DNA of 64,000 nt from Euphorbia lathyris (taxonomy: Eukaryota; Streptophyta; Magnoliopsida; Malpighiales; Euphorbiaceae): NCBI RefSeq assembly GCF_963576675.1, contig NC_088915.1, positions 38,593,501 through 38,657,500 of the forward strand. The letters are read 5' to 3'. Numbering within the stretch: position 1 is the first letter of the stretch; each line of letters begins with the position of its first letter. Position numbers and translations under genes: made by a program. This document shows, piece by piece, positions 1 through 64,000 of the stretch. The notes under the pieces are model-generated. The model saw only the letters and a list, made by a program, of their open reading frames with translations. It made no database searches and was not told the DNA's origin.

Positions 1-2
1 GG

Positions 3-1890
3 AGAGCTAAGGCAACAGTTATGAAACAGAAGCCGTCGGAGCAGGATCAGATCCGGGTGGTAATCAACAATACTTTGTCGTATGTTAAGAATAAGCTCTA
101 CGCTTTGACAGTTGAGGGGGATGGAGAGCCGAAAAGAGCTTATACTAAATGGACGAAGTCGGGGTATAGTGCCGGAGGGCCAAGTACTAATGTAGAACCG
201 GCTGCGGTAAAGGTGATTGAACTCAATGCTATCGGGAAAAGGCAGTTCACCCAATTTGATCTGACCTATGCAAATGTTTTCGAACGATTGCAGAAAAAGG
301 AGTTGCTGAAAGCTCTTACCCCCAAGAACAAGACAGGACCCACACCACGGATGATAACTAGGGGATACTGCGAGTTCCACAGTAATTATGGGCACACTAT
401 TGAGAATTGCGAGAGACTGAAACACGAGATTCAGGATTTGATTGAGGAAAAGAAAATAGCTGATCCTTCGTCAGCAAACCCTTCCACTAGGCATAATCCC
501 TTGCCTAACCATAGGGTGAGCATGATCGGGTCTGGGCTCGAAGGGAGTTTGATTGTGGAACCCTTCGGGGAAGACGAGGAGGAGTTGTTGGACTCCGATG
601 AGAAGAATAATGTGGGAAATGGTTTGTATGTGTCGGCTTTGGAAGAGGAGCCAATGGAAGAAGTGATGGATGATGGAACTAAAACTGAGAAAACCGAGGA
701 AGTATCATCTCGGAGGATCATGCCTGTGTTGAAACTGTTTAGTGGGGTAGAAGACCCCGAAGCTCATTTGTATGGATACGTGTGCGCTATGTTTGGGGAG
801 CCATACAAAGTGGAAGAAGTCGCTCCATGGTTCTATCTCTCGCTGGTGGGCGAACCTTTGAAGTGGTTTCAATCGCTACCTGACTCGACTAAGCATGATT
901 GGTCACTGATGTCAAGCTTGTTTTTGGTGAAGTATCGAAAAGCCCAAAAACAGGTGGGGGAACATAGCGCGATGCAAATTAGGCAAATCAAACGTCCGTT
1001 TCCGACTGTCAGCAAGTATAATAAAGGGAAGGACCCCATGGAGCACCTATATTTTTATCTGTCGGCTATGGGTCCTCTAGGTTTCAAAGAGGAGGAGATT
1101 ACGAGCTTGTTTTGCAACTCATTGGCAGGAGAGTCACTGGTGTGGTACATGTCTCTTCCAATGCACATTAAAGCAGATTGGGCAAAAATGACTAAGAGAT
1201 TCATCAAGAAGTACACCGCAGGGGGATACCTAGAGGAAGTGCCGATGTTACCCGATGAGGAGACACCTGAGGCGGTGTTAACCATGGCTAAGTACAAAGG
1301 AGATGAGAACCCCATCGACCATATAAACTGTTTCCGTGCCTACATGTTTGACGCAGGACTCTATCGAAGTGAGTTGGTTCAGCATTTTCCAAAGACACTC
1401 GTAGGAGAAGCTTTGATGTGGCACCGAATGCTCTCGGTAAAGGCAAAAGGGGACTGGGGGTCCCTCATGGAGGCTTTCGTGCAGAGATATGAGATGTACA
1501 TCCCGTGGATTGGGTCGTTGGAAGATTTAGAAAGGATCAAGCAATTTCCCGAGGAAGCATTCGTGGATTATGCTAGGAGATGGAGGTTCAAGTATGCCTC
1601 ATGTCGGGTCACCTTGAGCGATCAGGAGCAACTCATGTGTATCCGAAGGGGTGCTATTCCACTCGTCGCTAGAAGAATGAATGGAGTGTTCCTCAGGGAC
1701 TATGAAGAACTGATAGGCTGGGCTCGGTATGGATCGTCGGACCCTTCCTACGTAAATCCGAACGTCCCTCACGTAATGGATCTGATGGTCATGGATATTT
1801 GGGAAAGTTCCTCCGATGAGGATGGTATCAATCAGAGAGTTCCGATCAACATCTGGGATGAGTCTGATGATGAGCTGGAAATGGCTGCTA
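3..1890 (+). pseudogene. gag: gag of Tat element 1 (partial): capsid-like modules 2, 3 and 4
   Basis: Structural polyprotein of the retrotransposon, forming the particle that packages its RNA. The frame is open from base 3 (residues RAKATVMKQK match element 2). Visible in order: tail of the first capsid module; a YCEFHxxYGHTxxxC zinc-finger-like motif near 367-412; an acidic linker; then three capsid-like modules starting near 730, 1005 and 1275, each with a pattern like KYxGxxDPxEHLxxY, an F..SLxGExLxWY core and a closing W…F…Y. Only the last also has the C-terminal half (SLEDLxRIKQFPEE…DYARRWR). Compared with element 2, about 14 residues are missing in frame after the first module. The frame is open from 21 to 2105, so the multi-module layout is not an artefact of frameshift. 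Confidence 0.85.
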
Positions 1891-4800
1891 GCACCGAAGG
1901 AAAGATTCTGCCAAGTTTTGAGATCTTCAATGATGTTACCGACTGGGGCAAAGGAGAAGCAAGCTGTTTCATCAAGGAGATCATGATGTTAGATCTTAAT
2001 GTCGAGGAGCAGGTGATCACTATTGAGGCCACTGTGGGAGCGGTGGATGAGCCTAGTACCTCCAAGACTTATGAGAAACCCGAGAACCCTGTTGATAACA
2101 ACTAGATTACCGCTTTGTTTGAATCTGATGATGTACTCACCAATACTATCAATGAAATGAATTCTGATTTTGCTTACTTGCTTGATGTTGATTCTGATCA
2201 TTCCATGCATTCTCATTCATATAACATGCCTACATTTGAAATCAATACAATAGAAATGTCAAATTTCAATCTTGGCACAGATGAAAATCCTAAACTTATA
2301 CAAATCGCTCAAGAATTAACTACTGAAGAGAGGAAAGAATTTGAGAGAATAATTAAAAATTTACGAAATAGTGTTTGCTTGGACATACGAAGACATGCCA
2401 GGAATCGATCAATCAATCGTAACTCACCGTATTCTGACATACCCCGATGCTAAGCCCGTGAAACAGAAACTCCGACGCATACGGCCGGAATGGGCAGATA
2501 AGATTCGAGAGGAAGTAAAGAAACAGTTAGAAGCAGGGTTCATCGAAGTAATCGACTATCCCCCTTGGGTCGCAGATGTAGTGCCAATCGCGAAGAAGGA
2601 CGGCAAAGTGAGAATGGGCGTCGACTATAGAGATCTTAACAAGGCGTGCCCCAAAGATGAATTCGCATCGCCTCACATCGACGTATTAATCGACAGTGCT
2701 GCATCGAGCGTCTTGCACACGAATGTTGACAGCTTCATGGGCTACATGCAAGTTCAGATGGCAGAAAAGCACAAGGCAAAGACCTCGTTCATAACTGAGT
2801 GGGGAACGTACTGATATAGGGTAATGCCGTTTGGTTTGAAAAATGCCGGGGCAACTTACCAGCGAATGGCTACGGCACCGTTCCATGATATGATACACAA
2901 AGAGGTAGAGGTTTATGTGGATGACATGATGGTCAAGTCGGAGACGAGAGAGGGGCGTTTCGCTGCACTCGAAAAGTTTTTGACCCGAATTGCAGAATTC
3001 AAACTAAGGTTGAACCCGAAGAAGTGCTTCTTCGGCGTTTCATCGGGGAAAATCTTAGGCTATGTAATCGGAAATAAGGGAATTGAAGTAGATCCCGACA
3101 AAGTGAAGGCCATACTGGAAATGCCGGCACCAAAGAATGAGAAAGAGGTGAGAGGGTTTCTGGGGCAGGTTCAGTATATCAGTCGGTTCATAGCAAGACT
3201 CACTGCAATCTGCGAGCCGATCTTTAAGTTACTACGGAAAGATCAACCCATGATTTGGAATGATAAGTGTCAGCAAGCCTTAGAGAATGTCCGGAACTAC
3301 TTGTCTAATCCGCCGGTTCTGAGACCGCCTAAACTTGGAAAACCGCTTCTCCTCTATATAGCAATCGAAGAGCGATCTATTGGGGCAATGTTGGCCCAGG
3401 AAGGGGACACCGGTGTGGAGCACGCGGTGTATTATCTGAGTAAGAAGTTCCTGGAATACGAGCTTAAACATAACATGATTGAAAAGACGTGTGTGGCAGT
3501 AGTATGGCTAACAAAGAAACTGCGGCACTATTTTCAATCTTACAAAGTGATCATTATTTCCCGGATGGATCCCGTGAAGTATCTGTACCAAACTCCGTCT
3601 CTAACAGGGAAGCTAGCCCGATGGTTGTTGCTTTTGTCCGAATTTGACATCGAATATGTAACGAAAAAGGTTATCAAGGGGAGAGCCGTAGCAGAATTTC
3701 TGGCCAACCAACCTCTGAACGCAGAAGAGGAAGAGATAAACTATGATTTCCCCGATGAGCACTTGAACGCAATAGAAGTTATACCGTGGAAAATGTTCTT
3801 CGATGGAGCGGTTAACTCAAATGGAGCCGGAGTAGGAGTCCTACTTATTTCACCAGAAGGAGAAAGGATCCCAATGGCAAAGAAGCTATCCTTCCCTCTC
3901 ACCAATAATATGGCCGAATATGAAGCGTGCATCTATGGATTGGAGTCATTAGCAGCACTAGGGGCATCATATGTTGAAATCTGGGGTGACTCAAAACTGA
4001 TTATCGAACAAGCACAGGGAAACAGGGAAGTGAGGGAAGAAAGGTTGCGTCCATACCTAGACCAGCTGGAAGGATTGGCGCGAAGATTCAGTGAGTGTCG
4101 TTTTTATCACATTCCTCGAGCACAGAATCAGGCAGCGGATGCTTTGGCCACTTTGGTGTCGGTATGGGATAATTCCCGGAACCTTGACTCAAAGCCTTTG
4201 GTATTGAGGAGGTCTCACAAACCGTGCTATGAGTATGTGATGCTATTGGGAGCAGATGAAAAGCCTTGGTATTTCGATATCGTAAACTTCATGAAGAGTG
4301 GGGCGTACCCGGCTGAATCAGAACTTAGGGATCAGGCTGTGATTGGAAGGTCAGCTCAGCAGTTCGTCATCCACAATGACTTGCTTTACAAAAGACATGC
4401 CGATGGGTTACAATTAAGGTGTTTGGACGAGGGAGAAGCCCGTGAAGTGATGGAGTCAGTACACTTGAGAATCTGCGGGGCCCATATGGGAGGAGCGGTG
4501 TTGGCGAAGAAAATCATAAGGCAAGGCTTCTATTGGCTCACTATGGAAAGAGATTGTAACGAATATGCGAAGAAATGCCATGATTGTCAAATCCACGGAG
4601 ATTATAATCATTGACCAGCTATGGAACTGCACGTGTTAGCACCCGTTTGGCCGTTTGAAGCTTGGGGCATTGATATCATCGGTGAGGTGAGGCCTGATGC
4701 ATCAAATGGACACAAGTTCATCGTAGTTGCCATTGATTACTTCACCAAGTGGGTAGAGCAGAATTGTTTAGTAAGCTAGGATCGAAGCAGATGAGAAAGT

Positions 4801-5510
4801 TTATTGAAAAGCATCTAATCACCAGGTTTGGGGTGCCTCACCACATGATCACGGATAATGGGATCCAATTTCAAGGGGAAGTGAAAAGTCTCTTCCAAGA
4901 GTACGGTATTGAGCATCATAGATCGTCTCCATATCGCCCACAAGCTAACGGGGCAGTAGAAGCGGCCAATAAGAACCTTAAGAGGATTCTCGTAAAGACA
5001 GTAGCATCGCATCGGAATTGGCACGAGCAGCTTCCGCTCGCTTTATGGGCTTATCGCACGACGGTTAGAGCGTCAACTGGGGCAACGCCGTTCTCTTTAG
5101 TATATGGGGCAGAAGCAGTTCTGCCTATTGAGGTTGAGAAGCGATCGCTGAGGATCGCGGCAGAAGTAGAGATTCCTAAAGCAGAATGGGTGAAGAAGCG
5201 TTATGAACAGCTGGCATTGGTAGACGAGAAGAGGATGGAGGCTCTTTACCATATACAGCTATATCAAAGGAGGATGGCCCAAGCTTTCAACGAAAGGGTT
5301 AAGGTCAGTCCTATCAAAGAAGGAGACATGGTGCTGAAACAGATCCGAATGACGCGCACCGACCCTAGGGGCAAGTTTAGGCCAAACTGGGAAGGACCGT
5401 TTCTCATGAAGAAGATCCTAAGCAAAGGGGCGGTGAAACTAACCACGATGGATGGAATTGAGTTCTCCAAACCTACCAATCTGGATAGGCTTAAGAAATA
5501 CTTTTCGTAA
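1891..5510 (+). pseudogene. pol: pol of Tat element 1, without protease and broken
   Basis: Polyprotein of reverse transcriptase, RNase H, second RNase H and integrase. The stretch that in element 2 encodes the protease (about 30295-31300) is missing: gag runs straight into a segment matching element 2 from about 31302. Reverse transcriptase is seen at about 2370-3060 (MPFGLKNAGATYQRM; YVDDMMVKS at about 2913), RNase H at 3340-3700, the second RNase H at about 3787-4160 (FFDGAVNSNGAG … IWGDSK … AADALA), integrase zinc finger at about 4460-4600 and catalytic core at about 4660-5000 (TDNGIQFQGE, NGAVEAANKN). Breaks: stop at 2103, frameshift near 2358, stop (TGA) at about 2812, stop at about 4612, frameshift near 4757. 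The last stop ends at 5509. Not functional. Confidence 0.9.
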
Positions 5511-5540
5511 AAAAAAAAGAGAAAGAAATAAAAATTCCCG

Positions 5541-5692
5541 ATAGGTCGAAAACCCGCAAAGGGCGACCTATGCAACAATAAGGGACATCCCAATGGGTGA
5601 AAACCCGAAAGGGCACTCATTTGAAAATTCCGGGATAATAAAAGGAGAGTTGAAAAATCGCTGGGATCTGAAAACCGAAAAAAGGCGGGTCC
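5541..5692 (+). promoter_or_regulatory. Three tandem stem-loops after the pol stop codon
   Basis: Three similar structures at 5541-5571, 5591-5623 and 5664-5692, about 50-70 bp apart, starting some 30 bp after the pol stop. Each reads: outer stem, four adenines, a CC or CCC, a short loop (GCAAA, GAAA or GAAAAAA), GG or GGG, then the closing strand of the outer stem. The first pairs ATAGGTCG with CGACCTAT. In the second, the inner stem CCC-GAAA-GGG is capped by a GNRA-type tetraloop. The same three recur in element 2 at 34959-35107 with pairing kept. Role unknown; an RNA element of the 3' UTR is inferred. Confidence 0.6.
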
Positions 5693-5967
5693 TGGTAACA
5701 GTAGTTATATCTTGAGTAATTATAAAAATAATGTATAAGCGGCTAAGTATTTATGTTGTTTGTAAATAAATAAAGGCATGAATATATTTGAAGAGAATGA
5801 TTGGAATTATTATGATCGATTGAATGCATGGTATTGTAAGTCATGAGTTATACATTTCTTTTCCCCACCACCAAATAAAAAGCCTACCCAAATATCTTTT
5901 TCACATAAACCCGTCGTACATCACGGTAGTACTAATAGAGTTGTAAACCAAAATAATGATGGGACTA

Positions 5968-6471
5968 TCAATGAGAAGGAATCCCAAAGTCCCAAAAGCC
6001 CTCAAACGAATCAAAGCCTCCGAAGTAAGGTTCCCGCTCCCCGGCAACTCGGCGGCTCTCCACCGCAATCCGCAAACTCCCCTCAGCAGCTCGCTGGGTT
6101 TCTATATCCACACGGCTCCTCTCCTCGGCTGCTCGGCCTCGCTCCTCCCAGTTGGAGCGCTCATCCTCCCTATCCCGACAACGACGTCCGATCTGAGCTT
6201 CAGCATCCAGTAGCAACTCCCCTTGCCCAACCGCCACGTTCTCCTGTAATCTGCGGTCAATAGAATGGAGGTCTCCCTGTAAAGAAAATAGGAGGGAAGC
6301 AATGTATAAAAAAAAAAAGAAGAGAAAAAGAGAGAAATATTCATTCATAGTCATGTGCATACATATCACTACACTAGGTCACACCATGAAAATATTCACC
6401 AGGTGATGGGCGTGACTCAAGTCAAGCCGCATGCAGAAATACTCGGATAGCTCCAAGAAATCCGCGCGAGT
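5968..6471 (-). pseudogene. Remnant of antisense PMD gene: last exon and part of the one before
   Basis: Antisense to the retrotransposon. The last exon runs from 6276 to a stop at 5968 (102 codons; acidic and basic coiled-coil-like sequence rich in EER and RRV, ending WDFGIPSH). It is preceded by an intron with a polypyrimidine tract and TTTACAG acceptor at 6277-6283 and a GTGAAT donor at 6394-6399. The exon before it is kept only as about 70 bp (6400-6471, ending SHAHHL), matching SLRYAYHL at the end of exon 5 of the complete gene at 35383-38425 in element 2. Upstream exons are gone; the 44-bp array begins about 30 bp further on. No function expected. The homology is visible mainly in the exon borders, the C-terminal end and the exon-5 tail. 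Confidence 0.7.
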
Positions 6472-6504
6472 TTAGGCAGGCTCCGATATGTAAATTAAAA
6501 TTTG

Positions 6505-6944
6505 ATCAATGGGCACAGGCCCCGCTATGGACTGTGGTCCACGGCCTTATCAATGGGCATAGGCCCCGCTACGGACTGCGGTCTACGGCATCGTCAATGG
6601 GCGCAGGCCCCGCTACGGACTGCGGTCTACGGCATCACCAATAGGCACAGGCCCCGCTACGGACTGTGGTCTACGGCATCATCAAGGGGTACATGCCCCG
6701 CTACGGACTGCGGTCTACGGCATCATCAATGGGCGCAGGCCCCGCTACGGACTGCGGTCTACGGCATTATCAATGGGCACAGGCCCCGCTACGGACTGCA
6801 GTCTACGGCATTATCAATGGGCACAGGCCCCGCTACGGACTGCGGTCTACGGCATCACCAACGGGCACAGGCCCCGCTACGGACTGCGGTCTACGGCATC
6901 ATCAATAGGCACAGGCCCTGCTACGGACTCCGGTCTACGGCATC
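6505..6944. repeat. Tandem array, 44-bp unit, 10 copies
   Basis: Copies begin at 6505, 6549, 6593, 6637, 6681, 6725, 6769, 6813, 6857 and 6901, then a partial copy. The unit contains AGGCCCCGCTACGGACTG followed by YGGTCTACGGC. Exact 44-bp spacing keeps frames open across the array, but these are not genes. Arrays at this place (between pol and the 3' LTR) are known in Tat/Ogre elements and can seed satellite DNA. Confidence 0.95.
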
Positions 6945-6983
6945 ATCGACTCCGGTCAAACGCAGATGATCCTGGTAAAAAGA

Positions 6984-7183
6984 AGCGACTACGGTCACAA
7001 ACTCTCGGACGAGTAATAAAGCCCAAATATCAAAGCGACTGCGGTCACAAACTCTCGGACGAGTGATAAAGCCCAAATATCAAAGCAACTGCGGTCACAA
7101 ACTCTCGGACGAGTGATAAAGCCCAAATATCAAAGCGACTGCGGTCACAAACTCTCGTACGAGTGATAAAGCCCAGCTATCAT
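6984..7183. repeat. Tandem array, 50-bp unit, 4 copies
   Basis: Copies begin at 6984, 7034, 7084 and 7134. The core is GCGGTCACAAACTCTCGGAC followed by a GATAAAGCCC-containing stretch. The last copy diverges at its end. Confidence 0.95.
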
Positions 7184-7186
7184 CAA

Positions 7187-7386
7187 CAAAGGACGCCTGC
7201 AATCGATGTAGAGATTAGGGTTGAACGGTTGATTTAGAGATATGCAAAACGAAAGGACGCCTGCAATCGATGTAGAGATTAGGGTCGATCGGTTGATTTG
7301 GAGATGTGCAAACGAAAGGACGCCTGCGATCGATGTATAGATTAGGGTCGAATGATGGATTTTGAGATATGCAAAACGAAAGAGTA
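7187..7386. repeat. Tandem array, about 63-bp unit, 3 copies
   Basis: Units start with GGACGCCTGC at about 7191, 7254 and 7318, and share CGATGTAGAGATTAGGGT and a GAGATATGCAAAACGAAAG-like end. The unit resembles the following array (GCGGTCGA…TAGGGTCG), suggesting a common origin. Confidence 0.85.
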
Positions 7387-7850
7387 CCTGCGGTCGAGAT
7401 AAAGACTAGGGTCGCTAGAAAAAGCAACTTTACCTGCGGTCGAGATAAAGACTAGGGTAGCTGGGAAGAGCAATTTTACCTGCGGTTGATTTAGAGACTG
7501 GGGTAGCTGGAAAGAGCAATTTTACATGCGGTTGATTTAGAAACTAGGGTAGCTGGAAAGAGCAATTTTACCTGCGGTTGATTTGAAGATTAGGGTAGCT
7601 AGAAAGAGCAAATTTACCTGCGGTCGATTTAGACTAGGGTCGCTAGAGAGAGCAATGTTACATGCGGTCGATTTAGACTAGGGTCGCTAAAGAGAGCAAT
7701 TTTATCCGCAGTTGATTTGGAAACTAGGGTAGCTAGAAAGAGCAACTTTACCTGCGGTCAATTTAGACTAGGGTCGCTAGATAGAGCTATATACCTGCGG
7801 TCGATTTAGAGACTAGGGTCGCCGGAAGGAGCGTTCGTCTGCAGTCGATT
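7387..7850. repeat. Tandem array, about 43-46-bp unit, about 10 degenerate copies
   Basis: Units follow the pattern TACCTGCGGTCGATTTAGA, then CTAGGGTCGCTAGAAAGAGC, then AATTT. Copies vary in length and sequence. The array ends shortly before the segment (about 7905-8043) that is nearly identical in element 2 and leads to the 3' LTR. Confidence 0.85.
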
Positions 7851-8026
7851 CAGAGGTAAGGACGGGACAACCAAGGCGAAGGTCGAAGACAAGGCCGGAG
7901 CATGCGGTATGGAGATCAGGTATTCTTCCTCCTACTCTATACGTGTCTCTTACTTTTATATGTTTTACATTGCATGTGTTGCGTTAGCAAAAAACGTTTT
8001 CAAAACACACACATCACTGTCAAAAT

Positions 8027-8039
8027 AGGAAAGTAGGGG
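8027..8039 (+). other. Polypurine tract of Tat element 1
   Basis: AGGAAAGTAGGGG lies four bases before the 3' LTR; the same tract is found at 39348-39360 in element 2. It is the expected primer site for plus-strand DNA synthesis. Confidence 0.8.
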
Positions 8040-8374
8040 CAACTGTAGACACCGAGTCGGAGGACCTGTGACGAAAACCTGTAAACAAGACGGTCGAAGC
8101 GGTTGATTCCGAAAGTTTTAAAACAAAAATATATAATAAGAAAAGAAAAGTTAATGTGAGTCGCGGTCGTCAAGTGGACGGCTCGCGAGTGCTCAGCGAC
8201 GTGGCGCGAGCGCCTAGCGGCAGCCGACGCGTGTCCGACGACAATTGGACGCACGCTCGGCAGCGCGGGGCGCACGCTCGACGTCCGTTGGGCGCGCACG
8301 CCCGGCAGCGCGGAGCGCGCGCTCGAAAACCATGGGGCGCGCGCCCGACAGCGCGTGGCGCACGCCCAATGGCC

Positions 8375-8568
8375 GCTGGGCGAACGCGCCCGGCAGCCGC
8401 TGGGCGAGCGCCACGCCCAACGACCGTTGGGCGGACGCCCAACGACCGTTGGGCGTTCGCCCAACCATGTTGGGCGTTCGCCCAACCGGCTTTGGGCGAC
8501 GCCCAATTTTCTTCGGGCGTCGCCCAAAGTTTTCGGGGATCCGTTGCCTGTATAAGGCACGGATCCCC
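8375..8568 (+). promoter_or_regulatory. LTR promoter: phased GGGCG palindromes and TATA box in an inverted repeat
   Basis: Palindromic units of the GTTGGGCG-NN-CGCCCAAC type begin at about 8375, 8399, 8426, 8448, 8469, 8491 and 8512, the later ones 21-22 bp apart. Immediately downstream, GGGGATCCG (8535-8543) and CGGATCCCC (8560-8568) form an inverted repeat with the TATAAGG box (8551-8557) in its loop. The arrangement is the same in both LTRs of element 2. A core promoter with an upstream binding-site array is inferred. Confidence 0.75.
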
Positions 8569-9978
8569 ATGCATTTAAGAGAGGATTTTGGAGAGCTTCT
8601 CACACTAGAACATTTTCTAGAGAGAGAAAGTTGATTTTTTTGGGAGAAAACATTTTTTTTCCTAAAAATTGAAAATCTCCAAAAAGTTAAATATTTTATA
8701 AAAGACATAAAAAACACCGGAAAATCACAACTCGTGGAATCGACCGACTTCGACTGTCAAATACCGAACTTGAGGTATTATCCGAGGACTAGACTCGTTT
8801 TATTTTATTTTAATTTATTTCCTTTATTTATTTATTTTTATGTTATAATTTTATTTATTTAGTTATTTATTTATCACGTTTTATTTATTTTTTCGCGTTT
8901 ATTTAATTTTCGTCTCGTATTAGATAAACGTTCGGTTTTGTTTTTAAAATAAAAACCTCGTTTTAATATCCCAATACGAACCGTGATCCGATTCAAAGGT
9001 AGTTCGGGTATTAAAAACGTTGTAATTATAAGTTTTAGAAAAAATTTCTAAATAACGTTTTAAATAAAAAACATCGTTTAGGAATCTCCGTTATAGACTA
9101 TGATCCGCTCTCGGTAGTTCGGAGGTCCAAAACGATAGAATAGATCTAATTTAAAGCTTTTGAATAAATCTGGAAAAAGTTGGAGTAGTTCTGTAATTTT
9201 CCGTTTCTGTCACTAAAGGCTGTTTACCGACGGATTTTCCGTTGGTAAAGCTGCTGAAATGTAAAAAATGCTGTTTTGGTCCCTCTTTCTCAACTTTTAG
9301 ACCTTTGGTCCTTTATATATATATGTATATTTATGTAACACCTACTTTCAAGCTATTTTTAAATATTTTGTACATATAGTTATTTAATGTGTTTACATAT
9401 TATTTTTCATTAATTTGATTTAATAAAAGTATATGTATATATATAGATTTTTCCTTTTTATTCATTTAAACTAGACATATTTGGGCATTTTGGGAGTATT
9501 TGAGATTATTTTCTATACATACTTATCATACATCATTTTGGGAGGGATTAAATACTAATTTCTTATTCATAAATCTTATTCATTTTTTGTGCTTTTGATT
9601 AGAATAAAAATTCATTATACTTATTAGTATTTTCATCACCATTTTTACTTATTAATGTATATTATTTTCTCTATTGTATTTTAATGGGTATTATTACTTA
9701 TTTTTGTACACATGTATATCTATATATATTCACTCTATTTTCCTACTTATATATATATTCTTTCAAATGCATTTGGTTGGGTAAATTTTGGTTTAGTTGG
9801 TTTATTGTTGTGATTATGATAATGTTAAAGGTTAATTGAGTGAAAAGGGGAAAGTAAAATCACAAAAAGAGAGTTTAATTTGCTTATTTAAACTTAAAGT
9901 TTTCTAGATATTCCTAAAGTGTAAATAACGTTTTCTTGACATTTTCAAACCATTTCTCAAAACAACACGTTTTAAAAC

Positions 9979-10244
9979 CTTAATTCGTTCCAACGACGGA
10001 TTAAGCGAACCTTGTAATTAAAATTGCTTTTAATTGTAAATAATAGAGCTTTTGAATTGTTTTCATAACTAAATGGTTTTTTTGAACAAAATAAATTGAC
10101 TTGTATGTTTAATCATGTTTTCTTGTTAAAACTTTTATCTCAATATTTTCGAACGCTCGAGTCGTTCCAACGGCGATTCGAGTGAACGTCATTAAACGGG
10201 ATTTTGAAACGTACCTAAATCGTTCCAACGGCGATTAAGGTACG
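9979..10244 (+). promoter_or_regulatory. Three LTR hairpins with a shared loop (element 1)
   Basis: Hairpins at 9979-10005 (8-bp stem), 10154-10184 (10-bp stem) and 10210-10244 (12-bp stem with one mismatch). All have an 11-nt loop of the form GTTCCAACGRC, while the three stems differ in sequence. In element 2 the same three exist with paired changes in the stems. The sequence lies downstream of the TATA box, so it should be in the transcript. Confidence 0.7.
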
Positions 10245-10817
10245 AACCATGTAAATAAACTCATTTTTGGGAAGTGAGTTTAGTTTAGAGTTAGTGTGTA
10301 ATACGAAGAATAAATCACATTGTAAACAAATCGATTCTTTCTTCTCCCCCCTCTCTCTCCTATATATTTTGAGCTGATGTAAATGGGTGATTCTTTACCA
10401 AAATGGCTTTCAATAATATATGCTCAGAACGGTTTTCAAAACGAGCAAGAAAAGGTTTCAAATGAATTTTAAACTTAAAGAAATATGCGATTAGTCCGTT
10501 ATCGCCTAACACGCTGAGTAGGAGGCCGGTGGTTCATAACCGGGCGATGTCGGGGTGCCTAGTAGCCTTTCTCCGGAAAGGAGCTAGCCTTCTCGGCTCG
10601 TACCTAAGTTTCCCGAACCCTCACCGGTCTCCCGCAAGGGATCGGTGTTCATTTTCCCATTCGTGGGTGGCGACTCTTCCATACTCCGAGCTCCGGTCCT
10701 GCCGAGCAGCTTGATTCCACGATTGGTTACTTTCGGCGCCAATCACCGCTTACGTCGCCATGAGGTGTCCACCCCCCGGTCCGCCCGGGAGATTAGGCCG
10801 CGACACCTCGTCTCACA

Positions 10818-11283
10818 ATACCTATTAATACCAATGAGATGAACAAGTGACAAAGATGAATCTACCCATCCTGTTATCTCAAGCGGGTCCCCAATCCTAA
10901 TGAACTACTTTTCATCGGATCCATGTAACTGTCCTGATATCTATATATATGAAGCTTGTGAGATCAGCTTTCTGTCGGACAGAAGACATTGTTACATGCA
11001 AGTCTCAACAGTGATATGTCAATCCTTAACACTTGGGGTGGTTTTAATTTTATTAGTTTATTATAAAGTTTCGTCTCACTTCATGCTTGTATGAACACTT
11101 TATAATCACTTTAAACAAACTTACGGATTTCCTTTTATTGGACTTTATTTAGTGCTTAAAAGGGATTGCCTTTATATAGTCATAAAACATATATCTCATT
11201 AAAACAAACGATATAAAGAACACTTCATTTACATTAAGCTTGTATCCTAGAACAATTGTCTATAGGACACTAAAACCCCAACA
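10818..11283 (-). mobile_element. Copia LTR fragment cut by Tat element 1
   Basis: Matches 49464-49939, the right part of the complete copia LTR at 48086-49939, and likewise 57072-57537, with small indels. It ends in …ACCCCAACA at 11283, the LTR border. The left part lies beyond Tat element 1, outside the window. To the right, Athila-like sequence begins at once, so this copia LTR (solo or of a full element) had inserted into that element. Confidence 0.88.
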
Positions 11284-11366
11284 GATTGTGCTTGGTTGGA
11301 ATGGGAGGAGCGGGCACGAGTGGACCGCAGGGGACAAGATTCGGTGGCTGGCTTGCTTCGGGTCAT
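11284..11366 (-). pseudogene. N-terminal stub of Athila-like ORF1
   Basis: Starts MTRSK at 11366 on the minus strand. It continues with a Ser/Arg-rich stretch similar to the start of the ORF at 47663 in the complete copy, and is cut after about 28 codons by the copia LTR. Confidence 0.65.
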
Positions 11367-11502
11367 GGTGAGGGGGAGTGAGTTAGATTTAGGAGAGAAT
11401 TAGGAAGTTGGAGTGAGTGTGAGGGAGGAGGGGAGGAAGAAATAAGGGTTTTAAATAGGTAGGGGGCTGGGAATCCAAGGGTTTTTCGGATTCCTAGGGG
11501 GG

Positions 11503-11681
11503 TACGTGGGGCGTGAAGGGGCCACGCCACGCGTATTCCACCTCCTGACCAATTTTTGGCCTAATAAGGCCAAGGCACGTGGGGCGTGTATGGGGGTACG
11601 CCCCGCGTACTTTGATCTCTGATCGAAAAGTGGTGGAAGGATGGACCACACGGGGGGCGTGCATGGAGCTACGCCCCGCGT
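11503..11681. repeat. Site cluster B, second copy: three pairs of ACGC…GCGT motifs
   Basis: Paired 11-bp motifs start at 11504/11524, 11577/11598 and 11650/11671. Within a pair the starts are 20-21 bp apart; pairs follow every 73 bp. The left motif is ACGYGGGGCGT-like and the right ACGCCCCGCGT-like, so each pair is also an inverted repeat. The same cluster occurs at 47802-47978. Confidence 0.85.
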
Positions 11682-12009
11682 AGAAGACGGAAGTTGAATA
11701 ATTTTTGCCGTTTTGTTAAAGATGTTTTTACTTTTTATGAGTTTTGATGGTTTTTAATTTTTATGGGTTTTAATGAGTAATTAAGGTGGTGATTAAATGA
11801 AAAATTAATGATGGAGGGAGGTTAATTTATTTTTGAATTTGAAATTAAAGGAGGTGATTGGTGGGAGAAGAGGTGGAGTGCAAAAATGGAGAAAGAAATG
11901 GGGAAATGGGAAAGGTGATGTGAGTGGTGGAAGAGAGAGGTGAAGTGTTAGGGTGGTGAATAGGGGGTAGGGTGTCATGGGGAGTTGATTTTCGCAACTC
12001 CCCAAGGAT

Positions 12010-12184
12010 ACGCGGGGCGTAGCATGGGGCACGCCCTGCGTAACCCTTTATTTTCAAGGAAGTTAGGGAACCGAAAGGGACGCAGGGCGTGGTATAGGGT
12101 ACGCCCCGCGTAACGTGCTTTTTAGCACGAAAAATTGAGCAGGAGCTCATCTACGCGGGGCGTACCGGAATGTACGCTCCGCGC
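12010..12184. repeat. Site cluster C, second copy: three pairs of ACGC…GCGT motifs
   Basis: Pairs start at 12010/12031, 12080/12101 and 12153/12174, each exactly 21 bp apart, with pair-to-pair spacing of 70 and 73 bp. Corresponds to 57711-57885 in the complete copy. Confidence 0.85.
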
Positions 12185-12442
12185 AGATGTTTGGATTAAA
12201 AATGGGATTTTTTTCTTCTTTTTTTTGGGTTTTATGATTTTTTTACGTTTTGGTGTGTATTTAAAAATGGATGAAACGTGAAAACCACAAGAAAACGAAA
12301 ACAATTGGAAAGAAGATGAAAATACACGCGAAGAAAAATTAATTTGAAAAACGTATATGATACATATAGATAAAAGGTTTGGAAAATGCAAACCGGGGCT
12401 ACGTTTATAGTCGTAGTAGCGCGACTTTCTCGGTGGGTGTGC

Positions 12443-13285
12443 TTATTGCAAGATATCCGAACCGGAGCTCAATGGATCCGAGCTGTGACTGTTAAGAAGA
12501 GTTATTGCTTGCCCGGATTCTCTATTCTTAGCCCGCGGGTTTTGCTCGGTATTGGTCGGGAGAGTTCCTAGATGTCTCTCCTGTTGTTGTCGGTTTAAAT
12601 GAGTCACTTGGTGACTTAAATCCCTGCAAAACACTTCATTGTCGGCAAGACGGGTTAAAATGTCCTTTAACAAGGAAGTTACCGATTGGCCTTGCACGTT
12701 GTTGGGAGGTTGGGCATTCCGACCGCCGGGGGCGTTTTGGGATTGGCCCAACCCATGCTCCCTATATTCTTGGTGGAACTCGGGTGGGGGCCTCAATACG
12801 TTATTGTTATTACCGTATGACAGATTAGGATGTTGGTATCGAGGTCTCCACCCATTATCGTTGTTATTGTGGTGGTTAGGATAGGAGTTTGAGTTAGAGT
12901 TGTACCTTTGGTTACCTCCTACGTAACTTACGTTCTCGGTATCACCGACAAAAGGGGTGCCGGTGTTGCAATTTCTTCCATCGTGATCACCACCACAATG
13001 GTTGCACATCAGGACCTGTGCATCTTTGTTGAGGCTCAATTGTGCTATTAAAGCGTCTAGTTTCTTGTTCATCTCAACCATGGAACCCTTTGAAGCCTCT
13101 TTTTCCATGGCGAACGCTTGATGTCTCGGGGGTCCGGCAAGCCGATCTTCTTGCCATTGAACGCTTTTTCTCGCGAGCTCATTAATGAGCTCATATGCTT
13201 CGCTTACTGATTTTTTGAACAGGTCCCCACCTACTGCGGAATCCATGGTAGCACGATTAATAGACGTTAAACCATGATAAAAAGT
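12443..13285 (-). pseudogene. gag: gag C-terminal half of Athila-like element (truncated)
   Basis: Nucleocapsid part of an Athila-type Gag. It contains the AYELINELARKSVQWQEDR stretch, the segment MNKKLDALIAQLSL and a zinc knuckle CNHCGGDHDGRNC (CX2CX3HX4C), followed by an Asn- and Gln-rich tail. The stop is at 12443. The open frame starts at 13246 and homology extends to about 13285 in another frame. The capsid half is lost at the junction with the CACTA-like sequence at 13292. The homologous gag at 58583-59562 retains the N-terminal half. Confidence 0.85.
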
Positions 13286-13292
13286 ACTTACA

Positions 13293-13840
13293 AGGTTAAT
13301 GAAATACTGTCATGACTAAAACGCTAAGATGACATAAATAAAAAATAGGATTGTCGTCTTACAATTAACGTAGTCAAATTTGATTCACTTTTATGACATT
13401 TGATTAAATGAAAAATGTCATGTGAAATCCACGCAAAAGACAAAAAATTTAAAGACAACGTCAACTCAAACATCTTTGAACGACAGCAACAAAGAGGAAA
13501 ACTATCGTCGTAACTTATATACAATGACACAAACAATAATAAAAAAATGTCGTATGACAATAAAACGGTCTATGGTTTTACATACTACAATAACGGTATA
13601 TATAAAAAAAAGCTATCATTAAAAATTATCCAATACTACGGTTTGTACAAAGTCGAACGTCGTTGTAACATGGAAAAGATGACAGACGCTTAGGAAGCGC
13701 GTGTCGCCTGTCGCTTCGAAAGATGATAGAACTCGACCGTCGTCTGATGCCTTATCAAACAGCAGCGAGCCCTGTGACAGATTTATATCGTGCGGGACGA
13801 CGGTTTTGAACCGTCGTCTGAAGAGGGTTTTGGCGTAGTG
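13293..13840. mobile_element. CACTA-like terminal fragment 1
   Basis: Ends GGTTTTGGCGTAGTG at 13840, the reverse complement of a CACTACGCCAAAACC terminal inverted repeat of the CACTA superfamily. Just inside lies a small palindrome GACGGTT-TTG-AACCGTC and many short TGACAT- and GACG-type subterminal motifs. The opposite end is missing; the left border at about 13292 is a junction with the Athila-like gag. Similar ends are at 21066 and, reversed, at 61686. Confidence 0.7.
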
Positions 13841-13993
13841 AACCGTTGGTTAGGATTGTGATCTTCACAGATGTACATGTTTATTGTTATATATAAAGGT
13901 TATTTGCACATTATTTGCAATCTTCTTTGATTATATATACAAGTTTATGAAAGAGGTAAAAAAACAATGACAAAATTCTTATAAGAAAATGTC
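13841..13993. mobile_element. Left part of CACTA-like fragment 2 (before the LINE)
   Basis: AT-rich sequence that continues across the LINE target site into 20668-21066. It holds no ORF. Where this fragment begins is not clear; its start may be unrelated flanking DNA. Confidence 0.4.
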
Positions 13994-14053
13994 ATCTTAC
14001 TTTTTATCTTTTTTTTTTGGTAGAAAAGGAAAAGAAAAACGAACAACAACAAA

Positions 14054-17000
14054 CTACCCAGGAATTAGCCTAGGGAAGCTAACCCCAATTCTATCTTCTA
14101 AGAGAAGAGGAGAGATGAAACTAGGGGAAACAGGAAGGGTAGTAACGCCTAACGTCCCTTCATGGCCCGCCGCCGCCAAGCGATCAGCAACACGATTCTG
14201 CTCTCTAAAAATGTGTCTGAACTCTACGAACTCAAAGGAGGAGCAAAGCCTTTTAATAGCTTTGATGAGGTTGCGACTGTTAAGACCCATAGAATGATTC
14301 TCAAAAATCATTTTGATTGCTTCCAAATTATCAGACTCCACAGAGAGCCTCTTAACACCCAGCCTTTTAGCAAGATTGATTCTAGTAAGAATAGCCCAGA
14401 GCTCCGCAGAAAAGGAAGAACCCAACCCTAAATTCTGGGAGAACACAGAAAGCCAGGCGCCCCCTGCATCTCTAAGCACACCTCCAGCCGCAATTTTACC
14501 GTTACTGAGGCAGGAACCATCAGTATTCAGCTTCACAACCCCCTCTCTTGGCCTGCTCCATCCCACGAGATGGACATCACAACACTGAGAGGCTCTGGCA
14601 AGGGACTCTCCTTTGAAACTATCGATAATAGAGAAAAGTTTTTTCGAGAAGAAATCAGCTAAGTTTGTCATAAAAACAGTTTTATCTCCAAAAATCTCAT
14701 CGTTTCTCCATTTCCAAACTTGGTGACAGATAATAGCAAAGAAAATGTCACCATGCTCCATGTATGGAAGAAACTTTCCTCTAACACCATCAGAGAACCA
14801 GTCGACCTCAGAATGTGCCATGAAGGAAGAGAAAATATGGTGTGGGAGAATTTTCCTCCAAACCTCTTTACTATTAGAGCAATCTCTAAGAGCATGGCAC
14901 AAAGTCTCAACATGGCCTCTGCATCTACTGCAAGCTCCAGAATCAGCCAAGTGCCTTCTGTGCCTATCCGAATTAGTAAGAAGCCTGTCCTTAACGCCCA
15001 GCCACAGGAAACTCCTAATACGGAAAGGAACTTTAAGGGTCCAAATCGACTTCCACACATCCGAGGGAGGATCAGATCTAAAGTGAGAGAAAGCTTCAAA
15101 GGCCGATTTGCAAGAATAAACTCCATTGTTAGTCAGCGCCCAGCAGTGCCTATCCAAGTCTTCCTCTTGATTACTCACCTTCACTCCCCGCATTCTAAGG
15201 AGAGTCTCAAGGCTAAAGAAAGTATCAAACTTTGACCAGATCCAGTCCCCTTCCGAGTCAACCACATCGACAATCCTCCAGTTGCGTATATCACTAGGCG
15301 GGGGGGAAGAACACACCTCAATTAACGGTTTATCCCCAATCCAGTTATCAAACCAGAAACTAATGGACTTACCATTCCCCACCTCCAGGCCAACTCCCGA
15401 GCAGAACTCATCAAACACAGCACTAAGTCCTTTCCAGAGGAAGGAACAATTAGCAACTCTCTCTTTCGGGGCCCCGAAGATTTTGTCTTTCCGATACTTA
15501 CCACAAAGGAGGCGAACCCAAAGAGAGGAGGGGTTTTGCCACATACGCCAAAGGAGTTTCATTAATAAAACTTTATTATTGTCCTTTGCTTTCCTAATAC
15601 CCAGACCCCCAGAATCTTTAGGCTGGCAAACCTCACTCCAAGGCACAAGATGGATCTTCCTGCCTTCCGCAGCTTCCCCCCACAGGAACCTACGGTTAAT
15701 CTTGTTAAGATCATTAAGCACAGGATCCGGAAGCTTACAAGCCTGCATGATGTGATTGGGAGCAGCACAATTAACAGATTGAATTAACGTGAGGCGGCCA
15801 GCGAGAGACAGAGTCTTGGCTTTCCAAGTGGCACACTTCGAATTAGCTTTATCCAAAGTCTCTTTGAAGGAGCCTTTAGACACACGCTTACTGTGGAGGG
15901 GAACGCCCAGATACTTCCCAAGAGAATTAGTAAGAGGAATACCTGAGAGATCACTTAATCTCTTACAGACTCTCTGATTCATATTCTTAGAGCACATCAT
16001 CCTAGATTTCTGGATATTAAGCTTCTGCCCAGAGGCCGAACAAAAACAATCCAGAATATCCATAATGACTCTCAACTGCTCCTCATTACCCTCAAGAAAG
16101 ATAAGGACATCATCTGCAAAGAATAAGTGAGTCACCTGGGGACAGAAGCTGTTGATCGCCACAGGGTGGAAACTCCCATTATCAATCGCATCCTGAATCA
16201 AGTGAGAGAGCCTCTCCATAGCAATAACAAAAAGGAAAGGGCTCATAGGATCCCCCTGACGGATTCCTCTGCCCGGGGAAAATTCCTCCGACATATCCCC
16301 ATTGACCATAACTTGAAACACAGGAGAAGAAATACATACCTTAATTAAACTTCTCCAGCTGTCCGGGATTCTAGCTCTCTCAAGGCTCTCCATCAAGAAA
16401 TCCCAATTAATTCGATCATAGGCCTTCTCTAAATCCAGCTTCAGAGCCACAATGCCTTTCCTCCCCCTTCCTAATCTTCATTGTGTGGACCATCTCTTGG
16501 GCGATCACCACATTATCCATCATTTGTCTACCAGGCACAAAGCTACCCTGATTCTGACAAATGATCGCAGGAAGAATGCCACGGATTCTATTAGCCACAA
16601 TCTTTGTAACAGTTTTGTAAAGAACATTACAAAGACTGATAGGTCTCATATGCAAAAAGGAAGAAGGCTTATCAATCTTAGGAATCAGAACCAGGAGGGT
16701 TCTATTAACCAGCTCAATATCCTTCGAACCACTGAACACCCCCAAGACAAAATTATAGATGCCTTCCTTCACGACATCCCAATGCTTATGGTAAAAGCCC
16801 GCCGGAAGACCATCAATCCCAGGAGCTTTAGAAGCCCCAATGCTGAAGATAGCTTGGTCAATCTCTTTTCGGGAAATAGATTGAAAGGCCTCCTGACTAC
16901 AATCCTCACTGATTAAAGGAAATGTAGCAATAGAGTGAGCCCTCTCCAAAAGAACAGGTTCCTCTTTGAACAGCTCTCTGTAGAAATCCAGGGCTAAGTT

Positions 17001-18179
17001 CCGAATAACCTCATCTTCATAAACTCAATCACCATTAGAATCCTTAATGGCCTCAATTCTATTTCTCTGCCTTCTGATCAGGGTAGAGAGATGGACGTAT
17101 TTGGTATTACGATCCCCATCTCTAATCCAGGACTTCCGAGACTTCTGGAACCAAAGGAACTCCTCCTGCCTAAGCACAGCCTCCAGCTCCTTCTGAAGGG
17201 TTCTGAGGAGGCCCTCAAGGCTATGATCAAACCTCCCCTCCAACCTGCGTTGAATGCCCTCCATCCTTTTTAATAATTTGTTCTTCCTTCTGATAATATG
17301 CCCAAACACATTCCTATTCCACCCCTGCACCTTATTCCTGAACCCTTCAGCAGCTTGCAGTACATACGAATGAGGTCTCCAACTCTCATGAACGAACTCT
17401 TTAAACTTAGGATGGGACTCCCAAGCCAACTGATACCGGAACGGTCTCTTACCCCTAGGATGCTTACCTCTCAAAAGTCTAAACAAAATAGGACAATGAT
17501 CCGAATGACGGAACGGGAGGTTCAACACAGAGCACTCGGGGAAGGAAGTTAGAGCTAAAACATTAGCGTAGACTTTGTCCAATCGAACAAAAGTATTATT
17601 ACGCTTCCAAGTGAATTTATGACCAGAAGCCCCCAGATCGGAAAGCCCACATAAATCCATACTATTCTTGTGATGCAGACATCGATTAACATAATGATTG
17701 GATCCCCCTCTCTGATCACTCATAAAGGCGATATCATTAAAGTCACCCGCCACAAACCAGGGCTCCGAAATGCTGACACTCATAGAATAAAGAACCTCCC
17801 ATAGCCGTTTTCGATTAGACAAGATAGGGTCAGCATACACAAGGGTAATCAAAAAGGGAGTATTGCCGGAAATACTCACTTTACAATGAATGAACTGCTT
17901 ATCCATGCTAAGAATATCAAAATGAATCCGATCTGGCCTCCAAAAAAGCCAAATCCCCCCATCCCGGCCAGTTGCCTCCGATCTAACACAGTGCCAGATC
18001 TTAAACTTCTTAACCACCTCATCTGCTTTCTCACCACTAATCTTAGTTTCCAAAAGAGCAAAACAAGATAGATTAAACTGCTTAATAAGATAATTAATAT
18101 GGATACGGGTAGCCTTGCTAGCTGCACCCCTAACATTCCAAAATAACAAATCCATAGAAAGGAGGACAACTGACCACAC
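14054..18179 (-). pseudogene. LINE ORF2: endonuclease, reverse transcriptase, RNase H
   Basis: Enzyme that nicks the target and copies LINE RNA in place. From 18179 downward: APE-type endonuclease (FWNVRG, LLETK, GDFNDI, RLDKVYAN, SDHCP), reverse transcriptase (PGIDGLPAGFY at about 16825, LDLEKAYDRINW at about 16440, FFADDVLIF at about 16120), a C-rich zinc-binding segment (CSRCRGHVETLCH at about 14920), and a plant-type C-terminal RNase H (LNTDGSC, SAELWAI, ESDN, NRVADRLA). A TGA stop at 17025 and a one-base frameshift near 16450 interrupt it. Otherwise long frames remain, so the insertion is fairly young. The stop is at 14054. Confidence 0.93.
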
Positions 18180-18186
18180 CCCTACC

Positions 18187-20273
18187 CTAAGCCAGGTATT
18201 TACTAGGGGCTCCTGAGAGCCTTACCGAGGTACCCCCAGGCCCCCTCTTATCTGGAAACGCCAAAGTTTTAAGGCCACTTTTTTGTTTACCTTTAAGCTT
18301 TTTCATATTAGTTTTGTTAACTCCCATAGATTTCCCAATCCCAGGATCAATACCAGGAACAGGAATACTAACCTCATTTGATTTCTTCATCCTTCTAGCT
18401 GCAAGGGTCAGGGTCCCCCCTTGGGCTTCATCCTTAGAGACAAAAAGCGGGTTCACAGATTCAACCACCTTATCGACTGGATCTATAGACTCCAATCCTG
18501 GAATATTCTGATCCATATGATTCTCATCTTGGTCCGACTCTTGAACTTCCTCAATCATCAGGGCCCCAAATCTGGACCCAGGCAAGGCTACTGAAGAAAC
18601 CCCAGCCTCCTTTCTAGCTTTGAGGACAGGCTTCTCCTTGACATTTGGAATAACAGTAGCTTTAGGGGAAAGGGACTTAGAATTTGTGTTGATATCAAGA
18701 GGACGATTGTGACCACTGCAGGTTGATTCCTACGTCTAGCGGGCCTCTTTGCCACCATCCAGGGACCAAAGTTCCCTTCATACCCATGGTTCCCTCCAGT
18801 AATCCGCACACTACTCTCAACCCTCTCTATAACAACCCTCTCCCTTTTAGGGCAACCCTCCTGAGAATGACCATACATGCCACAATCATAACAGATGTTA
18901 TGTAAACCTTCATACTCAATAAAGAACACTTTATCCTGAACACAGAACTTTGAAAGTAAAGGTTTAGCCAGATCAACATCTATACATACCCTAGCAAACT
19001 TACCCCTAATGGCCCCAATTGTAGTCTTGTCCACATGGTGGACCTTACCAACCAAACCTCCTATTTTACTCAGAAAGTTTTCACTGTAGTACTCAATGGG
19101 AAGGCCCGAGAATCTTACCCAAGTCAAGATCCTGTTAACCGAACAGTCGTGAGGATTAAAATTAGGAACCCAAGGCCTTAAGGCCAAAACATGATTGGAA
19201 ATGATATATGGGCCTCCCTTGATAACCGAATTATAATCCTCAACCCTGGTAAATTTAATGACATAGTAGTCATTTTCCAGGTCAGTAATACTGACTTTAC
19301 CTTTCCTTGCCCACTGTGCTTGTATTCTTTGGGCAAAATAGTTAAAACTAATTCGCTTACCCAGGACAGTAACAATCAAAGACACCTTCCACTTCTCTCT
19401 AAGCTCACGCTTCTATGCAGCGGAAAGTCTAATGACCGGACAGAGAGGATCCTCCTGGCCATTATCTTCCTCATCAGAATCCGAGAACATATCATCAGAA
19501 TCTCCCACCATTAAAACTTCCTCTAAAACCGGCTCTACCTCAGCCACCCCCATGACCATGTCCTTCCAAGAGTTTTTACCAATCTCGCTCATCTGAACCC
19601 TAGGTCTGGGGGAGACCGTCTTCCCATGAGCTACTCCTACAACACCCACCCTTCCCGAATTATTAGAAACATCCAGACCCGAGGCAGCCTGCCTCCCCGT
19701 CGTAGCCCCTGCCTGCCCCTCACAGCTCGGAGGAGAGGATCCCGCGCAAGGCACTACGCCGACAGCCCCAGCCCACTGCCCGACCGAGGAGCCGGCATCG
19801 CCTGGGCAGTGCCCGACACTATCGGCGCATAGCCCTGCGCCAGGCACCCCCCGCCCCACTTCTCCCCCCGAGATTGGGGGAGCCTTACCCCCGGCATCAG
19901 AAAACCCAGCCGCCCGTATCTCCCATTGATCCGCACCCAGCCGCGACAACCTTGCCGAATCTGCCGCCTGTGGATCGCAAAGATTCGTCCCCAGCCGCAC
20001 GGGCGGCGCCCGCGAGAACCCTGCTGACGCACCATCCATGCCCATGAGATCCCTACCGACGCCCCTGGATTCCCCTACCTCCACCCCGCCAAGCGCCCCG
20101 CCCCGATCTACACCAGGCGCACGCTCGCCGCCAACAAAACCTGCCTCACCCTTCTCGCCCCAAACCACCAGGCCGCCGCCCCCTTCCTTGCCGCAAATCC
20201 CCTCCAGATCCGACCCCCCCTTGCTGGCTACAGCCCCCCTCTCCCTAGATCTATCCCTAACACGCTTTACCAT
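18187..20273 (-). pseudogene. LINE ORF1: nucleic-acid-binding protein
   Basis: Start chosen at ATG 20273 (MVKRVRDRSRERG), after the repetitive 5' UTR. The N-terminal third is Gly- and Ala-rich and acidic near its end (DSDDMFSDSDEEDN). A TAG stop at 19413 breaks the frame. Beyond it, the same frame holds a DUF4283-like domain (about 19385-18880) and the knuckle CYDCGMYGHSQEGC (about 18900). A frameshift at about 18590-18680 leads to a C-terminal segment ending at 18187, 8 bp before ORF2. DUF4283 plus CCHC is usual in plant L1 ORF1. Broken by at least two changes. Confidence 0.85.
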
Positions 20274-20280
20274 GAACCCT

Positions 20281-20651
20281 ATCCGAGAGAGAGAGAGAGA
20301 GAGAGAGGAGATAGATCTAAAAGAGAGAAAAAGATCTAAAAGAGAGAAATAGATCTGAGAGAGAGAAGATAGATCTAAAAGAGAGAAAAAAGATCTAAAA
20401 GAGAGAAATAGATCTGAGAGAGAGAAGATAGATCTCAAAATTCTCCATCTTCATAAAAATTCTTCACCATGACAACAGATCTGAGAGAGAGAAGACAGAT
20501 CTGAAAAAGAGAAGATAGATCTAAAAGAGAGAGAAAGATCTAAAAGAGAAGAGATAGATCTCAAACTCTCAATCTTCATAAAAATTATTCACCATGACAA
20601 CAGATCTGAGAGAGAGAAGACAGATCTGAAAAAGAGAAATAGATCTGAGAG
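20281..20651 (-). repeat. LINE 5' UTR: purine-rich repeats in about 125-bp monomers
   Basis: The plus strand shows many short AGATCTRARAGAGAGAAR-type repeats. Within them, a longer unit (ATAGATCTCAAA… CTTCATAAAAATT…CACCATGACAACAGATC) occurs at about 20427 and again at about 20551. On the LINE strand these are CT-rich 5' UTR repeats. Monomeric 5' UTRs with promoter activity are known in some L1 families; promoter function here is inference. Confidence 0.7.
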
Positions 20652-20667
20652 ATCTTACTTTTTATCT

Positions 20668-21066
20668 AACGACACAGAACTGGTAACAAAATGCCATATT
20701 AATATGTTCCAACGACATAATTTAATACAAATTATATCATGTGAATTATGTTACGATGACAGTCGAGAAAACAAAAACTGCCATAACATTAACATAACAA
20801 CTTTATTTTAACTTAATATTTTGACAGATTATTTAAAAATAATGTCATGAGAACATATATTCGATGACGGTTGTTATTAGATAAACCGTATATAATTAAT
20901 GGTCAGATGACAAGTCGTTATTTAGTCGATGTCATATGAGGCTATTACGGATGACAGAGCGCGACCGTCATCTGAAGTACCATCAGATGGCAGCGAGCCC
21001 CGTGATAGTTTTATATCTTGCGGGATGACGGTTTTTAACCGTCATCTGAAGGGGGGTTTTGGCGTA
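20668..21066. mobile_element. Right part of CACTA-like fragment 2
   Basis: Continues the sequence left of the LINE. It ends with GACGGTT-TTT-AACCGTC at about 21024-21041 and GGTTTTGGCGTA at 21066, the same end as fragment 1 but lacking the last three bases (GTG). It shares the subterminal stretch GCAGCGAGCCC…GTGA with fragments 1 and 3. Confidence 0.65.
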
Positions 21067-21081
21067 AGAAGAAGATGAGGC

Positions 21082-21288
21082 AGAAGAGGAAGAAGAACAG
21101 AAGTAGAAGCAGCAGTAGAAGAGGAGGAAGAAGAAGATGATGAGAATGACAACTCGAATGTTTCGGGTTGGAGACATGTTTTGACACGGTTGGACCGTGT
21201 TGATGAAACTAACGAACAATTATTGAGAAAGGTCGATAAAATCGACAAAGATGCCAAAGTGGTCTCTTTGAATCATGGTTTGCATTGA
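21082..21288 (+). pseudogene. Short acidic coiled-coil coding remnant
   Basis: An open frame of about 68 codons, from after a TGA at 21079 to a TGA at 21286. It is Glu-rich (EAAVEEEEEEDDENDN), then amphipathic (WRHVLTRLDRVDETNEQLL). It resembles the acidic C-terminus of many plant retrotransposon proteins, but I do not recognise a family. It directly follows the CACTA end. Confidence 0.3.
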
Positions 21289-21416
21289 CATTAGATTTCA
21301 TTTTTCCCTTCTAAAAGAAATTTCAATTCTAATATGATATTACTTGAACAAAAGATGCCAAAGTGGTCTCTTTGAATCGTGGTTTGCATCGATATTAGAT
21401 TTCATTTTTCCCTTCT
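21247..21416. repeat. 66-bp direct repeat, two copies
   Basis: AAAGATGCCAAAGTGGTCTC and the following 46 bp occur at 21247-21312 and 21351-21416, differing at a few positions and offset by 104 bp. The first copy overlaps the end of the acidic remnant. Confidence 0.85.
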
Positions 21417-21942
21417 TGATGAAAGAGGTAAAATCTCTTTTGGGAAACGTGAAATTTTTGTGTCTAATACAAGCCATGGTTAAAGAGACTACTTAGTTTC
21501 TTTTAGAATAGGCCGTACTAGGTTAGAATTTTGCCCATTCTTTCGGGTTTGAACAAAGACGTATGAAATTTTATGTATGTTATAGGTTCTAACAAAAGAC
21601 AAACAAAAGGAAAAAATATAATTGAAAATCAAATCATTATTAGGGCCATGCTTTATCCTAAGGGAAGTAACTAAAACCATTACATGAGGTTTGGTTGAGA
21701 CATGGTGACCATTGCAAAAAGATCAAACTATTCCATTTGAATAGAGTTAGAATAGTCCAAACTTTTTACAAGGGGGCTTTGACACTAGGTAGGCCCCAAG
21801 TATCAAATGGATCTTGGAGAACTTTTGTGAGAATTGCCCAAAAGGTTTTCTTTTGTATGCGATTGTTATGCGAGCTTAAAAGAGAGTAAGAATAGTTCAA
21901 AAAGTACAAAAGAAATTGCTTTTCGGAATCAACTTCTCTATA
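21417..21942. other. Leader-like sequence of a reversed Tat relative; no gene seen
   Basis: About 525 bp next to the reversed PBS at 21943. By position it would be the 5' leader of a minus-strand Tat-type element. I see no long ORF and no RNA gene. Confidence 0.4.
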
Positions 21943-22576
21943 TCCCCAGCAGAGTCGCCACTATAGATGAAGCCTACCTCAACGGGCTTTCACCCGTGGG
22001 AGGTCCATCATGGCTACTACGGTACTGTTTGGACTCGAGGTCCACTAGAGAAAACGACTAGCTCAGTAGGGTCGGTGACGGAGAAAGAGTCGCCACTCGG
22101 ATTTTAGGTCCGAGAATGTTACTAAAATTCCTTATGGGAAGCAAGTGGATTCGGGAAGTTAGGTACGTCTGGGGAAGATTAATATCCCCTCGAAAGGAAA
22201 TATTAACCACCCCAAAAGCGTCCGGTGAACCCACCGGCCTCCTACTTAGCATTTCTAAATACAATGAGGCTATTAATAACTCTTTTAAGCTTTTTAAATT
22301 CGTGAGACGTGTGATATGTGTAAGTTTTTACAAAGTCTACAAATCCGTTTTAACTAGAGATTACCAACGAAAGAAGATGAAGCAAGTAAAAAGTGGAAAT
22401 TAATACAAACAGCTACCAAAACGAACTTAAATTGACGTTTACAAACAAACTCGGGCATTCCCGAGCCTTCTTTCCCTTTTGACGTTGTTGAAGTAGACTT
22501 GGCTGCACATGAAAACCATTAACAATACTAAACTCGGAAAAATAAAGCAAAATTCTACATTCTGGTCATATCCCGT
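21943..22576 (-). mobile_element. Relic of a Tat-type LTR and PBS in reverse orientation
   Basis: TCCCCAGCAGAGTCGCCA (21943-21960) is the exact reverse complement of the PBS of element 2. To its right, read on the minus strand, are motifs of the Tat LTR 3' end in the same order: GCTAAGTAGGAGGCCGGTGG (from about 22252), GTACCTAACTTCCCGAA and GTGGCGACTCTTTC. The remainder is diverged. Tat element 2 inserted at 22577, duplicating CCCGT. Confidence 0.75.
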
Positions 22577-23051
22577 TGTAGACACCGAGTCGGAGGACCT
22601 GTGACGAAAACCTGAAAATAAGACGGTTGAAGCGGTTGATTTCGGAAGTTTTGAAAAAAATAATAATAAGTACATAATAAGGAAGAAAAAGTTATGGCGG
22701 GTCGCTGTTGTCGATCGGATGGCTCGCGAATGTTTAGCGGCGTGGTGCGAGTGCTTAGCGGCAGCCGACGCGCGTTCGACGACAGTCGGACGCCCGCTCG
22801 ACAGCACGAAGCGCGTGCTCGACGTCCGTCGGACGCACGCGTCCAACCACGAATGGCACGCGCTCGACGTCCGAGCGATGCACGGGCCCGGCGGCGCGGA
22901 GCGCGCGCTCGTCGGCGACGGGGCGTGTGCGCCCGGCAGCGCGGAACGCGCGTTCGGCGGCCACGACGCGCGGGCGCCCGATGGCACGAAACGCGCGCTC
23001 GACGGCCACGGGACGTGCGCGCCCGACGGCGCGAGACGCGCCCCGGCGGCC

Positions 23052-23259
23052 GTTGGGCGCGCGCCCAACCTTTCGTTGGGCGCTCGCCCAACGCTGTTGG
23101 GCGGCCGCCCAACTATTGTTGGGCGATCGCCCAACAATGTTGGGCGGCCGCCCAACATGCCTTGGGCGGCCACCCAACCCTCTTGGGCGACGCCCGATTT
23201 TGCTCGGGCGTCACCCATTCTCCCGGGGATCCGATTTCCTATAAAAGGCACGGATCCCC
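23052..23259 (+). promoter_or_regulatory. 5' LTR promoter: eight palindromes, 21-23 bp apart, plus TATA box
   Basis: Units GTTGGGCG-NN-CGCCCAAC start at 23052, 23075, 23096, 23118 and 23139 (all perfect 18-bp palindromes with variable centre), then degenerate ones at 23161, 23182 and 23203. TATAAAA is at 23240-23246, in the loop between GGGGATCCG (23225-23233) and CGGATCCCC (23251-23259). The spacing of about two helical turns puts all sites on one face of the DNA. Confidence 0.8.
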
Positions 23260-24764
23260 ATGCATTTAAAGGGAGGAGCTTTTTTTTGGGAAGGATTTTC
23301 TCACTCTAGACATTTTTAGAGAGAGAAAATTTATTTTTTGGGAAAAAACATTTTTTTTCCTAAAAATTCCAAATCTCCTAAAAGTTAAAATTTTATCAAA
23401 AACATCGGGAAGCACGATTCGTGGAATCAATCGACGTCAACCGTCAATACCGAACTTAAGGTATTATCCGAGGACTAGACTCTTTTATTTTATTTAATTT
23501 ATTTCCTTCTTCTATTTATTTTTATGTTATGTTTTTATTTATTTAGTTATTCATTTATTTTATCACTTTTATTTAATTTTGGGTATTTATTTAATTTTCA
23601 TCTCGTGTTGAATAAAATTGGGTTTTGTTTTAAAATAAAAAAAACCTCGTTTTGATATCCCAATACGAACCGTGATCCGATAAAAAGGTAGTTCGGGTAT
23701 TGAAAACGTTGTAATTATAAGTTTTTAATTTAAAGAAATTTCCAAATAATGTTTTAAAATAAAAACGTCGTTTCAGGAACTTCCGTTATTGACTATGACC
23801 CGTTTTTTGTAGTTCGAAAATCCAAAACGATTGAATTAGACTTAATTTAAAGCTTTTGAATAAATCTGGAAACAATTGGAGTGCTGCTGTAATTTTCCGT
23901 TTCTGTCACTAATTGCTGTTTACCGACGGATTTTCCGTCGGTAAATCTGCTGGAATGTAAAAAATGCTGTTTTGGTCCCTGTTTCTTAACTTTTAAGCTT
24001 TTGGTCCTTTGTATATATATGTGTATTTATGTAATATATATTTTCAAACTATTTTTAGACATTTGATACATATAGTTATTTAGAATGTTTATATATCATT
24101 TTTTATTTTACTTTAAATATAAGTATATGTATATATATCTTTTCTTTTCTTTTTCCTTTACTTAAATGGTAATGAATTTTATTTTAAAATGATATTTACT
24201 TGGGTGTTTTGGGAGTGATTAGTTAGTAGACATTTTGTGGATAAATGGATATTATTTTGACATTTAAATTACATTAGGTATGTATATATATAGTTTTGGG
24301 CTATTTGGGCTATATTAGTTATTATTAGATAAAACTATTTAGGGGACAAATGATATTTTCTTATTTAGGGGTTTTATTTATTATTTTCACATATTTAAAG
24401 TAAAAATGTATTATATTTAGTATTTTCATATATGTATTATATAGTATCTTTTCATTAACCTTTATTTCATGTTTCTTTTTGGCTAAAATGTATATATGGG
24501 CCTATATTATTTTCTTTATTCTTTTGGTCATTCATGGGTCCATGTTTCAAATGGGCTTTATTTGGGAGTGAGTTTGGATTTAATATGTTTATTGTTGTAA
24601 TTATGACAAGTAAAGAGTCAATTGAGTGAAAAGGGGAAAATAAATCACAAAAAGAATTTTCAATTTAGTTATTTAAACTAATGGATTTTTAGAGGTTCCT
24701 AATGTAAATAAATAGTGTTTTCTTGACATTTCAAATCGTTTCTTAAAACACCACGTTTTAAAAC

Positions 24765-25023
24765 CTTAGTCTGTTCCAACGATGGATTAAGCGAACCTTG
24801 TAATTAAAATCGTTTTCATTGTGAATAATAGAGTTTTTGAATCGTTTTCTTAAATGATTTATATAAAATAAATTGACTTGTATGTTTAACCACGTTTTCT
24901 TATTAAAGGTTTTTACCTTAACATTTTCAAACACTCGAGTCGTTTCAACGGTGATTCGGGTGAACTTCATCAAACGGGGTTTTAAAAACGCACCTAAATC
25001 ATTCCAACGGTGATTAAGGTGCG
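24765..25023 (+). promoter_or_regulatory. Three LTR hairpins with a shared loop (5' LTR of element 2)
   Basis: Hairpins at 24765-24791, 24932-24962 and 24989-25023. The loops are GTTCCAACGAT, GTTTCAACGGT and ATTCCAACGGT; the stems are 8, 10 and 12 bp (one mismatch). Compared with element 1, stem pairs change together (in hairpin 3 a C-G pair replaces T-A). They belong to the transcribed LTR upstream of the PBS. Confidence 0.7.
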
Positions 25024-25598
25024 AATCATGTAAATAAATTTGTTTTGGGGAAGTGAGTTAGTATAGAATTAACATGTAACACGAAATGTAAATCACGTGG
25101 TAAATAAATCACTTCTTCCTTCCTCCCCTCTCTTTTATATGTATATTGAACTGATGTAAATGGGTGATTCTTTACTAAAGTGGCTTTTCAATAATATATG
25201 CTCAAAACGGTTTCCAAAATGAGAAAGAAAATGTTTCAAATGAATTTTAAACTTAAAGAAGTATACGATTAGTCCGTTATCGCCTAACATGCTGAGTAGG
25301 AGGCCGGTGGTTCATAACCGGGCGATGTCAGGGTGCCTAGTAGCCTTTCTCCGGAAAGGAGCTAGCCTTCTCGGCTCGTACCTAAGTTTCCCGAACCCAC
25401 ACCGGTCTCCCGCAAGGGATCGGTGTTCATTTTCCCATTCTTGGGTGGCGACTCTTCCATATCTCCGAGCTCCAGTCCTGCCGAGCAGCTTGATTCCATG
25501 ATTGGTTGCTTTCGGCGCCAATCACCGCTTACGTCGCCATGAGGTGTCCACCTCCCGGTCCGCCCGGGAGATTAGGCCGCGGCACCTCGTCTAACAAG

Positions 25599-25616
25599 TG
25601 GCGACTCTGCTGGGGA
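25599..25616 (+). other. Primer-binding site of Tat element 2
   Basis: TGGCGACTCTGCTGGGGA, two bases after the 5' LTR end. This type of PBS is usual in Tat/Ogre elements, where it is taken to match an arginine tRNA; the tRNA identity is from memory and not checked. Confidence 0.85.
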
Positions 25617-27573
25617 AGCGAGAAATTTGATTCCGGAAGGCGTGTATTAAGCTCTTAACGGGGACGGATCGTATTATTTCTTTTCGTATGCATTCATGTG
25701 CATTATTGCAAACCTTTTGGGTAATTTCCGCGAAACCTCTAGCGAGAGTCCATTCGTCGCTCGAAAGAGGCTAGTGTAAGTTCCCCCTTACAGTAAGTCG
25801 CCAAAGGGTCCCCATCCATTCGTTAGGGGTGAATTTGTGCGGTCCTGTGAGGTCCCGCGCTCAGCCGTGTCAGCATATAGTAGCCTTAGAAGTTTCCATA
25901 GGATTACCCGTTACTATTTTTGATGTGATAAATGAATCAGTTCATGTTTTCAAATCGCCATGATACGTGTCCAATCCTAACATATGTAAAGAAAATGAAA
26001 CGATACGTTAATATATACTCTTAAACCGATATACGAACTACCCCAAAGCATTGAAACGATTCGAACTAAAGACGACTTAGTCATCTCGTATGAATGAACT
26101 TGTGCGACCCGCCTGGTCCCTTTCCGTGTCCCGAAGAAGGCACATGTTCATAGAAATACGTTCTGACGTAAGCACGTATTAGTACGGAGCGGTTTGATAT
26201 TAAGGATAGTTATATCTCGATTCAAAAGACTATATTAACGAGTAGCCGTTGTTCACATTCTTTAAATAGGTTGGGATAAAACGAAATTATGACGAAACGA
26301 AAACGAAGAACATTTCTGTTTCGAATGACCCTGTTGTAACGTAAAGAGTTTCGCAAACGTGGCCCGTCCCTTCCGAATAAAAGACGAGCTCTTACGTTAT
26401 GCCTTGTGTCGTTCTTAAGAGAAATGGACGTATCCGCAAAAGTGACTAAGAAAATAAAAGAAAAAGGCAAAAATAAACAAACGACCAAAACCATTCTTTA
26501 TCTACGATGTATGTCAATCTCGAGAGTAGTTAAAGAAAATAAACCAATGTCATTGAATACGTGCCTCGAACGAGGGTATGCGCTGTTTAAAATCACGAAG
26601 CCGAATCAAACCAAACCGTATAATTGCACCATATGGACGAGACTGCGGGTTTTGGCTAATGACTCGATCATTTCGACCGTTACCAAAACTGCAAGAAATA
26701 TGGCCCGATATACGTGTTTGCTTAATTCGTGCCCAAATGAAAAAGAACGGTGAAATCCTTGCTTCGAATAAACATGCGATTCAATGAAACGTTGATTTTC
26801 TATAGCCACGCTAAAGTGATATATCCCGTAGATTGGAAAGAATAAAGAGTTGTAATTAGCCGAAAGATTACCGTGCGCTCAAATAAGACTCGCCGTCTTT
26901 TTACGTAGCAAAAACGAGCAAACGGATTCTTAACGCTAAAAACAAACGTGTTACGCGATGAGTCCGTTCCCTAAATTCAAAAGTGATTCCATCACTAAAT
27001 AAATGCATGGTTATGTCTCTCGATAGATCCAAAAGATCCCGTTGTAATCCAAACATCGAGACACGAATCCACGCGAATAAAAGGGAACGAATCATTGACG
27101 ATAACGAACGATTGGATTAAAAGAATAACTTGTACCACGTCTAAAAACCGAGATGCGCTCAAAAGGAGTCAAACCCCGAATTAATGCGTCTCGCGAAAGG
27201 ACAAAAGTCGAGTTATTCCGAAAGGACAATCCAACTTGGTCGATTTCTTAGTCACTGAACGCTGATGCGTCAAAAACGAACTGTGTTGTATGGTGAATGA
27301 TTTAATTTTTCTGCAATAATCGACGGCATCACGTGTCCCTTGGACCGCAATGTGAGCCCAAAACCAAAATCCTAGGAAAGAGACCTGGACCATCGAGTGT
27401 GTGGAGGAATAAGGGTGGAAGAGAGATGTTGTGATACGTGTAATTAGACTAACGTTTGTTCTTCTTATCTTATATATCCGTAAATAAATAAACGCACACA
27501 CCACGAATCATGCATATAAAATCATGCATACATACTAATGGATACCGTTCGCGCAGACGTCATCATTAAGTGA
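25617..27573 (+). other. Untranslated leader of Tat element 2
   Basis: Nearly 2 kb between PBS and gag. Short frames on both strands (up to about 115 codons) show no domain and no counterpart to compare within the window. Nothing else recognised. Confidence 0.6.
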
Positions 27574-30290
27574 TTGTGGTACCGAGAGAGCAGTCGGCTA
27601 GTTAGGCAGTTTGACCAGTTACAGATTGACAGTTCTGAATCGGCAGTTGTGGCTTTGGAACCATCTTCGTCCGAGTATACTCAGTCTTCAGCCAGTATGT
27701 CTGCGACCGATGAAAAAGTGGCCGGATTGGAAAACTCTGTGAACAACATTAATGAGCAGTTAGCGGTGATAGCGGCCCAGTTAGCTAAGCTGGCCATGAG
27801 GGATGACAAAAGTGGCAGTAAACACGCTGAGAATGAGGTGAACGATGGACCTCGCTTTGGGAATGAGGATGACTATCAGGATTATATCCGGAAGCAGCTT
27901 GAGAAAGAGAAAGCTAAGGAAGAGGAGTGGAAGCAACACATCACTCAGGAGGTGCAGGATCTACGTGGGGGAAGTTCCGGGAGTCAGGACTTTTATAACT
28001 TGAAGAATTGTTTATCGGCGACGGCTTTGCCTTTCCGGCTCCCTGACATGAAAAAGTTCGATGGAACTGGGGATCCCACTGCCCACATGAATCAGTATGT
28101 CGCTGTAATGAAGCACACGATCCTGACGGAGGATCAAGTCCTGGGGCTATTTAACACCTATCTTGAGGGGGCTGCCCTCACATGGTTTCATGCATTGCCG
28201 ATGGTGACGAAGAGGGATTGGAAAGAGTTAGCGAAGTCATTCATCGCTCAGTATAGCTTCAACACCATGCTTAAGGTCACTTTGAAGGAGCTTGAGAGCA
28301 CTAAGCAGCAGACTGGGGAATCTTTCTCCGATTTTGTGAGAAGGTGGAGGGCCAAGGCCGCGGTCATGAAACAGAAGCCGCTTGAGCAGGACCAGATCCG
28401 AATGGTAGTGGGAAACACATTGCCATATATTAAGAATGAACTACGGTATATGCCCTTTACCGATTTCAATCAGATGTATAGCTGCGCCTTGACAGTTGAG
28501 GGGGATGGAGAACCGAAAAAGGCATACACTAAATGGACGAAGTCTGGGTATAGTGCCGGAGGGCCGAGTGCGAGTGCAGAATCTGCAGCAGTGAAAGTGC
28601 TTGATCTTAATGCTATCGAAAAGAGGCGGTTCGCCAAATTTGATCAGACTTATGCAAAGGTTTTCGAACGTTTGCAGAAGAAAGGACTATTGAAAGCCCT
28701 TACCCCTTATAAAAAGGCTCCGCCCACTCCGCAGATACAGGCTAGAGGGTATTGTGAGTTCCACAGCAGTTATGGGCATACTATTGAGAACTGTGAGAGG
28801 TTGAAGCATGAGATCCAAGATTTGATCGAGGAAAAGAAGATAGCTGATCCTTCGTCGGCGAACCCTTCCACTAGACGTAATCCATTGCCTAATCATAGGG
28901 TGAGCATGATCGGATTCGGTCTGAAAGAAAGTGTAGTGATGAAATCCTTCGAGGAAAATGAAGAGGAGTTGTTGGACTCCGAGGAAAAGAGCAATGTAGG
29001 AAATGGTCTATATGTGTCCTTCCTTGGCGAAGAACCGGAAGGCGAACCGATGGATGAAGGGTTGGACGGTGGAGCACCGTATGATGAAGATAGTGCTGAA
29101 GAGACCGGGGAAGGGTCGTCTCGGACTATTGTGCCAAAATTGGGTCTGTTTAGTGGTGGAGAGAATCCCGATGTGCACCTGCGTGAATATATGTGCGATA
29201 TGTTTATTGAATCCTTCGGGGTGGACGAGATTGCTCAGTGGTTCCACCATTCGCTGATAGGCGAGCCTTTGGGATGGTTCTACTTATTACCCGACTCTTG
29301 CAAGCATGATTGGATCGATTATCAGATTTATTTATAGAAAGGTACCAAAGGACTGAGGACAGGATTGCAGAGCACTTCGCGATGCAGATCGGACCTATCA
29401 AGCGTCCGCTACCGAGGGTTAGTAAGTATAATGGCAACAAAGATCCGATGGAACATCTTCACTTTTACTTGTCGGCCATGGGGCCTTTGGGTTTTAAGGA
29501 AGAAGAGATCACCAGCTTGTTCTGTAACTCATTGATGGGTGAGCCGTTGATGTGGTATATGTCACTTCCTATATATGTCAACACCGATTGGGCGGCAATG
29601 ACAAAGAGGTTTATCAAAGAATACAAGGTATGGATGCTGGCGGAGCAAACCCCGGACTCTCCCTCTTATCAAACACCCGAGGCGGTGTTGGCAATGCCTA
29701 GGTATGGTGGATACCAGGATCCTGTTGAGCATGCAAAGTTATTCCGCAACCACATGTATGACGCCGGGTTCCCGCAATGTGAATTACATGAACATTTCCC
29801 GGAAACCCTAATGGGAGAAGCCTTGTTGTGGCACCAGGGCCTATCAGAAGAAGAAATGGGTCATTGGATACCTCTTAGGAATGCTTTTGTGGCGAGATAT
29901 GAGATGTATGTTCCATGGACGGGATCCCTGGAGGATCTGGATAGGATCAGGCAGTTCCCCGAGGAACCATTCGTGGATTATGCTAGGAGGTGGAGGCACC
30001 GTTATGAGCAGTGTCACGAAACAATGAGCAATAAAGTGCAGCTTATGTGCATACAACGAGGTGCTATTCCATTGGCCGTAAGGAGAATGAGTAGAGTGTC
30101 CCTCCGGGATTATGATGATCTGATAGGCTGGGCATTGTATGGATCGGCGGATCCTTTTTATTTGAATCCGAACGTTCCTCACGTTATGGATCTAATGATT
30201 GTAGACATTTGGGAAAGTTCCTCGGACGAGGAAGATGCTAATCGGCGGATTCCTATCAATATTTGGGATGAATCTGATGAAGAACCGGAA
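27574..30290 (+). pseudogene. gag: gag with four tandem capsid-like modules (Tat element 2)
   Basis: Structural protein of the particle. The frame opens at 27574, but an internal Met at 27697 (MSATDEK) is as plausible a start. Order: N-terminal coiled-coil-like part; capsid module 1 (about 28024-28350, both halves, ending FSDFVRRWRAKA); zinc-finger-like YCEFHSSYGHTIENC (about 28750); acidic linker; module 2 (about 29130-29335, first half only: LFSGGENPDVHL … GEPLGWFYLLP); module 3 (about 29406-29630, first half only: KYNGNKDPMEHL … GEPLMWYMSLP); module 4 (about 29690-30070, both halves: MPRYGGYQDPVEH … FVDYARRWRHRY). A one-base frameshift at about 29310-29330 interrupts module 2. Element 1 has the same order without frameshift. 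Usual Ty3/gypsy Gags have one such domain. Confidence 0.85.
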
Positions 30291-31310
30291 ATTGCTGTCA
30301 TGACGAGATCAGGTCGAGTGGCCGAGGGAAAGGCACCTGTGGTTGAGACTGAGATAGGGGAAGGATCCGCTCCCAAGCCGGATGACCAAGTCCTCGAGCA
30401 GTTGAAGAAAACACAAGCTAAGTCTACGGTGTGGGAAGTCCTATGCCATTCCAAATACCATCGTGAAAATCTGATGAAAGAGCTGCAGAATTTGGTTATT
30501 TCTACCGATACCGAGCCGGCAGCGTTGGTAGGGGCGATTATGGCCCGGAAGAAAACCGAAATCACATTTACTGACGAGGATCTCCCAGAAGAGGGGAAGG
30601 CTCACAACAAGCCTTTATACATCCGAGCTGAAATTAACGGGAAGAAAACTAGCTGTGTGATGGTCGATGATGGATCGGCCATTAATGTTTGCCCGCTGAA
30701 ACTCTTATCTAAGTTGGGAGTAGAAAGAGGGGACCTGACGGCCTCGGAAACTGTGATCAGGGCTTATGATGATAGCCGTAGGCACATCGAATGAGTCTTT
30801 AAGGCCAAGTTGAAAGTGGGGCCGCATGAAGAAGAAACTGAGTTCACGGTGCTGGATATCCCGGTAACCTTTGCTGTATTGTTGGGACGCCCATGGTTCC
30901 ACAAGTTGGGAGGTGTGCCCTCCACGCTCCATCAGATGATCAAGTTCCCCTTCGGGGAGGAGATAGTGACAATTAGAGCTGAGAAATTGAGCTCGGTGGC
31001 AGCATTGGGAATTGAGCCTCAGCTTTTCTCCAGGTTCCAAGTGTCCGGGATTTACGAGTCAAGCATGACCACCGACGTGGTGAAGATGATGAAGGGAGGT
31101 TTCATCCCAGGAATGGGCTTAGGAGCACACCATCAGGGGTTGCCAGAATTTTCGGATTTTAAGAGTCAGAAAACCCGAAGGGGTTTGGGATATGAGCAAG
31201 GAGGTCCGTCCAATGCAAGTAGTAAAGGAAAGGTGGGCCTAAGGAAGTATTTCGTGAATGAGGGGCATGGAAAGGTTTATTCAGGGACCCCTGAGTCGTG
31301 GACTAGCACC
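30291..31310 (+). pseudogene. Protease region of Tat element 2
   Basis: Retropepsin-like aspartic protease that would process Gag-Pol. The active-site segment VMVDDGSAINVCPLKLL is at about 30658-30708, matching the DDGS form usual in Tat elements, with LLGRPW at about 30880. A TGA stop lies at 30792, inside the domain. Downstream is a G-patch-like stretch (FIPGMGLGAHHQGLPE, about 31100) and a linker. The whole region is deleted in element 1. Confidence 0.85.
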
Positions 31311-33110
31311 GAAGGGAAGATTCTGCCAGGGTTTGAGATCTTCAATGATGTGACTGACTGGGGCAGTGGAAAAGCGAGCTGCATTGTCGAGGAGATTATG
31401 ATGTTAGATTTGAATGCCGAGGAGCAAATCATCACTGTTGAAGCAACTGCAGGAGCAGTGGATGAGCCCAGTACCTCCAAAGCTTATGAGAAGCCCGAGA
31501 ACCTGGATGATGAAAATTGTATTACTGCTTTATTTGAATCTGATGATGTACTCGCCAATACTATCAATGAAATGAATTCTGATTTTGCTTACTTGCTTGA
31601 TGTTGATCGTGATCATTCCATGCATTCTCATTCATATAACATGCCTACATTTGAAATCAATACAATAAAAATGTCAACTTTCAATCTTGGCACGGATGAA
31701 AATCCTAAACTTATACAAATTGCTCAAGAATTAACTATTGAAGAGAGGAAAGAATTTGAGAGAATAATTAAAAAATACGAAATAGTGTTTGCTTGGACGT
31801 ACGAAGACATGCCAGGAATCGATCAATCAATCGTAACTCACCGTATTCCGACATACCCCAATGCTAAGCCCGTGAAACAGAAACTCTGACGCATGAGACC
31901 GGAATGGGCAGATAAGATCAGAGAAGAAGTAAAGAAGCAGTTAGAAGCAGGGTTCATCGAAGTAATCGACTATCCCCCTTGGGTCGCAAATGTAGTGCCC
32001 ATCGCGACGAAGGATGGCAAAGTGAGAATGTGCGTCGATTATCGAGACCTTAACAAGGCATGCCCCAAGGATGAATTCGCATTACCTCATATTGACGTAT
32101 TGATCGACAGTGTAGCATCAAGCGTCTTACACACGAATGTGGACGGTTTCATGGGCTACATGCAAGTTCAGATGGCCGAAAAACACAAAGCAAAAACCTC
32201 GTTCACAACCGAGTGGGGGACGTACTGTTACAGGGTGATGCCATTTGGTTTGAAAAATGCCGGGGCAACTTACCAGCGAATGGCCACAGCACTATTCCAT
32301 GATATGATACACAAGGAGGTAGAAGTTTATGTGGATGACATGATGGTCAAATCAGAGACAATAGAGGGGCATTTTGCGGCGCTCGAGAAGTTTTTGGCTC
32401 GAATTGCAGAATTCAAGCTAAGGTTAAATCCGAAGAAGTGCTTTTTCGGCGTTTCGTCAGGGAAAATCTCAGGCTACGTAATCGGAAATAAAGGAATTGA
32501 AGTAGATCCCGATAAAGTGAAGGCTATACAGGAAATGCCGGCACCGAAGAATGAGAAAGAAGTGAGAGGGTTTCTGGGGCAGGTTCAGTATATCAGTCGA
32601 TTCATAGCAAGACTCACCGCAATCTGCGAGCCAATCTTTAAGTTGTTAAGGAAAGACCAACCCACAATCTAGAATGATAAGTGTCAGCAAGCTTTGGAGA
32701 GCGTCCGGAACTATTTGTCTAATCCGCCAGTGCTGAGACCGCCTAAACTAGGAAAGCCGCTTCTCCTCTACGTAGCGATTGAAGAGCGATCTATTGGGGC
32801 AATGCTAGCCCAAGAGGGGGACACCGGTGTGGAGCACGCGGTGTATTATCTGAGTAAGAAGTTCCTGGAGTACGAGCTCAAGTACAACATGATCGAAAAG
32901 ATGTGTGTGGCAGTAGTATGGCTAACGAAGAAACTACGGCATTATTTTCAATCATATAAAGTGATCATTATTTCCCGGATGGACCCCGTGAAGTATCTGT
33001 ACCGAACTCCGTCTCTAACAGGGAAGCTAGCCCGATGGTTGTTGCTTTTGTCCGAGTTTGATATTGAATACGTAACGAAGAAGGTTATCAAAGGGAGGGC
33101 TGTAGCAGAA
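31311..33110 (+). pseudogene. pol: Reverse transcriptase and first RNase H (Tat element 2)
   Basis: Copies genomic RNA to DNA and degrades the RNA. Linker with conserved FAWTYEDMPGI at about 31790; RT fingers and palm with VDYRDLNKACPKD (about 32033), MPFGLKNAGATYQRM (about 32238), catalytic YVDDMMVKS (about 32328); connection KNEKEVRGFLGQVQYISRF (about 32550); RNase H with YVAIEERSIGAMLAQEG (about 32770) and RHYFQSYKVII (about 32937). Stops at 31887 (TGA where element 1 has CGA) and 32671 (TAG where element 1 has TGG, Trp). Confidence 0.93.
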
Positions 33111-33179
33111 TTTCTGGCCAACCAACCCCTGAGCGCAGAAGAAGAAGAGATAAACTATGATTTCCCCGATGAGCACTTG

Positions 33180-33580
33180 AACGCAATAGAAGTTATACCA
33201 TGGAAAATGTTCTTTGATGGAGCAATTAATTCGAACGGAGCCGGAGTAGGGGTATTACTTATCTCACCAGAGGGAGAAAGGATCCCGATGGCAAAGAAGC
33301 TATCCTTCCCTCTCACTAATAATATGGCCGAATATGAAGCATGCATCTATGGGTTGGAGTCATTAGCAGCACTGGGAGCATCATATGTTGAAATTTGAGG
33401 CGATTCAAAATTGATTATCGAACAAGCGCAGGGAAACTGGGAAGTGAGGGAAGAAAGGTTGCGTCCATAACTAGACCAGCTAGAAGGGTTGGCACAAAGA
33501 TTCAAGGAATGTCGTTTTTATCATATCCCTCGAGCGCAGAACCAGGCAGCGGATGCTTTGGCCACTTTGGTGTCAGTTTG
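33180..33580 (+). pseudogene. Second, archaeal-like RNase H (Tat element 2)
   Basis: An extra RNase H fold between RNase H and integrase, typical of the Tat lineage. FFDGAINSNGAGVGVLL (first Asp, about 33207), NNMAEYEACIYGLE (Glu, about 33320), GDSKLIIEQ (Asp, about 33400), and AADALATLV (last Asp, about 33546). Stops at 33396 (TGA where element 1 has TGG) and about 33468 (TAA where element 1 has TAC). Confidence 0.88.
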
Positions 33581-33639
33581 GGACAACCCCCGGAACCTTG
33601 CCTCGAAACCGTTGGTATTGAGGAGATCTCACAAACCAT

Positions 33640-34922
33640 GCTACGAGGACGTAATGCTGTTAGAGGCAGATGAAAAACCGTGGTATTTCGATATCGTGAA
33701 CTTCATGAAGCATGGAACATATCCGACAGAGTCAGAACCGAGGGATCAAGCTGTGATTAGAAGGTTAGCTCGGCAGTTCGTCATCCACAATGACTTGCTT
33801 TACAAAAGGCATATCGATGGGTTACAACTGAGATGCTTGGATGCGGGAGAAGCCCGCGAGGCAATGGAATCGGTACACTCGGGAATTTGTGGGGCCCATA
33901 TGGGAGGAGCGGTTTTAGCAAAGAAAATCATAAGGCAAGGCTTCTACTGGCTCACCATGGAAAGAGATTGTAATGAATATGCAAAGAAATGTCACGATTG
34001 TCAAATCCACGGGGATTATAGTCATCTACCGGCCATGGAATTGCATGTGTTGGCACCTATTTGGCCATTTGCGGCTTGGGGCATTGATATCATCGGGGAG
34101 GTGAGGCCTAATGCTTCGAATGGGCACAAATTTATTGCAGTCGCCATTGATTACTTCAGCAAGTGGGTAGAGGCAGAGTCGTTTGGCAAGTTGGGGTCTA
34201 AACAGATGAGGAAGTTTATCGAAAAACACTTAATCACCAGATTCGGAGTGCCTCATCACATAATCACAGATAATGGGGTCCAGTTTCAAGGAGAAGTAAG
34301 AAGTCTCTTCCGAGAATATGGCATTGAACATCACAGATCTTCTCCGTACCGTCCACAAGCTAATGGGGCAGTAGAAGCAGCTAATAAGAATCTTAAGAGG
34401 ATTCTCGTAAAAACGGTGGAATCACATCGGAATTGGCATGAGCAGCTCCCACTCGCATTATGGGCTTATCGCACGACAGTCAGAACCTCGACTGGGGCGA
34501 CGCCATTCTCCTTGGTATACGGAACCGAAGCAGTCCTCCCGATTGAGATCGAAAAGCGATCGTTGAGAATCGCAGTGGAAGCAGAGATTCCCGAGACGGA
34601 ATGGGTGAAGAAGCGATATGAGCAGTTGGCTTTAGTTGAGAAAAGGATGGAAGCCCTTTACCATGTGCAGCTATATCAGAGAAGGATTGCCCGAGCCTTC
34701 AACAAAAAGGTCAAGGCCAGCCCTATCAAAGAGGGGGACATGGTGCTGAAACAGATCCGTGTGACGCACACCGACCCTAGGGGCAAGTTTAAGCCTAACT
34801 GGGAAGGGCCATTCTTCGTGAAGAAAATACTAAGCAAAGGAGCGGTGAAGTTAACTACTATGGACGGCATGGAATTCTCCGAACCTACCAACCTGGATAG
34901 GCTTAAGAAATACTTTTCGTAA
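33640..34922 (+). pseudogene. Integrase (Tat element 2)
   Basis: Inserts the DNA copy into the genome. This stretch is open to the TAA at 34920. HHCC zinc-binding domain at about 33870-34010 (GAHMGG … CHDCQIHG), DDE core: WGIDIIGEV (about 34077), TDNGVQFQGE (about 34267), NGAVEAANKN (Glu, about 34366), then the C-terminal domain with GPFFVKKILSKGAVKL. Intact on its own, but out of context because the upstream frame is broken. Confidence 0.92.
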
Positions 34923-34958
34923 AAAATAAAAAATAAAAAAAAGAAAGAAAAATTCCCG

Positions 34959-35107
34959 ATAGGTTGAAAACCCGTAAAGGGCGGCCTATGCAACAATAAG
35001 GGACATCCCAGTGGGTGAAAACCCGAAAGGGCACTCATTTGAAAATTCCGGGATAGTAAAAGGAGAGGAGAAAAATCGCCGGGATCCGAAAACCGAAAGG
35101 CGGGTCC
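34959..35107 (+). promoter_or_regulatory. Three tandem stem-loops after the pol stop codon (element 2)
   Basis: Structures at 34959-34989, 35009-35041 and 35082-35107, matching those at 5541-5692. Outer stem, AAAA bulge, CC(C)-loop-GG(G), outer stem; the second and third loops are GAAA. Differences from element 1 keep pairing: GGTCG/CGACC becomes GGTTG/CGGCC (U-G pairs), and in the third a U-G pair becomes C-G. Confidence 0.65.
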
Positions 35108-35382
35108 TAGTAACAGTAGTTATAACTTGAGCAATTACAAAAATAATGTATAAGAGGCTAAGTATTTCTGTTGTTTGTAAATAAATAAAGGCATGAATAT
35201 ATTTGACGAGAATGATTGGAATCATCATAATCTACTAAATGCATGGTAATATGAATCATGAGTTATACATTTCCTACCTTACTTTTCACAATAAAAAGCC
35301 TACATGATATCTACCCCGCTCCCTATACATCAGATATACATCGGGGTAATCCTAATAAAAAACTACTACAAAGCCATAAAGC
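35108..35382 (+). other. Spacer between stem-loops and the antisense gene
   Basis: AT-rich, about 275 bp, partly alignable with 5700-5960 in element 1 (for example GTTTGTAAATAAATAAAGGC). On the minus strand this would be the 3' UTR region of the PMD gene. No other feature seen. Confidence 0.5.
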
Positions 35383-38300
35383 CTAATAAAGAGGGATATC
35401 CCAGTAGTCCTCAAAATCCCTCAAGCGTGACGCCCGCTCTACAGATAAGGCCTCATCGGCAACTCGGAGTCTCTCCTCGGCGACTCGTGCTCTCTCCTCG
35501 ACAGCAAGGTGACCCTCAGTCTCCCTCCGCATCACCTTCGACCAGTGGTCGTTCCGCTCTTGGTACACCTGGCCAACCCTGGCATCGGCCTCCCGCACCG
35601 ACTCACTCCGTCTCCGCTCATGGGCGTGAAGATCGCTCTAAAAAAGGAACAAAAAAAAGAAGAAAAACAGATGTGAAAAAAAAAAGAAAAAAAAAAGCAG
35701 CATAGGCAAGAACAGAAATCATACATACATGCATGCATTCCACTACACTAAAATAAGGCAAGGATACATACCAGGTGGTAGGCATAGCGCAAGCTGAGAC
35801 GGTCTTTGAGATAACCGGACAGCCCCACGTAGTCAGTACAAGTCTCTCTCGTAGTCTGAGAAGCGTCGGAAGGGTCAAATGGTACCCTCGATGTAAAGAC
35901 GAGAGGAGCCATCTCGACACCCGCGTAGGCTACCCCGGACTCATCATAACAAAGGGTCACGAAATCTCTCCCGTAGTCCGGAACAGGCACACCCAAAGAG
36001 GATCTCTCCGGTCGAGCAGCGCTGGAGGACTCGCCGACATAGTAGGGGGGCTCGCTCGCAGATGTCTGAGCCTGAGCGCCATCGAAGAAGTCTGACAAAT
36101 GAGCACTCCTCCAGGACCCCTCCTGCAAATGAAAACATAATAAATACCGCTAGCTATCTCGTGAATAAAGGTAAATAGGCTGAACCACTCACCGGGACCT
36201 CCTCCTGACCGAAGACTGCCGCGACAGCCTCCCGCGAAAACACGTCTGCCACGGGATCCACATCCATCGCCACCGCTGGGGCATCCCTCGCGCTCAACAA
36301 AGTCGATAGGTAAAGATCACGGCCCCCGGCGTGAACCCACACCTCTCTACCCACGAACCGACGGGTCAAGTCCTGACGAATAACCGACAAGGGCATGGTC
36401 CGCACCGCGAACATGGAAACGGGGATCTCGCCCGGGGACCAGTGCGACGCTCTAATCCCGGTGATGCCCCGGTCGCCCAAATACCAAGCCCGCACGCAGG
36501 GGCCGGTGAGCCCGCACTGCTGCTCCTGGATCAAAGTCACGTACGTGTAGTCGGGACCAAAGTCAAGGTCGTCCCACCTAAACTTGATCTAAAAAAACAC
36601 AAAGAGAAAGTCAGATCCAATCAAACAAGAATCTAGCACGACTAGAAGATATCTACCTGTCCCAGGGTCCGCGAGTCAATCCAGTCTAGGAGCCGCGCCA
36701 CCGTCCGTCTCTTCTCTGCGCCTAGGTCAAACTCTCTCCACTGAGTCATGAGAGGGAGCCTCGGTACTCGTGGTCGAGGCCGAGACTGGGTAGGAAGAAT
36801 CCGCCTCTCGTACGCCCAAACCTGCGGTAAAAACAAGGGTTATGAACGTAAAAGCGCGAAGAAGATAAAATGGGCGAGTCAAGGATGCGTCACGTACCAG
36901 TAGGGCAAATGTGTAACCACCGAAGTCCTTGCGCTTCCGGCAAGTCAAATCCAAAAACTTATATAAGAAGGCTAGGCCCGCTCCCACCCAATCATAAGAC
37001 GCTGCCGCATCCAAATCACTGAGAGCCTGAATAAGACCAGCGTGTACCTTTCCGCTCTTGGTGCGGAAAATCGTCTCACTCAGGGTATACACTAGGAAAC
37101 TACGAACTGCCAAGTCAGCATCATCCGTCTCGCAAAAATCCCGGCGACTCAAAAGGCTCGCAGTAGAAACAAACTTCGCTGGAGAAGATCTGGCGCATGG
37201 GTAAACTCCCGGCCCAATCAAAGAAGCTAGCCTAGCACGGTCGACCCGCGGTCGCATCATATCAAAACGAAAGGGAACTGGAGTGCTACTCCCCCGCAGC
37301 CCTGTCAGCAAAGAGAAATCTCTGGGCGAGATAGTCATCTCCCCAAAAGAAAGGTGGAAGGTGTGGGTCGAGTCAACCCACCGCTCGCATAAGGCACGCA
37401 GGCCAAAACGATCGCACACCCCGTTGGTGCAGGGCAACGCTGAAATAAAGGGCTCGAAGCCCAACTCACGCACACGGGCTCTCGCCGCGGCGCCTAGCAT
37501 AGCATACCACGTATGGATCTCGGCCGTAGTCCCGGAAATCTCGACGAACTAGAAAGAACAAGACAGAAAAATTTAAATATGATTCCTAAGCGTACGTTTG
37601 ATGAAAACACGTTAGGACTAGTTATTCTTTCAGTCGGGGTCTAACCTAGAGACATCTGGTCAATTTGGACCAACTTTCTGTAAAAATATCTCCTTTAGGG
37701 TCGTTTATGTAAGGTTTAGTTAATTCTTTATTCTTTAATCCACTCTCGTCCGCATTGACAAGGAGCATTAATTAAGTTTTTACTATTCGCGTGCATTAGT
37801 TAAGATTTTACTATTCACGTGCACTATTCATGTTTTCACTATTCACGTGCATTAGTTAAGTTTTCACTATTCACGTACTATTCACGTGCACTATTCACGT
37901 GCATTAGTTAAGTTTTCACTATTCACGTGCACTATTCACGTTTTCACTATTCACGTGCATTAGTAAGTTTTCACTATTCGTGTTTTTACTATTCACAGGC
38001 ACTATTCACGTCTTCACTATTCATGTGCACTATTCACATTTTTACTATTCATGTGCACTATTCACGTTTTTACTATTCACATTGTCTTTACTGTTAGCAT
38101 GCATAAATTCGTAGTTTTACTATTCACATGCATATAGCGCGCATTTTTACACAGAAATAAACAAGTGTTACTTGTAAGTAAAGAAATTCACGCTTTCTAG
38201 CTAAAGTCCTCTAAGGCAATCTAAAGGTTAGCATGCAAATCATGTTCGGATAGGAATACTAAAGCCTAGAATTTGAATCAAATAACGAAAAAGTGAGAAA

Positions 38301-38425
38301 GTACTTACCTCGTTGCAGCGTGTCCGGCTCAGATGTGTCTCAGGATCGTGGAAAGGGTCCACTCTATCCAGGTTCACGTAAACCTCCTCCATGCCTTTCG
38401 TGCCATCGCATTCATCCAAATCCAT
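35383..38425 (-). CDS. Antisense six-exon plant-mobile-domain (PMD) gene carried by Tat element 2
   Basis: Predicted protein of 644 residues from exons 38425-38309, 37548-36898, 36821-36657, 36588-36193, 36122-35772 and 35637-35383 (minus strand). Donors are GTAAGT, GTACGT, GTAGAT, GTGAGT and GTATGT; acceptors are TCTAG, CGCAG, TTTAG, TGCAG and TTTAG after pyrimidine tracts. All five introns are in phase 0 and no exon has a stop. Exon 2 holds the PMD signature (HTFHLSFGEMTISPRDFSLL, LTGLRG); exon 3 opens VWAYERRILP, as PMD proteins do. Exons 5-6 are acidic, then coiled-coil-like (EERARVAEERLRVADEAL), ending DYWDIPLY. PMD proteins (MAIN/MAIL1 relatives) are plant nuclear proteins linked with silencing and genome stability; relatives occur in transposons. 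The start at 38425 is favoured; an in-frame codon at 38446 is possible. Expression and function are unproven. Confidence 0.82.
37788..38070. repeat. CACGTG-rich degenerate repeats in intron 1 of the PMD gene
   Basis: Repeated phrases ACTATTCACGTGCATTAG and GTTTTCACTATTCACGT fill much of intron 1 (37549-38308). Several copies contain CACGTG, the G-box core bound by plant bHLH and bZIP factors. Units are about 11-35 bp and irregular. Confidence 0.75.
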
Positions 38426-38502
38426 CCTGATAATAATCCAAATCAAAATCTAGAGAGAGAGAGAAGAAAGAGAAGGTGTGGGGTTGAAATGGAACCCTCC
38501 CA

Positions 38503-38511
38503 CCTTATATA
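38503..38511 (-). promoter_or_regulatory. TATA box of the antisense PMD gene
   Basis: On the minus strand the sequence reads CTATATAAGG about 80 bp before the ATG at 38425. A CT-rich stretch (minus strand CTCTTTCTTCTCTCTCTCTC, about 38456-38475) follows, as in many plant 5' UTRs. Initiation at about 38475 is inferred. Confidence 0.6.
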
Positions 38512-38883
38512 GGAAAGAGGAATGGCATTCCCGTAAATAGCGAAAAAGTACGATGTGACATAAAGGTAAAAAGTAAATAATTGATTACCAGGTGCACAGA
38601 CCTCCGATTTGCAGTCCGTTTTAGCCTGCGCTTCTCCCAGACAGTGGCCAATACTGTCAAGATAAGAACTCCCGACGACAGCCAATTTTTACAAGACAGT
38701 GGCACCAGTCAAAATACAGACGACAGTCAACAGAAAATGATCGACAATGTGAATCATTCCGAACCAAAAAGACATTCCTACCAAACCATTCAAACCTCCA
38801 GGACACTAGCTCCAGTGAGAAAATACAAACAACGGTGTTTTAAAAGAATTCAGAATCGTTAGAAAGAACTTTTTTGCCCTTGA

Positions 38884-39156
38884 GCCACCTTACCTACGGT
38901 TCACGACCGAGGTAGCTTTTTAGCCATCTTACCTACGGTTCACGACCGAGGTAGCTTTTTAGCCATCTTACCTACGGTTCACGACCGAGGTAGCTTTTTA
39001 GCCATCTTACCTACGGTTCACGACCGAGGTAGCTTTTTAGCCATCTTACCTACGGTTCACGACCGAGGTAGCTTTTTAGCCATCTTACCTACGGTCCATG
39101 ACCGAGGTTGCTTTCGAGCCAATTTTACCCACAGTCAACGTACGCTAGGGTCCGTA
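38884..39156. repeat. Tandem array, 39-bp unit, 6 copies plus a degenerate seventh
   Basis: Copies start at 38884, 38923, 38962, 39001, 39040, 39079 and 39118 (degenerate). The unit contains CTTACCTACGGTTCACGACC followed by GAGGTAGCTTTTTA. It occupies the place taken in element 1 by four different arrays. No unique spacers, so not a CRISPR. Confidence 0.95.
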
Positions 39157-39347
39157 AGAAGAACATCCACCGGCAGCCGATTCAGAGGCAGGGACGGAAA
39201 GAATCGAGAACGACGCCCGAACGCGCAGCGCGAAGGTCAGGTATTCTTCCTCCTACTCTTTACGTGTCTTTTACTTTTATATGTTTTACATTGCATGTGT
39301 TGCGTTAGCAAAAAACGTTTTCAAAACACACACATCACTGTCAAAAT

Positions 39348-39360
39348 AGGAAAGTAGGGG
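39348..39360 (+). other. Polypurine tract of Tat element 2
   Basis: AGGAAAGTAGGGG, followed by CAAC and the 3' LTR. Identical to the tract of element 1. Confidence 0.8.
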
Positions 39361-39839
39361 CAACTGTAGACACCGAGTCGGAGGACCTGTGACGAAAACC
39401 TGAAAACAAGACGGTTGAAGCGGTTGATTCCGGAAGTTTTGAAAAAAATAATAATAAGTACATAATAAGGAAGAAAAAGTTACGGCAGGTCGCTGTTGTC
39501 GATCGGATGGCTCGCGAATGTTTAGCGGTGTGGTGCGAGTGCTTAGCGGCAGCCGACGCGTATTCGACGACAGTCGGACGCCCGCTCGACAGCACGAAGC
39601 GCGCGCTCGACGTCCGTCGGACGCACGCGTCCAACCACGAATGGCACGCGCTCGACGTCCGAGCGATGCACGGGCCCGGTGGCGCGGAGCGCGCACTCGT
39701 CGGCCATGGGGCGTGTGCGCCCGGCAGCGCGGAACGCGCGTTCGGCGGCCACGACGCGCGGGCGCCCGACGGCACGAAACGCGCGCTCGACGGCCACGAG
39801 ACGTGCGCGGCCGACGGCGCGAGTCGCGCCCCGGCAGCC

Positions 39840-40091
39840 GTTGGGCGAGCGCCCAACAACGTCGGGCGAACGCCCAACCTTTCGTTGGGCGCTCGCCCAA
39901 CGCTGTTGGGCGATCGACCAACAAATTTTGGGCGGCCGCCCAACTATTGTTGGGCGATTGCCCAACAATGTTGGGCGATAGCCCAACGGAAGGTTGGGCG
40001 GCCGCCCAACCCTCTTGGGCGACGTCCGATTTTGCTCGGGCGTCGCCCATTCTTCCGGGGATCCGATTTCCTATAAAAGGCACGGATCCCC
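39840..40091 (+). promoter_or_regulatory. 3' LTR promoter: ten palindromes plus TATA box
   Basis: Units start at 39840, 39861, 39884, 39905, 39927, 39949, 39970, 39993, 40014 and 40035 (spacing 21-23 bp). TATAAAA at 40072-40078 lies between GGGGATCCG (40057-40065) and CGGATCCCC (40083-40091). Confidence 0.8.
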
Positions 40092-41601
40092 ATGCATTTA
40101 AAGGGAGGAGCTTTTTTTTGGGAAGGATTTTCTCACTCTAGACATTTTTAGAGAGAGAAAATTTATTTTTTGGGAAAAATCATTTTTTTCCTAAAAATTC
40201 CAAATCTCCTAAAAGTTAAAATTTTATCAAAAACATCGGGAAGCACGATTCGTGGAATCAATCGACGTCAACCGTCAATACCGAACTTAAGGTATTATCC
40301 GAGGACTAGACTCTTTTATTTTATTTAATTTATTTCCTTCTTCTATTTATTTTTATGTTATATTTTTATTTATTTAGTTATTCATTTATTTTATCACTTT
40401 TATTTAATTTTGGATATTTATTTAATTTTCATCTCGTGTTGAATAAAATTGGGTTTTGTTTTAAAATAAAAAAAACATCGTTTTGATATCCCAATACGAA
40501 CCGTGATCCGATAAAAAGGTAGTTCGGGTATTGAAAACGTTGTAATTATAAGTTTTTAATTTAAAGAAATTTCCAAATAATGTTTTAAAATAAAAACGTC
40601 GTTTCAGGAACTTTGGTTATTGACTATGACCCGTTTTTGGTAGTTCGGAAATCCAAAACGATTGAATTAGGCTTAATTTAAAGCTTTTGAATAAATCTGG
40701 AAACAATTGGAGTGCTGCTGTAATTTTCCGTTTCTGTCACTAATTGCTGTTTACCGACGGATTTTCCGTCGGTAAATCTACTGGAATGTAAAAAATACTG
40801 TTTTGGTCCCTGTTTCTTAACTTTTAAGCTTTTGGTCCTTTGTATATATATATATGTATTTATGTAATATATATTTTCAAACTATTTTTAGACATTTGAT
40901 ACATATAGTTATTTAGAATGTTTATATATCATTTTTTATTTTACTTTAAATATAAGTATATGTATATATATCTTTTCTTTTCTTTTTCCTTTACTTAAAT
41001 GGTAATGAATTTTATTTTAAAATGATATTTACTTGGGTGTTTTGGGAGTGATTAATTAGTAGACATTTTGTGGATAAATGGATATTATTTTGACATTTAA
41101 ATTACATTAGGTATGTATATATATAGTTTTGGGCTATTTGGGCTATATTAGTTATTATTAGATAAAACTATTTAGGGGACAAATGATATTTTCTTATTTA
41201 GAGGTTTTATTTATTATTTTCACATATTTAAAGTAAAAATGTATTATATTTAGTATTTTCATATATGTATTATATAGTATCTTTTCATTAACCTTTATTT
41301 CATGTTTCTTTTTGGCTAAAATGTATATATATATAGGCCTATATTATTCTCTTTATTCTTTTGGTCATTCATGGGTCCATGTTTCAAATGGGCTTTATTT
41401 GGGAGTGAGTTTGGATTTAATATGTTTATTGTTGTAATTATGACAAGTAAAGAGTCAATTGAGTGAAAAGGGGAAAATAAATCATAAAAAGAATTTTCAA
41501 TTTAATTATTTAAACTAATGGATTTTTAGAGGTTCCTAATGTAAATAAATAGTGTTTTCTTGACATTTCAAATCGTTTCTTAAAACACCACGTTTTAAAA
41601 C

Positions 41602-41860
41602 CTTAGTCCGTTCCAACGATGGATTAAGCGAACCTTGTAATTAAAATCGTTTTCATTGTGAATAATAGAGTTTTTGAATCGTTTTCTTAAATGATTTATA
41701 TAAAATAAATTGACTTGTATGTTTAACCACGTTTTCTTATTAAAGGTTTTTACCTTAACATTTTCAAACACTCGAGTCGTTCCAACGGTGATTCGGGTGA
41801 ACTTCATCAAACGGGGTTTTAAAAACGCACCTAAATCATTCCAACGGTGATTAAGGTGCG
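41602..41860 (+). promoter_or_regulatory. Three LTR hairpins with a shared loop (3' LTR of element 2)
   Basis: Hairpins at 41602-41628, 41769-41799 and 41826-41860; same order, loops and stems as in the 5' LTR, with small differences that keep pairing (C-G instead of U-G closing the first stem). Confidence 0.7.
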
Positions 41861-42433
41861 AATCATGTAAATAAATTCGTTTTGGGGAAGTGAGTTAGTA
41901 TAGAATTAACATGTAACACGAAATGTAAATCACGTGGTAAATAAATCACTTCTTCCTTCCTCCCCTCTCTTTTATATGTATATTGAACTGATGTAAATGG
42001 GTGATTCTTTACTAAAGTGGCTTTTCAATAATATATGCTCAAAACGGTTTCCAAAATGAGAAAGAAAAGGTTTCAAATGAATTTTAAACTTGAAGAAGTA
42101 TACGATTAGTCCGTTATCGCCTAACATGCTGAGTAGGAGGTCGGTGGTTCATAACCGGGCGATGTCGGGGTGCCTAGTAGCCTTTCTCTGGAAAGGAGCT
42201 AGCCTTCTCGGCTCGTACCTAAGTTTCCCGAACCCACACCGGTCTCCCGCAAAGGATCGATGTTCATTTTCCCATTCGTGGGTGGCGACTCTTCCATATC
42301 TCCGAGCTCCGGTCCTGCCGAGCAGTTTGATTCCATGATTGGTTGCTTTCGGCGCCAATCACCGCTTACGTCGCCATGAGGTGTCCACCCCCCGGTCCGC
42401 CCGGGAGATTAGGCCGCGGCACCTCGTCTAACA

Positions 42434-43118
42434 CCCGTCGTGGCAGGGTCTAGTCTATGAGAAAGGGTTCATACCCCAATCTCTGATTCGTCCTTAACTT
42501 ATCCAAAATAAACATGTTAGTAAACTTCCAGCATACAAGTATTGATAATGAATCAAACGGCTAAACATATTTAGATTAATACTCAAAGACCATTGAAACA
42601 CGAAGAAACATTATTTAAGAGCGATTGTATCCGCTAAAATTGACAAACATGATATTTAATATGTTATAAAGGTTTTAAAACACTCAAGGAACATTAAAAA
42701 GTCAGTTGAATGAAAAATGCACGGTGAAAAATTAAAGAACATGAAAAAATAGAGGGTTTAGCCCAATCTGCGCAACACCCTGTCGTGGAAGGGTGCCTCT
42801 GAACATGGACCCTGTCGTGGCAAGGTGCGCCCACAGGGGCACCCTGCTATGGCAAAGTGTGCCTCTTGGATACTAAAAACGTAAAGAATTGATTCTAAAG
42901 TCGTGAATTACCCTCAAAATTTACCTTTTTGGAACCGAAGTTTCTCAATGGAAGTGTATGGACACAATCGAAATCTTAAACCAACCTAAGGCTAGATTTT
43001 GGTCACTCAACCTAAGATTTCTCACTTTAGAACCCCAACTCCCTCTTAACTTTTGTGTTTCTGATATAAAGAAATTTAGAGCTAGAAAGAAGAAGGCTAG
43101 GAGGTGTTTAATTGTAGC
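42434..43118. other. Older flanking repeat DNA with CCCTGTCGTGG motifs
   Basis: Lies between Tat element 2 and the Athila-like element and resumes at 61328 after the latter's target duplication GTAGC. AT-rich, without ORF. Phrases CCGTCGTGGCAGGGT, CCCTGTCGTGGAAGGGT and CCCTGTCGTGGCAAGGT occur at about 42435-42450, 42779 and 42811, and ACCCTGCCACGCCAGGGT at 61541-61558. Probably an older LTR, family unknown. Confidence 0.5.
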
Positions 43119-44635
43119 TGGTGTGCGTGGCGCCTAGGTAGAGCTTATGAAATATATATTATGATAAGTACGTTATGACTATGGATGTGATCTTCCTAAA
43201 TTCTCTATCTCTACTAGACACTACTACTTAGGGGCAAGTGTACCCCGTCGTATCAAGTAATAATACGATTAAGACCGGGTATTGAATCCACGGGATTTAT
43301 AACTACAAGTATTAAACGACTCGGTTTTATACGTTATATAAGCGGTGAATACTTTGGGTTGATTTGGGAAACAACTACAAACTACTCCTAACTATAGATG
43401 AGACAGATTTATATAACGAAAACTCTACGAAGTGATATGGATGGTGATAAGTTATAAGTGTGATAAACAATGACTCCAAATATATACGGTTAATGATTTA
43501 CTCTTGCAATGACGACTACGTGTAGTGTGACCGACCCGTGAAGTACTTAGACTACGTGGTTCCTAGTCAAGGCGTGTCTAATGCTTGGGATTAGAAATTA
43601 GGGCCCGTAAATTCTGTGGCTTGTCAATTCCTACGGTTTTCGGTGCGTCACTTCCGGTAGGGCAACACCTATATAAATCCCTAAAGATAGCCTGAATGGC
43701 GTCGAAAATCGCGTTCCCCTACACAATAATCAATTACAAATATCAAAACAAGTAGCAAGCATTAACACGTATAGAGAAAAAGAAATCGTAAATCATATGT
43801 TATAAATATGGAAAGCGTAAATAAGGAATACAACCAAGCCTAGTACATAGGAAGAGTACAAGCTAATTAGCAAGTGAAAAGGGAAGAATCCGCGATCGGA
43901 ACTAGCTAACCGGACTCAAGGCCATCTCTTAGGACTTGGAGGTGGAACTCTCGAGCTTGGTGAACGAAGATGGAACTTTGATGGAATGCCGGAATAAACG
44001 AACAAGCTCTCAAGGTGATAGAGTTTTGCTATGTAAAATCTGAATGTCTAAATGAGTGCTAATCACTCTTATTTATACACATCAAGTTAGGGGTAAAATT
44101 GTAATTTCATAAGATACAAGCATGGAGATACATTATTTCTGCAGAATTCCCATGACACGCCCCGCGTATGGTTGAGGACGCCCTGTGTATTGACCCATTT
44201 CGTCAATAATTTCTTGCATGTGGGCCAAATTCAGATCTTGTTGTCTCAACCACGCCCCGCGTAGACTGGGGTACGCCCCGCGTGGTGGTTCATACGCCTC
44301 GCGTATCAGTGGGAAAGTCCCACGTGGTGCTTGTGGATTGCTTAATCAGTTCTGACTAGATAACACGCCCTGCGTGGAGGTTGATACGCCCCGCGTATGT
44401 CGGTGGGATTTTGCTCCTTACTTGTACCTGAAATACAATTCTCGAGAGCCGAGTTAGCTTGACGTTTTATTTTCTAAATTTAATCAAAAATAAAGATAAT
44501 TAACCGAAAGTACGGATTTTATTTTTATTTTGTTATTTTATTAAAAACTCCTTATTTTTGTAATTAAACTTATTTATTTGGTCCTAAATTAAGCCGTAAA
44601 CCACGCTAAAAGATAGGGGCGAAACGTCCCTATCA
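43119..44635 (-). repeat. 3' LTR of the Athila-like element
   Basis: Plus strand starts TGGTGTGCGTGGCGCC and ends ACGTCCCTATCA. It contains seven ACGCCCCGCGT-type sites at 44157-44396. A possible purine tract borders it (minus strand GTCCGAGGAGGT, 44636-44647). Confidence 0.93.
44157..44396. repeat. LTR site group: ACGCCCCGCGT motifs 21 bp apart
   Basis: Motif starts: 44157/44178; 44252/44273/44294; 44365/44386. Every neighbour within a group is exactly 21 bp away. A degenerate eighth may lie at 44315. Confidence 0.85.
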
Positions 44636-46087
44636 ACCTCCTCGGACTTTAAAGTTTTACTTGTCCTCAAGTAAAAGAAGTCGAAAGACAAAGGATTGAG
44701 ATGATTAAGAAACAAACCTTCGATTAGTTTTACCAAGTGCGTGATTCCAAAACTAAAGTTTTACGCAAAGTTTTCGGCAAGTACCTATGCACACAAATGA
44801 GCGACCAAAACTTGTTTGAAACCTCCATGATCAAATTTAATAGGCAATATCAACGGGGGCTGATTATCTTTTGAGAACCCGAAAGTACCTCACCAAGGGA
44901 TTTCACTCTTACGCTCAAATCTTGGTGGGTCGGTGTTTTTGCACTCTCTTTTGCACTTACTTGAAGTCACTTTGATTTTGCATTTTCATCCGGGCTTTTC
45001 CTCCTATGTTATGGTCTAGGCAATATTAAAAATAAACCCGGATGGGGGTTGTAATGTGGATGGCTTTTTAGTGGTTAATTTTCTTATAGAAACTCGAGTT
45101 CAAACACCGTTTTGATGATTGCACCGTATTTTCATTTTGACCTTAGCGAGTTTGTAAAAGATAATTCGAAATTGCTCGGGTGGAGCTTGAAAATGCCTTT
45201 TTGCACTTTTTTGTTTCGAGAGTGGCACAAAAATGATTTCGAAAGCTTATGGTGCTTACTTGTCAAAGCCTTGGCTTGTTTTGGGTAATTCTTGTGCGAT
45301 TTGATTTTGTCGGTGATTGAACAAGAGGAAAAAGGGTTAAATGTTAAAAGGGTGTTTAGCAAAGAAGTTGGTTAATAGGCTCGAGGGGGTTTCCTAAAGG
45401 TTAATGAAAACGAGAAAAATAATTTAAGAAAAGAATTAGCCTAAGTGGGTTTGTTTTATCATCTATTGCCCTTTTTACCAAAATAAGTGTACTTAACCCG
45501 GTATTAGATGCAAACTCTATGAGTCGAGTGAAGTCAAAGCCCTCGAAAGGTTGTGAAAGACAATAGAGTTCTCGTACGAACTCTTTTAGGCTCAAAGATA
45601 CCTCACAAGAATTTCGGGTTATATTTTGTACTTTCGCATTCTTGCCAAACTTTCAACCATCCCGTTTTTATTGCCTTTTTAAATTTCATTATAAAGATAA
45701 CATGTGGGTTATGACTCAATGCTCTTGTTTAGTACGAACCTAGGCTTTGCATAAATTCTCAAACTTCAGAATCAAGACTAAAATTTCTTAATTAAACCGA
45801 TCCTTTGATTTAACGTCTTTACATTTAAGAACAAATAACGAAACTTTTAATTAATTTCCGAGGGAGGTAGTGTGTCGGAAAAATTTAAGAATCAATAAAT
45901 TAGTTTAATTATTTGATTTTTATTTTTGTTTTTGTTAGTGCAAAACAAACGGTGAGTGCGGGGTTGCATGGCCCTCCGCGTTTATTAAAATGACGTCTAT
46001 TCCAAGGACGTCGCAGAAGAAAAGAAAAACAAAAACAAAAAGAAAGATAGAATTTAAATTGAAAAAGGACCCTGGAGGTCAGGTCCT
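44636..46087 (-). other. 3' internal region of the Athila-like element; no gene seen
   Basis: About 1.45 kb between the 3' LTR and site cluster A. A 9-bp-stem hairpin (TTTTACTTG-TCCT-CAAGTAAAA, 44655-44676) lies beside the LTR. Only short frames, no recognisable domain. Confidence 0.6.
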
Positions 46088-46265
46088 ACGCGTGGCGTAC
46101 CCAGGGGGGCGCCCCGTGTAAGAGGTGCGTTTTAAGCAAATTGAGGCCAGAGACACGGATACGCGGAGCGCACTGAGAGGGGCGCTCCGCATGTTCCGAG
46201 TCCTAGGCCAGTTTGGGAGGTATAAGGTTGGGCACGCGAGGCGTAGAATGGGGCACGCGAGGCGT
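46088..46265. repeat. Site cluster A: three pairs of ACGC…GCGT motifs
   Basis: Pairs start at 46088/46109, 46161/46182 and 46234/46255: 21 bp within pairs, 73 bp between pairs. The first two are inverted repeats (with variants GCGCCCCGTGT and GCGCTCCGCAT); the third is two direct copies of ACGCGAGGCGT. Confidence 0.85.
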
Positions 46266-46525
46266 TCACATTATGAACGCATGCATAAACAGAAAAAAAA
46301 ACGAACATGGAAAGAAGAAATAAACAAAACCAAACACAAAGAAAAATCATAAGAAGGGGAAAGAGATAGATATATTAAAATAAAAAGAGAGTACAAGAAA
46401 AACATACAAGATAACAAAAACAAAAAAACATAAAAAACATAAAAAAAAACAAAACGAACTAAAAACATAAACACGAAAAGGAAAAACATAGAACAAAGAA
46501 AAACATAAAAAAAAACAAAGGGAAA

Positions 46526-47663
46526 CTAGGGTGGAGGAGGAGGATGCCCATGGATGTTGAAATGCGTGAAGAACGCGTTGGTGAAGGCGTCAAAATTGGC
46601 CCGATCCTCACGCCGTTGGGCCTCGATGGAATCAAAGCGGGTGGTGAAGGTGGAATGGTCCATGAGGCGATTAGCCTCAAGGGTATGGAAGCGGGTGGTG
46701 AGAGTGGCGTTGAGGTTGGCAAATTGAGAATCAAAGTGGGCGCGATCTTGACGTTGGTGGCCTTCCAAGGCGTCCAACCGGGCATATATGGAGTTGAAAT
46801 CGTGGTTGGGCGGTGGGCTAAAGTTTAGGCCCATGTCCGAGTCCGATCCCTCATCCTCGTGGGGTTGGGCCGCCCCCGAACTTTCACCTGGGCCAGAGGC
46901 AGGGCGCTGGAGTAATTTGAAGGCGTTTTTGTCCAAGGGTCGTGGCTCAAGGCTGGGAAGGTGGTCAAGGGCGGCAGAACCGAGAGCGGAGGTGGCAAAG
47001 ATTGTGATGAGATGGCCCAACCCGAGTTTGGCACGCTTCCGGGTGGGCATGGAGCGGAGGTTGAGGGCCACGAGGTAGGAGAGGTCGAAAGTGAGACCGT
47101 TTTCGCAGCAATAGAGGGCCAGAAGCTCGTGCTTATTGACCTTGGTGGCCTCGGACTTGCCCGAGAAGTAATAATTGATGAAGCGGTGGAGAAGTTGGAG
47201 GGTGGGATCGCGGATGCAACCCGGGCGGAGATTGGAGATGTCATAATCATCGGACCCGGTGATGGAGGTCCAAAAGTCACAAGGGGAGACACCCTCGGGC
47301 CAATGTGCTATACCGGCATCCGCTTGCATGGTGAAATGGTTACGGAGCCACTGTGTGTCGATGGAAAAGGGGCGGTTGTGAAGGCAGAAGTTGAAGAGGG
47401 CGGCACCGAGAACTCCATTAGAAGTGAGGGTGGTGTAGAACTCCAAGACCAACGAGGGATAAACGTGCTGGCGTGCACGAAAGTGATCGTGCCAATTGAG
47501 GGTACGGAGGCGACCCTCGAAAGGGAGCCCGATATTGGCGGGTTAGTGGCGGTGTTTCTTCTCGTTCGGGGGGTGGTGGTGATTGGTGTTGTTGGGAACG
47601 AGAAGAGCGGGACCGAGTGGACCGCGAGGGGCGGATATCGGCTACACGCTTGCTTCGAGTCAT
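46526..47663 (-). pseudogene. Athila-type ORF1-like protein
   Basis: Starts MTRSKRVADIRPSRS at 47663, then a frameshift near 47440, then 308 open codons (47452-46526). The body (SNGVLGAALFNFCLHNRPFS, HELLALYCCENGLTFDLSYL, LGLGHLITIFA) resembles the ATHILA ORF-1 family of plant retrotransposons; the last part has repeated segments like DALEGHQRQDRAHFDSQ, predicted coiled coil, and ends in polyproline. The function of this family is not known. It is flanked by site clusters A and B. Confidence 0.75.
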
Positions 47664-47801
47664 GATTTGGGAGGAGTGAGGAAGTTTGTATTAGGAATAT
47701 GGGGAGTTAGAGGGAGTGTAAGGGATGGAGTTAGGAAAAAAAGAAGAGTATATATAGGAAAGGGATGGAATTCCAAGGGATTCTCGGATTCCCAAGGGGG
47801 T

Positions 47802-47978
47802 ACGCGGGGCGTGAAGGGGCCACGCCACGCGTCCCCCACCTCCTGAGTTTTATTTAGTGCAAAATGCCGCAGCACGTGGGGCGTGCCTGGGAGCATGCCT
47901 CGCGTATCGCGCCTCCTAGCCAAAAACAAGTGGGAAAATGGCGAGGACGTGGGGCGTACATGGGGGTACGCCCCGCGT
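47802..47978. repeat. Site cluster B: three pairs of ACGC…GCGT motifs
   Basis: Pairs start at 47802/47822, 47874/47895 and 47947/47968; spacing between pairs is 72 and 73 bp. It lies just upstream of ORF1 on the minus strand. Confidence 0.85.
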
Positions 47979-48085
47979 GGAAGAAGGAAGTGGAAACATT
48001 TTTCGGTTTTTTCAAAGAGTTTTTAAAATTTTATGGATTTTAATTGGTGGTTAATGTTTTTATGATTTTTTTAAAGGGTAAATAA

Positions 48086-49939
48086 TGTTGGAAATTAGGC
48101 TAAGGTATAGCAGCGGAAATATAAAAATTTTAACCTATTTCCATTAACCCTAGGATCCGTTAATCGTTATTTCATATAAAGAGGGATAAGAAGAATTACC
48201 TTTTGGTGATCAATCTACCGTTGTTAATGAAGTGCCCACAACTCTTCTTCGAGTTCCCAAGCACGAAATAAAACACGGGAAGATTAAGTTAGAATCAACC
48301 GTTGAATAGCAACCAAAGTAGATTGCCTCTAATTAATCAACACAAGATCAAGGATAAAAGAAATAGATGAAATCAATTGATCGGAAGGAAGCCGTGGAAA
48401 ATCTCGTCCTCGAACTGGGGTGTCGAAATTTTCTCTCTCTTGCACTATAGGGGATTTCGAAAATCTCTCTAGGGTTTTGCACTCTTGGATTTCGAAAATC
48501 CTAAGGGAGCGGGTATTTATAATCTCTTGTATCTAATCCCTAGTTAGATAGAATTAGGTTACTGAATAGGAATTCAATTTGGAATAGAATTCCTAATTAT
48601 TATCTCATTATATATCTAATATATTAAGGATAATAATAATAACCTTATTGGATAATAATTTATAATCTAATTAAAACTCCTAACTTATTTATCTCTTAAT
48701 TAATTTAATTCATAATCCTAATCCAATTAGAATTAACAAAATCAAATTAATTATTCATGTATTTTACTACATGAATTTCGACCCCCCCCCTTGGTCCATG
48801 GGCCTTATTGGGCTCAATTGGGCTTCCATCAATTAATTAACATCTATCTCTCTTTTAGGTTCCAAGTCTTATGTGTGACCCATTAGGTTCTTATTGCTTC
48901 TAGCCGTATGCAACGTTATTAAATAATTTTCAAAGAATTATATTTAATCTTTGCATAACGGAATGATGTACAGAGTATGTGATTAGCAAGTCCGTAATCA
49001 TTCCCCCAGAGCCATAAGAAGACAGGTTGATTCTGTCGTTAACCTTTCCGTATTAGTTACAGTATAATTCGATCCTTTATCAACTACATCCTTGAACTGA
49101 ATCTTATGACTATGGATGATGTCAAGTCACATATAGCGAGACATTCGTTTTACTTGTACAGGCCGAGTCAACTCAAAAGATAGGTTAAGTGAAATCTGTA
49201 TTTCAAGTCTTAAGCTATCACCTTGCAAGGATTTAGAGTCGAGTCTTCCACAAGCGATCCTTGGATGTATCTCCCATTTATCGGGAGTGATAAATGCTCA
49301 ATCCAATATATAACGATCCCGCAATCACTTCCTGTGATACCCAACGTCTACTGTTCACACCCCAGAGTCATCTCTGTTAAGGATCGTGTTACACCAGAGT
49401 CAAAGCGTCACATTCCGTAATCCAGAATACCAATTAATATTCCTTTGAGTCTGAGGATTAGTTATACCTATTAATACCAATGAGATGAACAGGTGACAAG
49501 GATGAATCTACCCATCCTGTTATCTCAAATCGGATCCCCAATCCTAATGAACTACTTTTCATCGGATCCATGTAACTGTCCAGATATCTATATATATGAA
49601 GCTTATGAGATCAGCTTTCTGTCGGACAGAAGACATTGTTACATGCAAGTCTCAACAGTGATATATCAATCCTAAACATATCACTTGACTTGGGGTGGTT
49701 TTAAGTTTATTAGTTTATTATAAAGTTTTGTCTCACTTCATGCTTGTATGAACACTTTATAATCACTTTAAACAAACTTACGGATTTCCTTTTATTAGAC
49801 TTTATTTAGTGCTTAAAAGCGATTGCCTTTATATAGTTATAAAACATATATCTCATTAAAACAAATGATATAAAGAACAATTCATTTATATTAAGTTTGT
49901 ATCCTAGAACAATTGTCTATAGGACACTAAACCCCAACA
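48086..49939 (-). repeat. 3' LTR of the copia element
   Basis: 1854 bp. Next to it, the minus strand reads TCCAAGTGGGAGTA (49940-49953), a typical copia polypurine tract. Confidence 0.93.
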
Positions 49940-49953
49940 TACTCCCACTTGGA

Positions 49954-51552
49954 CTAAAGACAATTGTTTCTAAAACTTATCCCAGTAGAAGTTAAATGAT
50001 GATCATGTACTTTCTGGGGTAAGGGCTTTGTCAACGGATCTGCAACGTTGTCCTCTGTAGGTACTCTTTCTATTCTCACATCTCCTCTAGCCACAATCTC
50101 TCTTATGATGTGGTATCACTTAAGGTAATGCTTGGACGCATTATGAGATCGTGGTTCCTTTTCTTGCGCAATGGCTCCATTGTTATCACAATACAGTGTA
50201 ATGGGATTTACAATGTCAGGCACCACACCAAGTTCTGTAATGAACTTTCTAATCCAAACCGCTTCTGCAGCTGCGATATACTCTGACTCGGTCGTAGAGA
50301 AAGCTATGCTTCCCTGCTTGGAACTCTTCCAACTGACCGCGCCCCCATTCAAGATAAACAGGTATCCTGATTGGGATTTAAAATCATTCTCATCTGTGAG
50401 ATGACTTGCGTCTAAAAATCCTTCTATTTTCAGATCACCTTCTCCGTACACTAGGAACATATCTTTAGTTCTTCTCAAGTACTTAAGAATGTTCTTGACG
50501 GCAATCCAATGCTCGTCTCCCGGATTTCCTTGGTAACGACTCGTTACAGATAACGCGAACGCTACGTCAGGTCTAGTGCATAGCATAGAATACATAATCG
50601 AACCGATTGCGCTGGCGTACGGGACTACAGCCATGCGTCTTTTATCATCATCGGTTTTAGGACATTGATGATTGTTTAACTTTACTCCATGTAGCATGGG
50701 TAAGTTACCTCGTTTCGATTCAAGCATGCTAAACCGATTTAGCACCTTTTCAATGTATGTAGCCTGTGAAAGACAAAGCAGTCTTCTCGATCTATCTCTG
50801 TAGATCTTTATACCAAGTATATAAGCTGCTTCACCAAGGTCTTTCATTGAGAAGTTACCAGATAACCATACTTTAATCGACTGTAGTAGAGCAATGTCAT
50901 TTCCCATTAATAATATATCGTCCACATATAGTATGAGAAATGCTATAGAGCTCCCACTTGCTTTCTTGTAAATGCAAGCTTCTTCGCAATTTTGTTCGAA
51001 ACCAAATTGTTTTATGGTTTCGTCAAAATGCTTATTCCAGCTTCTTGATGCTTGCTTGAGTCCATAAATGGATCTCTGAAGTTTGCAAACTTTATTTGCA
51101 TCCTTCGATATGAAACCTTCAGGCTGCATCATATATACATCCTCAAGCAGGTTTCCATTTAGGAAAGCTGTTTTCACATCCATTTGCCAAATCTCATCAT
51201 CGAAGTGAGCGGCAATTGCAAGCATGATTCTGATTGATTTGTACATAGCCACAGGAGAGAAAGTTTCATCATAATCAATTCCTTTCTTCTGATGATATCC
51301 TTTCGCTACTAACCTAGCTTTGTAGGTGCTAACCTTTCCATCCATGTCTGTCTTCTTTTTGAAGATCCACCTGCACCCAATGGGTATTATCCCTTCGGGT
51401 GGATCAACCAAAGTCCACACTTGGTTAGTATACATGGAATCCATTTCAGAATCCATGGCCTCAAGCCATGCTTTAGAATCTGGACTAGTAAGAGCCTCTT
51501 CGTAGTTTTCAGGTTCGTCGTCTAACACGGGAACCTCATTATCATCTCCCAC
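49954..51552 (-). pseudogene. pol: Copia reverse transcriptase and RNase H
   Basis: RT begins after a PENYEEALTSPDSKAWLEAM linker; motifs ARLVAKGYHQKKGIDYDETF, QMDVKTAFLNG, YGLKQASRSWNKHF, catalytic LILYVDDILLMG (about 50920). RNase H: LDASH, SQSGYLFILNGGAVSWKSSK, STTESEYIAA, YCDNNGAI. A TGA at 50116 stands where Trp is expected; the same frame then continues 54 codons to a TAG at 49954 (VADPLTKPLP before the end). A frameshift near 51552 separates it from integrase. Nearly intact. Confidence 0.93.
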
Positions 51553-52200
51553 TAGAAAACCATATCTAACTGGGAGTTCACGAACTCTTTGTGATCTACG
51601 AATGGTGGCACTGGAGTCTCATCTAATGGGACTTCTTCGGGTACCTCAACCGCCTCTGTTGTTTCAGTCGGTGTTTCTTCTTCTTGAACTTCGTCAAGTT
51701 CAATCACGCTTCCCTTTTGTGTTTCTTCGAGAAACTCTTTCTCCAAGAAGGTTGCGTGTTTGGATACTATCACTTTCTGATCATCTAGATGATAGAAGTA
51801 ATATCCCACAGTTTCCTTAGGGTATCCAATGAAGAAACATTTATCAGATTTAGAATCTAGTTTGTCGGACGCAATGCGTTTGACAAATGCTGAACAACCC
51901 CATACTCTCATGAATGAGAACACGAGTTTCCTACCAACGAACAATTCATGTGGTGTGGAACTAGCGGATTTAGTTGGTACTCGATTTAGGGTGAAGATGG
52001 CAGTTTCTAAGGCATAGCCCCAGAACGTCTTTGGACGTAAGGCCATGCTCATCATGGATCGTACCATATCTAGTAAGGTACGGTTTCTCCTCTCGGATAC
52101 ACCATTGTGTTGTGGTGTATAGGGAGGTGTCCATTGTGAGCATATCCCACATTCAGTTAGATAATTCAGAAAATCATCTGAAAGATATTCGCCACCTCGA
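51553..52200 (-). pseudogene. Copia integrase, core and C-terminal part
   Basis: From about 52215 a shifted frame gives LRSDRGGEYLSDDFLNYL and PYTPQHNGVSERRNRTLL (catalytic Asp and Glu of the DDE core), then FGYALETAIFTLNRVPTK, GCSAFVK and FIGYPKETVGYYFY of the C-terminal part, then an acidic linker to RT. Joined to the previous segment by a one-base frameshift at about 52215. Confidence 0.88.
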
Positions 52201-53844
52201 TCAGATCGAAGCGTTTCCTAATTGATTTTCTACTTCATTCTTGAAGCATTTGAATTTCTCAAAAGCTTCTGATTTGTGTTTCATCAAGTAGATGTAACCA
52301 TATCGGGTATGGTCATCTATGAAGCTTATGAAGAATCTGAATCCTCCTCTTGCTTGGACTGACATAGGACCGCATACATCTGAATGAATGAGTCCTAGAT
52401 TGTCTGATACACGCTCACCTTTATTGCTAAAGGGTGTCTTTATCATTTTACCTTTTAAACATGATTTGCATGTTTCCAATGATTCGGGATCGATTGGATC
52501 TATAAGCCCATCTGAATGTAGCTTTAGCATGCGTCTCTTGTTTATATGGCCTAAACGACAATGCCACAAGTAAGTTGAATTATCTAGCTTATGTCTTTTG
52601 GTATCAATTGCAAAAACAGGAATTTTGTCGTCTAACACATAAATCCCATTTTGTGATATTCCTGAAAAATAAAAGATCGAATCTTTATAAAAATTGCAAC
52701 TCTTGTCTTTTATCGAAATATGAAAACCGTCGTCAACAAGACAGCTAATAGAAATAATGTTGCGAGACATTTGAGGAACGTATAAACAATTCCTTAATTC
52801 TATTACAAGCCCAAAGGGCAAATTCAAAACATAATCTCCAATTGCGAGGGCGGCAACTCTTGCTCCATTTCCCACTCGCAAGTTTACGCTTCCTTTCTTT
52901 AGTTCCTTAGTCTGTTTTAGCTCCTGCATATTTGTACAAATATGAGATCCACATCCGGTATCAAGTACCCAAGATTCAGACTGTGAAACTGTATTTATTT
53001 CAATATAAAACATACCAGATGTTGAAGCACCGCCATTTCCCTTCTTGAGGGAGGCTAGGTACTCCTTGCAGTTCCTCTTCCAATGCCCGTCTTTACCACA
53101 GAAGTGGCACTCTCCTTTGGGCTTCTTCACTTCATTTCCCTTAGTTTTGTTGGGCACGGCTTTCTTACCTTTCTTGCGATATTTAGGATTGGGATAATTC
53201 CCTTTCCTCTTATTTGATCCCTCAATGACAAGAGCCGATATGGCTTTGTCTTTCTTCATATTGGGCTCAACTGACTTGAGCATATTTGCAAGCTCTTCAA
53301 GAGAGGTTTGCAAGTCATTCATCTGATAGTTCATGATGATCTGTGAATAACTCTCTGGGAGGGATTGAAGAATTAAGTCTATGCTTAATTCGTTATCCAT
53401 CGCGAATCCAATACTTGAAAGTTTGATAATATAGCCAATCATCTTGACACAATGTGTCATGACAGATGTGCCCTCTTGCATCCTGCAACGATATAGCAAC
53501 TTGGATATCTCGTAGCGTTCGCACCTAGTCTGTTTCCCAAACAGCTCTTTAAGGTGCATGATGATGGAATAGGCATCCATTTCCTCATGTTGCCTTTGTA
53601 ATTTCGGTGTCATCGATGCAAATATGATGCATCCGGCATGATCATCATCAGCCTTGTGCTTCTGGTAAGCATCAATTTCCTCAATGGGAGCATCATCAGC
53701 AGGGATAGGGGGTATCGTTGTATCAAGTACATACTCTATCTTATCGAACTTCAAAACAATTTTGAGGTTACGAAACCAGTGGGTGAAGTTTGAACCATTC
53801 AATTTGTTATCGGTAAGAATGTTTTGCAGATTGGTTTTAGTCAT
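52201..53844 (-). pseudogene. gag: Copia gag, protease and integrase N-terminus
   Basis: Start chosen at ATG 53844 (MTKTNLQNILTDNKLNGSNF). Gag core with QSLPESYSQIIMNY, knuckle CHFCGKDGHWKRNC (about 53110), protease active site WVLDTGCGSHIC (about 52965), integrase zinc-binding HCRLGH…CKSCLKGK (about 52550-52450) and first catalytic Asp in LIHSDVCGP. It runs into a stop at 52201 after a frameshift. Order gag, protease, integrase as in all copia. Confidence 0.93.
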
Positions 53845-55675
53845 GATTTTAAGAGTGTGTTTAATTAAACCTGAGAGTGAGAAAGAGTAAATGTATGTCA
53901 TTCATTTGCTTAAAGTATATCAATCTAAAATTATAGGCCTTTTAGTTTATTTTAGATTGCTCCCACTATTTTGCCAAATTAATAGCCCTCCATATTAATT
54001 CGAAGAATTTCACAAATCCTTTAGTGAGCTAGGATCCTAACTCCTAAGATTTCGCCTTGAGTTTGCTCAACAAGCTAGTCTCATTCGTTAGGTAGATTCA
54101 TGTAATCAATCACATCTTTAATGTGATTCCTAGGTTATTGGGTTACTAACCACATTAGTAACTAATATGCTATTCACATTAATCCCAACCATATTGCCCA
54201 TTAGTTTATGACAACATGAGTTTGCTCATCCAATTATCATAATCTAATTTAAGTATTACCCCATATTCATGAAAAGTAATTTTCGATAATTCAGGTGTTA
54301 CCGTAAGACCCCGAGCTTGAGTTTGCTGAACAACCCAAAGGCCCCCAGTATTGCCGGCTGAATTATAATATTAGGGAGGGGCAACCGATTTTAATAACTT
54401 GTTTATTTACTTAACTTTTTAATGAGGGATTTTATTTTAGGTCTCATAATCTAACTTAGTCTTGATTTGCTTTAGCATACATCAGACACATACATTCACA
54501 TACATTGGCGTTATGGACATATCATCTAAATTATTCCGTCGAGCTAGAGACGGAATAAAAGGGCAAACCTAAGGAAATACTAACTATTACATATTTCTCT
54601 TTAGGTCCTCCGTCTTCTCCATGGCGCCTTGAAATTACATATTAATTTCTATACTACTAAAGAAAACTTCAATTGAATTGAAGGGAATCAGATGAGAGGA
54701 GAAATTACAATAGATAGTAGAAAGGCAGGACTCGCAGGCCCTATTTCAAAAATACCAAAAGACTAAAAGAGGGTCCAAATATGTCCATAACTCCAAACAT
54801 GCATAGACTCAATTAAATAAATTTAATTGGTTGATTACATAACTATTTTATGTAATATTTATGTTAATCACATTAACTTATCAAATTAACTTTCATCCAA
54901 TTTTACTTCTAATAGTTTCGTATCTTTTATATTAATTTTTAGATTAATATAACTATACAAAACTTTAATTATGCACGTCCCAATTATTTTGATTTTAATT
55001 CATTTAACATTTTGATTTACAAATTGGTAAAACAAACTTTTAAACAAATTTTCATTCGATAATCAAAACAGAAAACTATCAATTTCTGAAACATATATAT
55101 TTAAATATATATAAAAACCGATTTTAAACAATTTAAAATTCAAGTGGGTCTCGGGCCGGGGCCGAGAGTGGGCTGCTGCCGATTGGCAGCAGCCCTAGGG
55201 CTGCTGAACCGCCGCTGCCTTGCAGCAGCGGCGGCCAGGCGCCGCACGTGGTTGCTGCCGCGAGGCAGCAGCCGCGCGACAGCGGCTTGTCGCGCCGCGA
55301 GGCGCGACTCGGGCTGCTGTCGTATTTATTTTTTTTATAATAACAATTTTAAATATATATATCAGTTCTAAAACGGTTTTAAAACGATTTTCAGAAAATA
55401 GGAAAATCTACTATATATTTCCGTTTTATCTTTAGAATTAATAAAACTGATTTTATCAATCTAACTATAAAACTAATAGATTTTTGTTATAATGATTATC
55501 AACCAAAATAATTAGGAACATACGCATAATCTATTTTAATTAACAATTAATTAAAACTTATTTATCTTTAGAATCAATTAATCAAAACAATTTGTTAATT
55601 AATCCTAACTATAAATATTTATTCAATCCTATTGAAAACTTCTAAATTTTCATATATGAAATAACGGATTTAACG
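53845..55675 (-). other. Copia 5' leader
   Basis: 1.8 kb between PBS and gag, AT-rich and without a convincing ORF, except for one sharply GC-rich patch (55141-55325) with stacked hairpins. Confidence 0.7.
55170..55306 (-). promoter_or_regulatory. Cluster of five GC-rich hairpins in the copia leader
   Basis: Perfect or near-perfect stems: 55170-55195 (11 bp, 4-nt loop), 55209-55234 (10 bp), 55253-55270 (7 bp, 4-nt loop), 55275-55294 (7 bp), 55291-55306 (6 bp, 4-nt loop; overlaps the previous one). They lie about 390-520 nt downstream of the 5' LTR in an otherwise AT-rich leader. Packaging or translation control is possible but unproven. Confidence 0.6.
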
Positions 55676-55690
55676 ATGGCTCTGATACCA
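55676..55690 (-). other. Primer-binding site of the copia element (initiator Met tRNA)
   Basis: Minus strand TGGTATCAGAGCCAT, one base from the 5' LTR. This is the standard plant copia PBS matching initiator methionine tRNA. Confidence 0.95.
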
Positions 55691-55691
55691 C

Positions 55692-57537
55692 TGTTGGAAA
55701 TTAGGCTAAGGTATAGCAGCGGAAATATAAAAATTTTAACCTATTTCCATTAACCCTAGGATCCGTTAATCGTTATTTCATATAAAGAGGGATAAGAAGA
55801 ATTACCTTTTGATGATCAATCTACCGTTGTTAATGAAGTGCCCACAACTCTTCTTCGAGTTCCCAAGCACGAAATAAAACATGGGAAGATTAAGTTAGAA
55901 TCAACTGTTGAATAGCAACCAAAGTAGATTGCCTCTAATTAATCAACACAAGATCAAGGATAAAGAAATAGATGAAATCAATTGATCGGAAGGAAGCCGT
56001 GGAAAATCTCGTCCTCGAACTGGGGTGTCGAAATTTTCTCTCTCTTGCACTATAGGGGATTTCGAAAATCTCTCTAGGGTTTTGCACTCTTGGATTTCGA
56101 AAATCCTAAGGGAGCGGGTATTTATAATCTCTTGTATCTAATCCCTAGTTAGATAGAATTAGGTTACTGAATAGGAATTCAATTTGGAATAGAATTCCTA
56201 ATTATTATCTCATTATATATCTAATATATTAAGGATAATAATAATAACCTTATTGGATAATAATTTATAATCTAATTAAAACTCCTAACTTATTTATCTC
56301 TTAATTAATTTAATTCATAATCCTAATCCAATTAGAATTAACAAAATCAAATTAATTATTCATGTATTTTACTACATGAATTTCGACCCCCCCCCCTTGG
56401 TCCATGGGCCTTATTGGGCTCAATTGGGCTTCCATCAATTAATTAACATCTATCTCTCTTTTAGGTTCCAAGTCTTATGTGTGACCCATTAGGTTCTTAT
56501 TGCTTCTAGCCGTATGCAACGTTATTAAATAATTTTCAAAGAATTATATTTGATCTTTGCATAACGGAATGATGTACAGAGTATGTGATTAGCAAGTCCG
56601 TAATCATTCCCCCAGAGCCATAAGAAGACAGGTTGATTCTGTCGTTAACCTTTCCGTATTAGTTACAGTATAATTCGATCCTTTATCAACTACATCCTTG
56701 AACTGAATCTTATGACTATGGATGATGTCAAGTCACATATAGCGAGACATTCGTTTTACTTGTACAGGCCGAGTCAACTCAAAAGATAGGTTAAGTGAAA
56801 TCTGTATTTCAAGTCTTAAGCTATCACCTTGCAAGGATTTAGAGTCGAGTCTTCCACAAGCGATCCTTGGATGTATCTCCCATTTATCGGGAGTGATAAA
56901 TGCTCAATCCAATATATAACGATCCCGCAATCACTTCCTGTGATACCCAACGTCTACTGTTCACACCCCAGAGTCATCTCTGTTAAGGATCGTGTTACAC
57001 CAGAGTCAAAGCGTCACATTCCGTAATCCAGAATACCAATTAATATTCCTTTGAGTCTGAGGATTAGTTATACCTATTAATACCAATGAGATGAACAGGT
57101 GACAAGGATGAATCTACCCATCCTGTTATCTCAAATCGGATCCCCAATCCTAATGAACTACTTTTCATCGGATCCACGTAACTGTCCAGATATCTGTATA
57201 TATGAAGCTTATGAGATCAGCTTTCTGTCGGACAGAAGACATTGTTACATGCAAGTCTCAACAGTGATATATCAATCCTAAACATATCACTTGACTTGGA
57301 GTGGTTTTAAGTTTATTATAAAGTTTTGTCTCACTTCATGCTTGTATGAACACTTTATAATCACTTTAAACAAACTTACGGATTTCCTTTTATTAGACTT
57401 TATTTAGTGCTTAAAAGGGATTACCTTTATATAGTTATAAAACATATATCTCATTAAAACAAATGATATAAAGAACAATTCATTTATATTAAGTTTGTAT
57501 CCTAGAACACTTGTCTATAGGACACTAAACCCCAACA
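55692..57537 (-). repeat. 5' LTR of the copia element
   Basis: 1846 bp; plus-strand borders TGTTGGAAATTAGG and ACCCCAACA. A run of C (about 56387-56396) is shared with the other LTR. Confidence 0.94.
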
Positions 57538-57710
57538 ATTAAAAGGGTGGTTAAGGCAAAATTAATGTAGAGGGAAGTTGAAGAATTTTAAATTTTGAAA
57601 AGAAGTGATGGGATTGGAGGTGAGAGGAGGTGGAGTGTGGAAGTGGGAAAAATGTTTGGGGAAGAGAAAAAGGTGGTATGGGGAGTTACAATTCGCAACT
57701 CCCCGAGGAC

Positions 57711-57885
57711 ACGCGGGGCGTAGAATGGGGCACGCCCCGCGTGGCCTTTTATTTCTGGTTGTGAATGGGCTGGTCCAAGGACGCGGGGCGTGAAGGGTAC
57801 GGCGCCCCGCGTATCCATGCATTTGAGTAAAAAATGAGATCAGAAACTTGGCTACGCGGGGCGCACTGGTGCGTACGCTCCGCGT
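57711..57885. repeat. Site cluster C: three pairs of ACGC…GCGT motifs
   Basis: Pairs start at 57711/57732, 57781/57802 and 57854/57875, each exactly 21 bp apart; pair spacing 70 and 73 bp. The first pair is a perfect 11-bp inverted repeat (ACGCGGGGCGT and ACGCCCCGCGT). It lies downstream of gag on the minus strand. Confidence 0.87.
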
Positions 57886-58582
57886 ATTTGTTTTGGATTA
57901 ATGAGGGATTTGTTTTTTCGTAGTTTTTATTAATTTAAAAGAAACGAGATGAGCTTAAAAGAAAAACAAACGAAAATAAGAATTTGAAAGGAAAAGGAAA
58001 GTGATATATGAAGAAAATAGAAATAAGGGGAAAACGGATATAATACATATACACAAATGGGTTTGAGAAATGCAAACCGGGGCTATGTTTAGAGTCAGAG
58101 TAGCTCGACTTTCTCTTGTGGTGGCTTATTGCAGGCTGTCTGAGTTAGAACTCGATGGGTCCGAACTTCTACTGTTAAGGAGAGTTATTGCTTATCCGGA
58201 CTCTCTATTTTTGGCCCGCGGGTTTTGCTCGGTGTTTGTCGGGAGAGTTCCTAATTGCCTTTCCTATTGTTGACGATTCAAATGGGCTACCTGGTGGCTT
58301 AGGTCCCTGCAAAACACCTCACTATCGGCAAGACGGGTTAGGATGTCCTTTAACAAGGAAGTTACCGATTGGCCATGCACGTTGTTGGGAGGTTGAGTGT
58401 TCCGACCTCCGGGCATGGTTTGTGATTGCCCTAGCCCATTTTCCCTATATTCTTGATGAAAGTCGGGTGGGCCTCAATACATTACTGTTATTACCGTACG
58501 ACAAGTTAGGGTGTTGGTATCGAGGTCTCCACCCGTTATCATTATTATTGTGGTGGTGTGAATAGGAGTTCGGGTTAGGGTT
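57886..58582 (-). other. Spacer after Athila-like gag
   Basis: About 700 bp between site cluster C and the gag stop. The part from about 58066 on resembles the 3' end of gag in the other copy (12386-12780) but is broken by frameshifts; the rest shows no feature. Confidence 0.5.
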
Positions 58583-59562
58583 TTACCTTTGATTGCCTCC
58601 TACGTAACTTACATTTTTGGTGTCACCGGCGAAAGGGCTACCGGCATGGCAATTAAGTCTGTCATGATCTCCACAACAGTGATTGCACATCAGGACCTGT
58701 GTAGCTTTGTTGAGGCTCAACTGTGCTATCAAAGCGTCTAGTTTCTTATTCATTTCTGTCATGGAACTTTTTGGAGCCTCTTTCTCCACGGCGAACGTTT
58801 GATGTCGCGGGGGTCTGGCAAGCCGATCTTCTTGCCACTGTACGCTTTTCCTTGCGAGCTCGTGGATGAGCTCATATGCTTCGCTGGCCGATTTCCTAAA
58901 CAGGTCCCCACCTGCTGCGGAATCCATGGTAGCACGGTTAGTAGGCGTTAATCCGTGATAAAAAAAGTACTTACCAGATCGTGCTTGGGGATATCGTGGT
59001 GCGGTCAGCTTCGAAGCAACTTTCGGAATCTCGCCCAAGCCGCATGGAGGGCTTCGTGTTCGAGTTGCCGAAAGGAAGTGATATCGTTCCTCAACTTAAC
59101 CGTTTTGGACGGCGGGAAGTAGTAGGAAAGGAACTCCTTCTCAAGCTCCTCCCATGATGTGATTGATCCCGCCTCCAACGAGTGCAACCACTCCAACGCT
59201 TGTCCTGTCAATGAGAAAGGAAACAACTTTAGTCAGACGGCCTCAACCGGAACACTGTTTTGCCGAGAAGTTTTGGCACACATAAGAAATTTATCGAGAT
59301 GTTCGTTAGGGTTTTCACGGGGCTCCCCTCCGAATTGACCAAGTTGTTGGATCAGTTGGGTCATGCTAGTCTTTATTTCATATGTGTTAGCCGGAATGGT
59401 GGTAACAATGTTTCCGTTGCGATTTTGAGGGCGATGCGGAGCAAGAATCTCCATCATTGTCCGGTTGTCATTTCCACCTCTATTGCGGTTGTTGTTCACG
59501 GGTTGAATAGGTGGCCCTTGGTTGGTCTCGGGTTGGTTAACTTCATTGTTGAGGTTGGCCAT
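58583..59562 (-). pseudogene. gag: gag of the Athila-like element
   Basis: Start MANLNNEVNQPETNQG at 59562. N-terminal part with FGGEPRENPNEHLDKFLMC; capsid with FPFSLTGQALEWLHSLEAGS and ITSWEELEKEFLSYYFPPSK; then the AYELIHELARKSVQWQEDR stretch and knuckle CNHCCGDHDRLNC at about 58690. Breaks: TGA at 59233 (CGA expected), TGA at 59005, and a frameshift at a T run (about 58965). The homologous copy at 12443 is open in this last region. Encodes only structural protein. Confidence 0.88.
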
Positions 59563-59782
59563 TTTCTCTCTCCGAATCCTACAAAGAGTACGTTCAATTT
59601 CAAGATCAATAGGAACGAGAGTATCACTCCGAGATCAGGTGTGCATACAATAAAATAAATAAATAGAGAAATTATAAACAAGAAAGAATGTTGTTAGTAA
59701 AAAGTGTATATAAACAATTTATACAAAGATAATGCTTAGACTAACAATAAAACGTTTTTCTAATATTGCAAGAAATTATAAA

Positions 59783-59800
59783 TCCTCGGCAACGGCGCCA
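59783..59800 (-). other. Primer-binding site of the Athila-like element
   Basis: Minus strand TGGCGCCGTTGCCGAGGA, next to the 5' LTR. It differs at one base from the aspartate-tRNA PBS common in Athila elements. Confidence 0.88.
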
Positions 59801-59806
59801 AAAACT

Positions 59807-61322
59807 TGGTGTGCGTGGCGCCTAGGTAGAGCTTATAAAATATATATTATGATAAGTACGTTATGACTATGGATGTGATCTTCCTAAATGCTCTATCTCT
59901 ACTAGACGCTACTACTTATAGGCAAGTGTACCCCGTCGTATCAAGTAATAATCCGGTTAAGACCGGGTATCGAATCCATGGGATTTATAACTACAAGTAT
60001 TAAACGACTCGGTTTATACGTTATCTAAGAGGTGAATACTTTGGGTTGATTTGGGAAACAACTACAAACTACTCCTAACTATAGATGAGACAGATTTATA
60101 TAACGAAAACTCTACGAAGTGATATGGATGGTGATAAGTTATAAGTATGATAAACAATGACTCCAAATATATACGGTTAATGATTTACTCTTGCAATGAC
60201 GACTACGTGTAGTGTGACCGACCTGTGAAGTACTTAGACTACGTGGTTCCTAGTCAAGGCGTGTCTAATGCTTGGGATTAGAAATTAGGGCCCGTAAGTT
60301 CCGTGGCTTGTCAATTCCTACGGTTTCCAGTGCGTCACTTCTGGTAGGGCAATACCTATATAAATCCCTAAAGATAGCCCGAATGGCGTCGAAAATCGCG
60401 TTCCCCTACACAATAATCAATTACAAATATCAAAACAAGTAGCAAGCATTAACACGTATAGAGAAAAAGAAATCGTAAATCATATGTTATAAATATGGAA
60501 AGCGTAAATATGGAATACAACCAAGCCTAGTACATAGGAAGAGTACAAGCTAATTAGCAAGTGAAAAGGGAAGAATCCGCCCTCGGAACTAGCTAACCGG
60601 ACTCAAGGCCGTCTCTTAGGACTTGGAGGTGGAACTCTCGAGCTTGGTGAACGAAGATGGAACTTTAACGGAATGCCAGAATAAACGAACAAGCTCTCAA
60701 GGTGATAGAGTTTTGCTATGTAAAATCTGAATGTCTAAATGAGTGCTAATCACTCTTATTTATACACATCAAGCTAGGGGTAAAATTGTAATTTCATAAG
60801 ATACAAGCATGGAGATACATTATTTCTGCAGAATTCTCATGACACGCCCCGCGTATGGTTGAGGACGCCCCGCGTATTGACCCATTTCGTCAATAATTTC
60901 TTGCATGTGGGCCAAATTCAGATCTTGTTGTCTCAACCACGCCCCGCGTAGACTGGGGTACGCCCCGCGTGGTGGTTCATACGCCTCGCGTATCAGTGGG
61001 TAAGTCCCACGTGGTGCCTGTGGATTGCTTAATCAGTTCTGACTAGATAACACGCCCCGCGTGGAGGTTGATACGCCCCGCGTATGTCGGTGGGATTTTG
61101 CTCCTTACTTGTACCTGAAATACAATTCTCGAGAGCCGAGTTAGCTTGACGTTTTATTTTCTAAATTTAATCAAAAATAAAGATAATTGACCGAAAGTAC
61201 GGATTTTATTTTTATTTTGTTATTTTATTAAAAACTCCTTATTTTTGTAATTAAACTTATTTATTTGGTCCTAAATAAAGCCGTAAACCACGCTAAAAGA
61301 TAGGGGCAAAACGTCCCTATCA
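59807..61322 (-). repeat. 5' LTR of the Athila-like element
   Basis: 1516 bp, nearly identical to 43119-44635. ACGCCCCGCGT sites start at 60844/60865, 60939/60960/60981 and 61052/61073, again exactly 21 bp apart within groups. Confidence 0.93.
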
Positions 61323-61685
61323 GTAGCTACCCTTAACCCTAATTCATTCGTATCTATTTATAGGAGAATAAAAGGCATTTAAATCCAATTAAATGAAGTT
61401 AAATCCTATTAAAACTCCTAAAATCAATCCATAACCGAATATAGATTGATTTTCCTTGATTTACTGATCAGAAAGCTAATTAGATAAGCTTAAAATAAGT
61501 GAGGAATTTAAAATTCGAAATTTTATAAAAAACTGCGCGTACCCTGCCACGCCAGGGTGCAGTCCTGATAGGGCCTGAACCATAAGAAATTTTCACTGGG
61601 TCATAACTTTCTCGTCCGATATCGAGATTATGCACGGTTAATTCCATTGAAACCCTTAAGACCAGACAAACACTACTCTATACAC
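61323..61685. other. Older flanking DNA, continuation of 42434-43118
   Basis: After the target duplication GTAGC. AT-rich, no ORF, contains ACCCTGCCACGCCAGGGT at 61541-61558. Probably the rest of an older LTR. Confidence 0.5.
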
Positions 61686-62130
61686 TGCGCCAAAACCCTC
61701 TTCAGACGACGGTTAAAAACCATCGTCCTGCGAAATATAAATCTGTCACGGGGCTCGCTGTCGTCTATTGTACCTTCAGATGACGGTCAGGTTCTGTCAT
61801 GTTTCGTCATCACACATGACATTAGCCTATTTTCTTACTATCACCTTACCCTTGTTACGATGCAGCTTATTTATTACTGTCATCACCTTTAATGTCATCA
61901 CATGACATTCTAATAATTAAAACCGTCAGGTTAACGTGTGGGAAATTGGCATATTGAATTTGAGATGACAGTTCGTATAATAATTTCTGTCGTTATAGCA
62001 TGTTTAGATGGCATAGGTCTTAATCAATCATGTCAAAGGATTTTTTTTCAGATGACATATACGTATATTTTAATATCTTTTTATTGTTGTTTAGATAACA
62101 TTTTTAAAAATTAAAATGTCACTTTTTGCC
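61686..62130. mobile_element. CACTA-like terminal fragment 3
   Basis: Begins CACTGCGCCAAAACCCTC, the terminal inverted repeat facing inward to the right, followed by AGACGACGGTT and the shared subterminal stretch (GTCACGGGGCTCGC) seen reversed at 13760-13840 and 20985-21066. TGACAT-type motifs recur to about 62125. The far end is not identified. Confidence 0.7.
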
Positions 62131-62499
62131 TTCTTCTTCGTTTGAATTTCTGGTTTTTACCTGAATACTGAAACATACTAAAATATGAACATGAAATTCT
62201 GTATATCAATGGTTTTAATTTTATTGGAGACCAATACTCATAATATGTTTACATTTGTGCCTATAACGTCAATCCATATCTTGAATAACCAATACATTTC
62301 TGAATTAAAACACACAAAAAAATAACCAATATCTTCCATAACGTCATCCATATCTTGGAGTAATAATTAGGCCTATAATCCCAAAGGTCTTGGTATCTGC
62401 AAAAGCCAAAGCAGGTCATTAATATTACACATAGCCCTAAACTCAGTAATTACAGACCATTCCCCTTTCACGACCTTTCATGTACCACAATCATATCAC

Positions 62500-62658
62500 T
62501 ATAAATTATGCATCATACGCGTTCAGAATCCATACCTTCAACAACCCAGAAAACTTACGCTGTAACAATGGATCCCCTTGTTGAAACTCCATAAGAGATA
62601 ATTGCTGACTTGGAGAAATTGTACATGGAGAACCCAGAGTGGCTTCTGGCCATCGATG
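62500..62658 (+). pseudogene. First-exon remnant with TATA box and splice donor
   Basis: TATAAAT at 62500-62506, ATG at 62568, frame MDPLVETP then TAA at 62592, then an open frame EIIADLEKLYMENPEWLLAI to a GTACGT donor at 62659. The single stop could be CAA to TAA. No downstream exon is recognised before the LTR at 62880. It may belong to the CACTA element (terminal part just upstream) or be a captured fragment. Family not recognised. Confidence 0.35.
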
Positions 62659-63312
62659 GTACGTATGTCAATCTGTAGTTGTTCTGTAACTCTTCATGGT
62701 TTCTTCTGTGTATTTCTAATGATTCTTCTTGGATGATAACATACAGGTCCTCTCAATAGTAACTTCTGTTGAAACACCTTTCCACATGATTTTGATTTGA
62801 CAAAATTATCATGATAAAAATATTCCAAAACAATTAAATTTAAGTGCTTTGATTTAATTGTACTAATGAGTTTGTTCAATGTTGAGTAAGTTAATTAATA
62901 AGAACAGGAATTAAAAAAAATCCACAAGAGAAAGACAAAGTCAGTAGATGCAAGTCACACTGCCTGAGCTGAGTAGAATGCAACTCAGCTTGAAGAAGTA
63001 AAATGTCTTCTTCATAAAAGCTTGAAGGCGAAGCCGCTATATCAAGCTGAGTGGTCGTCAGGTCAGCTTCAATAGTGATCAGCGTTGAAAACAAAACCTG
63101 ACGTATTCTGAGAAGGCTCGGAAATCTGTCGGAAGGACCTTTTCAAGAAGCATGGAATATCTGATGCACACAACAAGACAAACCTGGCGTTTGACGAAAA
63201 CAGAAGACAGGATTGGCCTGCAGCACTAAGTGCTAACCAAGTGATGACGAAAGAAGAACGTTTCCCCACAACGGCTATGTCGGATTCAAATCATTGGAGC
63301 CTCAGACATCAC

Positions 63313-63320
63313 TATAAAAA
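63313..63320 (+). promoter_or_regulatory. TATA box of the SIRE-like LTR
   Basis: TATAAAAA in the context CATCACTATAAAAAGGCC, followed by a plausible start region (CACTTCATTCTACACAG). Confidence 0.65.
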
Positions 63321-63532
63321 GGCCACTCCAACACTTCATTCTACACAGATCTTCATCAAGTCTATTCATTGATAAAGTAAAAAATAGAAGATCTATCTTG
63401 AGAAGAAAAAGCAAGCACTTACACCAAACTCCTATCTTTGTGTAAAAGTCTAGAGTGATTTTATTCATCTAAAATGTTCTTCACTCAGTGAGAACAAATT
63501 CTGTATCATTTGTAATAGGTTAGAAAAAAGAG

Positions 63533-63608
63533 GCTGAGTACTCGGTTATAGTACTCAGTGGTAGAGAGAAGCTGAGTACTCGGTTATAGTACTCAGTGGT
63601 AGAGATAG
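63533..63608. repeat. 38-bp tandem repeat, two copies, each with an inverted repeat
   Basis: Copies start at 63533 and 63571. Each contains CTGAGTAC and GTACTCAG as 8-bp arms around TCGGTTATA. Confidence 0.85.
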
Positions 63609-64000
63609 GATTGAGTAGACGAATAGAGGATGGTACTCTTGCATACTCAGTTGCTATTGTAAACGGTTTGTGCTCTACCTTTAAAGAGCTCAGTAGAGGA
63701 TTCAAAAAGCTCGGAAGGAGTTCTGGGGACTAGACGTAGGTGGAGAGGCCGAACCAAGATAAGTCTGGTGAGTAACTTCTAACCCTTTATTCTTTGATAT
63801 ATATGTATTGCTTGCTAAATATTGCTTAGTAAAATAACAACTTGTATACACTGAGCTGAGTAATCTGAGTGCTGAGTTGGAAATTGACTTAAGTGTTGCT
63901 TCCCAACTCACAATTGAAACAGCTCTAGTTAGTAAATTGACTAAAGCTATCTCAAAACATACTCAGCGGTGCCGACCTAGAGACTGAGTAAAAGTATTAA

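Follow-up and report, generated by a model that had tools for sequence, protein, structure and literature searches.

The arrays of a short palindromic site found in an Athila-type Ty3/gypsy retrotransposon of Euphorbia lathyris are probably cis-regulatory: we put at roughly 60% the chance that they are helically phased sites, as predicted from sequence, for a dimeric activator that serves two promoters, one in U3 and one internal. In this model, a dimeric sequence-specific DNA-binding protein would occupy the 13-bp dyad YACGCCcCGCGTR, with a half-site of roughly SGCGTR. Bound just upstream of the U3 TATA box, it would drive transcription of the genomic RNA, and bound at array B, upstream of an internal TATA-like box, that of a separate env-position gene, ATHILA ORF-1. 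Arrays A and C, which have no TATA-like box of their own, would probably be extra enhancer modules, and 32-bp units at mostly whole-turn intervals would align the bound proteins on one face of the DNA. Protein binding, activation and use of the internal TATA box are what we infer here. A host factor seems likelier than an element-encoded one, because a probable LTR unrelated to that of Athila has the same arrays.

The element and its arrays

The window, i.e., the whole 64-kb stretch of DNA that was analysed, holds the Athila element on its minus strand, interrupted by a nested copia element and flanked at both ends by GTAGC. The sense strand was fixed by gag and by a probable primer-binding site, which begins with TGGCGCC, a motif characteristic of such sites. 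The features are, in sense order:

59807..61322, minus strand: 5' LTR (sense orientation), 97.5% identity to 43119-44635 over 1517 columns
60844..61083, minus strand: array of the 5' LTR, 7 sites, single strand
60757..60764, minus strand: U3 TATA box TATAAATA, 79 nt downstream of the array
59781..59800, minus strand: probable primer-binding site, read from the sequence
58264..59634, minus strand: gag region, split among several frames; its homologue, the frame at L062:6181-7773, was identified as Retrotrans_gag (PF03732)
57711..57885, minus strand: array C, three inverted pairs
48086..57537, minus strand: nested Ty1/copia element, outside the array system; LTR pair 98.9% identical, RVT_2
47802..47978, minus strand: array B, three inverted pairs, upstream of the putative ORF-1 promoter
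47751..47756, minus strand: internal TATA box (TATATA), 45 nt downstream of array B
46526..47663, minus strand: ATHILA ORF-1 gene, with its ATG at 47663, 138 nt downstream of array B
46088..46265, minus strand: array A, three pairs, downstream of ORF-1
43119..44635, minus strand: 3' LTR (sense orientation), pairs with 59807..61322
44157..44396, minus strand: array of the 3' LTR, 7 sites, single strand
44070..44077, minus strand: U3 TATA box TATAAATA, 79 nt downstream of the array
12443..13246, minus strand: gag remnant of a second copy, aligned to the gag of the window element, without a Pfam match of its own
12010..12184, minus strand: array C of the second copy
11504..11681, minus strand: array B of the second copy, followed by TATTTAAA after 46 nt and by an ATG after 137 nt

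Since the copia element is inserted between them, arrays B and C are truly only about 0.3 kb apart in the Athila element. The second copy, at 11.3-13.3 kb of the window, is truncated, 72-78% identical, and contributes 12 further sites; its two clusters fall outside the range covered by the original prediction.

That prediction had described a near-palindrome with seven sites in each LTR and three pairs in each of A, B and C, about 30 sites in all, with pairs spaced at 21 bp and a single exception at 20 bp. This layout holds, coordinates included. The element has 31 sites at up to two mismatches, and 32 if a degenerate member of array A at 46182 (three mismatches, read from the sequence) is counted; the sole 20-bp pair is 47802/47822 in array B. 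Over the whole window, 45 matches with no more than two mismatches stand against 6.3 expected, and none of 100 shuffles attains 45. Polarity is ordered as well: the LTR sites all point in the same direction, the pairs of B and C are inverted with fixed polarity, and the third pair of A is direct.

Spacing, phase and putative promoter context

Across copies, the consensus extends to 13 bp, YACGCCcCGCGTR, around the core ACGC-CCC-GCGT, and the left half ACGC is conserved about as well as the right half. The host genome holds 41,448 exact ACGCCCCGCGT sites versus 158 for the reversed control; for exact inverted pairs spaced by 21 bp, the counts are 711 versus none.

The CGCG box, with the consensus vCGCGb, is bound by the CG-1 domain of CAMTA factors. 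Host CAMTA factors might recognise the sites as such boxes, in which case the element would respond to calcium or stress. The box is matched by the right half, CCGCGT, as had been pointed out before, and the tomato retrotransposon Rider has a CGCG box in its U3, according to the part of that report consulted (PMC6762207). However, a single box neither explains the left half, which lies outside it and is about equally conserved, nor needs dyad symmetry, and we regard this reading as very unlikely.

Spacing was determined in 24 stretches comprising 248 kb, including the window. This is a non-random sample, picked for holding sites or for extending such stretches, and the copies were located via the sites themselves rather than via gag or other genes. 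Within it, another site lies no more than 130 bp away for 419 of 424 sites (up to one mismatch). Among 176 pairs within 45 bp at the same threshold, 146 have a spacing of exactly 21 bp and no pair is +/-, so that the spacing in other copies is non-random, one of the two points on which the original prediction could have failed. At up to two mismatches, the 21-bp pairs divide into 97 +/+, 85 -/+, 23 -/- and 0 +/-; this strand call depends on the three central bases, and with up to three mismatches per site, 72 windows also read +/-. Seven stretches with LTRs at both ends carry 37-40 sites each at up to two mismatches. The bare 32-bp pattern is also matched by 47 viral-contig stretches, its 16 fixed bases being matched by chance in so much DNA.

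The pair unit spans 32 bp, with its sites two turns apart, and units recur mostly at 52, 73 and 84 bp, i.e., at whole turns; off-phase is an interval of 59 bp in array C (49 in the window). Inter-site distances group at multiples of about 10.4 bp, and the phasing of R = 0.78 at 10.4 bp falls to 0.05 at 9.5 bp and 0.16 at 11 bp, though the intervals are not independent, because part of the regularity may stem from an old tandem duplication; a test using only the five distinct non-21 intervals gives p of about 0.14.

Many of the arrays also keep a near-constant distance to putative promoters. A TATA box follows 23 of the 27 one-strand arrays at 77-80 nt; the exceptions are array A of the window, L056, L057 and L068, the latter two with TATAAATA 156 and 195 nt downstream. 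All B arrays (12 out of 12) are followed by a TATA-like box after 41-47 nt and by the ORF-1 ATG after 137-146 nt, whereas none of the eight C and eight A arrays classed has a TATA-like box within 180 nt. Together with the phasing, qualified as above, and with the higher conservation of motif than of spacer, these positions lend support to the initial idea of protein sites on one face of the DNA.

Conservation, folding and coding content

Motif columns are better conserved than spacers in array B (0.927/0.763, 6 copies), array C (0.845/0.583, 8 copies) and the LTR array (0.886/0.746, 23 copies). CpGs of LTR arrays are retained at 0.88 in the motif versus 0.61 in the spacer, a comparison that is biased toward the motif by its near-consensus reference sites, and more so than the preceding one. 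The GC content of the arrays is 0.55-0.64, and their CpG o/e is 1.06-1.29 versus 0.88-1.07 for the remainder of the element. The spacers had been described as not conserved, which needs qualifying: 41-bp spacers of adjacent units in the same array are 43% identical (22 comparisons) versus 26% for shuffles, and this points to an old tandem duplication of a 73-bp unit.

Such a duplication, together with the occurrence of the motif in a lettuce tandem-repeat probe (PMC11598091, seen in part), could mean that the arrays are a functionless by-product, duplicated in tandem and then copied along with the element. We consider this improbable, since the motif columns, CpGs included, were kept while the spacers of the same units decayed, and the same motif and spacings recur in another probable LTR, which does not align to the Athila one. 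That LTR was seen in two copies; a non-Athila context was sought in six more stretches with inverted pairs, and all six are Athila. One site code common to LTR families whose LTRs do not align is what these data suggest.

Inverted pairs could also form RNA or DNA hairpins, acting in packaging, as an siRNA source or as cruciforms, and structured RNA had been offered as an alternative to protein sites. Array C indeed folds far above shuffles (z -6.9), as is expected of any inverted repeat, and pairing is kept in nine of ten double changes. The latter is chance level, however, with a shuffle mean of 7.2 and nine attained by 559 of 2000 shuffles. Over 61 distinct inverted pairs, 623 of 671 cells are paired versus a shuffle mean of 620.6, and 397 of 2000 shuffles attain this value; the arms vary independently, with no excess pairing, compensation or covariation. 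The LTR array, built from direct repeats, shows no folding advantage over shuffles (z -0.85), and an Rfam search of the window gave no match. The hairpin reading was rejected on these grounds and is, in our view, extremely improbable.

The preferred reading, phased protein sites, would give array B a gene to serve. ORF-1 starts at the ATG after array B, and dN/dS values of 0.15-0.25 (6 pairs, 4 intact copies) show coding constraint, i.e., purifying selection as estimated from these sequences. ATHILA ORF-1 (PF03078) is matched with 30.4, 27.3 and 28.4 bits in L058, L066 and L082 (cut-off 20.2), in line with the Athila-like identity proposed at the outset. The frame in the window has a stop after 81 codons, and its 308-codon piece at 46526-47452 scores 19.0 bits, just under the cut-off; the L062 frame has no PF03078 match. 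Array-bearing copies also encode Ty3/gypsy-type gag, RVT_1, RNase H and then integrase. Arrays are likewise present on autonomous gag-pol copies without ORF-1, and no pol frame was seen in ORF-1-bearing elements.

A split two-component retrotransposon is conceivable from this distribution, but unlikely: pol-bearing (LTR-gag-pol-array A-LTR) and pol-less (LTR-gag-C-B-ORF1-A-LTR) copies would share one array code, and ORF-1, expressed from its own array-driven internal promoter, would be a trans-acting activator or anti-silencer that binds the arrays. If true, such a system would be the retrotransposon counterpart of VANC, with its sites copied by an unrelated LTR family. The anti-silencing version, equally unlikely, holds that ORF-1 protein from pol-less elements binds the arrays in both kinds of copy, as well as the one at its own promoter, and counteracts DNA methylation by removing or blocking it, its sites being mimicked by the unrelated LTR family. 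It would account for purifying selection on ORF-1 although its carriers show no pol frame, for an array in the ORF-1 promoter region and for arrays on gag-pol copies that have no ORF-1, and the Arabidopsis protein VANC6 acts on an unrelated element sharing its motifs, as stated in the part of the report consulted (PMC5735166). Yet the sole domain matches of ORF-1 are to ATHILA ORF-1 and, at a score under the cut-off, to Transposase_32. Neither is a known DNA-binding domain, PDB sequences gave no match at E<=1, and no VANC domain (DUF1985/DUF287) was seen in the ORF-1 of L058, L066 or L082 at E<=0.01. Moreover, the array of the 3' LTR in the window shows three C-to-T differences from the 5' LTR inside motif sites, at motif CpGs, as in ordinary silenced copies. 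The window ORF-1 piece has no relatives at E<=0.001 in a large protein collection, and a single-sequence structure prediction (mean pLDDT 47) is confident only in a long C-terminal helix. The copia env-position protein of L061 has no BLASTP likeness to ORF-1, though both match Transposase_32 (ORF-1 below cut-off).

Comparison with known systems

The following comparisons refer to those parts of the cited reports that were consulted. The targets of VANC21 and VANC6 in VANDAL transposons, YAGTATTAY, are bound by a known, TE-encoded protein (Hosaka et al. 2017, PMC5735166). Like our sites, they form a dense short motif in non-coding parts of the element, often in tandem repeats, that is common to an unrelated element; they are non-palindromic, whereas the present motif is palindromic and resides in an Athila-type element. 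Rider LTRs share a CGCG-type element in the U3 of a plant LTR retrotransposon, but neither a palindromic array nor pairing is described in what we saw of that report (PMC6762207). The lettuce FISH probe Oligo-ls350, 43 bases designed from a tandem repeat of the lettuce genome, includes GTACGCGGGGCGT, the same site, and the word Athila is absent from the text available, which draws no such link (PMC11598091).

The closest known system is that of the repeated-motif (RM) boxes of Sireviruses, CpG-rich palindromes with 8-32 copies per element, whose clusters form CpG islands and that were proposed as promoter elements (Bousios et al. 2010, PMC2829016). In the LTR they lie shortly before the TATA box, and elements that have an env gene carry a further set ahead of it. 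The Athila sites agree with them in number (at least eight copies, 31 in the window element at up to two mismatches), in the LTR cluster shortly before TATA (77-80 nt in 23 of 27) and in clustering again ahead of the gene in the env position (all 12 B arrays precede ORF-1). In contrast to the Ty1/copia Sireviruses with a CGG-CCG core in 12 of 13 cases, the present host is a Ty3/gypsy Athila, and its core is ACGC-GCGT with an odd CCC centre. The spacing of RM boxes is not discussed in the portion of the account at hand. The Athila case differs further in that the sites are paired at a fixed 21 bp and in helical phase, that their polarity follows a rule, that another probable LTR family has the same motif, and that array B is followed by a TATA-like box and an ATG.

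In the 2010 study of Sireviruses, it stayed undecided if the env-position gene of plant retrotransposons is transcribed from a promoter of its own, and the authors could not conclusively identify an internal promoter (PMC2829016). The order of array, TATA-like box and ATG, recurring in 12 of 12 B arrays before a constrained gene, makes the question directly testable, and the array itself offers a naturally repeated 32-bp bait for finding the protein that would switch on an abundant plant element. A similar arrangement is already known from the unrelated Sirevirus family, with another sequence.

Site arrays in the window and across the host genome

The recurrence of ACGCCCCGCGT noted originally was confirmed, with 45 matches in the window (at most two mismatches) against 6.3 expected and none of 100 shuffles reaching 45. 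The clusters noted are also present: seven sites in each LTR of the Athila-type element, and three pairs in each of the internal arrays A, B and C. The element carries 31 sites at this threshold, and a 32nd with three mismatches was read from the sequence at 46182. Two extra clusters beyond the range originally described (11504-11681 and 12010-12184) are part of a second copy, 72-78% identical to the window element. This second copy (11284-13294) is cut by a copia LTR end at 11284 and by other sequence near 13294.

The LTRs of the window element (43119-44635 and 59807-61322) are 97.5% identical, and GTAGC flanks the element. Its sense strand is minus, given the gag frames and the sequence beside 59807, which we take to be of primer-binding type. 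The sense order is LTR - gag - C - B - ORF-1 - A - LTR, interrupted by a copia element (48086-57537) with its own LTR pair and RVT_2. Two further features of the window are:

6505-7822: tandem arrays with 44-, 50-, 64- and 46-bp units, adjoining gypsy pol sequence
36727-37500, minus strand: Plant mobile domain ORF (PF10536, 74 bits), antisense to the gag-pol frames of a gypsy element at about 22.6-42.4 kb

Exact sites number 41,448 on both strands of the host genome (1.02 Gb) versus 158 for the backwards-read pattern, and exact inverted pairs at 21 bp number 711 versus 0. Fifteen stretches of 9.9 kb take in the sites listed for the opening 3 Mb of host contig C1; two added stretches extend L064 and L065, and six more surround exact inverted pairs further along C1. 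Because stretches were picked via their sites the sample is non-random, and the share of family members without arrays cannot be read off. All six stretches around inverted pairs are Athila. The array lies inside sequence alignable to the window element in 13 of the 15. The exceptions among the 15 are L068 and L057, the latter aligning just briefly (5195-5300) and not at its array. Both contain the same probable LTR (85.7% identity over 1445 columns), starting by eye with TGTTGGCC; no paired LTR was seen for it, nor any alignment with the Athila array region. A gag frame downstream of it in L057 shares 30% identity with Athila gag across 135 columns. The two arrays hold 7 and 10 sites, spaced mostly 21 and 52, and TATAAATA follows 156 and 195 nt downstream.

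Seven stretches have LTRs at both ends, none with a pol frame of at least 220 codons. Five of them (L058, L062, L066, L069, L070) carry gag, C, B, ORF-1 and A, matching the window element; ORF-1 and B are missing from L059 and L067. The element in L072+L065 reads LTR (array) - gag - protease - RT - RNase H - integrase - one A-type array - LTR (array), without ORF-1, B and C; L064+L071 follows the same order through array A, beyond which it is truncated.

Spacing, motif and conservation

At most one mismatch being allowed, 24 stretches (248 kb including the window) contain 424 sites, of which 419 lie no more than 130 bp from another. The 21-bp pairing holds beyond the window: 146 of the 176 pairs within 45 bp are spaced at 21 bp, and 19 at 20 bp. 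Orientations of the 176 are +/+ 83, -/+ 73, -/- 20 and +/- 0. With up to two mismatches the 21-bp pairs are +/+ 97, -/+ 85, -/- 23 and +/- 0. The strand call depends on three central bases, and at a still looser cut of up to three mismatches per site 72 windows are also readable as +/-.

When site distances between 15 and 250 bp are taken from the window and the fifteen C1 stretches, the phase resultant is 0.78 at a period of 10.4 bp (0.05 at 9.5, 0.16 at 11) and 0.85 at 10.4 bp over 42 distance classes; site intervals are inherited and non-independent, which counts against this statistic. The phase test gives p of about 8e-5 for 13 non-21 intervals hand-listed per array type and about 0.14 for the five distinct non-21 values; a 59-bp interval in array C is off-phase. 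Spacers of adjacent units are 43% identical (22 comparisons) versus 26% in shuffles, so the 73-bp unit probably goes back to an old tandem duplication.

The motif, Y-ACGC-C-c-C-GCGT-R (13 bp), was derived from 333 aligned sites of the LTR, A, B and C alignments. These were selected by their position; the copies counted were not filtered for mismatches, the reference copy was excluded and gapped rows were dropped. Its outer positions reach 0.88 (Y) and 0.97 (R), the half-sites are conserved about equally, and substitutions are mostly transitions. Reading the sites as CAMTA boxes, as suggested originally, would account for the right half alone; the Rider retrotransposon of tomato offers a comparison, with a CGCG box in its U3 (PMC6762207). 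Mean column identity of motif and spacer is 0.886/0.746 in LTR arrays (23 copies), 0.927/0.763 in B (6 copies) and 0.845/0.583 in C (8 copies). CpG retention is 0.88 vs 0.61 in LTR arrays, 0.90 vs 0.54 in B, 0.87 vs 0.48 in C and 0.76 vs 0.52 in A, a comparison that favours the motif because its reference sites were chosen near the consensus. Motif sites of the two window LTRs show three differences, all of C-to-T type, as expected for methylated, silenced copies.

On the reading of the inverted pairs as hairpins, array C folds far better than shuffles (z -6.9), which any inverted repeat is bound to do. Pairing occurs in 623 of 671 cells across 61 distinct inverted pairs, against an arm-shuffled mean of 620.6 (397 of 2000 shuffles reach 623), it is kept in 9 of 10 double changes against a mean of 7.2 (559 of 2000 reach 9), and the LTR array folds like its shuffles (z -0.85). 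The suggestion of structured RNA thus found no support in arm pairing or LTR folding.

Promoter context and ORF-1

A TATA box lies 77-80 nt downstream (sense) of 23 of the 27 one-strand arrays, with TATAAATA in all 23; the remaining four are those of L056 (an Athila remnant), L057 and L068, and array A of the window. Downstream of array B, a TATA-like box at 41-47 nt and an ATG at 137-146 nt, the start of ORF-1, were each found in 12 of 12 cases (8/8 and a further 4/4), L081 having only TATTTATA. Since the classes were assigned from words flanking each array, the definition of array B does not depend on its TATA. No TATAAA, TATATA or TATTTAA occurs in the 180 nt that follow, in sense direction, any of the 8 C and 8 A arrays classed; three Athila-copy arrays outside the flanking words (C of L062, A of L067 and L070) were uncounted, the first with a looser TATAT 82 nt on.

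ORF-1 is intact (390-419 codons) in four of eight copies and also in L082 (420 codons), open as far as the stretch end in L077, and stopped at 35 in L079, at 81 in L081 and after 81 codons in the window copy. Among those four intact copies, each of the six pairwise comparisons gives dN/dS of 0.15-0.25. Against Pfam ATHILA ORF-1 (cut-off 20.2), L058, L066 and L082 score 30.4, 27.3 and 28.4 bits and the window piece 19.0, just under; a frame of L062 had no match. The protein may play a VANC-like role (for VANC arrays, see PMC5735166), but no domain or fold in ORF-1 supports this.

Inverted repeats directly follow arrays B (GGGAATCC...GGATTCCC; window 47767-47793, imperfect there) and C (GGGGAGTTG...CAACTCCCC; window 57680-57704) in several copies, 6-8 nt beyond the last site; besides the window these are L058, L060, L062, L066, L069 and L070. 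Palindromes close to GTTGGGCGNNCGCCCAAC recur every 21-23 bp at 8426-8486, 23052-23178 and 39840-40010, in three probable LTRs of another gypsy family. The two longer arrays have TATAAA 62 nt past the last palindrome, within an inverted repeat GGGGATCCG...CGGATCCCC, a further case of arrayed palindromes ahead of a TATA box. A Ty1/copia element (RVT_2) at L061:5415-8100 (minus strand) has a Transposase_32 ORF in env position; upstream of it lie several repeats resembling TGCTGAGTG and a TATA box, perhaps another internal promoter.

Relation to known arrays

The array system is real and strongly patterned, and is probably cis-regulatory. A search of largely open-access literature found no description of this array in Athila; a lettuce tandem-repeat probe includes the site (PMC11598091). 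The RM boxes of Sireviruses are placed alike, in the LTR before the TATA box and upstream of the env gene, but have a CGG-CCG core and Ty1/copia hosts, and the authors were unable to identify the internal promoter conclusively (PMC2829016). We regard the arrays as a novel version of the Sirevirus-type RM layout that belongs to a different superfamily and has helical phasing as well as a candidate internal promoter.
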